The notes under the pieces were generated by a model that was not told the DNA's origin, did no database searches, and saw nothing but the letters and a program-made list of their open reading frames with translations. From the NCBI GenBank assembly GCA_944322585.1, contig CALUPB010000018.1:1-57144 (forward strand): 57,144 nucleotides of DNA. The letters are read 5' to 3'. This DNA comes from an uncultured Bacteroidales bacterium. GTDB lineage: Bacteria > Bacteroidota > Bacteroidia > Bacteroidales > UBA932. Both the position numbers and the translations under genes were made by a program. Shown here piece by piece: positions 1 through 57,144 of this stretch. The first letter of the stretch is position 1. Every line of letters begins with the position of its first letter.

Positions 1-1231
1 CCTGGCACGCCGGAGTGCCTTCTGTGGCCTGTGCGGGCTGTTCCCGTTCCCGGTCTGTCTGTTTTGCGCAGACCTGGAACGCCGATGAGTTGCGTAACAT
101 TATATATAAGATGACCGGGATGCCGATAAGTGCCATTGTGCTTCCTGCAGGGACGGGAACAGGGGTGGCCCGGGACAGAATGTCAGCCGCAGCCGCACAG
201 GCTCCTCCTGTTGCCATACTGACCGGAAGCACGATCCTGTGTACGGCTGTCCCCGTTATCCGGCGGGCAATATGCGGTGCTATAATCCCGACAAAGCCGA
301 TCGGTCCGCAGAATGCTGTCACTGCTCCGGTCATGATACAGCATCCGGTCAGAGATACCCATCTGATTTTTTCCGGCATTGCTCCGGAAAGCGAGGAGTA
401 TTCATCCCCGAACAGCAGAATGTCCAGTCCTTTGGTCCTGTTGAAGGCCAGACAGGAGCCGATAATCCCTGCAGCAGTGATGACGGCAATTCCGGTGTAA
501 TTGCAGTTGGTAAAGCTGCCTGCGGACCAACTGTAGAATATCCGGAGGCTTTCGGGATCGGCTCCGGACTGCAGAATGGATATTATGGCGTTGACGGCAA
601 AACCCGTCATGACACCGAATATCAGCAGGGTGTCGGTGCCTTTGACTTTCCTTGAAATGTATATGACAAGCAGGGAGACAAGCAGGGCCCCGAGCGAGGC
701 GGCTCCTGCAAGTGAAATCCCTTGCAGTATCCCGTCAATGTCTGGCCGGATGGCGGCCGTCCCTGCGATGATATTCCCGGTCATGTCACCTGCACCAGCC
801 GTTCCTGCGATGATATTCCCGGTCATGTCACCTGCACCAGCCGTTCCTGCGATGATATTCCCGGTCATGTCACCTACACCGCCCGTCCCGGCGATGATAT
901 TCCCGGCCATGTCACCTGCACCGGCCCTTCCTGCAGGTGACGTTATACTGTGGAATATCCTTGCACCTGCCAGCGTCGCTATGGCAGCTCCCAATCCTGC
1001 TCCCGAACTTACACCCATGATATGCGGGTCGGCAAGCGGGTTCCTGAACACGGCCTGCATCTGTGCTCCTGCAAGAGCGAGCAGGGCTCCGGACAGGACA
1101 GCTGTCAGAGTACGGGGAATACGCAATAGCCAGAATACTTCCGCAGGAGCATTGCCACCGGCAATTATGTCACCGGCTGCCGCTATGGATACCAGCAGTA
1201 TACATATGATTATGGTCCGTGTATGCCTCAT
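1..1231 (-). CDS. FecCD-family iron/heme/cobalamin ABC transporter permease, 3' end outside window
   Basis: Reading the minus strand from the ATG at 1231 gives an open frame with no stop before the window edge (410 codons). It has FecCD/BtuC features: a hydrophobic N-terminus, LLRIPRTLTAVLSGALLALA near residues 35-54, RNPLADPHIMGVSSGAGLGA near 63-82, and the late FCGPIGFVGIIAPHIAR segment that is diagnostic of BtuC/FecD/HmuU permeases. This inner-membrane subunit would move a siderophore, heme or cobalamin substrate together with an ATPase and a binding protein, neither of which is in the window. Residues about 102-159, where the family has a short loop, hold four 14-residue repeats (DMTGNIIAGT core). 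A hydrophilic tail continues past the usual C-terminus into the edge. An in-frame stop lies about 12 codons before the chosen ATG. The substrate cannot be told from sequence. Confidence 0.85.
   Translation of the reverse strand, partial: MRHTRTIIICILLVSIAAAGDIIAGGNAPAEVFWLLRIPRTLTAVLSGALLALAGAQMQAVFRNPLADPHIMGVSSGAGLGAAIATLAGARIFHSITSPAGRAGAGDMAGNIIAGTGGVGDMTGNIIAGTAGAGDMTGNIIAGTAGAGDMTGNIIAGTAAIRPDIDGILQGISLAGAASLGALLVSLLVIYISRKVKGTDTLLIFGVMTGFAVNAIISILQSGADPESLRIFYSWSAGSFTNCNYTGIAVITAAGIIGSCLAFNRTKGLDILLFGDEYSSLSGAMPEKIRWVSLTGCCIMTGAVTAFCGPIGFVGIIAPHIARRITGTAVHRIVLPVSMATGGACAAAADILSRATPVPVPAGSTMALIGIPVILYIMLRNSSAFQVCAKQTDREREQPAQATEGTPACQ
762..929. repeat. 42-bp tandem repeat, four copies, in frame within the FecCD permease gene
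   Basis: The copies are 762-803, 804-845, 846-887 and 888-929. The first two are identical and the last two differ at a few positions. The unit is 14 codons, so copy-number change keeps the permease frame. Each copy encodes a Gly/Ala-rich peptide around DMTGNIIAGT. The units abut directly with no spacers. Confidence 0.95.
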
Positions 1232-1305
1232 ATTATGGAATGCCGTCGGCTTTGGTAGGTCAGGCCCGGGTCTCCTTTATCCCGTCGGGTTCCGGATTTG
1301 AAGCA

Positions 1306-1313
1306 CAAAGGTA
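1306..1313 (-). promoter_or_regulatory. Putative -7 box of the FecCD permease gene
   Basis: The minus strand reads TACCTTTG, a full match to the Bacteroidota -7 element TAnnTTTG, about 75 nt before the permease start. I see no convincing -33 TTTG. The rest of the 379-bp gap 1232-1610 holds no gene I can support; a minus-strand frame at 1260-1598 has no recognisable features. Confidence 0.4.
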
Positions 1314-1537
1314 ATGATTCCGGATAATATGTCGTAAGCGGATGGGGATTCCTGCGATGTACAGTTTATTCAAGGCAAAGATGAAAGCCTGCTGCGTTGT
1401 ACGCGGATGAGGATCCCGGACGGGTACGGTCGGCCGGCATGGGGCGGCGCAGGACCGGGATGCATGGACATCAGAGGCTGTTGTTGCACGCCCGGAAAAA
1501 TTTTCATGAAAAATCAGACGGTTTCTTGAATTTTCCG

Positions 1538-1545
1538 TAATTTTG
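1538..1545 (+). promoter_or_regulatory. Putative -7 box of the two-component operon
   Basis: TAATTTTG matches TAnnTTTG and would place the transcript start near 1552, about 60 nt before the response-regulator ATG. A perfect 12-bp palindrome, TTTTCATGAAAA (1501-1512), sits just upstream where a -33 element or an activator site would be. Confidence 0.35.
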
Positions 1546-1610
1546 GAACGGCATCGGGCGGAAATGATGCGGATGCGGATTACGGAACGTGAATTCATCG
1601 GAGTGGCATT

Positions 1611-2288
1611 ATGAAAGTACTTATAGTGGAAGATGAGCTTGCTCTTGTTGAGCTGACGTCAAAGGCCTTGAAAAAGGAAGGTTTCATCGTTGAGACAGCG
1701 ACCGACTACCCGTCTGCGGCAGAGAAGCTTGCAGTATATTCTTATGACTGCGTGCTTCTGGATGTCATGCTTCCCGGAGGAAGCGGACTGGATCTTCTGC
1801 GGCGGCTCAAGGCCGACGGCAACAGGGCCAATGTAATCATTACATCGGCCAAGGATTCCCTTGACGACAAGGTGACCGGGCTCGGACTCGGGGCGGATGA
1901 CTATCTTGCCAAACCTTTCCATATGGCGGAACTCGTGGCGAGGATGCGGAGTGTGGCAAGACGCAGCATGAATGCGGGGGATTTCGCCTTTGTCTTCGGC
2001 AATGTCTCTTTAGAGCCGGATACGGGGCGGGTGACGGTAGCGGGGCAGGATGTCCTGCTGCTGAAGAAAGAGTTCGACATTCTGAAGTATTTCATCCAGC
2101 GCCCGGAACATATCGTGGACAAGGCTGTGCTTGCGGAAGCTGTGTGGGGAGATCATGTCGACCAGGCGGACGACTTCCAGTTCGTCTATGCGCAGGTGAA
2201 GAATCTCAGGAAGAAACTTGACGGCGCAGGGGCCGACATAGAGATACGGTCGGTCTACGGGTTCGGCTATAAACTGATAAACAGGTAG
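1611..2288 (+). CDS. OmpR/PhoB-family response regulator
   Basis: The 225-residue protein has a receiver domain (about 1-115) followed by a winged-helix DNA-binding domain (about 128-222). Acidic residues E7/D8, the phosphoacceptor D51 (in LLDVMLPG), the Thr/Ser of IITSAKD and K101 (in DYLAKPF) are all present. The C-terminus has the OmpR-type VYAQVKNLRKKLD recognition region and ends in VYGFGYKL. It would bind DNA after phosphorylation by the kinase encoded 35 nt downstream. Length and domain order are normal for the family. The target genes are unknown; the secreted PepSY-like gene after the kinase is a common partner of such pairs and may be regulated by it. Confidence 0.92.
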   Translation: MKVLIVEDELALVELTSKALKKEGFIVETATDYPSAAEKLAVYSYDCVLLDVMLPGGSGLDLLRRLKADGNRANVIITSAKDSLDDKVTGLGLGADDYLAKPFHMAELVARMRSVARRSMNAGDFAFVFGNVSLEPDTGRVTVAGQDVLLLKKEFDILKYFIQRPEHIVDKAVLAEAVWGDHVDQADDFQFVYAQVKNLRKKLDGAGADIEIRSVYGFGYKLINR

Positions 2289-2323
2289 ACCTGCAATCAT
2301 CTCCCGAGGATGTCTTATGGCGG

Positions 2324-3670
2324 ATGCCGGAGAAAGGGCGGCAGAAGCCGGTTACATGGCGGAACCTGTTGTCAGGCGGATTTAAAACCGATAGAATGAA
2401 GTTAGCGACAAAAATAATTCTCGGACTGTCTGTCCTTGTCTTTATCGCCCTCGGCGTATGGGGGACTGTGTTCTATTATTCGTTTCTTGCCGAACTGACG
2501 CACGAACTGGACGAGACCCTGGATGATTATTCCGAGGACATCATACTGTGGTCGCTGGCAGGAGAACCGCTCCCGTACTCTGATGCCGTTGCATACAATA
2601 CATTCGAACTGAAAGAAGTCACTCCTGAATATGCGGCCGCCAACAACAGGATTACATACTGGGAATCCGTGACATATATCCAGAGTCAGGACGAGGATGT
2701 CCCTGCCAGAAACCGCAGATGCATATTCATGGATGCCAGGGACCGGTATTATGAACTTACGGTGTCAGTCCCTACCGTGGAGAGGGATGCCGTTTCGGAA
2801 CATATCCTGAAATGGACTGTCATACTGTATGTCCTGCTCCTTCTGGCCATAGTCGGGATTGCGTTGACGGTGGTGAGCCGGAATCTGAGACCGTTGGATG
2901 CCATGCTCAGATGGTTTGACGACTATTCCCATGGACATAAGCCCGGCCCGCTGCCTTATGACAGGCATGTGGTGGAGTTCAGAAGACTGTCGGAAGTGGC
3001 ACAGGAGGCTGTCCGGAGGCTGGAAGCCCGGAATGAAGAGCAGAAAGCATTCATAGGCAATGTCTCGCATGAACTCCAGACTCCGCTTGCCGTATGCAGC
3101 GGCCGGATAGAGATGATGCTTGCCGATCCCGACATTACGGAAGCCCAGGCAGTGGAGCTTATGAAACTTGCCCGCTCTCTCAGGGATGTCAGCCGTCTCA
3201 ACAGGACATTGCTGATGCTGCACAGGATTGAGAATGACAGGTTCCCTGAATCCGAACGGGTGGATTTCCTTACTCTTGTGGAAGAAGGCATCGGAATATA
3301 TTCCGAGATTTATGCTTCCAGGGAAATCCGTACTTCCATCTCTGCCGAAGACCATTTTATGTTTGATATCAACCCCCAGCTTGCCGGGATGCTGACAAAC
3401 AATCTTCTCAAGAATGCTTTTGTCCACAGCGACAAGGGCGGGGCAGTGTCAGTATGTATGGATTCCGGCGGATTCACAGTCTCCAACGCCGGCGCCGGGG
3501 CCCTTGACGGGGAGAGGATATTCACCAGATTCTACCGTCAGTCATCCGATACGGAAGGTTCTACGGGGCTTGGCCTTGCCCTTGCGGATTCCATTTGCCG
3601 GAACTATGGCCTTGCTCTTTCCTACGCCTGGTCGGACGGGCAGCATCATTTTTCCGTCCGCAAGTCATAG
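2324..3670 (+). CDS. Membrane sensor histidine kinase
   Basis: The protein has 448 residues from the ATG at 2324. An alternative start at 2396 (Met25) would begin just before the first membrane segment and is also plausible. Order: TM1 about 28-52, a periplasmic region of about 110 residues, TM2 about 162-185, a HAMP-like linker, HisKA with the phosphoacceptor in VSHELQTPL (H249), then HATPase with the N box NNLLKNAF (about 359-366) and the G box TGLGLALADS (about 414-423). It autophosphorylates and passes phosphate to the regulator encoded just upstream. The periplasmic domain is not one I recognise, so the signal is unknown. No terminator is evident after the stop. Confidence 0.9.
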   Translation: MPEKGRQKPVTWRNLLSGGFKTDRMKLATKIILGLSVLVFIALGVWGTVFYYSFLAELTHELDETLDDYSEDIILWSLAGEPLPYSDAVAYNTFELKEVTPEYAAANNRITYWESVTYIQSQDEDVPARNRRCIFMDARDRYYELTVSVPTVERDAVSEHILKWTVILYVLLLLAIVGIALTVVSRNLRPLDAMLRWFDDYSHGHKPGPLPYDRHVVEFRRLSEVAQEAVRRLEARNEEQKAFIGNVSHELQTPLAVCSGRIEMMLADPDITEAQAVELMKLARSLRDVSRLNRTLLMLHRIENDRFPESERVDFLTLVEEGIGIYSEIYASREIRTSISAEDHFMFDINPQLAGMLTNNLLKNAFVHSDKGGAVSVCMDSGGFTVSNAGAGALDGERIFTRFYRQSSDTEGSTGLGLALADSICRNYGLALSYAWSDGQHHFSVRKS

Positions 3671-3728
3671 AAGTTGTCTTGAATTTCCGGAAACAGCTTT
3701 TTAATAAGAAAAATTTTTCACGTTTCAG

Positions 3729-3757
3729 TTTTGTTTCAGAATCCGCCTGTACTTTTG
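3729..3757 (+). promoter_or_regulatory. Putative promoter of the PepSY-like gene
   Basis: TACTTTTG at 3750-3757 matches the Bacteroidota -7 box, and TTTTG at 3729-3733 could serve as -33, although the 16-nt spacer is shorter than the usual 19-21. The start would fall near 3764, leaving a leader of about 65 nt. Confidence 0.35.
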
Positions 3758-3829
3758 TCCCCGGAAACTGAAACAGACATCTCCGTCAGGTTCCGGGCAA
3801 GAAACATTAACCTTTTAAATTTTTGGAAT

Positions 3830-4264
3830 ATGAAAAAGATTGCATTGTTCTTCGCTTCTGTCATGGCATTTGCCGGTGTGGCATCAGCAGATGACAAGCC
3901 TATCACTTTCGAACAGCTTCCTGCCAAGGCACAGCAGTTCATCAAGACCAATTTCCCACAGGAGAAGATCGCGTTTACATCATTGGACAAGGACATATTC
4001 GGAGATACGTATGACGTTCTCTTCGCAAGCGGCACCAAACTGGAGTTTACAGACAAGGGAGAATGGAAAGAGATAGAGTGCAAGTATTCTACGGTTGACG
4101 AGAAATTCATTCCTGAGCAGATCCGGAAATATGTGACCGATACCTATCCGGGAACAAAGTACGTCAAGATAGAGAAAGGAAAGAACGGATATGAGGTGGA
4201 GCTTACCAACGGGCTCGAACTCACTTTCGACCGGAATTTCGTCCTTATCGATATCGATGACTGA
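3830..4264 (+). CDS. Secreted PepSY-like protein (DUF2874 type)
   Basis: The protein has 144 residues from the ATG at 3830. The frame stays open upstream, but the hydrophobic signal peptide (MKKIALFFASVMAFAGVASA) starts exactly here. After cleavage near residue 20 it has two similar repeats, one beginning FEQLPAKAQQFIKTNFP and one FIPEQIRKYVTDTYPG, each followed by beta-strand-rich sequence ending in G-x-(K/E)-L-(E/T)-F. This is the two-repeat layout of the PepSY-like/beta-lactamase-inhibitor-like periplasmic proteins common in Bacteroides. Function in the family is poorly known. It follows the two-component genes and has its own promoter candidate and a terminator. Confidence 0.8.
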   Translation: MKKIALFFASVMAFAGVASADDKPITFEQLPAKAQQFIKTNFPQEKIAFTSLDKDIFGDTYDVLFASGTKLEFTDKGEWKEIECKYSTVDEKFIPEQIRKYVTDTYPGTKYVKIEKGKNGYEVELTNGLELTFDRNFVLIDIDD

Positions 4265-4330
4265 GAAACAGTCACCGGACGGCTTATGACGATGTTCCGG
4301 ATTTTCTGAAACTCCGTCATGCATTTTATC

Positions 4331-4367
4331 GGGATATGTCTGAATTCATTCGGGCATATCCCTTTTT
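4331..4367 (+). terminator. Rho-independent terminator after the PepSY-like gene
   Basis: An 8-bp perfect stem (GGGATATG 4331-4338 with CATATCCC 4355-4362), with a further GAAT/ATTC pairing inside, is followed directly by TTTTT. Confidence 0.8.
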
Positions 4368-4439
4368 ACATTTTGAAATTTTGCTATCTTTACAGTTTGT
4401 GTCCGGATACCGGAAGAATGAAAAGGATTGACGCAGAGT

Positions 4440-6041
4440 ATGGAGAATGTATTGCTGATCATTGTCGCTGCGGTGGCCATAGTGGCTGCCGTTGCCGTGT
4501 ATTTCATAATGGCCGGGGTTGCTGGAAGGCAGGCCCGTGATTTCGGGAAGAGGGAAGAGGAATTCAGGATGAGGGAAAGCGAATTCAAAGAACGGGAAGG
4601 ACGGTATGAGTCGCAGCTGACGGAAGCCGGGATCCGGGACCGGCATTCGGGGGAGAGGATAGAAGCCCTGCTGAGGGACAATGCCTCATTGGAGGCCAGA
4701 CTGCAGGCGAGCGAAGACAATGTGAAGCAGTTGCGGCAGATGCAGAAGGAAACGGAAGAGAAACTTGCCGCACAGCACAAGGCGGCGGAAGATCGTATAG
4801 AGAGTCAGCACAAGGCGGTGGAGGAACGGCTGGAAAATCAGCGCAAGGCTTCAGAGGAAAGAATGGAAAGCCAGCACAGGGAGGCTTTGGCGAGGATGGC
4901 GGAACAGCATGCACGGGAACTGGAGCAGATGAAGGAGAATTTCAAGGTGACGGCTTCGGAAATCCTGTCCGCAAACAGCAGGGAGTTCAAGGAGCAGAGC
5001 GCAGGGAAGATAGCGGATCTTCTCGGGCCCGTAAGGGAGAAGTTCGATGAGTTCCGCAAAAGTGTCGAGTCTTCGGAAAAGACCTCGGTGGCCGTCAAGA
5101 CTTCTCTTGAAGAGCAGATACGCAGTCTTGTCGAGCAGTCCGGCAAGGTGGGGGACGAGGCCAGGAACCTTGCCAATGCCCTGACAAGCCGCTCTAAAGT
5201 GCAGGGCGATTTCGGTGAAATGATACTCAAGGACATACTTCTCAATGCCGGCCTCGCGGAGGGCATCCATTTCCAGTGTCAGGGGGTCATGACGGATGAA
5301 GACGGCCGTGAGATAAAGAGTGACGGGGGGAAGACCATGATTCCCGATGTGCTGGTCTTCTATCCCGACAATACCATGGTAGTAATAGATTCCAAAGTCA
5401 GTCTGACCGATTATGTGGCATATGTTTCGGCTTCGGATGAGAATGCGCGGGACAAAGCCGCCGCCAGGCATATGGAGAGTGTGCGCAAGCATATCAATGA
5501 ACTGGCGGACAAGAACTATGCATCCTATGTCCCTTCCGGAAAAAGGAAGGTCGACTATAACATAATGTTCATTCCCAATGAAGGGGCATTCCAGCTGATG
5601 CTGGAGAAAGCTCCGAGGCTGTGGCAGGAAGCCAGGGACAGGAATGTCCTGATCGTCAGTCAGATGACCCTTCTGATAGTCCTCAATATGATTCAGATGG
5701 TATGGAAGCAGGCGGAAAGAGAGAAGAATGTGGACAATATAGTGGCTGCCGCTTCGGAACTGATGGGGCAGCTGGGCGGCTGGCTCGATATTTATGCCGG
5801 CATAGGGGACAGGATCGCGCAGTTGTCGAAGGCATATGGAGAGAGTACGGACAAATTGTCCGGGTCGAGGCAGTCCGTAATCCAGAAGATAAGGAAACTG
5901 GAGAAGCTCGGTGCGGCCCCGAAACGGGGGGCGGTGAAGACGGCATCCCGGAAGTCTGTTCCGGGTTCGGTCATTCCGGCTGTCTTTGCGGATGCTTTAC
6001 CTCCGGAGGTGACAGACGGCGATACCGCGGCTGATGCATGA
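4440..6041 (+). CDS. rmuC: RmuC-family DNA recombination protein
   Basis: The protein has 533 residues from the ATG at 4440; a TTG four codons earlier is possible but less likely. It has an N-terminal membrane anchor (about 4-25), a long charged coiled coil (about 30-190) and the RmuC nuclease-like domain (about 230-470). Visible family motifs are QGDFGEMILKDIL, MVVIDSKVSLTDYV (PD-(D/E)xK-like core), IMFIPNEGAF and a LGGWLDIYAGIGDRI stretch. RmuC limits certain DNA inversions in E. coli. Residues about 104-158 are five consecutive 11-residue repeats (E-x-R/K-hydrophobic-x-x-QHK), a hendecad coiled coil. The C-terminal 45 residues are low complexity. It stands alone between the PepSY-like gene and the korA promoter. 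Confidence 0.9.
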   Translation: MENVLLIIVAAVAIVAAVAVYFIMAGVAGRQARDFGKREEEFRMRESEFKEREGRYESQLTEAGIRDRHSGERIEALLRDNASLEARLQASEDNVKQLRQMQKETEEKLAAQHKAAEDRIESQHKAVEERLENQRKASEERMESQHREALARMAEQHARELEQMKENFKVTASEILSANSREFKEQSAGKIADLLGPVREKFDEFRKSVESSEKTSVAVKTSLEEQIRSLVEQSGKVGDEARNLANALTSRSKVQGDFGEMILKDILLNAGLAEGIHFQCQGVMTDEDGREIKSDGGKTMIPDVLVFYPDNTMVVIDSKVSLTDYVAYVSASDENARDKAAARHMESVRKHINELADKNYASYVPSGKRKVDYNIMFIPNEGAFQLMLEKAPRLWQEARDRNVLIVSQMTLLIVLNMIQMVWKQAEREKNVDNIVAAASELMGQLGGWLDIYAGIGDRIAQLSKAYGESTDKLSGSRQSVIQKIRKLEKLGAAPKRGAVKTASRKSVPGSVIPAVFADALPPEVTDGDTAADA

Positions 6042-6099
6042 GATGCCGGTATGCGGCTGGAGGGAGCGGATAAATTCCGAATTAAAATCCTTTGCTGTC

Positions 6100-6130
6100 T
6101 TGACAATGATAAAAACAGTTTCTAACTTTG
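6100..6130 (+). promoter_or_regulatory. Promoter of the korA-korB block
   Basis: TTG at 6100-6102, a 20-nt spacer and TAACTTTG at 6123-6130 match the Bacteroidota -33/-7 consensus in sequence and spacing. Transcription would start near 6137, about 33 nt before the korA ATG. Confidence 0.65.
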
Positions 6131-6169
6131 ATAGCCAATTGCGAAAGTACATAAAACAATTTAACGGAT

Positions 6170-8008
6170 ATGCAACACAAAGTAATTGATGCCAAGGATG
6201 TTGTGATAAGATTCGCCGGAGATTCCGGAGACGGTATGCAGCTTACCGGATCTCTTTTCGCGAATATGTCGGCAGTCTACGGCAATGAGCTGTCTACTTT
6301 CCCGGACTTCCCCGCCGAGATACGTGCCCCGCATGGGACAGTGTCCGGAGTTTCCGGGTTTACGGTACACATAGGCAGCGAACATGTAAGTACTCCGGGC
6401 GATTACTGCGACATGCTTGTCGCGATGAACCCGGCGGCCTTGAAGACCAATGCAAAATGGCTCAAAAGGACGGCTTTGGTTCTTGTGGACGGAGACGCAT
6501 TCGACAGTCAGGGACTTGCAAAGGCCGGTTTCAAGGGAGACGACCCGTTTCAGGAACTGAACATCGGTGACAGGACCATCATTTCCGCTCCGATTTCTTC
6601 CCTTACCGAGGAGAGTCTGAAGGACAGCGGACTGGATCACAAGTCGGTGCTCAAGTGCAAGAACATGTTCACGCTCGGGATGGCATGCTTTATCTATGGC
6701 CGGCCGATGGAATATATTTACGGTTATTTGGAGAAGAAGTTCGGAAAGAAACATCCGGAACTTGTGGCTCCGAACAGGAAAGTGCTTTTCGACGGGTATA
6801 ACTATGCCTCCAACATACAGGCTATCCCCAATACCTATCATATTGAACCGGCCCGCATGAAACCGGGACTGTACAGGAACATTACAGGCAACCAGGCCGT
6901 GGCCTGGGGGCTTATGGCAGCATCTGAGAAATCAGGGCTTCCTCTTTTCTGCGGCTCCTATCCTATAACTCCGGCAACCGCCATACTCGAAGAGCTGGCT
7001 CTTCATAAAAGTCTGGGAGTGACGACTCTTCAGGCAGAAGATGAGATAGCTGGAATATGTACGGCGATAGGTGCGGCCTTTGCCGGAGACCTTGCAGTGA
7101 CGACCACTTCGGGTCCGGGACTTTCCCTCAAGTCCGAAGCCATGGGGCTTGCAGTGATGACTGAACTTCCGATAGTGATAGTCGATGTGCAGAGGGCTGG
7201 ACCTTCCACGGGTATTCCTACCAAGACCGAACAGACGGATCTCAATCAGGTCCTGTACGGACGTAACGGTGAATGTCCCGTAGTGGTGATGGCGGCGCAT
7301 TCTCCTGCGCATTGTTTCGATGCCGCATTCAATGCGGCGAAGATCGCCCTGGAGCACATGACACCGGTAGTCCTGCTTTCCGAAGGCTTCCTCGGTAACG
7401 GCTCGGAACCGTGGAGGATACCTTCGATGGCAGACTATCCTGAGATAAAGCCTCCGTTTGCAGTTGAGCGCGAAGGCAGGTTTTCCCCGTTCGAACGCGA
7501 TCCGGAGACCATGGTGCGCAAATGGGCTGTTCCCGGAATGGCAGGATTTGAACACAGGGTCGGAGGCCTGGAGAAAAACCATCAGGGAGTCCTTTCCTCT
7601 GCGCCCGAGAATCATGAACTCATGGTGAAGGAGAGGGCTGAAAAGGTTGCCCGGGTGGCGGAGGTCATACCTCTTCTCGAAATCGACGGTCCGGAAAGCG
7701 GAGACCTTCTCGTTGTCGGCTGGGGAGGAACCTACGGACACCTGAGTTCTGCAGTGGCCCAGGTAAGGGAAGCCGGCAGGAATGTAAGCTATGTCCATTT
7801 CGATTACATAGACCCTCTTCCGAAGAATACTGCGGAAATATTCTCCCGGTTCGGAAAGATCTTCGTCTGTGAGCTTAACAGCGGACATTTTGCCGGCTAT
7901 CTGAGGTCTGTGATGCCGCAGTTCGGCTATCTTCAGTACAACAAGGTGCAGGGGCAGCCGTTCCTCGTCCAGGAACTCTTCTCCGCTATAATGTCGGTAT
8001 CGAACTGA
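6170..8008 (+). CDS. korA: 2-oxoacid:ferredoxin oxidoreductase, fused gamma-alpha subunit (KorA type)
   Basis: The protein has 612 residues. The first ~190 are the gamma domain (FAGDSGDGMQLTGSLFANM, then FPAEIRAPHGTVSGVSGF). The rest is the alpha/pyrimidine-binding domain (GSYPITPATAILEEL, the TTLQAEDEIAGI glutamate motif, TTTSGPGLSLKSEAMGLA, RAGPSTGIPTKTEQTDL). It pairs with KorB encoded 69 nt downstream to decarboxylate a 2-oxoacid oxidatively to its acyl-CoA with reduction of ferredoxin. The fused gamma-alpha plus small beta layout is that of 2-oxoglutarate oxidoreductases of anaerobes. Substrate assignment to 2-oxoglutarate rests on this layout and on the glutamate dehydrogenase gene next door; other 2-oxoacids are possible. 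Confidence 0.92.
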   Translation: MQHKVIDAKDVVIRFAGDSGDGMQLTGSLFANMSAVYGNELSTFPDFPAEIRAPHGTVSGVSGFTVHIGSEHVSTPGDYCDMLVAMNPAALKTNAKWLKRTALVLVDGDAFDSQGLAKAGFKGDDPFQELNIGDRTIISAPISSLTEESLKDSGLDHKSVLKCKNMFTLGMACFIYGRPMEYIYGYLEKKFGKKHPELVAPNRKVLFDGYNYASNIQAIPNTYHIEPARMKPGLYRNITGNQAVAWGLMAASEKSGLPLFCGSYPITPATAILEELALHKSLGVTTLQAEDEIAGICTAIGAAFAGDLAVTTTSGPGLSLKSEAMGLAVMTELPIVIVDVQRAGPSTGIPTKTEQTDLNQVLYGRNGECPVVVMAAHSPAHCFDAAFNAAKIALEHMTPVVLLSEGFLGNGSEPWRIPSMADYPEIKPPFAVEREGRFSPFERDPETMVRKWAVPGMAGFEHRVGGLEKNHQGVLSSAPENHELMVKERAEKVARVAEVIPLLEIDGPESGDLLVVGWGGTYGHLSSAVAQVREAGRNVSYVHFDYIDPLPKNTAEIFSRFGKIFVCELNSGHFAGYLRSVMPQFGYLQYNKVQGQPFLVQELFSAIMSVSN

Positions 8009-8077
8009 CGTACATATGGGTCATTTCCCTTTGTTTTACATCCAATCATAGCAGAACCATTGAAACTGACATTGAAT

Positions 8078-9094
8078 ATGAAATATACGAGTAAGGATTT
8101 CAAGAGCGACCAGGAGGTCAGGTGGTGCCCGGGATGCGGCGACCATGCCGTACTGGCTGCCATGCAGAGGGCGATGCCGCGGGTGGCGGAGACCCTCGGA
8201 TACGAAAAGGAGCGCTTTGTGGTGGTCTCCGGTATCGGATGTTCTTCCAGACTTCCGTATTATATGGACACATACGGCTTTCATGGCATACACGGACGTG
8301 CCACTGCCATATCTACCGGCATCAAGGTGGCCAATCCGTCGCTTAACGTTTGGCAGGCATGCGGAGACGGCGATGCTCTTGCCATAGGCGGAAACCATTT
8401 CATCCATGCGGTACGACGCAATATAGACATCAATATCATCCTGTTCAACAATCAGATATATGGTCTGACAAAAGGCCAGTATTCACCGACATCGAAATTC
8501 GGCGCCATTACCAAGACCTCGCCTTACGGAACTGTCGAACATCCTTTCAATCCTGGCAGCCTTGTACTCGGGGCGAAAGGGACGTTCTTCGCGAGAGGGC
8601 TTGATACGGATCTGAAGCTCAATGAGGAGATATTGTATTATGCTGCCACCCATAACGGGACGTCAGTGGTTGAAATGCTTACCAACTGCGTCATATTCAA
8701 TGACGGGGCGCATTCGGCAATATCGGACAGAGCCTATAAGGAAGACAGGACGATTGTCCTGAGACACGGCCGGAAGATGATTTTCGGGAAGGACATGAAC
8801 AAGGGTCTCGTCCTTGACGGGCTGAAACTGAAGGTCGTGACGATAGGGGAAAAGGGTATCACTGAAGACGATATCCTGACCCACGATGTGCACAGTGACA
8901 ATGTGGGGATACATATGATGCTGGCAGACATGAAATATCCGGATTATCCGGTAGCCTTGGGCGTCATCAGGGATGTGCAGGACGTGACGTATGACGGCGG
9001 AGTGAGGATGCAGGCGGAACAGGTCACGGCAAAGTCGAAGATCCGCTGTATGGATGACCTGCTCTGCAGCGGCTCCACCTGGGAGGTGAAGTGA
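8078..9094 (+). CDS. korB: 2-oxoacid:ferredoxin oxidoreductase, beta subunit (KorB type)
   Basis: The protein has 338 residues from the ATG at 8078; an in-frame TTG at 8060 is less likely. It carries the thiamine diphosphate/Mg site (CGDGDALAIGG followed by ILFNNQIYGLTKGQ) and the N-terminal WCPGCGDH motif, whose cysteines together with later ones (GIGCSSR and a further Cys) bind the single [4Fe-4S] cluster in the KorAB family. It forms the complex with the upstream gamma-alpha subunit and passes electrons to ferredoxin. No ferredoxin-like subunit is fused or adjacent. Length is normal for the family. Confidence 0.92.
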   Translation: MKYTSKDFKSDQEVRWCPGCGDHAVLAAMQRAMPRVAETLGYEKERFVVVSGIGCSSRLPYYMDTYGFHGIHGRATAISTGIKVANPSLNVWQACGDGDALAIGGNHFIHAVRRNIDINIILFNNQIYGLTKGQYSPTSKFGAITKTSPYGTVEHPFNPGSLVLGAKGTFFARGLDTDLKLNEEILYYAATHNGTSVVEMLTNCVIFNDGAHSAISDRAYKEDRTIVLRHGRKMIFGKDMNKGLVLDGLKLKVVTIGEKGITEDDILTHDVHSDNVGIHMMLADMKYPDYPVALGVIRDVQDVTYDGGVRMQAEQVTAKSKIRCMDDLLCSGSTWEVK

Positions 9095-9167
9095 CGGGCA
9101 GCATGTCCTGTCCGGGATACGGGGAATCCGTAAGATCCGACAACCATTTTAATAACATTATATTATA

Positions 9168-10505
9168 ATGAACACCAATGAAATCATGGCCGGACTACAG
9201 GCCAGATATCCTAACGAGAAGGAGTATCTTCAGGCAGTGCGTGAAGTGCTTGAATCCATTGAGGAAACCTACAACAGACATCCTGAATTCGAGGATGCAA
9301 AGATTGTGGAACGACTTGTGGAACCCGACAGGGTTTTCACTTTCAAAGTGACCTGGGTGGACGACAGCGGACAGATACAGGTGAACACGGGATACAGGGT
9401 GCAGTTCAATAATGCCATCGGCCCGTACAAGGGCGGTCTCCGTTTCCATCCTTCTGTTAACCTTTCGATACTTAAATTCCTCGGTTTCGAGCAGATATTC
9501 AAGAACGCCCTCACTACGCTCCCGATGGGAGGCGGTAAAGGAGGTTCCGACTTCAATCCGAAAGGGAAGTCGGACGGGGAGATAATGCGGTTCTGCCAGG
9601 CTTTCATGCTCGAACTCTGGCGTAATATAGGGCCTGATACGGATGTGCCTGCCGGAGATGTCGGAGTCGGCGGACGGGAAATCGGTTTCCTGTTCGGAAT
9701 GTACAAGAAACTCGCCAGGGAACATACCGGAGTGCTTACGGGGAAAGGCCTTACCTACGGGGGCTCGCTTATCCGTCCGGAAGCGACAGGATATGGAGCC
9801 GTCTATTTCGTGCAGCATATGCTCCATCGTCAGGGAAAGGATATAAAGGACAAGAAGATAGCCATTTCGGGATTCGGAAATGTGGCGTGGGGGGCGGCCA
9901 AAAAGGCTACCCGGCTCGGCGCACATGTGATAGCGATATCCGGTCCGGACGGTGCAATCTACGATCCGGAAGGCATGAATGACGAGAAGATAGCCTATAT
10001 GCTTGAGCTCCGGGCTTCCAACAATGATGTCGTGGCTCCGTTCGCTGACAGGTTCCCTTCGGCTACGTTCTATCCTGGCAGGAAGGCATGGAGCATAAAG
10101 TGCGACATCGCCATGCCGTGTGCATACCAGAACGAGATGTCGGGCGCGGATGCAGAGGAGCTTATCGCCAACGGTACGTGGTGCTGTGCAGAGGTCTCGA
10201 ACATGGGATGTACCCCGGAGGCGATAGAAACGTTCCGGAAGGCGGGGATACTGTTCGCACCAGGAAAGGCTGTCAATGCCGGCGGGGTCGCTACTTCAGG
10301 ACTTGAGATGACGCAGAATGCGATGCATCTGAGCTGGAGTGCTGAAGATGTGGATAAGAAGCTGCATGAAATAATGTCCGATATCCATCATGCCTGCGTC
10401 CGGTACGGAGAGCAGCCTGACGGGTATATCAATTATGTCAAGGGAGCGAATGTGGCCGGTTTCATGAAAGTCGCTACGGCCATGCTTGAGCAGGGAATAA
10501 TTTAA
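9168..10505 (+). CDS. gdhA: Glutamate dehydrogenase, hexameric NADP-type
   Basis: The 445-residue protein has the family signature (PMGGGKGGSDFNPKGKS near 122-138, the catalytic lysine motif), substrate-contacting GYRVQFNNAIGPYKGG near residues 83-98, DVPAGDVGVGGREIG, and the Rossmann domain GFGNVAWGAAKKATRLGAHV (about 235-255). It interconverts glutamate with 2-oxoglutarate and ammonia. Length and the N-terminal layout fit the short bacterial NADP-specific class. It lies 73 nt after korB on the same strand, so 2-oxoglutarate made here could feed KorAB directly, or KorAB run reductively could supply it. No separate promoter is clear in the gap. Confidence 0.95.
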   Translation: MNTNEIMAGLQARYPNEKEYLQAVREVLESIEETYNRHPEFEDAKIVERLVEPDRVFTFKVTWVDDSGQIQVNTGYRVQFNNAIGPYKGGLRFHPSVNLSILKFLGFEQIFKNALTTLPMGGGKGGSDFNPKGKSDGEIMRFCQAFMLELWRNIGPDTDVPAGDVGVGGREIGFLFGMYKKLAREHTGVLTGKGLTYGGSLIRPEATGYGAVYFVQHMLHRQGKDIKDKKIAISGFGNVAWGAAKKATRLGAHVIAISGPDGAIYDPEGMNDEKIAYMLELRASNNDVVAPFADRFPSATFYPGRKAWSIKCDIAMPCAYQNEMSGADAEELIANGTWCCAEVSNMGCTPEAIETFRKAGILFAPGKAVNAGGVATSGLEMTQNAMHLSWSAEDVDKKLHEIMSDIHHACVRYGEQPDGYINYVKGANVAGFMKVATAMLEQGII

Positions 10506-10518
10506 CCAGATAAAAGAC

Positions 10519-11961
10519 ATGTCTACTACAGATACGCACCATTTCAACATGAAGCTCTATGTGATGCTTCCGGTAATCGTGGCGATTACACTTTTCCTGT
10601 GGTTTGTCCCGTCAACATTCTTCGGGATCGACGGACTGACAGTTACGGAGCAGAGGACAATTGCCATATTCGTCTTTGCGGCGCTGATGTGGATGTTCGA
10701 GGTCATTCCGACCTGGACGACATCCGTCCTGATAATAGTGGTCATGCTGCTTACCATATCCGACAGCAGTCTGCCGTTTCTGAAAGCTACTGGTGTTCCT
10801 GACGAACTCGGCACATTGGTAAGCTACAAGTCGCTGCTGGCTACTTTTGCCGACCCTGTGATCATGCTTTTCCTCGGAGGTTTCGTGCTTGCCATAGCAT
10901 CCTCCAAATACGGACTTGATGTGCAGCTTGCGAGGGTCCTCCTCAAACCTTTCGGCAAGAAGTCGGAATTCGTGCTTCTGGGTTTTCTGGTCGTGATAGG
11001 CACGTTCTCGATGTTCATGAGCAACACGGCTACGGCTGCCATGATGCTTACGTTCCTGGCTCCCGTGCTGAAGACCCTGCCTCCTGACGGCAAAGGCCGT
11101 ATCGCCCTTGCCCTCGCCATACCGATAGCGGCTAACATAGGCGGAATAGGAACCCCTATCGGGACGCCGCCGAATGCCATCGCTTTCGGATACCTCAATG
11201 ATTCTCTCCATCTTGACGTGACATTCGCTGACTGGATGAAGATAATGGTTCCGTATGTGTATATAATGCTTCTCATTGCCTGGGGGCTGCTTCTGTGGCA
11301 GTATCCGTTCAAGCAGAAGACAATCGAGCTGAAGATCGAAGGCGGACACGAGAGGACATGGCGTACATATGTCGTATGGGTTACTTTCGGAATCACCATA
11401 CTCCTTTGGGTGCTCGAAAGCGTAGTGGGAATCAATTCCTATGTCGTGGCCATGATCCCTGTCGGAGTATTCTGCGTTACGGGAGTAATAAAGGAGGACG
11501 ACCTGAAGGATATCAACTGGAGCGTGCTCTGGATGGTGGCCGGTGGTTTTGCCCTCGGACTTGCCCTTAATGCCACCGGTCTGGCCGAACATCTTGTATC
11601 GTCCATACCGTTCGGTGAGTGGCTGCCGTTAGTGGTGGTGCTCGTAGCAGGTTTTATCGGCTATTTCATCTCCAACTTCATCTCGAATACGGCTGCCGCA
11701 AGCCTGATAGTCCCTATCCTGAGTGCGGTGGGTGTCGGGATGGGCGATGCCCTGCTTCCTGTAGGTGGTATCAAGATGCTTATCGTGGGTGCTACATTGT
11801 GTACTTCATTGGCAATGCTGTTCCCGATATCCACTCCTCCTAATGCCCTTGCGCATTCCACCGGGCTCGTGACGACCAAGGACATGTCGAAGATAGGCAT
11901 AATGATAGGTGTCATAGGCTTTGTCCTCGGATATCTGATGCTGTATTTTATCGGAATTTGA
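10519..11961 (+). CDS. DASS/SLC13-family sodium:dicarboxylate symporter
   Basis: The 480-residue inner-membrane protein has about 11 hydrophobic segments. Two signatures of the divalent anion:Na+ symporters (VcINDY/SdcS) are visible: SNTATAAMMLTFLAPV (about 173-188) followed by GGIGTPIGTPPNAIAFG, and in the second half SNFISNTAAASLIVPI (about 389-404) followed by LFPISTPPNALA. These paired SNT and TPPN motifs bind sodium and the carboxylates. The likely substrates are C4-dicarboxylates such as succinate, fumarate or malate; citrate or sulfate cannot be excluded. It begins 13 nt after gdhA and ends 1 nt before the porin gene, so the three are probably one transcript. Confidence 0.88.
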   Translation: MSTTDTHHFNMKLYVMLPVIVAITLFLWFVPSTFFGIDGLTVTEQRTIAIFVFAALMWMFEVIPTWTTSVLIIVVMLLTISDSSLPFLKATGVPDELGTLVSYKSLLATFADPVIMLFLGGFVLAIASSKYGLDVQLARVLLKPFGKKSEFVLLGFLVVIGTFSMFMSNTATAAMMLTFLAPVLKTLPPDGKGRIALALAIPIAANIGGIGTPIGTPPNAIAFGYLNDSLHLDVTFADWMKIMVPYVYIMLLIAWGLLLWQYPFKQKTIELKIEGGHERTWRTYVVWVTFGITILLWVLESVVGINSYVVAMIPVGVFCVTGVIKEDDLKDINWSVLWMVAGGFALGLALNATGLAEHLVSSIPFGEWLPLVVVLVAGFIGYFISNFISNTAAASLIVPILSAVGVGMGDALLPVGGIKMLIVGATLCTSLAMLFPISTPPNALAHSTGLVTTKDMSKIGIMIGVIGFVLGYLMLYFIGI

Positions 11962-11962
11962 G

Positions 11963-13408
11963 ATGAAGAGAGTATTGTTTGTTACTGTTCTCCTGTCTAT
12001 CCTCTTGCCTGCTGCTGATGTCATGGCTGCGGACGGACAGGTAGAGAAGCTTCCGGCAGAGAAAAAGGAAAGCGCCATAAGGCAGGAACTGAAGAACCAT
12101 TTCAAGTTCTACGGTTTCATGCGTAATTATTTTGCATTCGATACGAGGGAGAGTGTGGCCAGCATAGGAGACCTCTTCTATTACCTGCCGAAAGACAGGG
12201 ATATGAACGCGGACGGTTCGCAGGACCTCAATCAGCAGACATCGTTCCGCTTCCTTTCCCTCACCACGAGATTGGGAGTGGATGTGTCCGGATATCAGGT
12301 CGGGAGGACAAAATTCGGAGCAAAGGTGGAGACGGATTTCTACGCCGGAGTGACAGGGACGACCGGGACGGCCCTGCTGCGTCTTCGTCAGGCGTATGCA
12401 ACGATAGGCTGGGACGGACTGAGTATGGGGCGGAATACGGAGCAGACAGCTTCTGTTTACCTGAAGCTCGGCCAGGCCTGGCATCCTGTGGCCGCTGACC
12501 AGCCTCATGTGACCAGCCTTGAGACAGGTGCTCCTTTCAATGCATTCAGCCGTACTCCGCAGGTCATGATGGATGCGTCTCTCGGAAAGCATTTCATTCT
12601 TTCCGCAGGTGCATTGTGGCAGATGCAGTACACTTCGACAGGTCCGGGCAATATACTGACATTGGATGACTACGCCGGTGACGTGCCGTCTGCCGATTAT
12701 ATCAAATATTCATGTATTCCTGAAATGTATCTTGGGATTTCATGCAGAAACAGCGGATTTCTCGGACGGGTGGGGGCAAGCGTACTCAGCATCAAGCCGA
12801 GACGGACGGGCGTAAATTCCAGCGGAACCGAAGTGAAGGTCAGCGACAGAATAACCACGGTCAATCCTTATATCTATCTGCAGTACACGGGAAAGAATTT
12901 CGAGGTCAAGGCCAAGACCATCTACAGCCAGGGCGGTGAACACATGAACCTGATGAGCGGGTATGGCGTGACGGGCATGTTTGCCGACGGTCATTGGGAA
13001 TATGCTCCGATGCAGGCTTCTTCTACCTGGGCTTCCGTATCTTACGGCAAGAAATGGCAGGTGATGCTGATGGGAGGATATATCAGGAATCTCGGGGCGA
13101 CTGAAGATTTCATACAGGAGAACGGAAGGACCCGGGAGGAAGCCTTCTATTTCAGCAAGAACGGCTTCAAGAACCTGAACTCGATGTGGAGGATTCTCCC
13201 TACCGTGGCCTATAATATGGGCAAGTTCACTCTTGCCATGGAGTACAACATGACAGCCGCGCAGTATGGAGAGACGCGTCTGAGCGCATTCGGTCCCGGC
13301 CAGAATGTGCAGATGCTTGAAAGTTACAGCCCACGGGGTCTTGCAACGGACAATCTCCATTGGGTATATAACCACCGCATCCAGATGATGGTAAGGTTTA
13401 CGTTTTAG
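11963..13408 (+). CDS. DcaP-like outer-membrane porin
   Basis: The 481-residue protein has a signal peptide (about 1-22, ending VMAADG), a short charged helical stretch (KLPAEKKESAIRQEL) and then a beta-barrel with alternating aromatic strands from FKFYGFMRNYFAFDTRES to the end, finishing HRIQMMVRFTF with a terminal Phe. This matches the DcaP-like porins, known in Acinetobacter for dicarboxylic acid uptake and common as unnamed proteins in Bacteroidales. The start is 1 nt after the stop of the DASS symporter gene, so the pair would move dicarboxylates across the outer and inner membranes. The family match is from recognition of the N-terminal barrel pattern, and substrate is inferred from the neighbour. 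Confidence 0.72.
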   Translation: MKRVLFVTVLLSILLPAADVMAADGQVEKLPAEKKESAIRQELKNHFKFYGFMRNYFAFDTRESVASIGDLFYYLPKDRDMNADGSQDLNQQTSFRFLSLTTRLGVDVSGYQVGRTKFGAKVETDFYAGVTGTTGTALLRLRQAYATIGWDGLSMGRNTEQTASVYLKLGQAWHPVAADQPHVTSLETGAPFNAFSRTPQVMMDASLGKHFILSAGALWQMQYTSTGPGNILTLDDYAGDVPSADYIKYSCIPEMYLGISCRNSGFLGRVGASVLSIKPRRTGVNSSGTEVKVSDRITTVNPYIYLQYTGKNFEVKAKTIYSQGGEHMNLMSGYGVTGMFADGHWEYAPMQASSTWASVSYGKKWQVMLMGGYIRNLGATEDFIQENGRTREEAFYFSKNGFKNLNSMWRILPTVAYNMGKFTLAMEYNMTAAQYGETRLSAFGPGQNVQMLESYSPRGLATDNLHWVYNHRIQMMVRFTF

Positions 13409-13509
13409 TCTGTCTGCGGGACTGTCTGTCTGCGGAGGTTTTCCGCTGACAGCGGATATGTCATGAAGCAGGTTTAACCGGGACTGAAGTCTCTGAAAAC
13501 TGATAGGAA

Positions 13510-14712
13510 ATGAAAAAGACGGTTCTTTGTATTATTGCGGCTCTGGGCCTTATGTCATCTGTGCCTGGGGCTGCCCAGCAGTCCATCTGGGGAGGTCCGC
13601 AGTCGGTTTCCCCTCAGATAAATGAAGACAATACAGTGACGTTCAGGATCTTTGCTCCGGATGCGGATACAGTTCAGGTAACGGGCGACTGTATCCCTCT
13701 CATGGAAGTACCTCTGCCTGACGGGAAGATGGCGCATGTGCGGACGGCGGGCATGCAGAGGGACAGTGCCGGAGTATGGACATACACGGTTCCCGAGCCT
13801 CTTCCATCGGAGCTGTACAGTTACAATCTGATTGTGGACGGAGTGAAGGTAACGGATCCTTCCAATGTCTATATGATAAGGGACGTGAACAGTGTGTTCA
13901 GCATATTTGTCATAGGAGGTGGACAGGGTGACCTGTATGCGGTGAATGACGTACCTCACGGTACGGTTTCCAGAATGTGGTATCCGAGTCCGTCTCTCGG
14001 GATGCAGAGAAGACTGACCGTGTATCTCCCGGCCGGTTACGAGGACAGCAGCCGAAGATATCCCGTGCTCTATCTTCTTCATGGTATGGGCGGGGATGAG
14101 GAGGCCTGGATTTCCTTGGGCCGTACCGCGCAGATAATGGATAATCTCATTGCCCGGGGCAAGGCTGAACCGATGATTGTCGTTATGCCGAACGGGAACG
14201 CTTATCAGGAGGCTGCTCCCGGAGAGGCGGCTGACGGAATGAAACAGCCCGGGACGGACAGGAGCAGGTCTATGGAAGGGTCATATGAGACATCTTTCCC
14301 CGACATAGTCGATTTTGTTGACAGCCACTTCAGGACGGAGACTAAAAAGTCGGGGCGTGCCATAGCCGGACTTTCCATGGGAGGGTTCCATTCTCTGCAC
14401 ATATCCTGCTATTATCCTGATGCTTTCGATTATGTAGGGCTGTTTTCTGCTGCAATCAGGCATCGGGAAGGGCTTGACTCTCCGGTCTACCGTGATGTAG
14501 AGGCCCAGATAGCACGGCAGTTTTCCAAGGCTCCGGTCCTATACTACATAGCCATCGGGGACGAGGATTTCCTTTATAAGGATAATTGCGGGTTCCGGGA
14601 ATTCCTGGACAGTAAAGGGTATCCGTACGAATATCACGAGTCCGGAGAAGGACACATATGGAAGAACTGGCGTATCTATCTTTCCGATTTCGTGACGAAG
14701 CTGTTCAAATAA
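13510..14712 (+). CDS. Secreted CE1-like esterase with N-terminal E-set/CBM48-like domain
   Basis: The 400-residue protein has a signal peptide (about 1-22), an immunoglobulin-like early-set domain (about 30-125; VTFRIFAPDADTVQVTGD, LYSYNLIVDGVKVTDPSN) and an alpha/beta hydrolase domain (about 155-400). The nucleophile is in GLSMGGFHSL, the oxyanion region in VLYLLHGMGGDEEAW, and the late histidine in ESGEGHIWKNWR. This two-domain layout is that of ferulic/acetyl xylan esterases of family CE1 in Bacteroidota, which release acyl groups from plant polysaccharide, but the same fold also covers other carboxylesterases. No SusC/D or glycoside hydrolase gene is nearby, so the substrate is open. Confidence 0.82.
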   Translation: MKKTVLCIIAALGLMSSVPGAAQQSIWGGPQSVSPQINEDNTVTFRIFAPDADTVQVTGDCIPLMEVPLPDGKMAHVRTAGMQRDSAGVWTYTVPEPLPSELYSYNLIVDGVKVTDPSNVYMIRDVNSVFSIFVIGGGQGDLYAVNDVPHGTVSRMWYPSPSLGMQRRLTVYLPAGYEDSSRRYPVLYLLHGMGGDEEAWISLGRTAQIMDNLIARGKAEPMIVVMPNGNAYQEAAPGEAADGMKQPGTDRSRSMEGSYETSFPDIVDFVDSHFRTETKKSGRAIAGLSMGGFHSLHISCYYPDAFDYVGLFSAAIRHREGLDSPVYRDVEAQIARQFSKAPVLYYIAIGDEDFLYKDNCGFREFLDSKGYPYEYHESGEGHIWKNWRIYLSDFVTKLFK

Positions 14713-14751
14713 ATAATGCGTGAGACATACTGACCACTAATAAATAACACG

Positions 14752-15417
14752 ATGAAAAAGATTTTATTTGCTGTTGCAATGCTGGCACTGTCGGTAGCAA
14801 TGGCGGCACAGGAAAAGGGTGACATGTACATCTCCGGCACCTTCAATATATCCGGAGGCAGTTCTACGTCTGCCGTAACGGTAGCTGACCAGACGACAAC
14901 TACTGACCGGCCGGGGACTTTCAGTTTCGGTATAGCCCCGTCATTCGGATATTTCGTGATGGACAATCTCGAGGTGAACCTTTCGCTCGATTATTCTCTC
15001 AACAGGAGTTATCTTCAGACTGACAACAACCAGAACCGGTTGTTCTCGCGGACCAATATGTTCGTAATCCGTCCCGGTGCCAGCTATTACCTCAGACTTG
15101 CAGACAAGTTCTATTACAAGCCAGGTCTCAGTTTCGGCATCGGATTCGGCAATGAGTCGGAAGACGTGGATGTAAACACTGTGGACAAGACAGGGCGTAC
15201 TACAGTTGATCTTACCCTGGAACTGCTCGCTTTCGAGTTCCAGCCATGCGAACATCTCGGCATTACATTGAGTGCCGGAGACCTTTCCTACAATTTCGTG
15301 AAGAGAAAACACAGTGAAACGGCAGCAAATGTGACGACTACTACTGTCAGAAAGCAGAATACAGTCGGTCTCGGCCTCAATCTCGGTGCAGCCATAGGCT
15401 TCAAGTACTATTTCTGA
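14752..15417 (+). CDS. Small outer-membrane beta-barrel protein
   Basis: The 221-residue protein has a signal peptide cleaved near residue 19 (SVAMAAQ), then alternating strands typical of an eight-stranded barrel (FSFGIAPSFGYFVMDNLEV, FVIRPGASYYLRLADKFYY) and a terminal aromatic strand ending GFKYYF. It resembles the OmpW/OmpA-barrel-like outer membrane beta-barrel proteins (PF13505-like) of Bacteroidales. Thr-rich stretches lie in the predicted extracellular loops. It is followed by a strong terminator and lies 39 nt after the esterase gene. Function is unknown. Confidence 0.75.
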   Translation: MKKILFAVAMLALSVAMAAQEKGDMYISGTFNISGGSSTSAVTVADQTTTTDRPGTFSFGIAPSFGYFVMDNLEVNLSLDYSLNRSYLQTDNNQNRLFSRTNMFVIRPGASYYLRLADKFYYKPGLSFGIGFGNESEDVDVNTVDKTGRTTVDLTLELLAFEFQPCEHLGITLSAGDLSYNFVKRKHSETAANVTTTTVRKQNTVGLGLNLGAAIGFKYYF

Positions 15418-15445
15418 TTTCCGCAGAGATACTGCGAAGGAAAAC

Positions 15446-15480
15446 AAAAGCAACTACCGGAAATCCAGTAGTTGCTTTTT
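15446..15480 (+). terminator. Rho-independent terminator after the barrel gene
   Basis: A 12-bp perfect stem (AAAAGCAACTAC 15446-15457 with GTAGTTGCTTTT 15468-15479) is followed by more T residues. It could also act on minus-strand transcripts leaving tRNA-Pro, because the other arm supplies a matching tract on that strand. Confidence 0.85.
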
Positions 15481-15484
15481 GTTT

Positions 15485-15560
15485 TGGTCGGGATGAGGCG
15501 ACTCGAACGCCCGACCCCTACGTCCCGAACGTAGTGCGCTACCAACTGCGCTACATCCCG
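15485..15560 (-). tRNA. tRNA-Pro(CGG)
   Basis: The minus strand folds into a full cloverleaf: acceptor CGGGATG/CATCCCG, anticodon stem CTACG/CGTAG with loop TTCGGGA (anticodon CGG) and T arm GGGCG-TTCGAGT-CGCCT. Discriminator A is followed by an encoded CCA (15485-15487). The CGGGATGTAGCGCAG start is typical of bacterial tRNA-Pro. Confidence 0.95.
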
Positions 15561-15567
15561 TTTCCTT

Positions 15568-15601
15568 TTTAAAAATAAGAAGCTGCCGTGTTGACAGCTT
15601 C
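15568..15601 (-). terminator. Terminator after rpsT
   Basis: On the minus strand GAAGCTG and CAGCTTC form a 7-bp stem (15579-15601), followed by TTATTTTT. It separates rpsT from tRNA-Pro. Confidence 0.7.
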
Positions 15602-15638
15602 CTGTAGCTATAAGAAACCCTCTTGCGGGCTGATGCCG

Positions 15639-15893
15639 TTATGAAAGTTTATTGATGTAGATTGCAATTCCGCTCTTGAGATTGGCTGCCTTGTTCTTGT
15701 GGATGACACCGATCTTTGCGAGCTTGTCAATCATTGCATAGACCTTAGGGGCATTGGCCTGGGCCTCGCCCTTGTCCGTTGTGTTTCTCAACGCCCTGAT
15801 GGCGTTCCTTGTGGTCTTTGCATAATACTTGTTATGCAACCTGCGTCTTTCGCTCTGGCGATGACGCTTCTCTGCTGATGCGTGGTTTGCCAT
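15639..15893 (-). CDS. rpsT: 30S ribosomal protein S20
   Basis: The 84-residue, strongly basic protein begins [20 protein letters not shown] and contains [14 protein letters not shown] and the helix [15 protein letters not shown], all typical of S20, which binds 16S rRNA in the small subunit. Length is normal. It lies between tRNA-Glu, 23 nt upstream in the direction of transcription, and a terminator. The tRNA-Glu promoter probably also serves it because no other TAnnTTTG box lies in the short gap. Confidence 0.97.
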
Positions 15894-15916
15894 TGTTTTA
15901 TTTTTTATATTTTCTG

Positions 15917-15988
15917 TAGTGGGTAGGGGAATCGAACCCCTATTGCAAGAATGAAAATCTTGAGTACTAACCGTTATACGAACCCACC
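15917..15988 (-). tRNA. tRNA-Glu(TTC)
   Basis: The minus strand gives acceptor GGTGGGT/ACCCACT, D arm GTATAACGGTTAGTAC, anticodon stem CAAGA/TCTTG with loop TTTTCAT (anticodon TTC) and T arm with GGGGTTCGATTCCCC. No CCA is encoded, unlike the tRNA-Pro nearby. Confidence 0.95.
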
Positions 15989-16028
15989 GAAATCCTCCCT
16001 TCCCGTAAGGCTATACCGAAAGGGAGTG

Positions 16029-16060
16029 CAAAGGTATGTAATATTTTTCGTATGACAAAA
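16029..16060 (-). promoter_or_regulatory. Promoter of tRNA-Glu-rpsT
   Basis: On the minus strand TTTTG (16056-16060), a 19-nt spacer and TACCTTTG (16029-16036) match the Bacteroidota consensus in both boxes and spacing. The start would be near 16022, about 35 nt before the tRNA. Confidence 0.7.
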
Positions 16061-16099
16061 TATTTCTCGACTGTTTTTACTTTATGAGAGGATTTTTTC

Positions 16100-17107
16100 T
16101 TATTTCTGACTGTCATCTTTCCATTCAAAGGAATACAGTATCGATTCCACTTCCCTCATGTAATGCCTCTTGTCGTACCTTGGCGCATATACGAAGCCTT
16201 CCATCACGATAAGCTCTTTCCCGTCCCTGCTGTAGAAAGTGTGGGAGATGAATGGACCTCCCATATAGTCGTTATGCACTTCCCAATATCCGCGCACCTG
16301 GGCGAATTCCCGTCCCTTGTACTTGATGAACTCGAGTGACGGCATGGTCACATCGCTCGTGGTCATGTATGTATTCTCGAACATCCCCGGTACGTTTTCC
16401 TTGAGGACTTCATTCCTTTCCTCGACGATATTCTCTATCCTGAAGTCCTCTTCATTCCCTTCTGCCGGATATTTATAGATGAAGAATCCTTGATCTACAT
16501 ATGTCGTCTCGTATCCTATCCAGATGAAATCGGAAGTCTGTTTTTTCAGGACATATCCTGTAGGGAAATGCGGTGAGCCTCCTATGAATCCGGTGACGAC
16601 CGGGGCGAGAGACCGCTCTTCGTATTTTATGGAGTTGGTGATTATCCTGTCCCTTTCAGCCTGTTCGAGTGTGCTGAGTATCATCTTGCCGTTTTCCTTG
16701 ACAAGTCCCAGGGCAGATTCGCTGTCAACGGCATTCACTCCGATGACGCACTGCGGTCTTGCCCAGACATCCTGTCTGTAGACGACTCCCGGTTCAGTGA
16801 TGTCATTCCCGATATTTATCAGGATGATGTTCCTGTGGACCTGGAAAATATTGGTGAATGCTGACGGAACTATGTTTACGAGCGTGTAGAGCGGTTCCCG
16901 CTGAGGCAGGAACGGACAGTCGCTGGCAAGCAGTTCCCTGAGTTCGTTGCCGATGGCTCCTTCCCAGTCTGTCTTGTTGATGACTACGATTACTTCTCCT
17001 GCCTTTCCGCTTATGGTAGGCAGAAGCGCCTTCTTCGGAGAGCAGCTGCATGAGACTGTCGCGAGTGCGACGGCAATGGCAGCAAGGAGTGGGAATATGT
17101 GTTTCAT
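16100..17107 (-). CDS. DUF4837 family lipoprotein
   Basis: The 335-residue protein has a lipoprotein signal (LATVSC, Cys near residue 20) and then soluble sequence matching the DUF4837 proteins found almost only in Bacteroidota (GKAGEVIVVINKTDWEG near the start; LYSFEWKDDSQK at the end). It would be anchored in the periplasm or outer membrane. The family's role is unknown. It is the last gene of the M23-dxr-rseP run, 56 nt after rseP, which makes an envelope-related job likely but not shown. Confidence 0.8.
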   Translation of the reverse strand: MKHIFPLLAAIAVALATVSCSCSPKKALLPTISGKAGEVIVVINKTDWEGAIGNELRELLASDCPFLPQREPLYTLVNIVPSAFTNIFQVHRNIILINIGNDITEPGVVYRQDVWARPQCVIGVNAVDSESALGLVKENGKMILSTLEQAERDRIITNSIKYEERSLAPVVTGFIGGSPHFPTGYVLKKQTSDFIWIGYETTYVDQGFFIYKYPAEGNEEDFRIENIVEERNEVLKENVPGMFENTYMTTSDVTMPSLEFIKYKGREFAQVRGYWEVHNDYMGGPFISHTFYSRDGKELIVMEGFVYAPRYDKRHYMREVESILYSFEWKDDSQK

Positions 17108-17163
17108 TGTCTGTGTATTTAGGCTGTCAATATATCGTGTCTGTCATGTCCCTGCCGGACGGA

Positions 17164-18471
17164 CTATCTGAAAAGTCTTCCGATGTCGTTGCCGAAAGCC
17201 AGGATCATGAGCCCGAACAGGAGTATCATCCCTATTATCTGTGCTACTGTCAGGAATCTGTCGCTCGGCTTGTGTCCCGTTATCATTTCATACACCGTGA
17301 AGACTATGTGTCCCCCGTCCAAAGCCGGGATAGGCAGAAGATTCATCACTCCGAGCATGATCGAGAGCAGTGCCAGTATATTGATGAATCTGTACCAGTC
17401 CCACGATGCGGGGAATATCTGTCCCATGGCGATGAAACTTCCCACGGACTTGTATGCTTCCGTGCTCGGCGTGAATACCAGCTTCAGATCCTGCAGATAT
17501 CCTCCTATGGTGTCGAATGTCAGTCTGAACCCTGCCGGTATGGCCTCCAGAACGGAATATTCCATAGTCTTGAGACCCGGCATCCGGGTATACAGACCGA
17601 GACGTCCTGTAGTATCCACCTGCAGGACGATTTCGCTCGTGTCGGAATCCCTGACTATGGTGACCGGGATGTTCTGCCCTGAAAGGTCAGCCAGCAGTCT
17701 TCTCGAATCCTGAAGATATTCTACGGGGTGACTGTCTATGGCGATTATCCGGTCTCCGCTTTCCAGTCCGGCGTCCTCGTTCAGAGAGCCTGGAGCAGTG
17801 GATTCTACCACAAACGGGACAGCGAGGTCGAACATCCCGGGAGTGTTGAGCACATCCCCTATCATGTTCTGGTCAATGTAGATGTCAAGAGTATCCCCGT
17901 TACGAAGTACCGTGGCCTTTTGGGCTGTCTTGCGGGCAAGATCCGCCTGAAGCATCTCGAAACGTTCCGGCACATAGTCGTCGAATTTCAGGATACGGTC
18001 CCCGTTGCGGAAGCCCATTTCGTAGGCCAGGTCATTGACATAGATGCTGTTCCCGTCATTCGAGATATAGCTTTCCCCCCATCCTGCAAGAATGCCGATG
18101 TACAGCATGATGGCGAATATGAAGTTGAACAGCACTCCTCCGGACATGACTAAAAGTCTCTGCCATGCCGGCTTGCTTCGGAATTCCCATGGCTGCGGAG
18201 GCTGCTTCAGCGATTCGGTGTCCATGGATTCGTCTATCATTCCGGCAATCTTGCAATACCCCCCGAGAGGAAGCCATCCTATCCCGTATTCCGTGTCGGA
18301 GCCTTTGGGCTTGAACCTGAACAGTGCGAACCCTCCGATGTCGAAGAAAAGGTAGAACTTGTCCACCCGTATCCTGAACATCTTGGCGAACAGGAAATGT
18401 CCCAGTTCATGTATGGCAACCAGTATCGAAAGAGCAAGCAGTACCTGCAGTATTTTCATCAGTACGATCAT
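17164..18471 (-). CDS. rseP: RIP metalloprotease RseP (site-2 protease)
   Basis: The protein has 435 residues from the ATG at 18471, which overlaps the dxr stop (ATGA), a better start than the longer frame open into dxr. The zinc motif is VAIHELGHFLFAKMF (about residues 16-30) in TM1, a PDZ domain (with a possible second) occupies about 110-290, and the second metal ligand lies in NLLPIPALDGGHIVF (about 375-390). It is an inner-membrane protease that cuts anti-sigma factors and signal-peptide remnants within the membrane. Length is normal. Translation is probably coupled to dxr. Confidence 0.93.
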   Translation of the reverse strand: MIVLMKILQVLLALSILVAIHELGHFLFAKMFRIRVDKFYLFFDIGGFALFRFKPKGSDTEYGIGWLPLGGYCKIAGMIDESMDTESLKQPPQPWEFRSKPAWQRLLVMSGGVLFNFIFAIMLYIGILAGWGESYISNDGNSIYVNDLAYEMGFRNGDRILKFDDYVPERFEMLQADLARKTAQKATVLRNGDTLDIYIDQNMIGDVLNTPGMFDLAVPFVVESTAPGSLNEDAGLESGDRIIAIDSHPVEYLQDSRRLLADLSGQNIPVTIVRDSDTSEIVLQVDTTGRLGLYTRMPGLKTMEYSVLEAIPAGFRLTFDTIGGYLQDLKLVFTPSTEAYKSVGSFIAMGQIFPASWDWYRFINILALLSIMLGVMNLLPIPALDGGHIVFTVYEMITGHKPSDRFLTVAQIIGMILLFGLMILAFGNDIGRLFR

Positions 18472-19634
18472 AAATTCTTCTTTGAAATTATTTCCTGCGC
18501 ACGCCGTCTGGCGGCATCGTTGGTGGCGAAGATGTCTTCGAGCGTCGGCTCCCCGACAAAATCCACGCCATCCATGCATTCTGCCACGATGTCGGTGATG
18601 CCGTAGAAACCTATCCTGTCGTGCAGGAATGCGGAAACGGCCTCCTCATTGGCCGCATTCATGATACAGGCCATGTTGCCTCCCCGTGCAATGGCCTCGT
18701 ATGCGAGTTCCAGTGCAGGAAACTTTTTCTTGTCCGGAGCATGGAATGTCAGGGAGGCAAGTTCCGCAAAATCAAGCTTCCTGTTGTCGAGGGGAAGTCT
18801 TGCAGGGTACGACAGGGCATACTGTATCGGTTCCCTCATGTCCGGATGTCCGAGCTGGGCAATGACGGCACCGTCTGCGAATTCCACCATGGAGTGAATG
18901 ACTGACTGGGGATGGACAACGACATTGATCCGTTCCGGTTCCACGCTGAAAAGCCATTTGGCCTCTATGATTTCCAGGCCCTTGTTCATCATTGTGGCGG
19001 AATCGATGGTTATCTTGCTGCCCATGTTCCACTTCGGGTGCCGGAGAGCCTGTTCCTTGGTGGCGGCCGCAATCTTTTCCTCCGGCCATTCCCGGAACGG
19101 CCCCCCGGAAGCTGTGAGATGGATTTTTTCGATCTCCGCTCCGTGCGAGCCCTGGAGACACTGGAAGATTGCGGAATGTTCCGAGTCGACTGGCAGTATG
19201 GCTGCATTGTGCTTCACAGCCATTTCCGTCACGAGTTTTCCGGCTGCGACGAGCGTTTCCTTGTTGGCGAGGGCCACTGTCTTTCCTGCCCTTATGGCGG
19301 CGACTGTCGATTCCAATCCGCTGAAGCCCACCATGGCCGTGACCACTATGTCGACATTGTCTCCGGCAGCAAGACTGCATATCGAATCCATTCCGGTGAA
19401 TACCTTTATATAATGCGGCTCCAGTGCGTCGGCTACTTCACGGTATCTGGCCTCGTCGCGTATCACCACGCTGTTGGCATTGAATTCTATTGCCTGCCTT
19501 ATAAGGAGGTCGCTGCTGGTGTTGGCGGTAAGCAACTCTATTTCAAAAAGGTCCGGATGCTGTCTGACAACATCCAGAGTCTGTCTTCCTATCGATCCGG
19601 TGGATCCGAGTATTGCAAGTCTTCTCTTGTGCAT
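18468..19634 (-). CDS. dxr: 1-deoxy-D-xylulose 5-phosphate reductoisomerase
   Basis: The protein has 388 residues from the ATG at 19634, which overlaps the stop of the M23 gene (TGATG); a frame open further upstream gives a poor N-terminus. The NADPH-binding LAILGSTGSIGRQTLDVVRQ is at the start, with NKETLVAAGKLV, PVDSEHSAIFQ and LTASGGPFREW in order. The enzyme makes 2-C-methyl-D-erythritol 4-phosphate, the committed step of the MEP isoprenoid pathway. The gene is tightly coupled to rseP downstream, the same pairing seen in many bacteria. Confidence 0.96.
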   Translation of the reverse strand: MHKRRLAILGSTGSIGRQTLDVVRQHPDLFEIELLTANTSSDLLIRQAIEFNANSVVIRDEARYREVADALEPHYIKVFTGMDSICSLAAGDNVDIVVTAMVGFSGLESTVAAIRAGKTVALANKETLVAAGKLVTEMAVKHNAAILPVDSEHSAIFQCLQGSHGAEIEKIHLTASGGPFREWPEEKIAAATKEQALRHPKWNMGSKITIDSATMMNKGLEIIEAKWLFSVEPERINVVVHPQSVIHSMVEFADGAVIAQLGHPDMREPIQYALSYPARLPLDNRKLDFAELASLTFHAPDKKKFPALELAYEAIARGGNMACIMNAANEEAVSAFLHDRIGFYGITDIVAECMDGVDFVGEPTLEDIFATNDAARRRAQEIISKKNL

Positions 19635-20479
19635 CAGAAATTGATGTATTTTGTCGGGTCTATCGGATTGCCCTTGTACCAAAGTTCGAAATGCAGGTGG
19701 TCTCCCGTGCTGAGATTCCCGGTGCCGCCTATTATGGCGACCGGTGTGCCGGCAGTGACTTTCTCTCCGGTCTCCTTAAGGAGTTTGTTGTTGTGCTTGT
19801 AGATGGAGACTATGTCATTGTCATGCTGGATGCAGATCGTATATCCTGCGTCATCGCTCCATCCGGCGGAAATTACCGAGCCGTCAAGTACAGCGGAGAC
19901 AACGGAGTTGGCCGGTGCAGTGATGTCTATGAAAGGATGTATGGCCGGGTCATAGCTCTGGGAGATGACTCCCTTGAGAGGGGTGAAGAAATGGATGCCT
20001 TCTATCGGGAGATCCCTGAGGCCCCGGCTGTTCAGTTCGAACTGTTCTTCTGTCATGACCCTTTCCCTCAGCATGGAATCCCTCCTGTGCAGTTCTTCCC
20101 TTGTCTTGGTGTATGCTGTTTCTCCGGAGCGTATTATGCTGTCTATCTGGAGGGGTTCCTCTCCGTTGATGACTCTGCGGAGGTTTTCCGAATACAGTTC
20201 CCACCGCGAGATTATCTTTTCAAGGGAATCCACTCTGATTGCATTCTGTATGGCTGCCTTCTTGGATGATTCATCGGGATAGCCCGGGATGGTCTTCCTC
20301 AGGGGTGTGAATGCGAACAGAGTGTAGAACAGTATGATAATGAATACGGTCGCTGCCACCACGCTCAGGATAAACCCGATTCTGGAAAACCTCATTCCCC
20401 ACAACTGTTTATGGGTACGGTTGTCGACAAGGTCGAGCCTGAAATCGTCTACTTTGTTATCTTTATTTTGTCTTGACAT
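19634..20479 (-). CDS. Membrane-anchored M23 (LytM) peptidase
   Basis: The 281-residue protein has a cytoplasmic start, one TM (about 32-53), a coiled region (about 75-150) and a C-terminal LytM domain (about 165-281). Catalytic/zinc residues appear intact: the IHPFIDITAPA motif (H, D), YKHNN (His) and DHLHFELW (HxH). Such proteins cut peptide crosslinks in peptidoglycan. It is first in an overlapping operon with dxr, rseP and the DUF4837 gene, and its start is only 25 bp from the divergent ruvX, so its own promoter must lie within the ruvX region. Confidence 0.88.
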   Translation of the reverse strand: MSRQNKDNKVDDFRLDLVDNRTHKQLWGMRFSRIGFILSVVAATVFIIILFYTLFAFTPLRKTIPGYPDESSKKAAIQNAIRVDSLEKIISRWELYSENLRRVINGEEPLQIDSIIRSGETAYTKTREELHRRDSMLRERVMTEEQFELNSRGLRDLPIEGIHFFTPLKGVISQSYDPAIHPFIDITAPANSVVSAVLDGSVISAGWSDDAGYTICIQHDNDIVSIYKHNNKLLKETGEKVTAGTPVAIIGGTGNLSTGDHLHFELWYKGNPIDPTKYINF

Positions 20480-20497
20480 ACTTTAATGTTACCTTTG
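20467..20497 (+). promoter_or_regulatory. Promoter of ruvX, probably leaderless
   Basis: TTTG (20467-20470), a 19-nt spacer and TACCTTTG (20490-20497) match the Bacteroidota consensus. The expected start near 20504 coincides with the ruvX ATG at 20505, implying a leaderless or nearly leaderless mRNA. The -33 box lies inside the divergent M23 gene. Confidence 0.65.
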
Positions 20498-20504
20498 TAC
20501 CCAA

Positions 20505-20933
20505 ATGGACAGGATAATCGGCATAGATTATGGCAGGAAGCGCGTCGGCGTGGCAGTAAGCGACCCGCTGGGTATCTTTGCGTCCGCACTGGATACTGTC
20601 CATTCTGCAAAGATAATAGAATATCTCGAATTATATTCTCAAAAAGAGAAGGTAGTGAAGTTTGTGGTGGGGTATCCCGTCAATATGGACGGACGGCCGT
20701 CCGAGGCTGCGAAAGACGTGGATGTGTTTCTCAAACGTCTGGCAAAGGTATTCCCGGATATTCCGGTGGAACTCGAGGACGAGAGGTTCACCTCGGTTCT
20801 GGCCCACAGGGCAATGATAGACGGGGGGATGAGGAAAAAGGACAGACGTGACAAGAATTCCGTGGACAGGATAAGCGCCGCCATAATATTGCAGAGCTAT
20901 CTTGACAGGAAGAGCGGTGATCCGGCATTGTAG
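20505..20933 (+). CDS. ruvX: RuvX/YqgF, putative pre-16S rRNA nuclease / Holliday junction resolvase
   Basis: The 142-residue protein has the RNase H-like fold motifs of YqgF: IGIDYGRKRVGVAVSDPLG at the start (catalytic Asp), KFVVGYPVNMDGRPS in the middle, VELEDERFTS (acidic residue) and the final NSVDRISAAIILQSYLD (second Asp). It is implicated in 16S rRNA 5' maturation and has been called a Holliday junction resolvase. It is divergent from the M23-dxr operon and followed about 97 nt later by def. Confidence 0.93.
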   Translation: MDRIIGIDYGRKRVGVAVSDPLGIFASALDTVHSAKIIEYLELYSQKEKVVKFVVGYPVNMDGRPSEAAKDVDVFLKRLAKVFPDIPVELEDERFTSVLAHRAMIDGGMRKKDRRDKNSVDRISAAIILQSYLDRKSGDPAL

Positions 20934-21030
20934 TAAACGGCATGTTCCCGTAAATTCAGGCACATTGTGCGTCCCATCGGGATGCCGGGGTTTGCGGGAG
21001 AATGGGAATGACAATATAAAAGTAAAAATA

Positions 21031-21585
21031 ATGAAATTACCGATTTATCTTTATGGCTCGGAAGTGCTGAGGGAGACGGCTGCAGAGGCTGACATAAACG
21101 ACAGGGAGATGCTTTCGGCACTGGTGGCCGACATGAAGGAGACTCTCAAGTCCGCCGACGGATGCGGTCTGGCGGCTCCTCAGGTCGGACGTTCGCTCAG
21201 GGTACTTATAGTGGACGGGGATGTGGTGTCCGATGTGTATGATTATCTGAAAGGGTTCAGGAGGACTATGATCAATCCTGTAATCATAGAGGAGAGCGAC
21301 AAATTGACCGAATATTCCGAAGGGTGCCTCAGCGTACCGGGGGTATATGCGGACGTGCGCAGGCCTTCGAAAATACGGGTGGAATATTACAATGAGGACT
21401 TCGAGAAGGTGACCGAGGAATTCGACAAGTTCGCCTGCAGGATGATCCAGCATGAGATGGACCATCTCGACGGGCATCTTTTCGTCGACAGGGTCGCTCC
21501 GATACGGAAGAAAATGCTTGCCCGCAAGCTGCAGGGCATCTCGCACGGCAAGATATCCACAAGATACAAGAGCAGGATCGAATAG
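21031..21585 (+). CDS. def: Peptide deformylase
   Basis: The protein has 184 residues from the ATG at 21031; a frame open from 20902 overlaps ruvX and has no family match. All three deformylase motifs are present: GCGLAAPQVG (about 44-53), EGCLSVPG (about 96-103, metal-binding Cys) and QHEMDHLDGHLF (about 138-149, HExxH-type). It removes the formyl group from new N-termini. A GC-rich hairpin terminator follows the stop. Confidence 0.96.
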   Translation: MKLPIYLYGSEVLRETAAEADINDREMLSALVADMKETLKSADGCGLAAPQVGRSLRVLIVDGDVVSDVYDYLKGFRRTMINPVIIEESDKLTEYSEGCLSVPGVYADVRRPSKIRVEYYNEDFEKVTEEFDKFACRMIQHEMDHLDGHLFVDRVAPIRKKMLARKLQGISHGKISTRYKSRIE

Positions 21586-21591
21586 GTCCGG

Positions 21592-21621
21592 CCGCCCGGC
21601 GGGCGGTATTGTATATTTTTG
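21592..21621 (+). terminator. Terminator after def, with a -7-like box in its tail
   Basis: CCGCCC (21592-21597) and GGGCGG (21601-21606) form a compact stem with a 3-nt loop, followed by a T-rich run. The same tail contains TATTTTTG (21614-21621), a TAnnTTTG match that could start the phosphohexomutase transcript 15-20 nt before its ATG. No -33 element is visible. Confidence 0.55.
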
Positions 21622-21637
21622 TTGCACTGATGTAATT

Positions 21638-22999
21638 ATGGGAGCATTTCACGCTTACGACATCCGGGGAGTCTTCGGTGTCGATTTCGACGGGGCTACG
21701 GCCTACAAGGTGGGATTTTTCCTGCCTGAACTGCTGTCTGCGGACAAAATCCTCGTAGGGAGGGACTGCAGGCTCTCTTCCGATGAAATTCATGACAGGC
21801 TGGTGGAGGGCATTACCGATGCCGGGGCCGATGTCTGCGATCTCGGCCTCAGTACCACGCCGATGGTGTATTTCGGCACGGCGGACTACGGTTTCAAGGC
21901 CTCCGTACAGATAACCGCCTCGCACAATCCTGCGCAGTACAACGGCATGAAAGTGTCCCGTGAGAACGCACTTCCTGTCGGGCTGGACAACGGTCTCGGA
22001 CAGATACAGGAGTGGATAGAGTCAGGGCGTGAGTGCAGGCCTGCTGCCGTGAAGGGGACCGTGCACAGGATGGACATACATCAGGAATATCTGTCTTTCC
22101 TTATGAAGTACAAGGAGGATCTGGGCGGCCTGAAAATAGCGATGGATCTGTCCAACGGCATGGCGACTCTCTATGCAAGGGAAATATTCGGAGATGCGCC
22201 TTCCTATATATTCGATACGATGGACGGGCGTTTCCCCAATCATGAACCGAACCCTTTGGTCCCGGCCAATGTCCGGGCTTTGCAGGAACTGGTCCGCAGG
22301 ACAGGGGCAGATGTCGGGGTTATCTACGACGGCGATGCCGACAGGGTGATGTTCGTGGACGAGAATGCAAGGTTCATCTCTCCGGATCTGATGATAGCGG
22401 TCCTCGGACATTATTTCCTTGAAGAGAAGGGCGAGAAAGGAATAGTTCTGCAGGATATCAGAAGTTCGAAGGCTGTAGGGGAGTATCTTGTACCGATGGG
22501 AGCGGAAATGCGTACATGGAAAGTCGGCAGGGCATTCGCTGCCAGAAAACTCAGGGAAATCGACGGAGTGTACGGAGGCGAACTGGCCGGACATTACTAT
22601 TTCAGGGATTTCTTCTATTCGGACAGCGGTCTGCTGGCTTCGATACTGATACTCAATGTGGTCGCAAAGATGAAGTCGAGAGGGATATCCCTGTCGTCGC
22701 TCATTTCGCGAATAGAGAAATACCGCAATTCGGGGGAAATCAATTTCCGCGTCGAAGACAAGCAGGGGGCAATGGATGCCGTGAGGGACCATTTCATGTC
22801 GGAGGAAAAGCCTTCGGCGTATATGGATTTCGACGGATACAGGGTAGAGTTCCCGGATTGGTGGTTCAATATCAGGCCTTCCAATACCGAGCCGTATCTG
22901 AGGTTTATCTGCGAAGCTACATCCGATACCCTCCTGAAGGAAAAGACCGATGCCGTGAAGGCTCTGCTTTCATCGCGTTTCGGAGCTGTCCTGGGCTGA
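21638..22999 (+). CDS. Phosphomannomutase/phosphoglucomutase family protein
   Basis: The protein has 453 residues from the ATG at 21638; the longer frame overlaps def. It has the four-domain alpha-D-phosphohexomutase layout: HAYDIRGVFG, the active-site phosphoserine loop TASHNPAQYNGMK (about 92-104), the metal loop DGDADRVMF (about 230), the sugar loop GGELAGHYYF (about 309-318) and the phosphate-binding RPSNTEPYLRF near the C-terminus. It would interconvert hexose 6- and 1-phosphates for sugar-nucleotide synthesis. ManB versus Pgm specificity cannot be told; the sugar loop reads GELAGH where GEMSGH is usual for PMM/PGM. Confidence 0.9.
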   Translation: MGAFHAYDIRGVFGVDFDGATAYKVGFFLPELLSADKILVGRDCRLSSDEIHDRLVEGITDAGADVCDLGLSTTPMVYFGTADYGFKASVQITASHNPAQYNGMKVSRENALPVGLDNGLGQIQEWIESGRECRPAAVKGTVHRMDIHQEYLSFLMKYKEDLGGLKIAMDLSNGMATLYAREIFGDAPSYIFDTMDGRFPNHEPNPLVPANVRALQELVRRTGADVGVIYDGDADRVMFVDENARFISPDLMIAVLGHYFLEEKGEKGIVLQDIRSSKAVGEYLVPMGAEMRTWKVGRAFAARKLREIDGVYGGELAGHYYFRDFFYSDSGLLASILILNVVAKMKSRGISLSSLISRIEKYRNSGEINFRVEDKQGAMDAVRDHFMSEEKPSAYMDFDGYRVEFPDWWFNIRPSNTEPYLRFICEATSDTLLKEKTDAVKALLSSRFGAVLG

Positions 23000-23038
23000 G
23001 AAGCTGTTTGAGTTTTTTCCGATAATCCAAACAGCTTC
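23000..23038. other. Strong inverted repeat after the phosphohexomutase gene
   Basis: GAAGCTGTTTG (23000-23010) and CAAACAGCTTC (23028-23038) form a perfect 11-bp stem with a 17-nt loop, starting one base after the stop codon. No T tract follows, so it is either a factor-dependent terminator or an mRNA 3'-stabilising hairpin. Confidence 0.6.
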
Positions 23039-23091
23039 CGGACCGGAAATCGGACGGAAGGGATCGCGGTCCGTTGGATTTGTCAGACATT

Positions 23092-24195
23092 ATGATAAAG
23101 ATGAACAGCAAACATATTTTTTCAGGCAGTTGCTCCGGGAAACTGCCGGGGATCGTCTTTGTCCTGGGATATATCCTGTTATATCTGTGTATCCCGGTAC
23201 AAGCCCGGGCCGGCGGACAGCAGCAGGATACTCTTCCTCCGGGGCGGCCGCTTACCCTGCCTGCAGAGCGTGCCGAGGTCATACTCCCGAGGCCCGCGCT
23301 ACAGCCGGTGAAGTCTTTCGTCCCTACCAAGGCCCAGCCGATAGACACGCTCGACACCCAGGTGTGGTATATAAAGGTGATCCTTTACGGAGACAATACA
23401 TGGCTCTACGCAAAGGATCCCGACTATATCAAGGATTCGAGCATTTATACGGATTATTGGGATGCAGTTGCAGTGGACCCGTACAAAATGCCTCTGGACA
23501 GCCTTCCTGAAGTCTGGACGGTATGGATGGTGGACAGTCTTTCCCAGTATCATTGTCCTTATCAGGGCAAGGTGCATCCAAGGGGAAAGTTCGGCATGCG
23601 CAGAGGCAGGAGGCATCAGGGGGTGGATCTGCCATTAGTGTCCGGTTCTCCTGTATATGCGGCATTCGACGGCCGGGTCCGGGTCTCGAGATATGCCCGC
23701 GGGTTCGGCAATCTTGTGATTATAAGACACGAGAACGGTCTGGAGACTTTCTATGCCCATCTTAACAGAAGGGATGTCGAAAGGGACGAATGGGTGTCGG
23801 CCGGTGATATCATAGGGCTCGGCGGTTCTACGGGACGCTCTACAGGGCCGCATCTGCATTTCGAGACCAGATACAGGGGATATGCCTTCGATCCGCAGTG
23901 GCTTATCAATTTCGAGACCGGGGACTTGAGGCACAGGTTCTTCATGCTCAAGAGGGGATATTTCAATCCGTACAGTTCGTATGAGCAGGATTTCGAGGAC
24001 GAATTCCGCAATCTGGAGGAAGACCGTTTAGAGGATGCCGAGAAGGCGGCGATGAAATATGTGACAGTCAAATCAGGAGATACGTTGGGTAAAATCGCTG
24101 CAGCTAACGGTACTACGGTATCGGAACTGTGCCGTCTCAACGGTATCAGGGCCGAATCCATTCTTCGTATAGGCCAGCGTATCAGGGTCAGGTGA
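23092..24195 (+). CDS. Secreted M23 peptidase with C-terminal LysM
   Basis: The protein has 367 residues from the ATG at 23092 (a TTG at 23074 and an ATG at 23101 are alternatives). It has a signal peptide (about 15-42), a Pro-rich spacer, an N-terminal region rich in Asp/Tyr, the LytM domain (about 180-290) with RRHQGVDLPLVSG, TFYAHLNRR and GPHLHFETR intact, and a LysM repeat at the end (YVTVKSGDTLGKIAAANGTT to IGQRIRVR). It should bind and cut peptidoglycan in the periplasm. It is the second M23 peptidase within 5 kb. It runs convergently toward truB with no clear terminator in the 107-bp gap. Confidence 0.9.
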   Translation: MIKMNSKHIFSGSCSGKLPGIVFVLGYILLYLCIPVQARAGGQQQDTLPPGRPLTLPAERAEVILPRPALQPVKSFVPTKAQPIDTLDTQVWYIKVILYGDNTWLYAKDPDYIKDSSIYTDYWDAVAVDPYKMPLDSLPEVWTVWMVDSLSQYHCPYQGKVHPRGKFGMRRGRRHQGVDLPLVSGSPVYAAFDGRVRVSRYARGFGNLVIIRHENGLETFYAHLNRRDVERDEWVSAGDIIGLGGSTGRSTGPHLHFETRYRGYAFDPQWLINFETGDLRHRFFMLKRGYFNPYSSYEQDFEDEFRNLEEDRLEDAEKAAMKYVTVKSGDTLGKIAAANGTTVSELCRLNGIRAESILRIGQRIRVR

Positions 24196-24302
24196 GATGG
24201 ATTGTATCCTCGTCCGTATGCTCTCCGTGGCCTCCTCCGTGCGCACTCTCCGTACCCATAGTCAGGAGCGTTTTCGCGGACTGGACAGCCGGACGGGGCC
24301 GA

Positions 24303-25433
24303 TTAACCCAGAATATCCAGAACGTGCTCTATCGTGACGGCATCGTGTATCGTGAAATCACCGCTGCGGGTGCGCCGGAGCGAATCGAGATGCGCCCCCG
24401 AACCGAGAGCCTCCCCGAGGTCACGGGCAAACGCCCTGATATAGGTTCCCTTGCTGCATGTGATCCGTATGTCTGCATGAGGAAGTCCGAGGTACGATGT
24501 GTCTGCGACATTTATCCTGCCGCTTGCATTTGATACCTGTCCCGTACCTTGTTGCCTATATTGCATTGTCTCACGGATTGACGGTCCTGAATCTGTTTCC
24601 TGTTGTGATGACCCGGCATTTGTCCCCTGTTGTGACGGTCCGGTGTCTGTCCCCGCCGGTCTGAAATCCAGAAGTTCCGCTTCGCTTATAGTGATTATTG
24701 ACGTCCTGAGCAATGATTTGGCCGTGTCATCGAAATCCACTTCATGGCCGCCCTGCTCCTGTTGACTCTCCTTGCGGTGTACTTCTTGCCGTCCGCCGTC
24801 CTCTTGCAGACTGTCCTTCCTGGGCCTGTCCTCATCTCCGTGCCTTCTGTTGCCGGCTGTCGCCTCTCTGCTTGTCGCGTTGTCACATATCATGATTGCT
24901 CCGTCAGAACCTCCGTCCATGGAAGCCTGTCCGGATTTTCTGTAAAGTTTTCTGGCCAGTTCGTATGCCCTGACCCCGTCCACGGACTTTGCGGAAAAGA
25001 GCGGAGCCACCTGTTCCTGTTCCCCGATGAACCGGGTCAGTGCCTTCCGGATGGCGTCTGCGGTAATATGCGCGTATGGGAACATCCTGTCGATATCCTT
25101 TTCGAGGTCGTATGACGGTGTGGTCGCCCCGAAACTGATGCCTGCGATATATTCCTTGTCATGCGACTGGAGCCGCTCTGCCATTTTCGTGGCGTTGCCG
25201 ATGCACACGAGCAGTATCCCTGTAGCCAACGGGTCGAGTGTCCCCGCGTGGCCGACCTTCAGGTTCTTTTTCCCGAAATGCCTGATAGCCGCGTATTTTA
25301 TCTTGCGTATGACGTCAGCGGAAGTCCATCTGTACGGCTTGTCCACAGGTATCACTATCCCTCCCGGATACTCTCCGATGTCATTCCCTGTTCTGTCGGT
25401 CGAACCGTCGATTATGAATGGCGTCCCGTTCAT
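24303..25433 (-). CDS. truB: tRNA pseudouridine(55) synthase TruB with two large insertions
   Basis: The 376-residue protein is long: bacterial TruB of this type is usually 230-310. The catalytic core is intact (IPVDKPYRWTSADVIRK at the N-terminus; GHAGTLDPLATGIL with nucleophile D67; YELARK; ITCSKGTYIRAFARDLG near 325-341). It makes pseudouridine 55 in the tRNA T arm. Residues about 168-241 and 258-316 are Ser/Gln/Gly/Asp-rich inserts absent from normal homologues. The second has near-repeats (TGPSQQG, AGSSQQE, SGPS). Both interrupt surface loops between core strands, so activity could be kept. The gene begins 9 bp after the prophage-type repressor gene ends, in the same direction. Confidence 0.93.
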   Translation of the reverse strand: MNGTPFIIDGSTDRTGNDIGEYPGGIVIPVDKPYRWTSADVIRKIKYAAIRHFGKKNLKVGHAGTLDPLATGILLVCIGNATKMAERLQSHDKEYIAGISFGATTPSYDLEKDIDRMFPYAHITADAIRKALTRFIGEQEQVAPLFSAKSVDGVRAYELARKLYRKSGQASMDGGSDGAIMICDNATSREATAGNRRHGDEDRPRKDSLQEDGGRQEVHRKESQQEQGGHEVDFDDTAKSLLRTSIITISEAELLDFRPAGTDTGPSQQGTNAGSSQQETDSGPSIRETMQYRQQGTGQVSNASGRINVADTSYLGLPHADIRITCSKGTYIRAFARDLGEALGSGAHLDSLRRTRSGDFTIHDAVTIEHVLDILG

Positions 25434-25442
25434 GATAAACTG

Positions 25443-26138
25443 CTATTCTACCCTGATGACTCCGAGGACAATGCTGATAGAGCGAATTTCGTTTTTCGGG
25501 ATACGGAAATCAGGGTATCTTTCTGTATTGTCCGAATGACAGATGATACAGTCCGTGTCCGCCTTGTCTTCATAGAGCCGCTTTACCAATGCTCCCTGTT
25601 CCGTGTCCAGTACATAGACCTTGCCCCACTGGATGAATGATGCAGCCTGGAGCTTTTTGCATGCGAGTAGATCTCCGTTGGAATATTTCGGATACATTGA
25701 GGAGCCTGATACGCGGATAAGGAATTTTGCTCCCTTGCTGGCCAATTCCGGAACATCGTATTTCTCGCAATCATCCTCCGTAACCATTTCGTTGTCGTTT
25801 CCCGGAAATCCGGCAAGGGCATCGATCGGGATGAGGGGAAGCGGGCTATAGTGGCGTCTGCTTTCATGACTGCCGCTATCATCGGGCTTATCCGTTCCTG
25901 CCATGGAAACTGCATCTTTGTTTCCGCCGGTTTTTCTCTCGTCCTGACAATGCAACTTGAACATGGAAGTGTTCCAGTCTTTATTGAGCAGTAGCTTGAG
26001 CTGCTGTTCCAAAGGTACCGGTCTTGTTCCGGATGCCAGCTGCGTGATGAAAGCAGGTGAGACCCCGAGATACTCTGCGACTTCTTTTTTCCGCAGATTG
26101 TTGACCCATAGAAATTCCTGGAAACCGGATATTGCCAT
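25443..26138 (-). CDS. Phage-type repressor: HTH plus S24 (LexA/CI-like) peptidase
   Basis: The 231-residue protein has an XRE-like helix-turn-helix (about 5-45; KKEVAEYLGVSPAFITQLASG), a low-complexity linker (about 65-95) and a C-terminal S24 domain with the catalytic serine in VSGSSMYPKYSNGD (about 144-157) and the lysine in GALVKRLYED (about 183-192). Both catalytic residues are present, so RecA-stimulated self-cleavage, as in LexA and CI, is expected. It is divergent from the tail module and separated from it by a 237-bp control region with promoter-like and inverted-repeat sequences. It most likely represses the tail and lysis modules and releases them on DNA damage. The regulon is inferred, not shown. 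Confidence 0.85.
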   Translation of the reverse strand: MAISGFQEFLWVNNLRKKEVAEYLGVSPAFITQLASGTRPVPLEQQLKLLLNKDWNTSMFKLHCQDERKTGGNKDAVSMAGTDKPDDSGSHESRRHYSPLPLIPIDALAGFPGNDNEMVTEDDCEKYDVPELASKGAKFLIRVSGSSMYPKYSNGDLLACKKLQAASFIQWGKVYVLDTEQGALVKRLYEDKADTDCIICHSDNTERYPDFRIPKNEIRSISIVLGVIRVE

Positions 26139-26160
26139 ATAAATTCAAATTAACGCTTAA

Positions 26161-26231
26161 AAATATTAGCAAAAATATTTGGATTGTTGCTTTAAAATGC
26201 TTTATCTTTGTATCGCGAAACAAAAAGCGAT
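26161..26231 (+). promoter_or_regulatory. Control region and promoter of the tail module (block A)
   Basis: TTTG (26178-26181), a 21-nt spacer and TATCTTTG (26203-26210) fit the Bacteroidota promoter consensus. An inverted repeat, AAATATT-N6-AATATTT (26161-26180), overlaps the -33 box and is a candidate operator for the divergent repressor. Just after the expected start, ATCGC-N10-GCGAT (26212-26231) can form a leader hairpin. The stretch 26187-26214 recurs almost unchanged upstream of the lysis module (36773-36799). About 145 nt of leader follow before the tail-tube ATG. Confidence 0.65.
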
Positions 26232-26375
26232 GCTGAATGCAAAGATAGGGATTTATTCGATAATAAAGCAATACTAACAGAAAATACTTTCCGGAAACAG
26301 TATTATATAAGTAAAACCCGGAAGCGACAGGATTTCCTGCAGAAAGTCCGTTCAGCTTCCACAACATCAGAAATC

Positions 26376-26834
26376 ATGTCTATACTATCATGGGGTAAAC
26401 CGCTTGTAGAGTTTACCAAAAGCGTGAACGGAGCACCTTCGACTTCTCCGGCTGCCGTGTGGACGGCGTTTTCAGAAATCAAGGAAGGAACGGCCCAGCT
26501 GACTGTCACGGCCGGCAACAGGACCGAAGCTATCGGCGAAGGCGGGGAGGTAGTGGATACCAGAGTCGCGAGGAACAAGTACTCGTTCGAGCTTCAGCTC
26601 TTTGTCAAGAAAGGGGACGAGAAGCCTATCGAGGATATGGACGGGGTTGTGGTGGATACCTATGCTGTCCGTCTGACTCCGGAGGACGAAACCTGCGAAG
26701 GATTCCTTATCGAGAATGCAACGGTATCTCTCGAAGAGACCTGGACCGCAGCGGACGGAAAGCTCTGGAAGTACGTCTTCTCGGCTATCAAGCCTGCTTC
26801 AGGCAATGTGCTTAAACCTTATGTAAAGGAATAA
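26376..26834 (+). CDS. Phage tail tube protein, putative
   Basis: The protein has 152 residues from the ATG at 26376. The open frame extends upstream through the leader, but that part has no protein-like features. It is beta-rich with no signal peptide: an N-terminal WGKPLVEFTKSVNG, a central RVARNKYSFELQLFVKKGDE and a C-terminal ENATVSLEETWTAADGKLWKY ahead of a Lys-Pro-rich tail. Size, beta-rich composition and position (first structural gene, ahead of the chaperone pair and tape measure) match the tail tube subunit of siphophage-like elements in Bacteroidales. Assignment depends on synteny as much as on sequence. A strong hairpin follows the stop. Confidence 0.65.
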   Translation: MSILSWGKPLVEFTKSVNGAPSTSPAAVWTAFSEIKEGTAQLTVTAGNRTEAIGEGGEVVDTRVARNKYSFELQLFVKKGDEKPIEDMDGVVVDTYAVRLTPEDETCEGFLIENATVSLEETWTAADGKLWKYVFSAIKPASGNVLKPYVKE

Positions 26835-26852
26835 AGCAGAAAAAGCGGGTGT

Positions 26853-26891
26853 GTAAGGCGGGGCCGGACTGACGGCCTGGCTCTGCCTTAC
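26853..26891 (+). terminator. Attenuator or terminator hairpin after the tail tube gene
   Basis: A 13-bp stem (26853-26865 with 26879-26891, two G-U pairs) begins GTAAGGC and ends GCCTTAC. It is followed by T-rich but broken sequence. A partial terminator here would give more tube than tail-assembly mRNA. It could also stabilise the upstream mRNA. Confidence 0.6.
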
Positions 26892-27029
26892 TTGTTCCAA
26901 TTTTACGGATCGGTACAACTGCTGGTAATTATCTGGGTACGGGTGACTTGAAAGGGTACTTCCCGCATTGGAATTCCCCTTCCGAGTTCATCTTCCTTAC
27001 GAAACTGTTTACAAATGGAATAAAAAGAT

Positions 27030-27638
27030 ATGGAAAATATTGAAAGCAGGGTCGCGGACACTGTCCTCCAGAGACCTGAAGAAATCAAGATAGGGGACAG
27101 GACATATACGGTCGCGCCTCCGAGTGTGGCTACTCTGATACTTGTGTCGGAGGCAGTCTCCAGGATGCCAGCGATAGATATCGACAGGAACAGGATCGTC
27201 CAGGGGACTCTTGCCGGAGCCAAAGACTGCCGGCCGTTGGGCGAAATCCTGGCAATAATGATACTCGGAGCCAAGGCGTTGTCCGGCAGACAGAAGCCGT
27301 CTGTCAGGATAAGTCCTTCGGCCGGGCGTGACAACGGGCAGGGCAGCCGGGTGTCGGGACAGTCGGGAAGATTGAAATCGTTTCTGAAAGCATTGCGCTT
27401 ATGTTCCGGTCGGCATGAAGCCGGACAGACGGGTATGCAGGAGGCGGAAGCGGTTAAAGCAGAACTTGCAGCGGAACTTCTCGAGAACCTGTCTCCGAAA
27501 GAACTGAGTGCCCTGACAGTGAAACTGCTCTCGAAGATGCAGGTGGCTGATTTTTTCGGGCTTACCACTTTCCTGACAGGAGCCGGCCTCACGGGGAGGA
27601 CGAGGAAAGTGGGCGGAACGACAGCATCTGGGCAGTGA
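27030..27638 (+). CDS. Tail assembly chaperone, zero-frame product (gpG-like)
   Basis: The 202-residue protein directly precedes the tape measure gene region, the standard place for lambda gpG-type chaperones. It is helical, with IKIGDRTYTVAPPSVATLILVSEAV at the start, and has a Gly/Ser/Gln-rich low-complexity stretch (about 92-140) that may be another insertion of the kind seen in truB and mraY. The last part, NLSPKELSALTVKLLSKMQVADFFG, carries the slippery codons for a -1 shift (Phe-Phe of ADFFG). Stopping normally it ends at 27638; shifting gives the longer fusion. The chaperone would coat the tape measure during tail assembly. Confidence 0.65.
   Translation: MENIESRVADTVLQRPEEIKIGDRTYTVAPPSVATLILVSEAVSRMPAIDIDRNRIVQGTLAGAKDCRPLGEILAIMILGAKALSGRQKPSVRISPSAGRDNGQGSRVSGQSGRLKSFLKALRLCSGRHEAGQTGMQEAEAVKAELAAELLENLSPKELSALTVKLLSKMQVADFFGLTTFLTGAGLTGRTRKVGGTTASGQ
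27551..27612 (+). promoter_or_regulatory. Programmed -1 ribosomal frameshift signal
   Basis: The heptamer T TTT TTC (27551-27557) sits in the correct zero-frame phase (GAT TTT TTC GGG). It is followed by a 7-nt spacer and a perfect 10-bp stem (CCACTTTCCT 27565-27574 with AGGAAAGTGG 27603-27612; 28-nt GC-rich loop). The -1 frame opens right after a TGA at 27548-27550 and stays open into the next chaperone frame up to 27838. Heptamer, spacing, stem and gene context all match known tail-chaperone frameshift sites. Confidence 0.8.
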
Positions 27639-27838
27639 TTGCCGGGACGGTCAAGGCATTCGGTTTCCCGTTGGACTATGTGCTTTATGACCTGAGCTAT
27701 GCCAATCTGATAATGTACGGAGCGGTACTTCCTACATTCGGGAGGGACAGGTCGCACAGACAGGAAGAAGAAGTCATAAATGCTGATGATCCGGGCAACA
27801 GGGACAGGGTAAGGAGTATAATATTTAACGGAAAGTAA
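27635..27838 (+). CDS. Tail assembly chaperone, -1 frame extension (gpT-like)
   Basis: As an independent gene it would start at a GTG overlapping the previous stop (GTGA) and give 67 residues. The frame is open from 27551, though, and reads through GRNDSIWAVIAGTVKAFGFP, so the conserved-looking part begins before the GTG. This favours synthesis as a fusion to the upstream chaperone by -1 frameshifting rather than from its own start. Residues FGFPLDYVLYDLSYANLIM resemble the T-domain partners next to tape measure genes in Bacteroidales prophages. It ends 1 nt before the tape measure ATG. Confidence 0.6.
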   Translation: MIAGTVKAFGFPLDYVLYDLSYANLIMYGAVLPTFGRDRSHRQEEEVINADDPGNRDRVRSIIFNGK

Positions 27839-27839
27839 T

Positions 27840-29426
27840 ATGGATACGGAAGAAATTGTATATAAAGTGGATGTGTCTGAATTGGAGGACAATGTCCGGA
27901 AAACCGCAGAGGCAGTCGAGGCATCTGTGGCAGAAATCGGGGAAAGTTACAGGAAAATAGATTTTTCCGTGTGGGATACGGATCTTCTGTCTGCATTGAA
28001 GCATATCAATGATCTGAAAGCTGCGATGGAAGAAGTGGAAGCCGCCATGGATAGCGGGGATGAAGAGGCGCAGAAAGAGGCAAGGCAGAACCTGGATGAG
28101 GCAGTGGACAGATTTGCTAAAGGAATGGCGGGAGCCGGGATGGGGGATCTTGGAAAGGCATTTGAGTTCGCTGCCGAGAACTTGCAGAAAATAGTCGACA
28201 TGTCCGGTGATGAGCGGATGTCCGAGACGGCTGATGCTCTCTCGTCAGTAGGACAGACGTTGAATGCGGCGGCTCAGGGCGCGGCGACAGGAGGATGGAT
28301 CGGTGCGGTCGTCGGTGCGGCTACGGATATAGCCAGTCAGATAGGAGAAGCATTGACGGCAGCAAGAGTGGAAGAGGAAGAGTATCTGAAAAACAGGGAG
28401 GACTTCCTGCGTGAATATGCGAAGCAGAATCTTCAGCTGAAAGATGAGGATTATGAAAGCGTATTCGGGACCGCTTCGGTAAAGAAGGCCCAGGATGCGT
28501 ATTCCAATGCACAGAAGGCCATGCAGGAGTACCTGAATGGTTCCTCCGGGCTTCTGTCAATGCAGGTAAAGACAAAGGATCACTCCGGGCTTGCGAATCT
28601 GTTCGGTGTCAAGGATGAATTTACGGCATTGAAAGATATGGCTCCTGAACTTTTCGACAGCGGGACAATGGAGCTTGACGTGGATGCTGCCAAGGTGTTC
28701 CTTCAGACGAATACGCAGATCAGCGATGAGCAGCGCCAGCAGATACAGAATGTCATCGATATGAAAGATGCATATGATGAGGCGATTGAGACTGTCAGGG
28801 ATCAGATTTCCGGAATTTTCGGGCAGCTGTCGGGCGAAATTACGGATGCGATTGCAGAATCCGTGCTCAACAGCACGTCGGCCTGGGATGCGTTCGAGCA
28901 GAGCGGAGTGAAAGTGATGGACAGCCTTGCAAGGCAGTTTATCCAGGAGAAAATCGTAAAGGCCTATCTTGACGGGTATGAGGATGATATGATAGCCGCC
29001 ATGTCGTCGGAAAATCCCCAGGAGTCTTTGTCGGAAGTGATGGGAACGATTTATCAGGGGCTTGGGAATGTCTATGATACGGCAGCCACGGTGTATGGCA
29101 GCTATATGGACCTTGCTGAATCATATGGTCTTGACATGGGCAGGCTGGCCGGCTCTACGGCTGTGGCGCAGAAAGGTATCGCCGCCGCATCGCAGGACTC
29201 GGTGGATGAACTCAACGGACGGATGACAGCGGTACAGGGACACACATTCTCCATCGCAGAGAACTCCCGGAGCCTTGTCGCCAACACTTCCCGGATGCTC
29301 GAACATCTTGCCGGCATTGAGGACAACACCGGAGAGCTTGCCCGGTTAGAGAACATCGAGACCTGTCTGTCGGATATGCGCAGGACAGTCAATGCTTTCA
29401 AGTCGCAGGGCATAAGGGTGAGGTAG
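27840..29426 (+). CDS. Phage tail tape measure protein
   Basis: The 528-residue, mostly helical protein has an N-terminal heptad-rich region (about 1-110), a Gly/Ala-rich hydrophobic stretch (about 140-175, NAAAQGAATGGWIGAVVGAA) typical of tape measures, further helices (about 180-400) and a C-terminal part (DELNGRMTAVQGHTFSIAEN) that I recognise from tape measures of Bacteroidales prophages. It would set tail length; at about 1.5 angstrom per residue, 528 residues suggest a tail near 80 nm, short for a siphophage. It lies between the chaperone pair and the distal tail gene, as in non-contractile tails. Confidence 0.82.
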   Translation: MDTEEIVYKVDVSELEDNVRKTAEAVEASVAEIGESYRKIDFSVWDTDLLSALKHINDLKAAMEEVEAAMDSGDEEAQKEARQNLDEAVDRFAKGMAGAGMGDLGKAFEFAAENLQKIVDMSGDERMSETADALSSVGQTLNAAAQGAATGGWIGAVVGAATDIASQIGEALTAARVEEEEYLKNREDFLREYAKQNLQLKDEDYESVFGTASVKKAQDAYSNAQKAMQEYLNGSSGLLSMQVKTKDHSGLANLFGVKDEFTALKDMAPELFDSGTMELDVDAAKVFLQTNTQISDEQRQQIQNVIDMKDAYDEAIETVRDQISGIFGQLSGEITDAIAESVLNSTSAWDAFEQSGVKVMDSLARQFIQEKIVKAYLDGYEDDMIAAMSSENPQESLSEVMGTIYQGLGNVYDTAATVYGSYMDLAESYGLDMGRLAGSTAVAQKGIAAASQDSVDELNGRMTAVQGHTFSIAENSRSLVANTSRMLEHLAGIEDNTGELARLENIETCLSDMRRTVNAFKSQGIRVR

Positions 29427-29455
29427 TCATTCGGAAATTTAGATGTCGGATTATT

Positions 29456-30316
29456 ATGAAGAATGAACTTTTTATAGACGGACATGATGCCTGTGCGGAT
29501 TACGGGATATCCGTCCTGGAAGGGACCTATGCTTCCATAGCCTCTTTCCCGGCACTGAAGAAAGTGACGGTTAACGACTGGTTCGAGTACGATGGGGTGG
29601 AGCCTGACCTTACCGCTCCGGTATTGGACAGCAGGAAGGTAAGCCTCGGTCTGGCCTATGGCGGAGGCAGGCAGAAGGTGGAACAATTTATCTGGCTTCT
29701 GACGTCGGAAGCCTGCCACGATTTCGAATTCAGAAGGGCAGGACGTACCCTGCGTCTGCGTCTGCTTTCGCAGCGGCAGACTGAAGGGACTCCCGACGAC
29801 GGGACCATGTCCATTGTCCTTTCGGAAGATTCGCCGTTGGAAGGTTACAGCTATCTCGCTCCTGAGAGTGCCGTCGCTGACAGCGATGACTACAGTATGG
29901 ACGGGAAATATCTGTCCGGTTACGGCATTTCGTTTCTCAACGGCACTGTCGCTGCGCTGACGCGGCTGCCCGATGTCAGGACAGGGCTTGAGCGCAAGAT
30001 AGCATCAGTGTCCGGAGTCATATATGACGGGGATGCCCCTGTCCGTTTCAGACAGAAGGATGTGAAGCTCGATTTCCTGATGCGGGCGTCTTCCGTGTCG
30101 CAGCTGTGGCGCAACCGGGATGCCTTCCTCTACGACCTTGTACGTCCGGGACTCAGGCAGTTCGCCTGCAAGGCGACCGGAAAGACATACGCCTGTTATT
30201 ACAAATCTGCCACGGTGTCCGAATTCTTCGCCGAAGACAGGATTTGGATGCGGGCTACCCTTGTCCTGACCGTAACAGGCAGTCAGGATACGTCCGTTTC
30301 CGGTACGATTGAATGA
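29456..30316 (+). CDS. Distal tail (Dit-like) protein, putative
   Basis: The 286-residue, beta-rich protein appears to contain two similar halves, each opening with an Asp/Tyr-Gly element (ADYGISVLEGTYASI near residue 11; SGYGISFLNGTVAALTRLPD near 154). It sits between the tape measure and the large tip protein, the place of Dit, which forms the hub at the tube end in siphophages. No enzymatic motif is seen. The two-half layout may reflect duplication of a tail-tube-like domain. The assignment rests chiefly on position and length. Confidence 0.62.
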   Translation: MKNELFIDGHDACADYGISVLEGTYASIASFPALKKVTVNDWFEYDGVEPDLTAPVLDSRKVSLGLAYGGGRQKVEQFIWLLTSEACHDFEFRRAGRTLRLRLLSQRQTEGTPDDGTMSIVLSEDSPLEGYSYLAPESAVADSDDYSMDGKYLSGYGISFLNGTVAALTRLPDVRTGLERKIASVSGVIYDGDAPVRFRQKDVKLDFLMRASSVSQLWRNRDAFLYDLVRPGLRQFACKATGKTYACYYKSATVSEFFAEDRIWMRATLVLTVTGSQDTSVSGTIE

Positions 30317-30391
30317 CAGAACGTACGGATGCACGGGCGCTTCCATATTTGCTGTGTTTGTATAAAATATTGAATATTAACTGGATAAATA

Positions 30392-33300
30392 ATGAAAATA
30401 TACGACAATAATACTGAAATCCTCGACGTCCGGGTGGATGACAGCAGCTACCGGTCGCGTGCGATAAAGGGAGAGCATATCCTTGTGCTGGATTTTTCCC
30501 TGCCGGAATATGTCGCGCTGCCTGTCGGGGCGTGGTGTGAATACCAGAATACGAGGTACACCCTTCTCCGTCCGGAGAACATGAAGATGATCCATACGAG
30601 GAATTACGAATATTCCGTGACATTCGAGGCGGCACAGGCGGAACTGTCCCGGTACAAGTTCCGGGATCTGACCGACGGGCGGCTCAAATTCAGCCTTACG
30701 GACAGGCCGAAAGGGCATCTGCAGCGTCTTGTGGACAACCTGAATGCCCGGGAGGAGGCTCTGACAGGGCAGACCGACCGCTGGAGCATAGGGGAGTGCA
30801 TCGACGCTTCCGCCAAGGCAATCAATTACAACCATACCGACTGCATGTCGGCTCTGACCATGATTGCGGATGAGTTCGGCACGGAGTGGGAGATAGACGG
30901 GACTGTGGTTTCTCTCCGCAAGGTCGAATACAACCGGGACAATCCTCTTCCCCTGTCCTACGGCAAGGGCAACGGCTTCAAGTCCGGAGTCGAGAGACGC
31001 AACTCCGATGAAAGCCTTCCCGTGGAGGTGCTGTATGTCCAGGGAGGGAACCGAAATATCGTCATGGAGAAATACGGTGCAGAGTCCCTGCATCTGCCGG
31101 AAGGTCAGACTATAAGATATGACGGAACCCGTTTCGAGGACGAGGAGGGCTTTATGGAGGCGGATGCCCGGGAATATGAGGTCTCTTCCGACGGGATGGA
31201 GATACACCGCTCCGACAGGGAGTTCTTTTCCCATGCCGAGGACAGTCTCGACTGTTCCGAAATCTATCCTTGCAGGGACGAGGAGATTTATAAGGTAGAG
31301 GAATTTGATAAAAAAAGATTGCCAGTAATTATCAAAACACCTGAAAATCTGGATTATGAGGATTATCGTCTGGATGATATGCCTACAGTCGTTTTTCAGG
31401 ACGGTAATCTTGCAGGGAAAGAATATGAATTGGATAAAGAGGAAAATAAAATATGCGAGAAATATTACGAGAACGGAAGTTTCATTGGGTGGAGGATATG
31501 GGTCAGGATTGACGAGGAGGATATGGCATTGTTCGGTACAGAAGGAGTCAGTCTTTCAGTAGCCGGCAGCAGGTTGAGGATTTTCGGCATTGCCCTTCCG
31601 GAAGAATATGTCTGCGACAACGCCGCCAGGTCCGGTGCGGAATGGGAGATGTTCCGCGAGGCTGTAAGGTATTTCCATGACCATGAAGAACGGAAATTCT
31701 CATTTACTGGTGAGTTGGACGGCATCTGGACCAAGGAGAACTGGCTCAATGTGGGAGGAAAGATCAGGCTCGGTGGTTATGTCGCCTTTACCGACCCGAA
31801 ATTCCAGCCGGAGCCTGTCCTTATCCGCATCACAGCCATCAAGGACTATGTCAACAATCCCTACAGTCCCGAGATAGAGCTTTCCAATTCTGTGGTAGGG
31901 CGTTCCTTTACCAGCGAGATGGACAGGATACATGGGGACGAGGTGCTCGTGGAGGACAGGCACAGGGAGTCCCTCAGGTACACTAAGCGCAGGATGAGGG
32001 ATACTTCCGAGGCTATCGGAATGCTGGAGCAGGCTATGCTCGGCAGCTTCAACGAGAGCATCACCCCTCTCGATGTCCAGACCATGCTGGTACTTATAGG
32101 GGATGAGAGCCTTCAGTTCCGGTTTGTGGACAGTATGGAAAATCCGCATCAGGTCATGCATCATGTGGAATATGACAGGACGGCCAAGGTCCTGAAAGTG
32201 CCGGCTGGGATAATCCAGCATATGACCCTCGATGTGTCTTCCGTATCCCCGTCACATCCTGCGTCGGACTATCATTTCTGGCAGCTGCCGGCGTTCGAGA
32301 CCCCGATCCTGACGGAGACGGAAAAGAAATATTACCTGTATGCAAAGGTCAGCCGCAGTGCACGGACAGGGACATTCCACATGAGCGGGACTGCCATAGG
32401 GATGATGCCGGAAGATGATCCGGACAATTATTATCTTCTTATGGGACTTCTCGGAAGCGAATTCGACGGCTACCGCAGCTATGTCTCCCTTTACGGCTTC
32501 ACCGAAATCCTTCCCGGCCAGATAAATACGGAAAGGATAGTCTCTGCTGATGGTAAGACCTATTTCGATCTTACCAATTCAGAGATAGGTGGTCGAATTG
32601 ACTTTCGGGATGGTCTGATTTCAGGCCTTGTAGGAGTGACCGGCAAGGAAAATCCTACGCATATAATAGCAGGTCTTAACGGTTCTGATATGGGAGCCGG
32701 TGAACATGGCAAACTCCTGTTTTTTGCAGGGACAGGCGAAGAGGATAATATCTCTATGTCCAAGACAAGGATATATGAGGATGGCTGGATATTTACAAAC
32801 ACTATAAAGATCGAAGAGGGCGGTAAGATTGGCGGTTTTTCGGTATTGGCTGACAGCAATGATTTTGTGGGGATTTATTATGAAAGTCCTTCTGATGACG
32901 GTTATATGGCATTGTCTAACGTGGCTTTCAGAATAGCTAATCATAAACATGCCACACTTTCCGATTATCGGTCAATCACGATGCAGACGGAAATGAGAGA
33001 CAGTATAATGTCTTTAAATCGTGTCGCAGATACAGCAGGGGAGAATAATGTAGTATTGAGCATATCTGCTACAGGTGCGGAAGTGGGCACTGGGCCTGCT
33101 AATATGCCAAGCGGGAATTATGCCATAGAATGTGTTCACGGGATGATAGCAGGCTTGAGGCCGAAGGTAAAGACTGTGGATGCCGCTAAATTTTTGACGT
33201 ATCAGATAACTGTTTTCGATTTTTATCTGTTGTGTTTTAATAATGCAAGTAGTGGAAGGACGCTGAATATGTATTTGCCTCAAAACCCGGAAAATGGACA

Positions 33301-33496
33301 GACAGTGTTAATTGTTAAGTCAGGTGCAAATTTCGTCATATATATAAATGGTAATGGTAAGACTATACATAGTGTACCAACATCAGCCAACGAAAATACA
33401 AGTACATTTAGCGTTAATACGGTTGGAACATATTTCTATACATACTCTGAAGAGGATAATAAATGGTGGCTGGATGCATTGATACGTGATAAGTAG
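30392..33496 (+). CDS. Tail tip / tail-associated (Tal-like) protein with variable C-terminus
   Basis: The 1034-residue protein is the largest in the tail module. The N-terminal ~400 residues resemble the prophage tail endopeptidase/hub proteins seen after Dit (TRNYEYSVTFEAAQAELSRY; SALTMIADEFGTEW; VEVLYVQGGNRNI). A central region (about 500-700) carries helical and barrel-like segments (FYLYAKVSRSARTG-like beta patterns), and the last third is beta-rich, Asn/Gly/Ser-rich and clearly more AT-rich in DNA, as expected for a receptor-binding part gained by exchange. It likely binds the target cell surface. It overlaps slightly with the start region of the small gene that follows. Confidence 0.72.
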   Translation: MKIYDNNTEILDVRVDDSSYRSRAIKGEHILVLDFSLPEYVALPVGAWCEYQNTRYTLLRPENMKMIHTRNYEYSVTFEAAQAELSRYKFRDLTDGRLKFSLTDRPKGHLQRLVDNLNAREEALTGQTDRWSIGECIDASAKAINYNHTDCMSALTMIADEFGTEWEIDGTVVSLRKVEYNRDNPLPLSYGKGNGFKSGVERRNSDESLPVEVLYVQGGNRNIVMEKYGAESLHLPEGQTIRYDGTRFEDEEGFMEADAREYEVSSDGMEIHRSDREFFSHAEDSLDCSEIYPCRDEEIYKVEEFDKKRLPVIIKTPENLDYEDYRLDDMPTVVFQDGNLAGKEYELDKEENKICEKYYENGSFIGWRIWVRIDEEDMALFGTEGVSLSVAGSRLRIFGIALPEEYVCDNAARSGAEWEMFREAVRYFHDHEERKFSFTGELDGIWTKENWLNVGGKIRLGGYVAFTDPKFQPEPVLIRITAIKDYVNNPYSPEIELSNSVVGRSFTSEMDRIHGDEVLVEDRHRESLRYTKRRMRDTSEAIGMLEQAMLGSFNESITPLDVQTMLVLIGDESLQFRFVDSMENPHQVMHHVEYDRTAKVLKVPAGIIQHMTLDVSSVSPSHPASDYHFWQLPAFETPILTETEKKYYLYAKVSRSARTGTFHMSGTAIGMMPEDDPDNYYLLMGLLGSEFDGYRSYVSLYGFTEILPGQINTERIVSADGKTYFDLTNSEIGGRIDFRDGLISGLVGVTGKENPTHIIAGLNGSDMGAGEHGKLLFFAGTGEEDNISMSKTRIYEDGWIFTNTIKIEEGGKIGGFSVLADSNDFVGIYYESPSDDGYMALSNVAFRIANHKHATLSDYRSITMQTEMRDSIMSLNRVADTAGENNVVLSISATGAEVGTGPANMPSGNYAIECVHGMIAGLRPKVKTVDAAKFLTYQITVFDFYLLCFNNASSGRTLNMYLPQNPENGQTVLIVKSGANFVIYINGNGKTIHSVPTSANENTSTFSVNTVGTYFYTYSEEDNKWWLDALIRDK

Positions 33497-33497
33497 T

Positions 33498-33749
33498 ATT
33501 ATGAAAATAGATTTCATAAGGCTCAGGATATATCCTGACATAGACCGGCAGAGGTCGGTGGAGATGGATGTCCGTAAGGATTTTGCGGATCTGATATATC
33601 AGAAAGGCAAAGGTGTAGCGGCTCATGCTCTTGCCTTGAAGATTTACAATTCGACAGGCGGGGAGGAGTACGGTGAGGAAGAGGTGCTCATGATACGGAG
33701 CTATGCGGAGAGTTTCGGTACTCCGATGTTCATCGATGCCGTGAATGAG
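33498..33749. repeat. Direct repeat, small gene, copy 1
   Basis: About 252 bp match 35501-35752 closely at an offset of 2003 bp. The match begins 3 bp before the ATG and ends shortly before the stop. Confidence 0.9.
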
Positions 33750-33770
33750 GTGATGGCCTCTGAAGGATAG
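33501..33770 (+). CDS. Small conserved protein after the tail-tip gene, copy 1
   Basis: The protein has 89 residues from the ATG at 33501, four bases after the tail-tip stop. It is charged and probably helical (MKIDFIRLRIYPDIDRQRSV; KGVAAHALALKIYNS; SYAESFGTPMFIDAVNEVM). I do not recognise the family. A near-identical copy lies at 35504. Its place right after a receptor-binding-type gene would suit a fibre-assembly chaperone, but nothing in the sequence shows this. A strong terminator follows and ends the tail operon. Confidence 0.7.
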   Translation: MKIDFIRLRIYPDIDRQRSVEMDVRKDFADLIYQKGKGVAAHALALKIYNSTGGEEYGEEEVLMIRSYAESFGTPMFIDAVNEVMASEG

Positions 33771-33794
33771 TAGTCTGACGGTATTATGTACGGA

Positions 33795-33830
33795 AGAATC
33801 CCTGCCTGGATACACCTCGGCAGGGATTCT
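33795..33830 (+). terminator. Terminator of the tail operon
   Basis: AGAATCCCTGCC (33795-33806) and GGCAGGGATTCT (33819-33830) form a perfect 12-bp stem with a 12-nt loop, followed by TTATAAG. It also lies at the 3' end of the convergent lipoprotein gene. Confidence 0.8.
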
Positions 33831-33866
33831 TTATAAGATGCATTATAAAATGGTTCCTGATAGTTA

Positions 33867-34673
33867 TCAGAAAAATAAGATACTCATGCAATTGCTAGGA
33901 ATATTTATCCAATTTGTCGTGGAGAATTCCCCAGTCGAAAAGATATAGATATATTTTTCTTTATTATTATCTGTACCGGATTCGCTCCAATATGTATCGT
34001 CTGCATATTCTTCGATTACGTCAAAAATTTTATCTCCTCCAATATCAGTGAACCATTTGCTGAATCTGTCCTGGTATTCGGCATTGGGAGTGGAGCTGTC
34101 GCTGCCGTTGAAGATTTCGTAAATGACTTCATAGTCTTCATTGCCGGGCATTTTCCATTGCAGATGTGTGGTTTCACGGAGAGTTTCGATCCAGTCGACA
34201 CAGTCGTTCCAGTCATATTCCGGCATTTCCTTGTAGATGACCATTCCGTCGGAATTTGCTGTCTTTTCGAGGACGACGACCCCGACGGGTTCATTGCCGA
34301 TGAAGAACGGCGACCCCTGGACAATCTCGCTTCGGAAGACCAGTTCGGCAGACGTTTCAGTCCCGTCACTTCCTCTGGCTACCACGTCGAGGGAATATTC
34401 CCCGCTGATTCCGGCATCGATGCCGCATGTCAGCGAGATGGCATTGGCGTCATTGTCGACTGAAGCCTGCCATCCGGACGGGACATTCCTGACCGAGACC
34501 TCCCTGTCCTGGCCGTCAGGGAATGAATACCCGATTTCCCGTGTCTCTCCGAGCCGGAACGCCCCGGCCTCCCCGAACACGATCCTCGCCCCCTCATCCC
34601 CGCTTCCCGTCTTCCCGCATCCTCCAGCAAGAGTCAGGTTTATGAGTGTCAGTATGATAAAAGTTTTTCGCAT
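33867..34673 (-). CDS. Putative lipoprotein, copy 1 (conserved N-terminus, variable C-terminus)
   Basis: The 268-residue protein has a lipoprotein signal (LTLAGGCG, Cys at residue 19), an Ig-like beta domain with a Gly/Ser spacer (about 25-120; VRNVPSGWQASVDNDANAIS) and an acidic, aromatic C-terminal part (about 145-268). The first ~146 residues are nearly identical to the second copy at 35891-36724, while the remaining part is only distantly similar. It faces against the tail operon. A surface or periplasmic lipoprotein carried by a phage-like element suggests lysogenic conversion or self-immunity by receptor shielding, but no known family supports either. Confidence 0.75.
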   Translation of the reverse strand: MRKTFIILTLINLTLAGGCGKTGSGDEGARIVFGEAGAFRLGETREIGYSFPDGQDREVSVRNVPSGWQASVDNDANAISLTCGIDAGISGEYSLDVVARGSDGTETSAELVFRSEIVQGSPFFIGNEPVGVVVLEKTANSDGMVIYKEMPEYDWNDCVDWIETLRETTHLQWKMPGNEDYEVIYEIFNGSDSSTPNAEYQDRFSKWFTDIGGDKIFDVIEEYADDTYWSESGTDNNKEKYIYIFSTGEFSTTNWINIPSNCMSILFF

Positions 34674-34702
34674 GATTATATCCTAATTTTTTCTATGAAT
34701 AT
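34237..34702. repeat. Long direct repeat, lipoprotein 5' half, copy 1
   Basis: This segment matches 36288-36753 almost base for base at a constant offset of 2051 bp, covering the lipoprotein 5' half and about 30 bp upstream of its start. Confidence 0.9.
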
Positions 34703-34791
34703 TGTAAGTGTCCTTTACTGAATTCGATTGTCGCTTTTAGAGCAACATATTTACTGACCGGGTTTACGGCCGGTGCTTTCCAGCATTGACA

Positions 34792-35079
34792 TCACTTTGC
34801 CGGAGTATATATCTTGTATACGTAAGATCTTAATCTCTCCATCTGACTCCTGCTTATATTGCGGAATGTGAATCTGGACATTGCAGACATTCCCCGTTCC
34901 TTGACAATCCTGCCTATCGAAGGATTCAGAAACATTGACGGCAGAACATCAACGCCATTCATATCAAGAGTTATTCTGTCCCCTGCATCAAGAGCAGGGT
35001 TAATCATATCAAATAAAGCGGATCCGGCATCCGGGAAAGTCCTCCCCTGCATGATTGTCGAAATATTGATCGTACACAT
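34792..35079 (-). CDS. STAS-like (DUF4325-type) protein
   Basis: The 95-residue protein has the pattern of the STAS-like DUF4325 domain (INISTIMQGRTFPDAGSALF; ITLDMNGVDVLPSMFLNPSI with a Ser in place to act as a phosphorylatable residue). Such proteins usually pair with a GHKL-type ATPase encoded just upstream. Here the upstream frame, 14 nt away on the same strand, is a shortened ATPase. The gene sits between the two copies of the duplicated cassette and looks like imported cargo. Confidence 0.6.
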   Translation of the reverse strand: MCTINISTIMQGRTFPDAGSALFDMINPALDAGDRITLDMNGVDVLPSMFLNPSIGRIVKERGMSAMSRFTFRNISRSQMERLRSYVYKIYTPAK

Positions 35080-35093
35080 AATCTGCCAATATT

Positions 35094-35441
35094 TTAGAAA
35101 TTTACTTCATTCAACAATTCATCATCGTTATTGTCATACTTTGATAAATTCATATCATACTCTAATAGCGTTCCGTTAAAGGAGAAATCCAACGCGCCAG
35201 TCCTGGTCGTTCTGTTATCAGAAATAAGGAAAGCGCTGTTGCTTATAATAGTAAGGTTCAAGTCATCCGTAACACTATTTTTAATGACATCAAGTCCCAT
35301 ACCGGCATTGTAACTTTTTGTCCCGACAGTAAAGTTTGCATTCAGAGCCATTTTCAGCGCTTCCTCATCCGAAAAGTCCGGATATACCCCCTTTACCGAA
35401 TTTGCAATTCCTATCCCGAAATCGCAGATAGCCACATCCAT
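35094..35441 (-). pseudogene. Truncated GHKL-type ATPase domain
   Basis: The 115-residue frame holds only the second half of a histidine-kinase-like ATPase fold: the G1 box (ICDFGIGI) is at residues 5-12 and a G2-like box (NAGMGLDVIKN) near residue 65. The N-terminal helix with the Asn of the N box is missing, so ATP hydrolysis is not expected. TATATTTG (35448-35455, minus), a -7 match, lies 6 nt before the ATG, so a short leaderless product could still be made. It is the broken partner of the STAS-like protein. Confidence 0.6.
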
Positions 35442-35500
35442 AATTCACAAATATACACAAAAATATCATATATAACCATCTGCTTCTTTATCCTGCTGTT

Positions 35501-35752
35501 ATTATGAAAATAGATTTCATAAGGCTCAGGATATATCCTGGCATAGACCGGCAGAGGTCGGTGGAGATGGATGTCCGCAAGGATTTTGCGGATCTGATAT
35601 ATCAGAAAGGCAAAGGAGTCGCGGCCCATGCTCTTGCCCTGAAGATTTACAATTCGGCAGGCGGGGAGGAGTACGGCGAGGAAGAGGTGCTTCAGATACG
35701 GAACTATGCGGAGAGTTTCGGCACTCCGATGTTCATCGATGCCGTGAATGAG
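35501..35752. repeat. Direct repeat, small gene, copy 2
   Basis: Second copy of 33498-33749. The sequence upstream is unrelated to the tail-tip gene end that precedes copy 1. Confidence 0.9.
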
Positions 35753-35776
35753 GCTGTGGAACAGTGTAAAGGCTGA
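35504..35776 (+). CDS. Small conserved protein, copy 2
   Basis: The 90-residue protein is nearly identical to copy 1 at 33501 until the last eight residues. It has no tail-tip gene before it and no evident promoter; the preceding bases belong to the start of the truncated ATPase on the other strand. It may be an orphan left from loss or exchange of a tail-fibre unit, or a spare module. A strong hairpin terminator follows. Confidence 0.6.
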   Translation: MKIDFIRLRIYPGIDRQRSVEMDVRKDFADLIYQKGKGVAAHALALKIYNSAGGEEYGEEEVLQIRNYAESFGTPMFIDAVNEAVEQCKG

Positions 35777-35825
35777 CCCCGTCTTAATGGCTATGATATC
35801 AGTAATATGCCTGTATGTAAGAATA

Positions 35826-35861
35826 GGTTCTGCATCATAAATTTGCAGATGATGCAGAACC
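35826..35861. terminator. Hairpin terminator between small gene copy 2 and lipoprotein copy 2
   Basis: GGTTCTGCATCAT (35826-35838) and ATGATGCAGAACC (35849-35861) form a perfect 13-bp stem, followed on the plus strand by ATTTTATAAT. It lies between convergent genes and may serve both. Confidence 0.75.
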
Positions 35862-35890
35862 ATTTTATAATATTAAGATTAATGCTGTTC

Positions 35891-36724
35891 TTAAAATCTT
35901 AATATAGCCATACAGTTTACGGAGGATCCAGCTGTTGTTATTAGTGGTGTTCCGGGAATGATCCAATCATGAGAAGAATTTGACTTAAATACAAATGTAT
36001 ATCTATTGTCATCATTTTCAGAAACTATTGTTTTTGACCAAAAAGAAATAGAGTTTTTTTCAAAAAAAGGTTCTTTAGTGATATTCATAAACCATTCGTT
36101 GAATCTATTTTGATATGTTATATTTGGATTAGGGCTAGTACTTCCGTTGAATATTGTATATATAATCTCATAGTCTTCATTGCCAGGCATTTCCCAATCT
36201 AATTTCGTTTGGACTCTTAATTTCTCAATCCATTGAATGCATGTATTCCAATCAGTCCACTCATCATCCGATTCTTGTCTATAACATATGACCATTCCGT
36301 CGGAATTTGCGGTCTTTTCGAGGACAACGACCCCGACGGGTTCATTGCCGATGAAGAACGGCGAGCCTTGGACAATTTCGCTGCGGAAGACCAGTTCGGC
36401 AGACGTTTCAGTCCCGTTGCTCCCTTTGGCTACCACATCAAGGGAATATTCCCCGCTGATTCCGGCATCGATGCCGCATGTCAGCGAGATGGCATTGGCG
36501 TCATTGTCTACAGAAGCCTGCCATCCGGAGGGGACATTCCTGACCGAGACCTCCCTGTCCTGGCCGTCAGGGAATGAATACCCGATTTCCTGTGTCTCCC
36601 CGAGCCGGAACGCCCCGGCCTCCCCTAACACGATCCTCGTACCCATATCCCCGCTTCCCTCTTTCCCGCATCCTCCTGCAAGAGTCAGACTTATGAGTGT
36701 CAGTATGATAAAAGTTTTTCGCAT
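35891..36724 (-). CDS. Putative lipoprotein, copy 2
   Basis: The 277-residue paralogue of the gene at 33867-34673 has the same lipoprotein signal (Cys at residue 19) and Ig-like N-terminal half, nearly identical at DNA level. The C-terminal ~130 residues differ: they keep a common frame (W-I-E-x-L-R-x-x-T; MPGNEDYE, IFNGS, YQ-RF-WF) but little else, and the DNA there is AT-rich. This suggests exchange or fast divergence of the C-terminal domain while the N-terminal half is held identical, perhaps by gene conversion. Function is unknown. Confidence 0.75.
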   Translation of the reverse strand: MRKTFIILTLISLTLAGGCGKEGSGDMGTRIVLGEAGAFRLGETQEIGYSFPDGQDREVSVRNVPSGWQASVDNDANAISLTCGIDAGISGEYSLDVVAKGSNGTETSAELVFRSEIVQGSPFFIGNEPVGVVVLEKTANSDGMVICYRQESDDEWTDWNTCIQWIEKLRVQTKLDWEMPGNEDYEIIYTIFNGSTSPNPNITYQNRFNEWFMNITKEPFFEKNSISFWSKTIVSENDDNRYTFVFKSNSSHDWIIPGTPLITTAGSSVNCMAILRF

Positions 36725-36753
36725 GATTATATCCTAATTCTTTTTATGAATAT
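36288..36753. repeat. Long direct repeat, lipoprotein 5' half, copy 2
   Basis: Second copy of 34237-34702 (466 bp). Confidence 0.9.
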
Positions 36754-36764
36754 AGCAGACGGAC

Positions 36765-36825
36765 TTGCTTTATTGCTTAAAATTGCTTTATTTTGTATCC
36801 GGATAGCAACAGAGATGCTGTCCGG
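36765..36825 (+). promoter_or_regulatory. Promoter and leader hairpin of the lysis-like module (block B)
   Basis: Positions 36773-36799 repeat block A (26187-26214) with a few changes: both read TTGCTT(T)AAAA(T)TGC, then TTTAT(C)TTTGTATC. A TTG at 36765-36767, a 21-nt spacer and TATTTTG (36789-36795) could act as promoter. As in block A, a hairpin follows at the expected start: CCGGATAGCA (36799-36808) with TGCTGTCCGG (36816-36825). GATGCTG occurs in both leaders. Confidence 0.6.
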
Positions 36826-36855
36826 TCTCAGTAACTTCCAAAGTTAGACAATATT

Positions 36856-37476
36856 ATGGATATATCAAGCGTCATGGAATATTTACCGGCAATAATCAGC
36901 GCGGCAGGCACAATCATAGCGGCATGGTTCGCCTATAACCAGTATAGCAAGAACAAGCTGACAGACTTGAAGATAGAGCAGTTCAAGTCTGAGGAGCGGA
37001 CTGCATCCCGAAAAAGGAACGACAGCTCCGCGATAGTTTTCGGAGAGCTCTGGAGTGTCCTGTACCGGCTTGATGCCGACAGGGTCTATATTGTTCAGCC
37101 TCATCCTCTCGGAAATGAGGAGATGCTGTCTGTGTATTATGAAGTAAAGCGGAAGGGTATTCAGGGCATGAAAGAACGTGTACAGCGGATCAGGATGTCA
37201 GACATGCCGTCTTTCAGCGGAGAGCTCGGCCGTAACCGGATGATGTTCATATCGGATGTCGACACTCAGGTACAGGATGAGCTTGTCAAGGCCATGTTTT
37301 CTCTGTGCGGATGTGAATGTCTTGCGGTAAGGAGGCTGAATGACGGCAGACACGACTGGGTCGGCAGTCTGTTCTGTGAATATACTGAGATGACTGATAT
37401 GGACAGGTCTTTGGTCGAGTGCGTGATGGACGAGGCTGCCATGAACATTCAGTATATTCTTCCGGATTACCGATAG
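36856..37476 (+). CDS. Membrane-anchored protein of unknown function in the lysis-like module
   Basis: The 206-residue protein has one N-terminal membrane segment (about 8-27; YLPAIISAAGTIIAAWFAY), a Lys-rich linker and a soluble domain (about 60-200) whose alternating helices and strands (FGELWSVLYRLDADRVYIVQ, then DWVGSLFCEY, then a closing helix) look GAF-like, though I would not claim the family. It heads the module that contains the DUF5675 and Rz-like genes and follows block B. Its place suits a holin or another membrane-acting lysis factor, but a 150-residue soluble domain is unusual for a holin. Confidence 0.6.
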   Translation: MDISSVMEYLPAIISAAGTIIAAWFAYNQYSKNKLTDLKIEQFKSEERTASRKRNDSSAIVFGELWSVLYRLDADRVYIVQPHPLGNEEMLSVYYEVKRKGIQGMKERVQRIRMSDMPSFSGELGRNRMMFISDVDTQVQDELVKAMFSLCGCECLAVRRLNDGRHDWVGSLFCEYTEMTDMDRSLVECVMDEAAMNIQYILPDYR

Positions 37477-37530
37477 TCCCTCCATTATCTTGAAATTCAT
37501 TGATTTATTGTTGATTTTAAACTGCTGGAT

Positions 37531-37953
37531 ATGAAACTGCTTTTGAAAAGAGAATTCCTCGGTAACGACTATACAGTCGGTTCCCTTTTCATCGACGGGG
37601 AATATTTCTGCGATACCCTTGAAGATCCGGTGCGGGATATCGACAGAGACGGGGTGTTCAAAGGAAAGGAAATCAAGATACCGGGCAGAACGGCTATCCC
37701 GTACGGGAAATACGGGCTAACAGTGAATTATTCCCCGAAGTTCCGTCGCAGATTGCCGAGATTACTCGATGTACCTGATTTTGAGGGAATTCTTATCCAT
37801 AGAGGTAATACGGCGGATGATACGTCAGGCTGTATACTGGTGGGGGAGAACCGGATAAAGGGTATGGTGCTGAATTCGTCGGCTTATGAAAAACGGCTTG
37901 TTGAATTGCTCGGCAGTGCAGAAGGGGAGGAAATGACGATAGAAATCATATGA
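37531..37953 (+). CDS. DUF5675 family protein, candidate endolysin
   Basis: The 140-residue protein begins LLLKREFLGNDYTVGSLFI and contains EDPVRDIDRDGVF, IPYGKYGLTVNYSPKF and ILIHRGNTADDTSGCILVG, which I recognise as DUF5675, common near the ends of Bacteroidales phage tail operons. The late H-x11-SGC pattern resembles the His/Ser-Gly-Cys active site of YkuD L,D-transpeptidases, so a peptidoglycan-acting role is possible; this comparison is inference. It overlaps the following Rz-like gene by 4 nt (ATGA), so the two are probably co-translated. Confidence 0.72.
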   Translation: MKLLLKREFLGNDYTVGSLFIDGEYFCDTLEDPVRDIDRDGVFKGKEIKIPGRTAIPYGKYGLTVNYSPKFRRRLPRLLDVPDFEGILIHRGNTADDTSGCILVGENRIKGMVLNSSAYEKRLVELLGSAEGEEMTIEII

Positions 37954-38471
37954 AACCAAAATGGATCAGTATTTTCCTCTTTCTGGCAGGTTGTGCTGCC
38001 GGATGGATGGGCACGAGACTTTTTGAGAGAGAATCCCGGAACAGGCGGGATATTGTTGTCAGGACTGATACTGTAGTTGTCACGGACACTGTCATTGAAA
38101 GGATGCCGGAACCGGTGGCAATGTCGGTCGTGGATACTTTGCACATTCCGGTTATGGATACTGTACTGTATTCTGTTAAGGATACTTTGTATGTGCGGGA
38201 TACGCTGTATGTCGAATTGCCGAGGGAACAGAAATTCTATAGTGCGGATGATTACCGGGTATGGGTGAGCGGGTATCGTCCGAGACTTGACAGTATAGCT
38301 GTTTTCCCGTCTGCTGTGTATGTGGACAGGGAGGTGATCCGCAGGGAAAGAATGCCGGGACGCTGGGGACTCGGGTTACATGCAGGGTATGGTGTAGGGT
38401 GTGCGGACGGGCGACTGAAATTGAGTCCCTACATCGGTGTCGGTATCTCGTATAACCTGCTGTCGTGGTAA
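37950..38471 (+). CDS. Rz/spanin-like membrane protein (DUF6808-like)
   Basis: The 173-residue protein has one N-terminal TM (about 5-22; ISIFLFLAGCAAGWMGTRLF), a periplasmic stretch of Thr-Asp-Thr repeats (VVRTDTVVVTDTVIER; DTVLYSVKDTLYVRDTLYVE) and a C-terminal barrel-like tail (WGLGLHAGYGVGC ... YIGVGISYNL). This is the layout of small proteins ending the lysis module in Bacteroidales prophages, thought to act like spanins by linking the membranes. The overlap with the DUF5675 gene supports a common job. The predicted Cys in LAGCAAG could be a lipobox in an alternative reading. Confidence 0.65.
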   Translation: MKPKWISIFLFLAGCAAGWMGTRLFERESRNRRDIVVRTDTVVVTDTVIERMPEPVAMSVVDTLHIPVMDTVLYSVKDTLYVRDTLYVELPREQKFYSADDYRVWVSGYRPRLDSIAVFPSAVYVDREVIRRERMPGRWGLGLHAGYGVGCADGRLKLSPYIGVGISYNLLSW

Positions 38472-38570
38472 AACGGTAAATTTTGGCGCAGTCTCTTTAG
38501 GGGTGTAAGAATTGATAATAACGCAGCAGTTTGCAATTATGACACACTGCCAATTGCTATGGAAATATGT

Positions 38571-40667
38571 CTATTGTATGGGAGGACACGGGATCTTGTC
38601 GATGCGGCGCTGGTGACGTCCGCCTTCGAAGGAGGTGTCGAGCCAGGCATCGGTAATCTTTACTGCCGTTTCAAACGGGATGAAACGGGCCGGCATGACG
38701 AGGACATTTGCGTTGTTGTGCTGTTTCACGAGTCTGCCGATGTCTTCGCTCCATGCAAGGCCGGCGCGGATGCCCTGGTGCTTGTTCAGTGTCATTGCCA
38801 TTCCGTTCCCGGTGCCGCATAATGCGATCCCGAGATCAACCTTGCCGGATTCGACGGCTTCGGCCAACGGATGGGCCACGTCAGGGTAATCCATGCTGTC
38901 TGTAGTGTCGGTCCCGAAGTTCATGACTTCGTAGCCTTTCTCCTCAAGGTGTCTTTTCAGTCCGGATTTGTACTCCACTCCGGCGTGGTCGTTGCAAATG
39001 CCTATTTTCATTTTCGTCAGGGCGGCTTTGATATTGCCGATACGGCGGGCAACCTCGTCTTTCCCGATAAGGGATACGATGTCGGCGATGCCCAATCCGC
39101 TGGAAGTTCCGGCAAGGGCAAGCCTGAGGCAGTTCATTACCTTGCCCATCGGCCATTCACGGCTGCGGATGAAATCCTCCATCGGGCCTTCAATCTGCTC
39201 TTTGGTGAATTCCGGACCGGCAGGGCCGTTGCCTCCGTCGAAACCGCATATGAAGTCGGCTACCTGGAATGCGGGAGTGTAGTTCTCTGCTTTCCAGAAC
39301 TTGGCTACGTCCTTCTCGGCATAAGAGGCCGGTGCGATGAAAAGATACGGTGCAATGTCCCAGAAATCGGCCGTGAACGTGGCCCTTTCCCTGATGAGGG
39401 ACACGACTTTCTCCGCATATGCCCGGGTGAATATCCTGTTCCTGAAATCAGCTCCCTGCACAGTCACTTCCGCGCCTGCCGCAAGGGCGCATTTCGGACA
39501 TGCGACAACCTGTATCCCGTGGCTTTCCAGAACCGGTATGAACAGGTCGGTGAGTTCTGCGACCGGCTTCATTCTGAGGTACTCCTTGTTGTACCATCTG
39601 GCTTTGTCGGGATTGAATTTCGCTCCTGATTTTATGACGCGCTCAAGCGAAAATGCATGGATGAGTTCGTCCATGGTGAAAAGTTCCCTGTCGTCACCCG
39701 GATTCCATCCGAGCATGGCGAGCATGTTCACGAATGCCTCCGGAAAATATCCGTCTTCCCTGTAGCCCCGTGTGATTTCTCCTTCAGGACTTGTCCACTG
39801 GAGCGGGAATACCGGGAATCCGAGTCTGTCTCCGTCACGCTTGCTCAGTTTCCCTTTGCCGTCGGGCTTCAGGAGCAGGGAAAGGTGTGCGAACCGGGGC
39901 ATGGTATCCGTCCATCCGAACGCTTCGTACAGAAGGTAGTGCAGAGGGAGTGACGGAAGCCACTCTTCGCCGCGGATGACTTCAGTGATTTCCATCAGAT
40001 GGTCATCCACGATATTGGCAAGATGGTATGTCGGGAGTTCGTCCGCCCGTTTCCACAGAACCTTGTCATCCAGGGTGCCGGTGTTCACTTCCACATGTCC
40101 TCTGATGAGGTCGTCCATCTTCACGACCCTGTCTTCCGGCATCCTGAACCTGATGGTCCAGTCCGTATGCGTTTCGAGCAGAGGACGCCATTCGCTCTCA
40201 GGCATGGAGAGAGAGTTGCGCAGGCTGCCGCGGGTGAGATGGTTGTATATGAAAGTCTCTTTGCGGGCCTCCATTTCGGCCCTTTTTGCCGCCAGTTCTT
40301 CGGAAGTGTCGAATGCATAGTATGCAAATCCTTTTTCTACAAGTTCCTCCGCATATCTGCGGTAGATGCCGCGTCGCTGCGACTGCCTGTACGGGGCATG
40401 GGGATGCCGTTCCGAAGGGGTCTCTACGATCCTGCCTTCAGCGTCCACCCCTTCATCAGGGATGATGCCGCACCAGTTTAGGGCTTCGATGATATACTGT
40501 TCGGCTCCCGGGACAAATCTCTGCGAATCCGTGTCTTCGATCCTGATGACAAAGTCTCCTCCGTGCTGTCTGGCATAGAGGTAATTGTACAGCGCTGTCC
40601 TTACTCCTCCCATGTGGAGCGGCCCTGTCGGTGACGGGGCAAACCTTACTCTTGTTCGTCTTTCCAT
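38571..40667 (-). CDS. Glutamyl-tRNA synthetase fused to ribose 5-phosphate isomerase B
   Basis: One uninterrupted 698-residue frame. Residues 1-552 are a complete class I glutamyl-tRNA synthetase: HIGH-type PTGPLHMGG (about 13-21), KMSKS-type KGKLSKRDGD near residue 275, and the anticodon-binding helical C-terminus ending IGNIKAALTK. Residues 553-698 are a complete RpiB: MKIGICNDHAGVEYKSGL at its start (Asp-His), the catalytic Cys in GIALCGTGNGMAM, and SFEGGRHQRRIDKI near its end. There is no linker; the RpiB Met (codon at 39011) follows AALTK directly. Enzymes for tRNA charging and for ribose-5-P/ribulose-5-P exchange are both intact by motif. An internal start at 39011 could also give free RpiB. 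The gene lies after ftsZ on the same strand. Confidence 0.92.
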   Translation of the reverse strand: MERRTRVRFAPSPTGPLHMGGVRTALYNYLYARQHGGDFVIRIEDTDSQRFVPGAEQYIIEALNWCGIIPDEGVDAEGRIVETPSERHPHAPYRQSQRRGIYRRYAEELVEKGFAYYAFDTSEELAAKRAEMEARKETFIYNHLTRGSLRNSLSMPESEWRPLLETHTDWTIRFRMPEDRVVKMDDLIRGHVEVNTGTLDDKVLWKRADELPTYHLANIVDDHLMEITEVIRGEEWLPSLPLHYLLYEAFGWTDTMPRFAHLSLLLKPDGKGKLSKRDGDRLGFPVFPLQWTSPEGEITRGYREDGYFPEAFVNMLAMLGWNPGDDRELFTMDELIHAFSLERVIKSGAKFNPDKARWYNKEYLRMKPVAELTDLFIPVLESHGIQVVACPKCALAAGAEVTVQGADFRNRIFTRAYAEKVVSLIRERATFTADFWDIAPYLFIAPASYAEKDVAKFWKAENYTPAFQVADFICGFDGGNGPAGPEFTKEQIEGPMEDFIRSREWPMGKVMNCLRLALAGTSSGLGIADIVSLIGKDEVARRIGNIKAALTKMKIGICNDHAGVEYKSGLKRHLEEKGYEVMNFGTDTTDSMDYPDVAHPLAEAVESGKVDLGIALCGTGNGMAMTLNKHQGIRAGLAWSEDIGRLVKQHNNANVLVMPARFIPFETAVKITDAWLDTSFEGGRHQRRIDKIPCPPIQ

Positions 40668-40707
40668 GATATATTGACGTCTGTCCGACGAATTAAATTA
40701 ACCGCCG

Positions 40708-40715
40708 CAAAAATA
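40708..40715 (-). promoter_or_regulatory. Putative -7 box of gltX-rpiB
   Basis: The minus strand reads TATTTTTG, a TAnnTTTG match about 40 nt before the start. No clear -33 box is seen, and readthrough from ftsZ is possible. Confidence 0.35.
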
Positions 40716-40743
40716 ATAAAAACAGACGGAATTCCACCTATTC

Positions 40744-42027
40744 TCATGAACGGAATGAGGACTGTTTCTGTTCCGTTGCCGACGGGAGACGGCGTCGTAT
40801 GGCAGGGACACGTTCGAGTTCCGCGATATTGTCTCCCGGCCGGACTGCGAGCAAGGGCCTGTCTTCTTCGGTGAAATGGAATTTCCTTACATTGTATACG
40901 GTACTCGGTCCTATCTTTATGCTTGCCTGCGTGTCAGGCAGTTCGATCTCTCCTCCTCCGCTGTAGGAATCTTTCCTGTATTCGAAATCGGGGGCTATTA
41001 TTATGATATTCCCGAGGTTGGCAGGAATCATGCTCTCAAGAGTGCTCATTTTGAAGCCGGTGGCAATTACGGTTATATTGATCCTGTCCCCGAAGTCATC
41101 ATCATAGTTGTACACGATGCCCCTTTTGAATCGGTTGGCGTTGCCGGTATATTTGCTTATGAGGTCATCGATGTTGCTGAGTTCCTTTGTCAGCAGTCCC
41201 TGGTCGTTGTAGCCTGCGGTGATGTTTATCAGTGTATTCTTGGCGGTAGTCAGGTCGGAATCGTTCAGGAGAGGCGACTCCAGAGCCTGGTGTATTGCGT
41301 CTTCTATCCGGTTGGGACCGGTCCCCGTACCGACCCCGAGCAGGGCCATCCCGCTGTCGTGCATCACGGCCTTGACATCTTCGAAGTCCACATTGACGAA
41401 TCCTTTGCTCTGGATGATATCCACGACTCCGCGTACTGCCGTTGCGAGCACCTGGTCGGCTTTCGGAAAGGCTTCCTGGATGAGCAGGTCCCCGTAATAG
41501 CTGTAGAGCTTTTCGTTGTTGATTATCAGCAGACTGTCGACATTGTTCTCTAATTCGCGTATGCCGTCCACGGCCTTGGACATGGATTCGTTGCCTTCGT
41601 TCTTGAATGGGAGCGTGACGACCGCCACGGTAAGTATGCCTTTTTTCTTGGCCATGGAAGCGATGACAGGAGCGGCTCCGGTACCCGTACCCCCTCCCAT
41701 GCCGGCTGTGATGAACAGCATTTCCGTCTCCGGAGTGAATACTTTCTTCTCGATTTCGGCCTCGGCTTCGATTGCGGCATTCCGTCCCTTGACAGGGTTG
41801 GTGCCGGCTCCGCGTCCTGCCCCGAGCTGTATCTTTATCGGAACATTGCTGTTGGTAAGGGACTGTCTGTCCGTGTTGCATACTATGAATGTGCAGCCTT
41901 CGATATGCTGGTTGTACATGTAGGTGACTGCATTGCATCCTCCGCCTCCCACGCCTATCACCTTTATTATGGAATCTGTCGGAACCCAGTCGGTAGGGGT
42001 TACCATGTCGTTGTAGCTGTCTCCCAT
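40744..42027 (-). CDS. ftsZ: Cell division protein FtsZ
   Basis: The 427-residue tubulin homologue has the G1 VIGVGGGGCNAVTYM, the tubulin signature FITAGMGGGTGTGAAPVI (about 107-124), the T7-loop synergy motif (ITAGYNDQGLL region) and a C-terminal peptide ELERVPAIRRR near residue 405 that should bind FtsA. It polymerises with GTP to form the division ring. The variable linker (about 330-400) is short. It is encoded 3 nt after ftsA, the last division gene of the cluster. Confidence 0.97.
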   Translation of the reverse strand: MGDSYNDMVTPTDWVPTDSIIKVIGVGGGGCNAVTYMYNQHIEGCTFIVCNTDRQSLTNSNVPIKIQLGAGRGAGTNPVKGRNAAIEAEAEIEKKVFTPETEMLFITAGMGGGTGTGAAPVIASMAKKKGILTVAVVTLPFKNEGNESMSKAVDGIRELENNVDSLLIINNEKLYSYYGDLLIQEAFPKADQVLATAVRGVVDIIQSKGFVNVDFEDVKAVMHDSGMALLGVGTGTGPNRIEDAIHQALESPLLNDSDLTTAKNTLINITAGYNDQGLLTKELSNIDDLISKYTGNANRFKRGIVYNYDDDFGDRINITVIATGFKMSTLESMIPANLGNIIIIAPDFEYRKDSYSGGGEIELPDTQASIKIGPSTVYNVRKFHFTEEDRPLLAVRPGDNIAELERVPAIRRRLPSATEQKQSSFRS

Positions 42028-42030
42028 AGT

Positions 42031-43509
42031 CTATACTCCTTCGTTGCTGATTTCATTGTAAGTGTCGTTGATGGTATCGAACAGGTTCCCGATCTGTTTC
42101 TTGACCCATCTGATGCCGTGATTGCCCTTTGTCCCCTTGCCCGTTCTCTTCGTCCCTTTCGGACCGTTGTCCGTATCCGGCGTGTCTTCCGGATAGCCGA
42201 ACAGGTTGCCTCTGCCTTCATCGTCGAGACCCGGTCCTGCCGTACCGCTGCCGCCGGCCGGGCTGTCCGTCTCCTCTCCGTCTTCCTGATCTGCTTCTGC
42301 CGCTCCTGAGATGCCGCACGGTATCAGGCAGTTGATGTTTTCGGACTTGGCCATCATTATCATGCCGACAGAGGCAGCCGCCCCGGGGTCATAGACGGCT
42401 TCTGCGGATTCATCGGCGGTACTGAACGTGTGTTTCGGATATCCGGTACGCACATTGTATCCCGATACGTCCTTGATGAAATTGCCGATATTCAGCATGT
42501 TGGCTCCTCCTCCCGTAATCACCACCCCGCTCCTGAGACTGTCTGCGAATCCGCTTTCCTGTATTTCATACATCACAGCGTCCACAATCTCCCGGACACG
42601 GGCCGTGATTATTTCCGACAGGTATTTTACGGAAATCTGCTTGACCGGTACGGCCGTATCGCTGTTGATCTGGAGGGTCTTTTCGCTGAGGTTCTGCAGT
42701 TTTTCGGGCATGCACGCACCGTACGCCAGCTTGATGTTTTCCGCAAGACGTTCCGGAATGTAGCATTCGGTCTTGATGTCGGAAGTTATGGAGCGTCCTC
42801 CGAACGGTATGGTAGCATAGTGGCGCATTATGCTGCCGTAATAGATGGATACGGAAGTCACTCCTGCCCCGAGATCGATGAGAGCCACGCCGTTCTCCGT
42901 TTCCGAGTCGTACAGGACTGCCTTGGCGATGGCGTCCGGAGTGAAATATTCGCGGCTTATGCATATCCCGTCGGCATTGTGGAATGCGAGACGGAGATCC
43001 TTGACGTATTTTCTCTGTCCTACGAATACCTTGAAATAGCTGTCGAGTTTGTCCGTCGCCATACCTATGACATCGTGTTCGACTATCTGGAAGTCCACTC
43101 CGTCCGAGAATGACTGTGCGACTGCCCCGAAAAGCATGTCCCTGTCTTCATTCTCAAGCGGATAGGTCTCGATGGCCATATCCTTGATGTTGCCGATTTC
43201 CTCGGAGGTGATACAGACGCCGGGATCCCTTGTGACGGACATGGTGGCGATTTCCTGTCTGACTTCATATTTAGGCAGTCCGACAATCACCTGGGTTATT
43301 TTTATCCCGAGTTCCTCCTCCGCTTCCCGGACAGCGGTGCGGATTGCTTCCGATGCTCTTCCCGGGATGTAGACACGGCTGAATTTGATGCCGTTCGACG
43401 GTGTCTCCCTGTAATATACTATCTGTACATTGTCACCGTCGACTTTAGCTACAGTCAGGGCAATCTTCGAGGTCCCTATGTCGATTGCCACAAGATGTCT
43501 TTCTTCCAT
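42031..43509 (-). CDS. ftsA: Cell division protein FtsA
   Basis: The 492-residue actin-like ATPase has the phosphate-1 motif LVAIDIGTSKIALTVA at the start, phosphate-2 GVALIDLGAGVTSVSIYY (about 205-222), the adenosine motif GVVITGGGANMLNI (about 315-328), and a C-terminal helix (HGIRWVKKQIGNLFDTIN) of membrane-targeting type. It tethers FtsZ to the membrane. A low-complexity Gly/Asp/Lys-rich linker (about 410-465) precedes the helix. It lies 25 nt after ftsQ. Confidence 0.95.
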   Translation of the reverse strand: MEERHLVAIDIGTSKIALTVAKVDGDNVQIVYYRETPSNGIKFSRVYIPGRASEAIRTAVREAEEELGIKITQVIVGLPKYEVRQEIATMSVTRDPGVCITSEEIGNIKDMAIETYPLENEDRDMLFGAVAQSFSDGVDFQIVEHDVIGMATDKLDSYFKVFVGQRKYVKDLRLAFHNADGICISREYFTPDAIAKAVLYDSETENGVALIDLGAGVTSVSIYYGSIMRHYATIPFGGRSITSDIKTECYIPERLAENIKLAYGACMPEKLQNLSEKTLQINSDTAVPVKQISVKYLSEIITARVREIVDAVMYEIQESGFADSLRSGVVITGGGANMLNIGNFIKDVSGYNVRTGYPKHTFSTADESAEAVYDPGAAASVGMIMMAKSENINCLIPCGISGAAEADQEDGEETDSPAGGSGTAGPGLDDEGRGNLFGYPEDTPDTDNGPKGTKRTGKGTKGNHGIRWVKKQIGNLFDTINDTYNEISNEGV

Positions 43510-43534
43510 ATAGTGAACGATTTTGAATTCGTGC

Positions 43535-44314
43535 CTAACGGCAGATTATCTGTCCGTCGTATTTGACATTTACTGTGGAATAGTGGCCGTCTTCCTTGGA
43601 CGGGCGTATTGCAGTATAGTATTTCCCCATTCTCATGAACTTGTCCTCGAAACTTTCCGGCCCTCCGAAGATGAAACGTTCCTTCCCTTCTCTCGGAACC
43701 ATTATCAGGTCTCCGTTTTCCCTGACATATATCTGGACGATATTCTCTCCCCATATCCTGCTCCTGTCCATATAGTCTGTCATACTGAGTATCTTCCGGA
43801 GCCAAAGCTCCGACTCTTCGTCCGGAGCCGGTCCCTTGTATCCCGGTTTTATCCGTACCGGTATGTGGCCGTTGACTATGGGCACATGCGAGGTGTAGTT
43901 TTCCCGGAGAGGAAAGATATAGCCGTCCCTGTCTGCATAGAAGCCTCCGGATGTCCCCTCGAATCTTATGACCGGCTGTCTCTGTGTGATGTCTATGTTC
44001 AGCATCCCGTCAGGGGTGATGTATGCCTCGCTTTTCAGTACAGCACTCCTGTTGTCCAGGAATTTTTCTATCCGTGACAGTTCTATGCTGCCGACAGGTT
44101 TCCCCGTGCAGGAACCGAATTCTCGGCCGATATATTCCGATATTTCGGATTCGGACACGAAACGGCATTCGGTGCTGTCGGTTATCGAGATCCTGATCCC
44201 GCTGCACACGGCTTTCTCATGTTTTCCGGCACTTATGCCGAGACATGTCGCGAGGCAGATGAGCAGGATACAGACAAATGCTGCCGCAAGGATGTTTTTC
44301 AGTTTCCGTATCAT
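43535..44314 (-). CDS. ftsQ: Cell division protein FtsQ
   Basis: The 259-residue single-pass protein has TM about 8-28, a POTRA-like region (ISEYIGREFG; IELSRIEKFLDNRSAVLKSEA) and a beta domain with RQPVIRFEG and SGGFYADRDGYIFPL, the pattern of Bacteroidota FtsQ. It links early and late divisome proteins at the inner membrane. It overlaps the murC stop by 4 nt, placing it as usual between murC and ftsA. Divergent in sequence, but gene order leaves little doubt. Confidence 0.88.
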   Translation of the reverse strand: MIRKLKNILAAAFVCILLICLATCLGISAGKHEKAVCSGIRISITDSTECRFVSESEISEYIGREFGSCTGKPVGSIELSRIEKFLDNRSAVLKSEAYITPDGMLNIDITQRQPVIRFEGTSGGFYADRDGYIFPLRENYTSHVPIVNGHIPVRIKPGYKGPAPDEESELWLRKILSMTDYMDRSRIWGENIVQIYVRENGDLIMVPREGKERFIFGGPESFEDKFMRMGKYYTAIRPSKEDGHYSTVNVKYDGQIICR

Positions 44315-45675
44315 TTCTGTGCGAGGCGTTTTTCAAGCATGGCGGTTATCGGTCCGGTAAACCTGTCGATGTCTCCGGCACCGAATGTCACGAGGATGTC
44401 GACAGGTTCCTTTTCAAGTAATGTCATCAGTCCTGTTTTTGGAATCATCACTTTGTCCGGGCATGTAACCCTGTCGAATATGATTTCGGAAGTCACTCCG
44501 GGTATCGGTTCTTCACGTGCAGGGTAGATGTCGAGAAGTATCAGCCTGTCGACTGCGCTCAGAGCCGAAGCGAACCCGTCCGCGAAGTCCCTTGTCCTTG
44601 TGTACAGGTGCGGCTGGAATACTGCGGTGAGTTTCCTGCCCGGGAACATCTCGCGGATAGAGCTGACGGCCGATTCCAGTTCTTTCGGGTGGTGGGCATA
44701 GTCGTCTATGTAGGAGCAGTCCGGGGTGTTGAGGTGTATGTCGAATCTCCTTTTTACTCCTGAGAATGTCGCTATGGCGTTCCGGATGTCATCAGGCCGG
44801 ATGCCGTATGTCAGGGCTATGGCGGCCGCGGCTATGCTGTTCTCCACATTGACCCATCCCGGTACTCCGCAGCGGCAGTCATGGATTACTCCGTCGGGCC
44901 AGTTGAGGTCGAATGTGAAATAGCCGCAGTCGTCGCATCGGATGTTCCCTGCGTAGAAGTCGGCTCTGGCGTCATCATAGGAATATCTCATGACCCGGGC
45001 TTTGGTGTCGGACGATGTTATGTCGAGCCCGAGTCTGGTTATTACCGTCCCTGTCGTCTGTGACGCGAATTCCCGGAATGCTTCCCGTACATGGTCGAGG
45101 TCGGAATATATGTCGAGATGATCGGCATCCATGGAGGTAATGACGGCAATTTCGGGGTGGAGCTGCAGGAAAGACCTGTCGAACTCGTCCGCTTCGGCGA
45201 CGATTGTCGGGGTATGGCTCATCAGCAGGTTGGTGCCGTAATTCTTGGATATGCCTCCGAGAAAGGCCGTGCATCCTTCGCCGCAGGAGGTAAGTATATG
45301 GGCAAGCAGAGTGCTCGTGGTGGTCTTGCCGTGTGTACCAGCGACGGCGAGACATCGCTGTCCGCGGGAAATTTCCCCGAGCATCGCCGATCTCTTTATC
45401 ACCCTGTATCCATGTTCCCGGACGTAGACCAGTTCCTTCATGTCGGAAGGTATCGCAGGAGTGTAGATTACAAGTGTGGTCGCGCTATCCCCGGGAATGA
45501 GGCCGGTATTGTCCTCATAATGGACGGAGATGCCTTCCTCCTCCAGTGCGCGGGTCAGGTCGGAGGGCGTCCTGTCGTATCCCGAGACCCTGTAGCCCTT
45601 GAAGTTGTAATATCTGGCTATGGCGCTCATGCCTATGCCGCCGATACCTATAAAATATATGTCCGTATAATCCAT
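44311..45675 (-). CDS. murC: UDP-N-acetylmuramate--L-alanine ligase
   Basis: The protein has 454 residues from the ATG at 45675 (a TTG at 45696 overlapping the murG stop would add 7). MurC motifs: IYFIGIGGIGMSAIARYY at the N-terminus, the P-loop VAGTHGKTTTSTLLAHIL (about 106-123), SYIDDYAHHPKEL (about 285) and VTFGAGDIDRFTGPI near the end. It adds L-Ala to UDP-MurNAc, the first peptide-stem step, in the cytoplasm. Confidence 0.96.
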   Translation of the reverse strand: MDYTDIYFIGIGGIGMSAIARYYNFKGYRVSGYDRTPSDLTRALEEEGISVHYEDNTGLIPGDSATTLVIYTPAIPSDMKELVYVREHGYRVIKRSAMLGEISRGQRCLAVAGTHGKTTTSTLLAHILTSCGEGCTAFLGGISKNYGTNLLMSHTPTIVAEADEFDRSFLQLHPEIAVITSMDADHLDIYSDLDHVREAFREFASQTTGTVITRLGLDITSSDTKARVMRYSYDDARADFYAGNIRCDDCGYFTFDLNWPDGVIHDCRCGVPGWVNVENSIAAAAIALTYGIRPDDIRNAIATFSGVKRRFDIHLNTPDCSYIDDYAHHPKELESAVSSIREMFPGRKLTAVFQPHLYTRTRDFADGFASALSAVDRLILLDIYPAREEPIPGVTSEIIFDRVTCPDKVMIPKTGLMTLLEKEPVDILVTFGAGDIDRFTGPITAMLEKRLAQK

Positions 45676-45692
45676 AAAAAACAGTTTGTCGG

Positions 45693-46817
45693 TCAACCTA
45701 ACAGTTTATAAATGTTGTCCACTATGGCTCCGGCCGCATCTGTCATAGCGAGCGGAGCGATGTTCTTTTCGAGGGAGGCGATCCTGTCCGGACTGTGCAC
45801 GAGGCTGCATGCCGTCTTCATGAGCTTCTCCGGCGCTTCGGCATCCGTTACCATCAGCGCCGCTCCTTTCCCGACAAGTGCCATGGCATTGTGTGTCTGG
45901 TGGTCTTCGGTGACATTCGGCGACGGGACGAAGATGACCGCCTTGTGTGCGGCGCAAAGTTCCGACACGGAACTGGCCCCGGACCGTGACACTACTACGT
46001 CTGCTGCCGCATACGCCAGATCCATCCTCGCTATGAAACTGTAATGCCTGATTTCTGGCTTCCGACACCTGTCGTGCCCTTCCATGAATTTGTCGGTTTC
46101 TGCCTTGTAGTATTTCCCGCACTGCCAGATTATCTCCACATCCTCTCCGCCCGGGCATCCCGCCTCTATCCATCCCATGACCGACCTGTTGAGTGTCCTG
46201 CTGCCGAGGCTTCCTCCGACGATGAAGATGTGCCTCTTCTGCGGGTCGAGACCGTAGAATTCCATCGCTGCCCGTCTCATGCCGTCATCTGCCGGTACGA
46301 TGTCCTTGCGGATAGGGTTCCCTGTAAGGACTATCCTGTCTGCCGGGAAGAATCTTTCCATGCCGTCATATGCCGTGCAGATGCATCCTGCGCGTTTCCC
46401 GAGTATCCTGTTGGCAAGCCCGGCGAAACTGTTCTGTTCCTGGATAAGTGTCGGAATGCCACGCCTCGACGCCGCCCACAGCAGGGGAGCACTGGCATAT
46501 CCGCCCACGCCTATGGCTATGTCGGGCCGGAAACTTCCGAGCACTTTCCCTGCCATCCTCACGCTTTTCAGTACCTTGAACGGAAGGGCAAGGTTTGAGA
46601 TGGACAGACTGCGCCTGAGACCCGCAACCGGCAGGCCGATGATCCTGTATCCCGCTGCCGGCACTTTCTCCATTTCCATCCTGCCTTCCGCACCGACAAA
46701 GAGAATCTCGTTGTCGGGATTGGCCTCCCGCAGTTTCTCCGCTATCGAGAGGGCCGGGAAGATGTGGCCTCCCGTACCGCCTCCGCTTATTATCGCCTTT
46801 ATTTTTCTATATTCCAT
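45693..46817 (-). CDS. murG: UDP-N-acetylglucosamine--lipid I N-acetylglucosamine transferase MurG
   Basis: The protein has 374 residues from the ATG at 46817; a TTG nine codons upstream is less likely. The GT-B fold is clear: IISGGGTGGHIFPALSIAE at the start, GVGGYASAPLLWAA and LIQEQNSFAGLANRIL in the N-lobe, FIVGGSLGSRTLNRSV, SRSGASSVSELCAAHKAVIF and PSPNVTEDHQTHNA in the C-lobe. It makes lipid II at the inner face of the membrane. Confidence 0.96.
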   Translation of the reverse strand: MEYRKIKAIISGGGTGGHIFPALSIAEKLREANPDNEILFVGAEGRMEMEKVPAAGYRIIGLPVAGLRRSLSISNLALPFKVLKSVRMAGKVLGSFRPDIAIGVGGYASAPLLWAASRRGIPTLIQEQNSFAGLANRILGKRAGCICTAYDGMERFFPADRIVLTGNPIRKDIVPADDGMRRAAMEFYGLDPQKRHIFIVGGSLGSRTLNRSVMGWIEAGCPGGEDVEIIWQCGKYYKAETDKFMEGHDRCRKPEIRHYSFIARMDLAYAAADVVVSRSGASSVSELCAAHKAVIFVPSPNVTEDHQTHNAMALVGKGAALMVTDAEAPEKLMKTACSLVHSPDRIASLEKNIAPLAMTDAAGAIVDNIYKLLG

Positions 46818-46906
46818 AGCAGTATTCTTGATTCTTTTCCGCAATTGTGTTTCTGCCGGCAGCAGGGTGGAATGGCCCGGACGGCGTGGCCGCCCGTGGC
46901 CTCTTG

Positions 46907-48277
46907 TCAGTTGCTTTCAAATGCATCGAGATCGTCCAACCCGTCCTTGACATCATCGTCACTCGGTACGATAAGCGGCTCTGCTTCCTGCACGGCCTTG
47001 TCGACTTTCTTCTTGGCCATCTTGCTTATGGACAGCAATATTCCGAAAGCTACGCTGAAAGCGAGGAAGGAACTGTTGCCATGGCTTATCATCGGGAGCG
47101 TCTGCCCGGTCAGCGGCCATAGTCCGACATTGATGAACATGTGCATCATCGCCTGGGTGCTTATCAGCAGGGTCAGGCCTGCCACAGCTGTCCTCGCAAA
47201 CTCATTGTCGCAGTATCTCACTATTATCGAACCTCTCGCCAGCAGGCTTACGTACAGGATTATCAGAGGTATGGCCCCGAACAGGAGACCGTATTCCTCT
47301 ATGATGAAACTGAACATGAAGTCGCTGAATATCAGGGCTACCGTATATTTCTGCGTGCTTTTGCCCGGTCCCTTGCCGAAGAGGCCGCCCTCTTTGATGG
47401 CTATCTTGGCCCCTTCCGGCTGCCGGATTTCGTCCAGATGCTCCTGCCACTCCTTTGTACCCGGCTGGAACTCCTCCACACTGCCCGGACATAAGAATCT
47501 GGCAATCCTTTCCTCCACTGTCGCCCAGCGCGAGAACTGGGCCTTGTCACCGGCCTCTTTGCCGCCTGTGGCCTTGAACAGCCCGTAACTGCATGCCACG
47601 GCGAGCAATGCTACTCCGATGAGTTTGGCGATGTCCTTTCCCGGCACGCCTCCGATCAGGACAGTCAGTATAAGGATACCTCCTATGAACATCGCGCTGG
47701 AGAAGCCTCCGGCAAGTATGCAGACTGTCACGAAGACAATAGGGAAATGTATGTAAATGAGCCGCTGCCAGCCTGCCCGGGACAGGAAAGAGAGCCATCC
47801 GATTTTTGCAGACAATATGTTGGCTATCCAGAATGAACCTGTCCTGTAGGCATGTATGGCCCAGGAAAGGTACACGACCATTGCCACCTTTACGACTTCA
47901 TAGACGTTGAGCTGGAAACCGGCAATCTCGATCACTCTCTTGGCTCCGTTGATTTCCTTTCCGATGAAGAACAGTAGGACCAGAAGGACAGCCGACACTA
48001 TGAAGCCGAGCTGCGACAGCCATCTGATCCAGCCTATCCTCATGAATGCGTAGCAGAAAATGATGATTCCTACGCCGATGCCTACCACCACCATCTGCTC
48101 CATGAAGATGTCTATCCTGCTGACATCCTTGCTGGCAAGCTGGGAAGTGGATGAGAATATGGTGACTATGGAATACAGGATGAGCAGGATGACAATCATC
48201 CATATCACCTTGTCACCCTGGATCCTGTCAATCCAGTTCCATATCCCTGTCTGTCTGCCTGTCTTCTCCTGTGCCAT
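46907..48277 (-). CDS. ftsW: Lipid II polymerase FtsW (SEDS family)
   Basis: The protein has 456 residues from the ATG at 48277; a GTG at 48355 would extend it by 26 hydrophilic residues and place it 9 nt after murD, so the start is open. It has about 10 TMs, GIGVGIIIFCYAFMRIG, the periplasmic loop with GGLFGKGPGKSTQKY, FIIEEYGLLFGAIPLI and the late GLWPLTGQTLPMISHGNSS motif. It polymerises glycan strands at the septum with FtsI, encoded upstream. An extra acidic loop (about 270-300) precedes the GGLFGKG motif. Confidence 0.94.
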   Translation of the reverse strand: MAQEKTGRQTGIWNWIDRIQGDKVIWMIVILLILYSIVTIFSSTSQLASKDVSRIDIFMEQMVVVGIGVGIIIFCYAFMRIGWIRWLSQLGFIVSAVLLVLLFFIGKEINGAKRVIEIAGFQLNVYEVVKVAMVVYLSWAIHAYRTGSFWIANILSAKIGWLSFLSRAGWQRLIYIHFPIVFVTVCILAGGFSSAMFIGGILILTVLIGGVPGKDIAKLIGVALLAVACSYGLFKATGGKEAGDKAQFSRWATVEERIARFLCPGSVEEFQPGTKEWQEHLDEIRQPEGAKIAIKEGGLFGKGPGKSTQKYTVALIFSDFMFSFIIEEYGLLFGAIPLIILYVSLLARGSIIVRYCDNEFARTAVAGLTLLISTQAMMHMFINVGLWPLTGQTLPMISHGNSSFLAFSVAFGILLSISKMAKKKVDKAVQEAEPLIVPSDDDVKDGLDDLDAFESN

Positions 48278-48364
48278 TGTAGTCTGTCTTTTCCGTTCGT
48301 CGGTTTTGCTTTCTGGAGTTGCGGTTTCTCCTGGATTCTTGATCCCCGTCCGCACCGCGGCTGG

Positions 48365-49699
48365 TCAGAGATTCCTTACCGCCTTCTTGAATTTCCTGCC
48401 CCTGTCCTCATAGTTCCTGAACAGGTCGAAACTTGCGCAGCACGGGGACAGCAGGACTACGTCCCCTGCCTCCGCTATCCTGCTGGCGAGCTTCACCGCA
48501 TCCTCGGCTGAAGTCACATCGTGTATCTCCGGAACGACTCCGGTGAATGATTCATGGAATTTCCTGTTGTCCAATCCCATGCATATCATTGCCTTCACCT
48601 TCTGTCTTGCAAGGTCGAGGAGCACGGAATAGTCGTTGCCCTTGTCAGTGCCTCCGACTATCCACACTACGGGCCTGTCCTGGCATTCGAGGGCATACCA
48701 TGCGGCATCTACGTTGGTGGCCTTGGAGTCGTTGATATAGAGGACATCCCGGATGCTCATCACTTTCTCCAGTCTGTGTTCGACGGCCTGGAACGAGGCG
48801 AGGCTCCTGCGTATGTTCTCGTTGTCTATGTTCATGACCTTGCCGGCAATGGCGGCCGCCATGGAGTTGTAGACATTGTGTATCCCTCCGAGAGCCAGCT
48901 CTTTCAGATACATGTCGCATTCGTCGTCCCCGACCCTTACGACCATTTTGTCTCCGCGCAGGAAGGCTCCCTCCTTCACTTCCTTCTTCTGGGAGAAAGG
49001 CAGCATTTTCGCCTTGATGACAATCCGGTCAAGATGCCTGATGGTGATTTCGTCATCGGAGCAGAATATGAAACAGTCGTCGGGATCCATGTTCTGCGTA
49101 ATCCGGAACTTGGCCATGGCATATTTCTCGATGCTGTGGTCGTATCTGTCCAGATGGTCGGGAGTTATGTTGGTTATGACGGCTATGTCCGCCTTGAAGT
49201 CGTACATGTTGTCCAGCTGGAAACTGCTTATCTCCAGCACGTAGATGTCGTAATGTTCTGTAGCTACCTGGAGGGCGTAGCTCTTGCCTATGTTCCCTCC
49301 GAGTCCCACGTTCAGTCCCGCCTGTTTGAGCAGGTAGTATATCAGGGACGTGGTGGTGGTCTTGCCGTTGCTGCCTGTTATGCAGATTTTCCTTGCGGTG
49401 TCGTATCTTCCGGCAAACTCTATCTCCGAAATGATATGTATGCCTGCATCGGCGATCTTTTTCACGATGGGGGCCGTCAGAGGGATGCCCGGACTCTTTA
49501 TCACTTCGTCGGCGTTGAGGATCTTCTCCTCAGTGTGCTGCCCGCTCTCGTAGGGGATTTCCCATTTTTCGAGCATTGCAGCATATTCCGGTGCTATTTC
49601 ACCCTTGTCGGAAAGGAATACGTCGAAGCCTTTCACTTTGGCGAGTACGGCGGCTCCCGTGCCGCTTTCGCCTCCACCCAATATGACTATACGTGACAT
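48365..49699 (-). CDS. murD: UDP-N-acetylmuramoyl-L-alanine--D-glutamate ligase
   Basis: The 444-residue protein has the N-terminal Rossmann motif RIVILGGGESGTGAAVLAK, the P-loop ICITGSNGKTTTTSLIYYLL (about 110-129), NITPDHLDRYDHSIEKY, the C-domain YINDSKATNVDAAWYALE and VLLSPCCASFDLFRNYEDRG near the end, all typical of MurD. It adds D-Glu to the peptidoglycan precursor. It lies 2 nt after mraY. Confidence 0.96.
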   Translation of the reverse strand: MSRIVILGGGESGTGAAVLAKVKGFDVFLSDKGEIAPEYAAMLEKWEIPYESGQHTEEKILNADEVIKSPGIPLTAPIVKKIADAGIHIISEIEFAGRYDTARKICITGSNGKTTTTSLIYYLLKQAGLNVGLGGNIGKSYALQVATEHYDIYVLEISSFQLDNMYDFKADIAVITNITPDHLDRYDHSIEKYAMAKFRITQNMDPDDCFIFCSDDEITIRHLDRIVIKAKMLPFSQKKEVKEGAFLRGDKMVVRVGDDECDMYLKELALGGIHNVYNSMAAAIAGKVMNIDNENIRRSLASFQAVEHRLEKVMSIRDVLYINDSKATNVDAAWYALECQDRPVVWIVGGTDKGNDYSVLLDLARQKVKAMICMGLDNRKFHESFTGVVPEIHDVTSAEDAVKLASRIAEAGDVVLLSPCCASFDLFRNYEDRGRKFKKAVRNL

Positions 49700-49701
49700 T
49701 T

Positions 49702-51081
49702 TTAACGGATTTTAAGCATTGCTATGGTGAGAACGGCGAGGATGATGCCGATGATCCAGAACCTGACCACGATCTTGGCTTCCGGAAGGGCCCTTTTCGG
49801 TACCGATATCATGGCCGGGATGCCTTCCTTCTGGAAATGGTGGTGCAGGGGGGTCATCTTGAATATCCTGCGTCCTGTCCCGTATTTTCTTTTCGTATAT
49901 TTGAAATAAAATCTCTGCATAAGCACGGAAAGGCTCTCTACGAAGAATACCCCGCAGAGTATCGGAAGCAGCAGCTCCTTGCGGATAAGGATTGCGCATA
50001 CTCCGATGATGCCTCCTATGGCAAGCGAACCGGTGTCTCCCATGAAGACCTGTGCCGGGAAGGAATTGTACCACAGGAAGCCTATGAGCGCTCCCACGAA
50101 TGCGGCCATGAAGACGGCGATCTCTCCTGTCCCGGGGATATACATTATGTTGAGGTAGTCGGAGTTTATGATGTTACCGGAGAGCCAGGCGAATATCCCG
50201 AGGACGACTCCGGCTATGGCCGACGTCCCGGTGGCGAGGCCGTCCATCCCGTCGGTGAGGTTCGTCCCGTTGGAGCAGGCAGTGATCACGAGCACTATCA
50301 TCACCACGTAGATTGCCCATTTGCAGTACCATCCGAATGTCCCTTTGAAAGGGGAGAGCCATTTGTAGTCGAATTCGTGGTTCTTTACGAACGGGATTGT
50401 GGTCTTGGTGCTTTTGACTACATCCATGTCGACGGTGTCCCCGGCCCTGCTCCCGCCTGTCATGTTCCCGTGTCCCGGGGCAGCGGTATACTGTCCGGCA
50501 GCAGTCCTGCTTTCCTCCTGTACGGTCGGAGCAGCGTTCCCTGCCGCCGCGCCTCTGTCGGATTCATTGTCTGTTCCCTGGACTATGGACCCTGCCGGGA
50601 CTTTTTCCCTCACGACTATGTCTCCGTTGAAGCATACCGTAATGCCTATGGCCAGTCCGAGCAGGATCTGCCCTATGAGTTTGCTCTTTTCGCTGAGGCC
50701 TTCCTTGTTGCGCCGGAACACCTTTATATAATCGTCCGCAAATCCGAGTCCTCCGAGCCACAGTGTGGAGATAATCAGGAGAATGATGTAGATATTGGTA
50801 AGGTCGGCGAAGAGCAGGACTCCGCAGAGTATTGAGATTATGATTATGACTCCTCCCATGGTCGGGGTGCCTTTCTTCTGGAGCTGTCCTTCCAGTCCGA
50901 GATCCCTGATGTCTTCCCCGATCTGCCTTCTTTGAAGCCACCTGATTATCCTCTTGCCTGCGAACACCGCCACCAGCATGGCTGTAATGCTGGCGAATAT
51001 TGCCCTGAAGGACAGGTAGGTCAATAAGCCCTGTCCCGGGATATCATATTCTTTAAGACTCTGGAATAGATGGTATATCAT
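49702..51081 (-). CDS. mraY: Phospho-MurNAc-pentapeptide transferase MraY with a loop insertion
   Basis: The 459-residue protein is longer than usual for the phylum. Ten TMs and the MraY motifs are present: KKGTPTMGGVIIIISIL (about 69-85), FADDYIKVFRRNKEGLS with the catalytic acidic pair (about 114-130), NLTDGMDGLATG and the final MTPLHHHFQKEG. It makes lipid I. Residues about 164-218 are a Gly/Ala/Thr-rich insertion (codons about 50428-50592) in a loop between membrane segments, ahead of a conserved TTIPFVKNHEFDY strand. The insert resembles those in truB, murE and rsmH. Confidence 0.95.
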   Translation of the reverse strand: MIYHLFQSLKEYDIPGQGLLTYLSFRAIFASITAMLVAVFAGKRIIRWLQRRQIGEDIRDLGLEGQLQKKGTPTMGGVIIIISILCGVLLFADLTNIYIILLIISTLWLGGLGFADDYIKVFRRNKEGLSEKSKLIGQILLGLAIGITVCFNGDIVVREKVPAGSIVQGTDNESDRGAAAGNAAPTVQEESRTAAGQYTAAPGHGNMTGGSRAGDTVDMDVVKSTKTTIPFVKNHEFDYKWLSPFKGTFGWYCKWAIYVVMIVLVITACSNGTNLTDGMDGLATGTSAIAGVVLGIFAWLSGNIINSDYLNIMYIPGTGEIAVFMAAFVGALIGFLWYNSFPAQVFMGDTGSLAIGGIIGVCAILIRKELLLPILCGVFFVESLSVLMQRFYFKYTKRKYGTGRRIFKMTPLHHHFQKEGIPAMISVPKRALPEAKIVVRFWIIGIILAVLTIAMLKIR

Positions 51082-51104
51082 TTTGTTGTCGTTTTCCCGT
51101 AATT

Positions 51105-52685
51105 TCAGTTTTTCCTCCCGTTCCCGGATATGCCTGCATTTTGCATCCGTTCCATTTCACCGAATATTCCGGTGACAATTTCCTTCTCGTCGAAACGGCG
51201 TTTCTCCGTGCCGATTATCTGGTAGGTTTCGTGTCCCTTTCCTGCGAGAAGTATGGTGGAACCCTCGGGTGCGGTCATTATGGCCGTGCGTATCGCCTGC
51301 TCCCTGTCTTCTATGAAAAGACTTCTGGCACGTCCGGCCGGAGTCATTCCGGAGCGGATGTCGTCCATTATGTCCGATGTCCTTTCCGTGCGGCTGTTGT
51401 CGGACGTGACAATGATCCGGTCAGCCATCTTTTCGGCAATCTGTCCCATTTCAGGCCGTTTGCTCCTGTCCCTGTCCCCTCCGCATCCGAACAGGCATAT
51501 CAGAGTGCGGGAGGGAGCGACGTCCCTCAGTGTCTTCAGGACATTTTCGAGGGCGTCGGGTGTGTGGGCATAGTCGATGATTACGGACAGTCCGTGCGGC
51601 CCGCGCAGGTTTTCGAGCCTGCCGGGTGCGGGCTGGAGCCGGCTCAAGGCTATGAGGGCTTCCTGAGGCTCTGTCCCCAAGGCGACTGCCGTGGAGTATA
51701 TTGCAAGTATGTTGTATGCATTGTGCATCCCTATGAGCCCTGTCCAGGTCTCATGTCCGTCTATCTTCAGCTGCATTCCGTCGAAACTCTCTTCCATTAC
51801 CCTGCATGTGTGGTCCGCAATGCTCCTGCAGGAGTATGTGATGACCTGCGCCTTGGTGTTCTGGACCATGACCATCCCGTTCCTGTCGTCAATGTTGGTG
51901 ATGGCGAATGCCGTTTTGGGAAGGTTGTCGAAAAAGAGTTTCTTGCACCTGAGGTATTCGGCGAATGTCCTGTGGTAGTCGAGGTGGTCGTGTGTCAGGT
52001 TGGAGAATATCGCGGCCTTGAATTCGAGCCCGGCGACCCTGTCCTGGTCAAGACCTATCGAACTTACTTCCATGAAACAGTAACCGCATCCCGAACCGAC
52101 CATCTGTGCGAGCAGGGAATTGATAGTGACGGGGTCGGAGGTCGTGTTGGCGGCTTCATAACGGCGGTCCCCCACATAGTTGGCAATGGTGGAAAGCAGT
52201 CCGCAGCTGTATCCGAGGGAAGTGAACATCCTGTAAAGGAGGGTGACTGTCGTGGTCTTTCCGTTCGTTCCGGTTATCCCGACGAGGGTCAGCTTTCTGG
52301 AAGGGTTGTCGTAGAAGTTGGCTGCGGCTATGGCCAGGGCGTATCTGGATGATTTTACCTGTATGAAGACCGGGCTGTCTCCGCTTGCGGTTCCTGTCCG
52401 GATGGAGGCATCCTGACCGGATTTTCCGCTGCCGGCGTCTGCCGGACGGATGTCCGGAACATATTGCGCGGCCATGGTTGCGTCCTCATATATGACCGCT
52501 GCGGCTCCCGCCTCCACCGCTTTTCCTATATACCGGTGTCCGTCAGCGGCGAACCCTTTGACAGCGATGAAGAGCGAGCCTGGAGTCACCTTGCGGGAAT
52601 CGGCGGTGACGGAACTGATTTCAATATCGGTCCTGCCTTGTACGGCCTCCATGCCGCATCCTGATATTATGCTTCCGAGTATCAT
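51105..52685 (-). CDS. murE: UDP-N-acetylmuramoyl-tripeptide synthetase MurE
   Basis: The 526-residue protein has SSVTADSRKVTPGSLFIAVK, the P-loop GITGTNGKTTTVTLLYRMF (about 134-152), the TTSDPVTINSLLAQM substrate loop, THDHLDYH and IIDYAHTPDALENVL. It adds the third stem residue. The specificity motif reads DNSRTER (about 433) where meso-DAP enzymes carry DNPR; Arg is kept, so meso-DAP is likely, but the Pro-to-Ser change is notable. In EVSSIGLDQDRVAG the usual EVSSH His is Ile. A Ser/Gly/Asp-rich insert lies at about 72-104 (codons about 52374-52472). Confidence 0.94.
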   Translation of the reverse strand: MILGSIISGCGMEAVQGRTDIEISSVTADSRKVTPGSLFIAVKGFAADGHRYIGKAVEAGAAAVIYEDATMAAQYVPDIRPADAGSGKSGQDASIRTGTASGDSPVFIQVKSSRYALAIAAANFYDNPSRKLTLVGITGTNGKTTTVTLLYRMFTSLGYSCGLLSTIANYVGDRRYEAANTTSDPVTINSLLAQMVGSGCGYCFMEVSSIGLDQDRVAGLEFKAAIFSNLTHDHLDYHRTFAEYLRCKKLFFDNLPKTAFAITNIDDRNGMVMVQNTKAQVITYSCRSIADHTCRVMEESFDGMQLKIDGHETWTGLIGMHNAYNILAIYSTAVALGTEPQEALIALSRLQPAPGRLENLRGPHGLSVIIDYAHTPDALENVLKTLRDVAPSRTLICLFGCGGDRDRSKRPEMGQIAEKMADRIIVTSDNSRTERTSDIMDDIRSGMTPAGRARSLFIEDREQAIRTAIMTAPEGSTILLAGKGHETYQIIGTEKRRFDEKEIVTGIFGEMERMQNAGISGNGRKN

Positions 52686-52686
52686 G

Positions 52687-54819
52687 TCATTTCAATGTTA
52701 TGTGTACGGCTGTGCCTTTCCCGGCCTTTGTCCCCGGTGCCGGAACCTGTCGGGATACATGCCCGATGCCTTCGAAGCGGCAGACATATCCACAGCTCTC
52801 TATGGTGTAGACGGCATCCTTGAGTCCCATCCCGCGCACGTCCGGGATTTCGTCTATCCCGTAGTCGGAAGCGTCGGTGCCATGGACAGTCATTTCGGGC
52901 ATGTTCCCGTTGTCCTTCATGTCTTCTCCCCAGATGCCGTCTCCGAGGGCATATATCTCGTCTACGATTCTCTTGAATGCCGGAACTCCGAAAGAGCCGT
53001 ACAGGTTGTGTCTTCCGAGCTTGGAATACATGACCACTATGGCCGTGTACTGCGGGTCATCGGCCGGGAAGAAGCCTACGAAAGTGGCCTGGTGCTGGCG
53101 GTTCCCTGCCGGATCCTTGTAGACGACTTTCATTTTCCCGTTGATTTCGGCCGGAAACGGTATCTGGGCTGTTCCGGTCTTGCCGGCGACCTGGCAGCTG
53201 GCGTCCCGCAGCCCGCTTCCGGTCCCTTCCCGGACAACGGCCTTCAAGGCCCTGAGCAGTGTGTCGGCGGTAGCTTTGGAACATATCGCTCCGTTGAGGA
53301 TGGTCGGACCGAATTTTTCCCTGACCGAACCTTCCTGCTCGAACGCTTCCACGAGATAAGGCTTCATCATCTTGCCCTTGTTCGCCACTGCGTTGTAGAA
53401 TGTGATTATGTGCAGCGGCGTCTCGTTGACAGTGTAGCCTATCGCTATGGACGGCAGTGCCGTCCCGCTCCATGCAGGCTGGTCTGGCGTTACGACGGTA
53501 GGCTTTGCAAGGCCGATGAGATCGAAATCGAATGCTTCCGTGAACTTGTATTCAGACAGCTTGTCGGTGAACCTTTTCGGATTGTCCTCATAGTATTCGC
53601 ATGCCAGCTGGCGGAATACGTTGTTCGAGGATATCTTGAAGCCGTCTATTATGCTGATTCTGTCCTGACCTTTCCTGGCCTGCAGGTATTCGTCCTTGAA
53701 TGTGACGGTCTTCTTTCCGGCCTGGTATTTCCAGAAACCGCCGTATGTCGGGACGGTAGTGTCGAGGGTCTTCACCTTGCCGTCCTCGAGTAGCGTCATG
53801 AGAGTGGCGAGCTTGAATACGGAACCCGGATCCCCGCTCCGGCCTATGGCATAGTTGTAGGTTTCGCCGAGGTGGCCGTCCCCGTCGCGTTTGAGGTTGA
53901 CCATTGCCCGGATTGCCCCGGTCTTTACATCCATCACTATGGCGCAGCCGCCCTCTATGATTTCGTTGTCCGTTATCCTGTCTCTGAGTGCCCTGTCGAC
54001 TATATCCTGGATGTCGATGTCGATTGTCGTCCGGATGTCGTAGCCGTCGCGCACCTTTACCATGGTGCTGTCATAGTCCCTTATCCACCCGCGGGCATCG
54101 CTTTTCTGAAGCCATTCTTCGCCGGCTGTCCCGTGGAGGGCGTAGTTGTATTTGCCTTCTATTCCTATGAACGTGTTCCTGTCGCTGTTGTTGCGGACGC
54201 TTCCTATGGTCCTGAGGGCGAGTGTGCCGTACGGGTATTCCCTTGTGTCGATTTTTTCCACTATCATTCCTCCGCGGTAGCTGCTCTCGTTGAACAGAGG
54301 CAGTTCCTTCAGTTCCTGGAGGGTGGCGTGGTCGACCGGATGGCCTATCCTGACATATTGCCTGCCGTTCGCCCTTCCGCTGGCTATCAGCCTGTAGTAC
54401 TGGGAGGCGTTCATGTCTCCGTATATCCTTGCCAGGCCTTCGGACAGCTGTCGGGCCTTGTCCAGCCATTTCCTGTTGTTCTCCTCGCCTTCCTTTCCGT
54501 CGTCGGCGAATTCCTGTTTGCGCACCGTGCAGTCCATGTATATCTGGTACATGGGAACCGAGACGGCGAGAAGCCTGCCGTCCTTTGCGAGGATCGAACC
54601 TCTTTCCGGTTCTATGACATGTTTTATCGATTTCGGGGTGAATGCGTTTTCATAGGCAGGGTCGGGCCTGTAGAAAAGCTGGATGCCGACAATCCTTATC
54701 ACCAGAATGATTGACGCTACAAGGAATACGAAGTGGATGAGCATCATGATGATGCCCACCCTGTCCCGTTTTCTGGAGGTGTTCTCCGTCTGTATCCCAG
54801 TCCTTTTCGCTTCAGTCAT
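52687..54819 (-). CDS. ftsI: Division transpeptidase (class B PBP, FtsI type) with PASTA domain
   Basis: The 710-residue protein has one TM (about 22-45), a pedestal domain (about 60-260, with ERGSILAKDGRLLAVS) and a transpeptidase domain with SVFK (nucleophile S333), SSN (397-399) and KTG in AGKTGTAQIP (about 565). A C-terminal PASTA-like repeat follows (IPDVRGMGLKDAVYTIESCG to GTAVHITLK). It crosslinks septal peptidoglycan with FtsW. PASTA-bearing FtsI is usual in Bacteroidota. It ends 2 nt before murE and starts 178 nt after ftsL, an unusually large gap for this cluster. Confidence 0.94.
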   Translation of the reverse strand: MTEAKRTGIQTENTSRKRDRVGIIMMLIHFVFLVASIILVIRIVGIQLFYRPDPAYENAFTPKSIKHVIEPERGSILAKDGRLLAVSVPMYQIYMDCTVRKQEFADDGKEGEENNRKWLDKARQLSEGLARIYGDMNASQYYRLIASGRANGRQYVRIGHPVDHATLQELKELPLFNESSYRGGMIVEKIDTREYPYGTLALRTIGSVRNNSDRNTFIGIEGKYNYALHGTAGEEWLQKSDARGWIRDYDSTMVKVRDGYDIRTTIDIDIQDIVDRALRDRITDNEIIEGGCAIVMDVKTGAIRAMVNLKRDGDGHLGETYNYAIGRSGDPGSVFKLATLMTLLEDGKVKTLDTTVPTYGGFWKYQAGKKTVTFKDEYLQARKGQDRISIIDGFKISSNNVFRQLACEYYEDNPKRFTDKLSEYKFTEAFDFDLIGLAKPTVVTPDQPAWSGTALPSIAIGYTVNETPLHIITFYNAVANKGKMMKPYLVEAFEQEGSVREKFGPTILNGAICSKATADTLLRALKAVVREGTGSGLRDASCQVAGKTGTAQIPFPAEINGKMKVVYKDPAGNRQHQATFVGFFPADDPQYTAIVVMYSKLGRHNLYGSFGVPAFKRIVDEIYALGDGIWGEDMKDNGNMPEMTVHGTDASDYGIDEIPDVRGMGLKDAVYTIESCGYVCRFEGIGHVSRQVPAPGTKAGKGTAVHITLK

Positions 54820-54906
54820 TACCGTACATTCTTACTATTGTTGTCAGTTATACCCGTTGTACCTGTTTCTCCATTCTATGCCTTCTGCCGTTCGTAATGC
54901 CTCATT

Positions 54907-54984
54907 GTATCTGCTTTATCGTCCGTTCATTCTGCCTGTTGCTGTCATCCGTTATGTCTTTCGTATCTGCTTTGCTGTCCGTTC
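54907..54984. repeat. Imperfect 22-bp direct repeats in the ftsL-ftsI spacer
   Basis: Positions 54907-54928 and 54963-54984 share 19 of 22 bases at a 56-bp offset within the 178-bp noncoding gap 54820-54997. The gap shows no gene or promoter that I can support. Confidence 0.6.
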
Positions 54985-54997
54985 CCGTAGGGCGTAT

Positions 54998-55324
54998 CTA
55001 TTTTATGTGGGTTGCCGGCTTTTCTGGAAGCCCTGTCTTCGAGCCGCTGTCCTTCAGCATCTTCTCTATTGTGCTTATTCTGTCGAACCCTGCCAGCTCG
55101 CCCGTTTTCTGGGCGTGGTAAATCCTGAGGTCTTCGAGTACGGCGCTGTTCCTTTCCACTCTCGTAAGTGTCTGCTCGATCTTGAGACTTATGTATATGG
55201 TAAACCATACGACAACGAAAAGGTATATGATGTGCATGAAGATCTTGTCGATTTTCAGGCTCAGCAGCAGTTCCCCGCGCATTGTCGCCTTCAGTATGTT
55301 CACTATTGTCCTGCCTGTCTTCAT
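54998..55324 (-). CDS. ftsL: FtsL-like cell division protein
   Basis: The 108-residue single-pass protein has a short cytoplasmic part, TM about 30-48 (MHIIYLFVVVWFTIYISLKI) and a coiled-coil-like periplasmic helix (IEQTLTRVERNSAVLEDLRIYHAQK). This small size and the position between rsmH and ftsI identify the Bacteroidota FtsL-like protein that stabilises FtsQ/FtsI. It overlaps the rsmH stop by 4 nt. Confidence 0.85.
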   Translation of the reverse strand: MKTGRTIVNILKATMRGELLLSLKIDKIFMHIIYLFVVVWFTIYISLKIEQTLTRVERNSAVLEDLRIYHAQKTGELAGFDRISTIEKMLKDSGSKTGLPEKPATHIK

Positions 55325-56361
55325 ATCTTTTCCGCTATCCTGAGTTTTGCGCTTCTTGCCCTTGTGTTGGAGGATATTTCCTCCTCCGACGGTACTGTGG
55401 GCTTGCGGTTCACCGGACGCATCGCCGCCCCTGTATTGCCGTAGATGTCTTTTGTCACTGTCCCGTCAGTATGTCCTGTGCGTATGAAATTCTTGACCAT
55501 CCTGTCTTCGAGGGAATGGTATGTGATGACTGCCAGCCGGCCTCCTTTGCGGAGGGATTTCCCGGCTCCGTACAGGAACTTTTCGAGCGAAGCCATTTCC
55601 TGGTTGACTTCTATCCTCAGTGCCTGGAATATCTTTGCCAGTACCTTGTGCTCCGCGTATTTCGGGAGAATGCCGCTGACTGCACGGCAGAGGTCTCCGG
55701 TGGTGGCTATTGCCGCCGACTGCCGTGCCCTGCAGATCAGCGAGGCCGTCTTGCGGCTGTTGTCCACTTCTCCGTAGAGCTTGAGAATCCTTTCGATATC
55801 TTCTTCCGGATAGGTGTTCGCTATGTCTGCTGCGGTGAGCTTCGCCCGGCTGTCCATCCTCATGTCTAACGGGGCGTCGAATCTGAATGAAAAGCCGCGT
55901 TCCGGGGTGTCGAACTGGTGCGACGATACACCGAGGTCGGCGATGATGCCGTCGAGTCCTCCTGACGGGATGCCGTCCGTATTTCCGTAGATATTGTCCG
56001 GGATACTTCGTGTATCTGGCATTCCGAGGTCTGTTCCAGCTGTCGGATGCGTACCGTCAGTGCTGCTGCATGTGTCATTTCCAGGTTCCCGGATATTTTT
56101 CCGGCTGAAATATTCCACATAGTTGTGGATAAACCGGAAATTGCTTCTGATAAGGGTGAGCCTCCTGTCTTCAGGGGCATTGCCGATGGCATCGGCGTCC
56201 CTGTCGAATGCGATTACCCTGCCTGACGGGGCAAGCCTTGACAATATTGCCGCCGTATGGCCGCCTCCTCCGAAAGTGGCGTCTGCATATACGCCGCAGG
56301 GATCTGAAATCAGAGCGGAAATGCTTTCTTCGAGCAGTACAGGTATATGATAACCGGACAT
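55321..56361 (-). CDS. rsmH: 16S rRNA (cytosine(1402)-N4)-methyltransferase with a loop insertion
   Basis: The 346-residue protein has HIPVLLEESISAL, the SAM motif YADATFGGGGHTAAILS (about 25-41), IIADLGVSSHQFDTPERGFS (about 139-158) and, near the end, a conserved VITYHSLEDRMVKNF. It methylates C1402 of 16S rRNA. Residues about 87-135 form a Thr/Gly/Asp-rich insert (codons about 55957-56103) between RFIHNYVEYF and GGLDGIIADLG; normal homologues have only a few residues here. It lies 12 nt after mraZ. Confidence 0.95.
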   Translation of the reverse strand: MSGYHIPVLLEESISALISDPCGVYADATFGGGGHTAAILSRLAPSGRVIAFDRDADAIGNAPEDRRLTLIRSNFRFIHNYVEYFSRKNIREPGNDTCSSTDGTHPTAGTDLGMPDTRSIPDNIYGNTDGIPSGGLDGIIADLGVSSHQFDTPERGFSFRFDAPLDMRMDSRAKLTAADIANTYPEEDIERILKLYGEVDNSRKTASLICRARQSAAIATTGDLCRAVSGILPKYAEHKVLAKIFQALRIEVNQEMASLEKFLYGAGKSLRKGGRLAVITYHSLEDRMVKNFIRTGHTDGTVTKDIYGNTGAAMRPVNRKPTVPSEEEISSNTRARSAKLRIAEKI

Positions 56362-56373
56362 TTCATCTACCTC

Positions 56374-56829
56374 CTATCCCTGTATTGTTCCCGCGAGGGA
56401 GATGAATTCTTCGTCCGAAAGGCCGCCGGCATCGAAATTCTCCTTGGCCCAGATCTCTATCTTGTGGTCGCTCCCGCAGAAAACGACTTCCTTTCCTGCC
56501 CCTATTGCGTCAAGGAGCTTCCTCGGGATGCCGATCCTTCCCAATTTGCCGTCCGGTTCCACAAGCGCCCTGTCCCTCATGTACTCTCTCCAGAATCTGG
56601 CGTGGTCCCTGTTGAAGAAATTCAGCTTCCCTTTCAGTTCTTCGGATTCCCTTGTCCATTCTTCATAGGTGTACATGTCAAGACATTTTTCGTAGATGTC
56701 TTTCTTGATGACAAGCCGCATGTCCTGACTGCCGTCAATGGACATGGCACTCTTGAAGGCAGAGGGCAGCACGAGCCGTCCCTTGTCATCGATTTTAGCT
56801 GTATATTCACCTATAAATTTGATCATCAA
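56374..56829 (-). CDS. mraZ: Transcriptional regulator MraZ
   Basis: The 151-residue AbrB-fold protein has two SpoVT/MraZ repeats: FIGEYTAKIDDKGRLVLPSAF near the start and VEPDGKLGRIGIPRKLLDAIG in the second half, each with the DxKGR/GR core. It represses its own operon by binding phased TGGR repeats, and four such repeats lie upstream at 56891-56925. Start at 56829 (MMIKF) or one codon later. First gene of the division and cell-wall cluster. Confidence 0.96.
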   Translation of the reverse strand: MMIKFIGEYTAKIDDKGRLVLPSAFKSAMSIDGSQDMRLVIKKDIYEKCLDMYTYEEWTRESEELKGKLNFFNRDHARFWREYMRDRALVEPDGKLGRIGIPRKLLDAIGAGKEVVFCGSDHKIEIWAKENFDAGGLSDEEFISLAGTIQG

Positions 56830-56872
56830 ACTCTTACGGTCAGGGGACAGTTATCCCTGCCACCGATTTCCG

Positions 56873-56925
56873 CAAAAGTAAGAATAATTTTCCACTTTAT
56901 TCCAATATTTTCCAAAATTTTCCCA
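56873..56925 (-). promoter_or_regulatory. Promoter and MraZ operator of the cluster
   Basis: On the minus strand four TGGR boxes (TGGG 56925-56922; TGGA 56914-56911, 56904-56901, 56894-56891) recur with an exact 10-bp period, followed by the -7 match TACTTTTG (56880-56873). MraZ is known to bind direct repeats of TGGGN at about 10-bp spacing. The boxes cover the -33 region, so binding would block RNA polymerase. Confidence 0.75.
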
Positions 56926-57076
56926 CATTGTTTTCAACCGTTGCTTCCCGCCTCGCGTCCCTCCCTGTCTGCACCCGTTCTCACTCCGCAATGCTCCGTT
57001 CCTCACAGACATCTGATTTTCACAAAGAATACCCGCATGATTGAAAATTGCCATTATGGCATATCCCAAAATACAT

Positions 57077-57084
57077 TAACTTTG
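57077..57084 (+). promoter_or_regulatory. Putative -7 box of the gene leaving the window
   Basis: TAACTTTG matches TAnnTTTG and would start a transcript near 57091, about 32 nt before the ATG at 57123. No clear -33 at the right spacing. Confidence 0.4.
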
Positions 57085-57122
57085 CATTCATTCACTAAAC
57101 CGCTGCTTTTGCAGACATAGTC

Positions 57123-57144
57123 ATGGATTGGAAAGAAGAAGCCG
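57123..57144 (+). CDS. Start of an unidentified gene, partial
   Basis: The ATG at 57123 begins MDWKEEA and the frame runs out of the window after seven codons. It is divergent from mraZ and has a plausible -7 box. Too little sequence to identify. Confidence 0.4.

Follow-up and report, generated by a model that had tools for sequence, protein, structure and literature searches.

What a set of phage tail genes does for a bacterium when it stands in the genome with neither head nor integrase genes is the question raised by a locus of about 13 kb (25443-38471, 16 ORFs) in the stretch of Bacteroidales DNA analysed here, 57,144 nt long and referred to as the window. Noncontractile headless tails accompanied by lysis genes and placed under stress-linked control are known as F-type pyocins in Pseudomonas and as monocins in Listeria. 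For gut Bacteroidales, discussion of antagonism centres mostly on type VI secretion and protein toxins, and a diffusible, strain-specific layer would come on top if phage-tail weapons were released as well. The best explanation, to which we assign a probability of roughly 0.6, is a domesticated siphophage tail locus making a headless, noncontractile (F-type-like) tailocin; as judged from its genes, the locus probably encodes a particle attacking rival bacteria.

Organization of the locus and its site

The gene content and position given in a preliminary description are confirmed, the 16 ORFs lying between truB and a gltX-rpiB reading frame, with 9 nt separating the stop codon of the repressor from the start of truB that follows:

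24303..25433, minus, truB, host flank (ORF list, relatives' flanks)
25443..26138, minus, CI/LexA-type repressor, 231 aa, HTH and S24 autopeptidase domain (PHROGs, Pfam, triad)
26178..26271, divergent control region (promoter boxes and palindrome read in the sequence)
26376..26834, plus, tail tube candidate, 152 aa, phrog_17745 (gene order as in the full prophage G796)
27030..27638, plus, tail assembly chaperone-like gene 1, 202 aa, phrog_12247 (PHROGs, Pfam)
27635..27838, plus, tail assembly chaperone-like gene 2, 67 aa, phrog_25685 (PHROGs, gene order)
27840..29426, plus, short tape measure protein (TMP), 528 aa (PHROGs, alignment to phage TMPs)
29456..30316, plus, tail protein, Dit-like by position, 286 aa, phrog_6305 (PHROGs)
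30392..33496, plus, tail tip protein, 1034 aa (Pfam, PHROGs, phage homologues)
33486..33770, plus, 94-aa gene, cassette copy 1 (phage relative in L194)
33795..33830, terminator-like hairpin, 12-bp perfect stem (read in the sequence)
33867..34673, minus, lipoprotein 1, 268 aa (signal read by eye)
34792..35079, minus, STAS-like DUF4325 protein, 95 aa (family scan)
35094..35441, minus, ATPase-like gene, C-terminal fragment (phrog_3364 positions 189-297 of 304)
35504..35776, plus, 90-aa gene, cassette copy 2 (254 nt at 95% identity)
35826..35861, terminator-like hairpin, 13-bp perfect stem (read in the sequence)
35891..36724, minus, lipoprotein 2, 277 aa (alignment to lipoprotein 1)
36725..36855, control block ahead of the lysis-like operon, resembling the pre-tube block (74-nt local alignment)
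36856..37476, plus, holin-like candidate, 206 aa, phrog_38864, function unknown in PHROGs (putative role)
37531..37953, plus, DUF5675 protein, 140 aa, possible wall-acting enzyme (putative role)
37950..38471, plus, DUF6808 protein, 173 aa, Rz-like by position (putative role)
38571..40667, minus, gltX-rpiB reading frame, host flank (ORF list, relatives' flanks)

The frames had been called intact, which is true of the tail ORFs, all of them open, but not of the ATPase-like gene at 35094-35441. Around the locus, the search for attachment repeats returned one 9-mer and nothing more. In five of the eight same-genus genomes fetched, rpiB adjoins truB without the 13-kb insert; the other three are uninformative on the site, since two of them (L234 and L236) have gltX with neither rpiB nor truB beside it and in the third (L239) the sequence stops before the site. 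A full prophage at the truB site, the case named beforehand as speaking against a tailocin, was found in none of the eight.

Proteins of the tail

A siphophage-type tail set (TMP, tail protein, tip and tube) is present, and the earlier assignment of these genes stands for the TMP and the tail protein, named by PHROGs, and for the tip, by phage homology, whereas the tube is placed by position only: its family phrog_17745 is unnamed, and PDB and profile comparisons lend its identity no support. Two chaperone-like genes are indeed present where a chaperone pair had been claimed, but phrog_12247 and phrog_25685 are unnamed families, the tail assembly chaperone name being a weak hint (E 0.2). The TMP has a match (E 6e-36) to phrog_9959 "tail length tape measure" that is limited to positions 1167-1707 of the 1708 in the profile, and the Dit-like gene matches phrog_6305 "tail protein" with E 7e-68. 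The tip scores 26.2 bits against Prophage_tail of Pfam, below the 31.3-bit cut-off; its homologues occur in 61 phage records, including the Riemerella "RanS" phages, with 21-26% identity among the 20 matches listed, and its residues 1-739 are conserved among siphophage relatives, at 39-53% identity to the five relatives aligned. PDB searches with the tip, the repressor and the tube gave nothing useful. The TMP of the window contains no hydrophobic segment over 1.3, unlike that of diffocin, a solved tailocin whose TMP has predicted membrane helices according to the available text of PMC11329794; this difference is a point against a tailocin.

Repressor, control blocks and the lysis-like operon

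That the repressor is of the SOS type is borne out by its matches to Peptidase_S24 (Pfam, E 2e-13) and to phrog_4 "repressor" (PHROGs, E 6e-19) and by a complete autocleavage triad (Ala109-Gly110 / Ser147 / Lys186). The divergent control region contains a plus-strand promoter, TTTG-N21-TATCTTTG, at 26178-26210, a palindrome, ATCGC-N10-GCGAT, at 26212-26231, and a minus-strand box, TATCTTTG, at 26247-26240, the promoter boxes within 26178-26271 being what we take to be such from the Bacteroidales promoter consensus. The likeness between the control blocks of the tail and lysis-like operons, claimed previously, is upheld, its alignment score being reached by 0 of 1000 shuffles of regions picked after the likeness had been noticed. 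SOS-type control is predicted from a cleavable-type repressor and a shared control block. The "strong terminators" fared less evenly: a scan finds 9 hairpins against 11.2 in shuffles, hence no excess, but the two perfect stems (12 and 13 bp), whose loops exceed the limit of the scan, both sit at convergent junctions.

The lysis-like module had also been proposed from the sequence, and its three genes are present and belong to phage-type families; as a lysis set phrog_38864, DUF5675 and DUF6808 are plausible, but no library names any of them a lysis gene. The holin-like candidate has no hydrophobic segment over 1.6, and no endolysin was identified by homology in the locus.

Search for head, packaging and integration genes

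Profile scans of the ORFs of the locus (PHROGs 16/16, Pfam 16/16, NCBIfam 10/16), of the kind that the preliminary description had called for, detect no head, packaging, integrase, replication or sheath family, a sheath being absent from all 16 ORFs, and 18 head and connector profiles built from full prophages give no match at E 0.05 across the whole 57-kb window. The sole head-type name is a chance-level match in the repressor (phrog_57, E 0.26), as is the excisionase phrog_66 (E 0.17). These results agree with the earlier claim and support the reading of the locus as apparently headless, integrase-less and sheath-less, under a prophage-type repressor. Two identities were accordingly rejected: an intact prophage, as no terminase, portal, capsid or integrase was found, and an R-type tailocin or other contractile injection system, as no sheath protein was found. 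In the rest of the genome of the window (93.5% complete), terminase PF03237 has 0 matches and terminase phrog_2 one weak match (E 1e-4), in a 1663-aa ORF.

Related tail loci and the length of the tape measure protein

The TMPs of 55 distinct homologous tail loci with head genes measure 1046-1721 aa, and those of five loci without head genes (the window, G404, L179, L192 and G790) 528 aa in the window, 565 aa in the same genus, and 709, 714 and 737 aa; the three aligned (window, G404 and L179) retain solely the C-terminal part of phage TMPs. Should larger surveys bear this split out, it would serve as a simple sequence test for telling candidate tailocins and prophages apart, and would give insight into how the head-serving parts of phage tails are lost. 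L179, L192 and G790 form a headless clade with support 100/100, in which the tube is under purifying selection (dN 0.06-0.07, dS 2.4 or saturated). Several observations on these loci count against a tailocin: any head genes of L179 and L192, both of them metagenomic fragments, could have fallen outside the contig, and the ORF lists show no repressor in G404, the nearest headless kin, and no lysis genes in G790.

In the full prophage G796 (CAJSYJ010000003.1, L063), tube, chaperones, TMP, tail protein and tip follow one another as in the window, with tube and tip 70% and 55% identical, but head, portal-like and connector genes lie upstream and the TMP has 1604 aa. Indications of a shared headless origin of window and G404 are mixed: the two group together in the tip tree (92/96, not starred; 99 in a quick tree), but by tube the window is nearest to G796. 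Headless loci of the same tail family, with TMPs similar in shortness, do occur in other Bacteroidales; the same-genus rpiB-truB junctions are empty in five of the eight genomes.

The tube family occurs in 4 of 400 same-genus genomes, in two of them weakly, and a single-sequence search with the tail protein detects it in just one of 61 relatives, the window's own genome. Searched for elsewhere, the tail protein has 0 relatives in IMG/VR and 0 in the phage collection, the TMP has 0, and the tube is matched by 1 record. Three further loci were set aside: L098, whose 108-aa TMP match is false; L269 (record of L155), whose TMP has 1324 aa and whose 9.2 kb upstream show no head gene, because those 9.2 kb resemble cargo and do not extend to the tube; and G793 (L069), kept apart, whose TMP has 907 aa and whose 17 kb upstream show no core head gene, with one connector-like gene and, further on, a recombinase-like gene.

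Duplicated cassettes and lipoproteins

Lipoproteins 1 and 2 share 137 of 145 residues in the N-terminal part and 57 of 116 in the C-terminal part. Opposite-strand lipoproteins follow the tip in 19 of 105 loci by a rough motif (among them the L192 match, which seems spurious, and L102 and G230, which belong to a single contig); some of these loci being full prophages, lipoproteins were rejected as a hallmark of headless loci. That the duplicated pair protects the producer is speculative.

Tailocin, remnant or island

The tailocin reading draws on a headless, sheath-less tail, short-TMP kin and empty sites, from which we infer a killing particle; against it stand the sporadic occurrence of the locus, the truncated ATPase gene within it, the lack of any tail terminator identified and a tube that is placed by its position. 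Much of this would also suit a defective prophage in decay, a siphophage tail module whose head, replication and integrase genes either were lost or never came with it and whose remaining genes are not yet broken: the locus is sporadic in the genus, one gene is truncated, the 70% identity of its tube to that of G796 means that the loss could be fairly recent, and a young remnant would also retain the repressor and lysis-like genes. Decay is nevertheless unlikely, if worth serious weight, given that all tail ORFs are open, that a deletion must have removed the N-terminal part of the TMP along with the head genes yet spared regulator, tail and lysis-like genes, that the same combination recurs in G404, L179, L192 and G790, with purifying selection on the tube in three of them, and that both operons keep the shared control block.

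Very improbable, in our judgement, is a helper or satellite whose tails complete the heads of another phage, or an exclusion or adhesion island selected for its lipoprotein cassettes and not for its tail. The duplication of these cassettes, with conserved N-terminal and diverged C-terminal parts, the occurrence of opposite-strand lipoproteins after the tip in some full prophages too and a terminase on another contig of the same-genus G404 would fit it; yet no terminase was seen in the window's own genome, the locus has no integrase or packaging gene, and the conserved tip residues 1-739 fit target binding. Moreover, the lost part of the TMP meets the collar in the solved tailocin, as stated in the available portion of PMC11329794.

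For the favoured tailocin, the gene content, the undetected head genes, the triad, the control block, the short TMP, the empty site and the headless kin are observed in the sequence; the events from repressor binding to self-shielding are those that we infer. The repressor would bind at two places, the palindrome that separates the divergent promoters and a related site ahead of the lysis-like operon; upon DNA damage, RecA would trigger its self-cleavage and both operons would open. Tube, chaperones, short TMP, tail protein and tip would assemble into a tail of about 80 nm (528 residues at the usual 0.15 nm of tail length per TMP residue), which the lysis-like genes would release, and whose tip would bind related cells and damage their membrane, while the opposite-strand lipoproteins may, speculatively, shield the producer.

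Distinctly doubtful is a wider proposal, namely that Bacteroidales more than once made one siphophage tail family into short noncontractile tailocins by loss of the head genes together with the N-terminal part of the TMP, one record having a tandem pair of tail modules that share a single repressor and lysis set, and that lipoprotein cassettes which duplicate, their anchor half conserved and their outer half diversifying, make the producer immune to its own tails by shielding of the receptor.

Comparison with known phage-tail systems

No F-type tailocin from Bacteroidales was found in the literature searched. F-type pyocins and monocins, named in the available parts of PMC12090994 and PMC11329794, differ from the locus in their lambda-like or Listeria phage origin, the tail of the window belonging to a Bacteroidales siphophage family, and in that the TMP of the window is cut to its C-terminal part. 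The contractile systems of Bacteroidetes, as presented in the accessible text of PMC4122934 and PMC7394362, are likewise derived from phage tails and come from the same phylum, but are contractile with a sheath (PMC4122934), and the locus encodes no sheath. Rhizoviticin of Allorhizobium vitis is, in the portion of PMC10811719 available, likewise a flexible-tail locus that lacks a head and has tail genes and a LexA-like repressor, with lysis genes where the window has lysis-like ones. Rhizoviticin depends on the SOS response, derives from a prophage and is shown to kill; it keeps replication genes and an integrase remnant and sits by a tRNA gene, whereas the locus of the window, known from its genes alone, has no such remnants and belongs to a different phage family.

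Gene content of the element

The 16 open reading frames at window 25443-38471 form a candidate tailocin of the F-type, noncontractile kind; all 16 were scanned against PHROGs and Pfam, and 10 of them against NCBIfam.

Minus strand, opposed to the plus-strand tail set: repressor, 231 aa
26376-26834, plus strand: tube candidate, assigned from gene order by comparison with the full prophage G796
Plus strand, tail set: two chaperone-like genes
Plus strand, tail set: tape measure protein (TMP), 528 aa
Plus strand, tail set: tail protein, Dit-like by position
Plus strand, end of the tail set: tip, 1034 aa
Beyond the tip: 94-aa gene
Opposite strand: two lipoproteins that enclose a STAS gene and a fragment of an ATPase gene
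90-aa gene: copy of the 94-aa gene
Last in the element: lysis-like set of three genes

Three of the genes carry a name in PHROGs, as repressor, TMP and "tail protein"; the tube candidate, both chaperone-like genes, the tip, the lysis-like trio and the ATPase fragment fall into phage families of unknown function, the STAS gene weakly matches another such family, and the 94- and 90-aa genes and both lipoproteins have no match in the PHROGs scan. The tail and lysis-like set of the preliminary description is thus borne out by name for the TMP, short as had been stated, and for the tail protein, while the tube stands by order only, comparisons with PDB and profiles having given no support for its identity; the frames, described as intact, include the fragmentary ATPase gene.

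Head, packaging, integrase, replication and sheath families gave nothing above chance in the 16 frames (PHROGs and Pfam; NCBIfam for 10), the chance-level matches being terminase small subunit (E 0.26) and excisionase (E 0.17), both in the repressor. Likewise, 18 head and connector profiles built from full prophages (portal and terminase resting on Pfam, others on position) returned zero matches at E 0.05 across the 57-kb window. The two results agree with the headless, integrase-less and sheath-less content first proposed.

The TMPs of the window, of the same-genus genome G404 and of the metagenomic fragment L179 correspond to the C-terminal portion of the TMPs of phages, residues 66-526 of the window's protein aligning with 1157-1609 in G229; the first ~530 residues, conserved in three of the four full-phage TMPs compared (G796, L121 and G229; the N-terminus of the fourth, G795, differs), are missing from all three. 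Since in diffocin, a solved contractile bacteriocin, the TMP N-terminus lies at the collar and the C-terminus at the spike (PMC11329794), what has been lost would be the portion nearest the head.

Survey of related tail loci

Tip homologues were taken from named genomes (53 loci), from IMG/VR (best 80 of 141) and from 393 genomes of the order, 21 of which carry a match at E 1e-20; extra upstream DNA was fetched and every stretch classed by the head profiles. From the 194 partly overlapping stretches of the final pass, 63 without a TMP in view, 34 with its start cut off and 15 repeat TMPs were set aside. Among the remaining 82, core head genes occur in 55, with TMPs all of 1046-1721 aa, and connector-like genes alone in eight (1303-1664 aa, with at most 3.6 kb upstream visible); 19 have neither, 12 of which, including L069, a shorter locus of G793, were not judged, having less than 2.8 kb upstream in view. 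This leaves seven: the window (528 aa), G404 (565), L179 (709), L192 (714), G790 (737), L098, rejected because its TMP match is false, and L269 (1324), an ambiguous case left out of the headless set; G793, with a TMP of 907 aa, was classed as partial. For G404, L179, L192 and L197 the head profiles gave no match at E 0.05, and G790 has a single connector-like match (E 1e-4) within a 122-aa frame; a terminase is present in G404 on a different contig. Tips of this Bacteroidales family also lie on contigs binned as Oscillospiraceae or Ruminococcus (L070, L071), perhaps misbinned.

L179, L192 and G790 group as a clade in the tip tree (support 100/100). Among the tubes of the three, identity is 88-91%, dN is 0.06-0.07 and dS is 2.4 or saturated; their TMP, tail protein and tip are more diverged, yet stop-free. 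The low tube dN and stop-free tail genes argue that a headless tail lineage is maintained by selection in Bacteroidales, as judged from these three loci, two of them metagenomic fragments; the window's own genes lie outside this estimate. The window and G404 pair by tip (92/96) and not by tube, a disagreement from which separate domestications may be suggested.

Control regions and insertion site

The repressor, considered SOS-type from the outset, has the LexA/CI autocleavage layout (Ala109-Gly110, Ser147, Lys186). A palindrome, ATCGC-N10-GCGAT, is flanked by a looser minus-strand promoter pattern and by a plus-strand one, which we take to be of Bacteroidales type; the plus-strand pattern also arose in 1.9% of 2000 shuffled versions of the region. 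The shared control blocks noted earlier reappear as a 74-nt alignment between this region and that before the lysis-like operon, its score reached by none of 1000 shuffles; given this likeness, one repressor could govern both operons.

The order ftsA-ftsZ-gltX-rpiB-truB, with rpiB next to truB, is found in five of eight fetched same-genus genomes (G451, G442, G029, G007, G032), the remaining three being uninformative on the site; in the window the 13-kb element sits between rpiB and truB, where it had been placed, and the five informative relatives hold no full prophage there, the case that the preliminary description had named as one that would refute its reading. The repressor stops 9 nt before the truB start, so that the two probably share a transcript; no end repeats longer than 9 nt were found at the element. 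The neighbouring gltX and rpiB form a single 698-aa open frame (38571-40667), whose nearest match, in G451 (81%), has an internal stop, and truB (24303-25433) carries an insert-like stretch at about residues 174-233, which the alignments to four relatives either pass over or are interrupted by.

Known systems and other headless loci

No noncontractile tailocin from Bacteroidales is described in the literature searched, preprints and most subscription papers being outside its scope, nor in the available portions of PMC10811719, PMC12090994, PMC11329794, PMC4122934, PMC12946183 and PMC11535334, consistent with the initial view that no such system is known to be established. The closest experimental analogue is rhizoviticin of Allorhizobium vitis (PMC10811719).

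The 94/90-aa gene and the lipoprotein make up a cassette that was duplicated recently, with 95% identity over 254 and 300 nt; the two lipoproteins keep 137 of 145 residues in the N-part and 57 of 116 in the C-part; a role as shield is speculative. G404 has its own opposite-strand pair of lipoprotein-like frames, next to a duplicated TMP end.

The 35-kb record G792 (L192/L197; IMG/VR 3300011593_000018) encodes a CI-like repressor, an endolysin and an Rz-like frame, with two tandem noncontractile tail modules (TMPs of 550 and 714 aa) behind one repressor and lysis genes. Head profiles are silent and no head genes were seen in the 35 kb; two matches there carry head names, both short or side ones: "minor head protein" in the first tip, where it spans 32 residues at E 4e-4, and a virion-lysozyme motif in the endolysin. 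The layout resembles tandem pyocin loci, but both of its tails are noncontractile.

An AbiL-like defence pair adjoins the headless tail locus of G404 (stretch L039, 18305-20000; AbiLi E 1e-67, AbiLii E 1e-15, the latter gene cut by the end of the stretch). A hairpin, with six T after it, immediately before the G404 tube gene (stretch L075, ~3420-3470) suggest that this locus may be under antitermination control, and a Mu Gam-like gene between the repressor and lysis genes of L179 (2221-2733; Pfam E 5e-28) hints at descent from a Mu-like phage.
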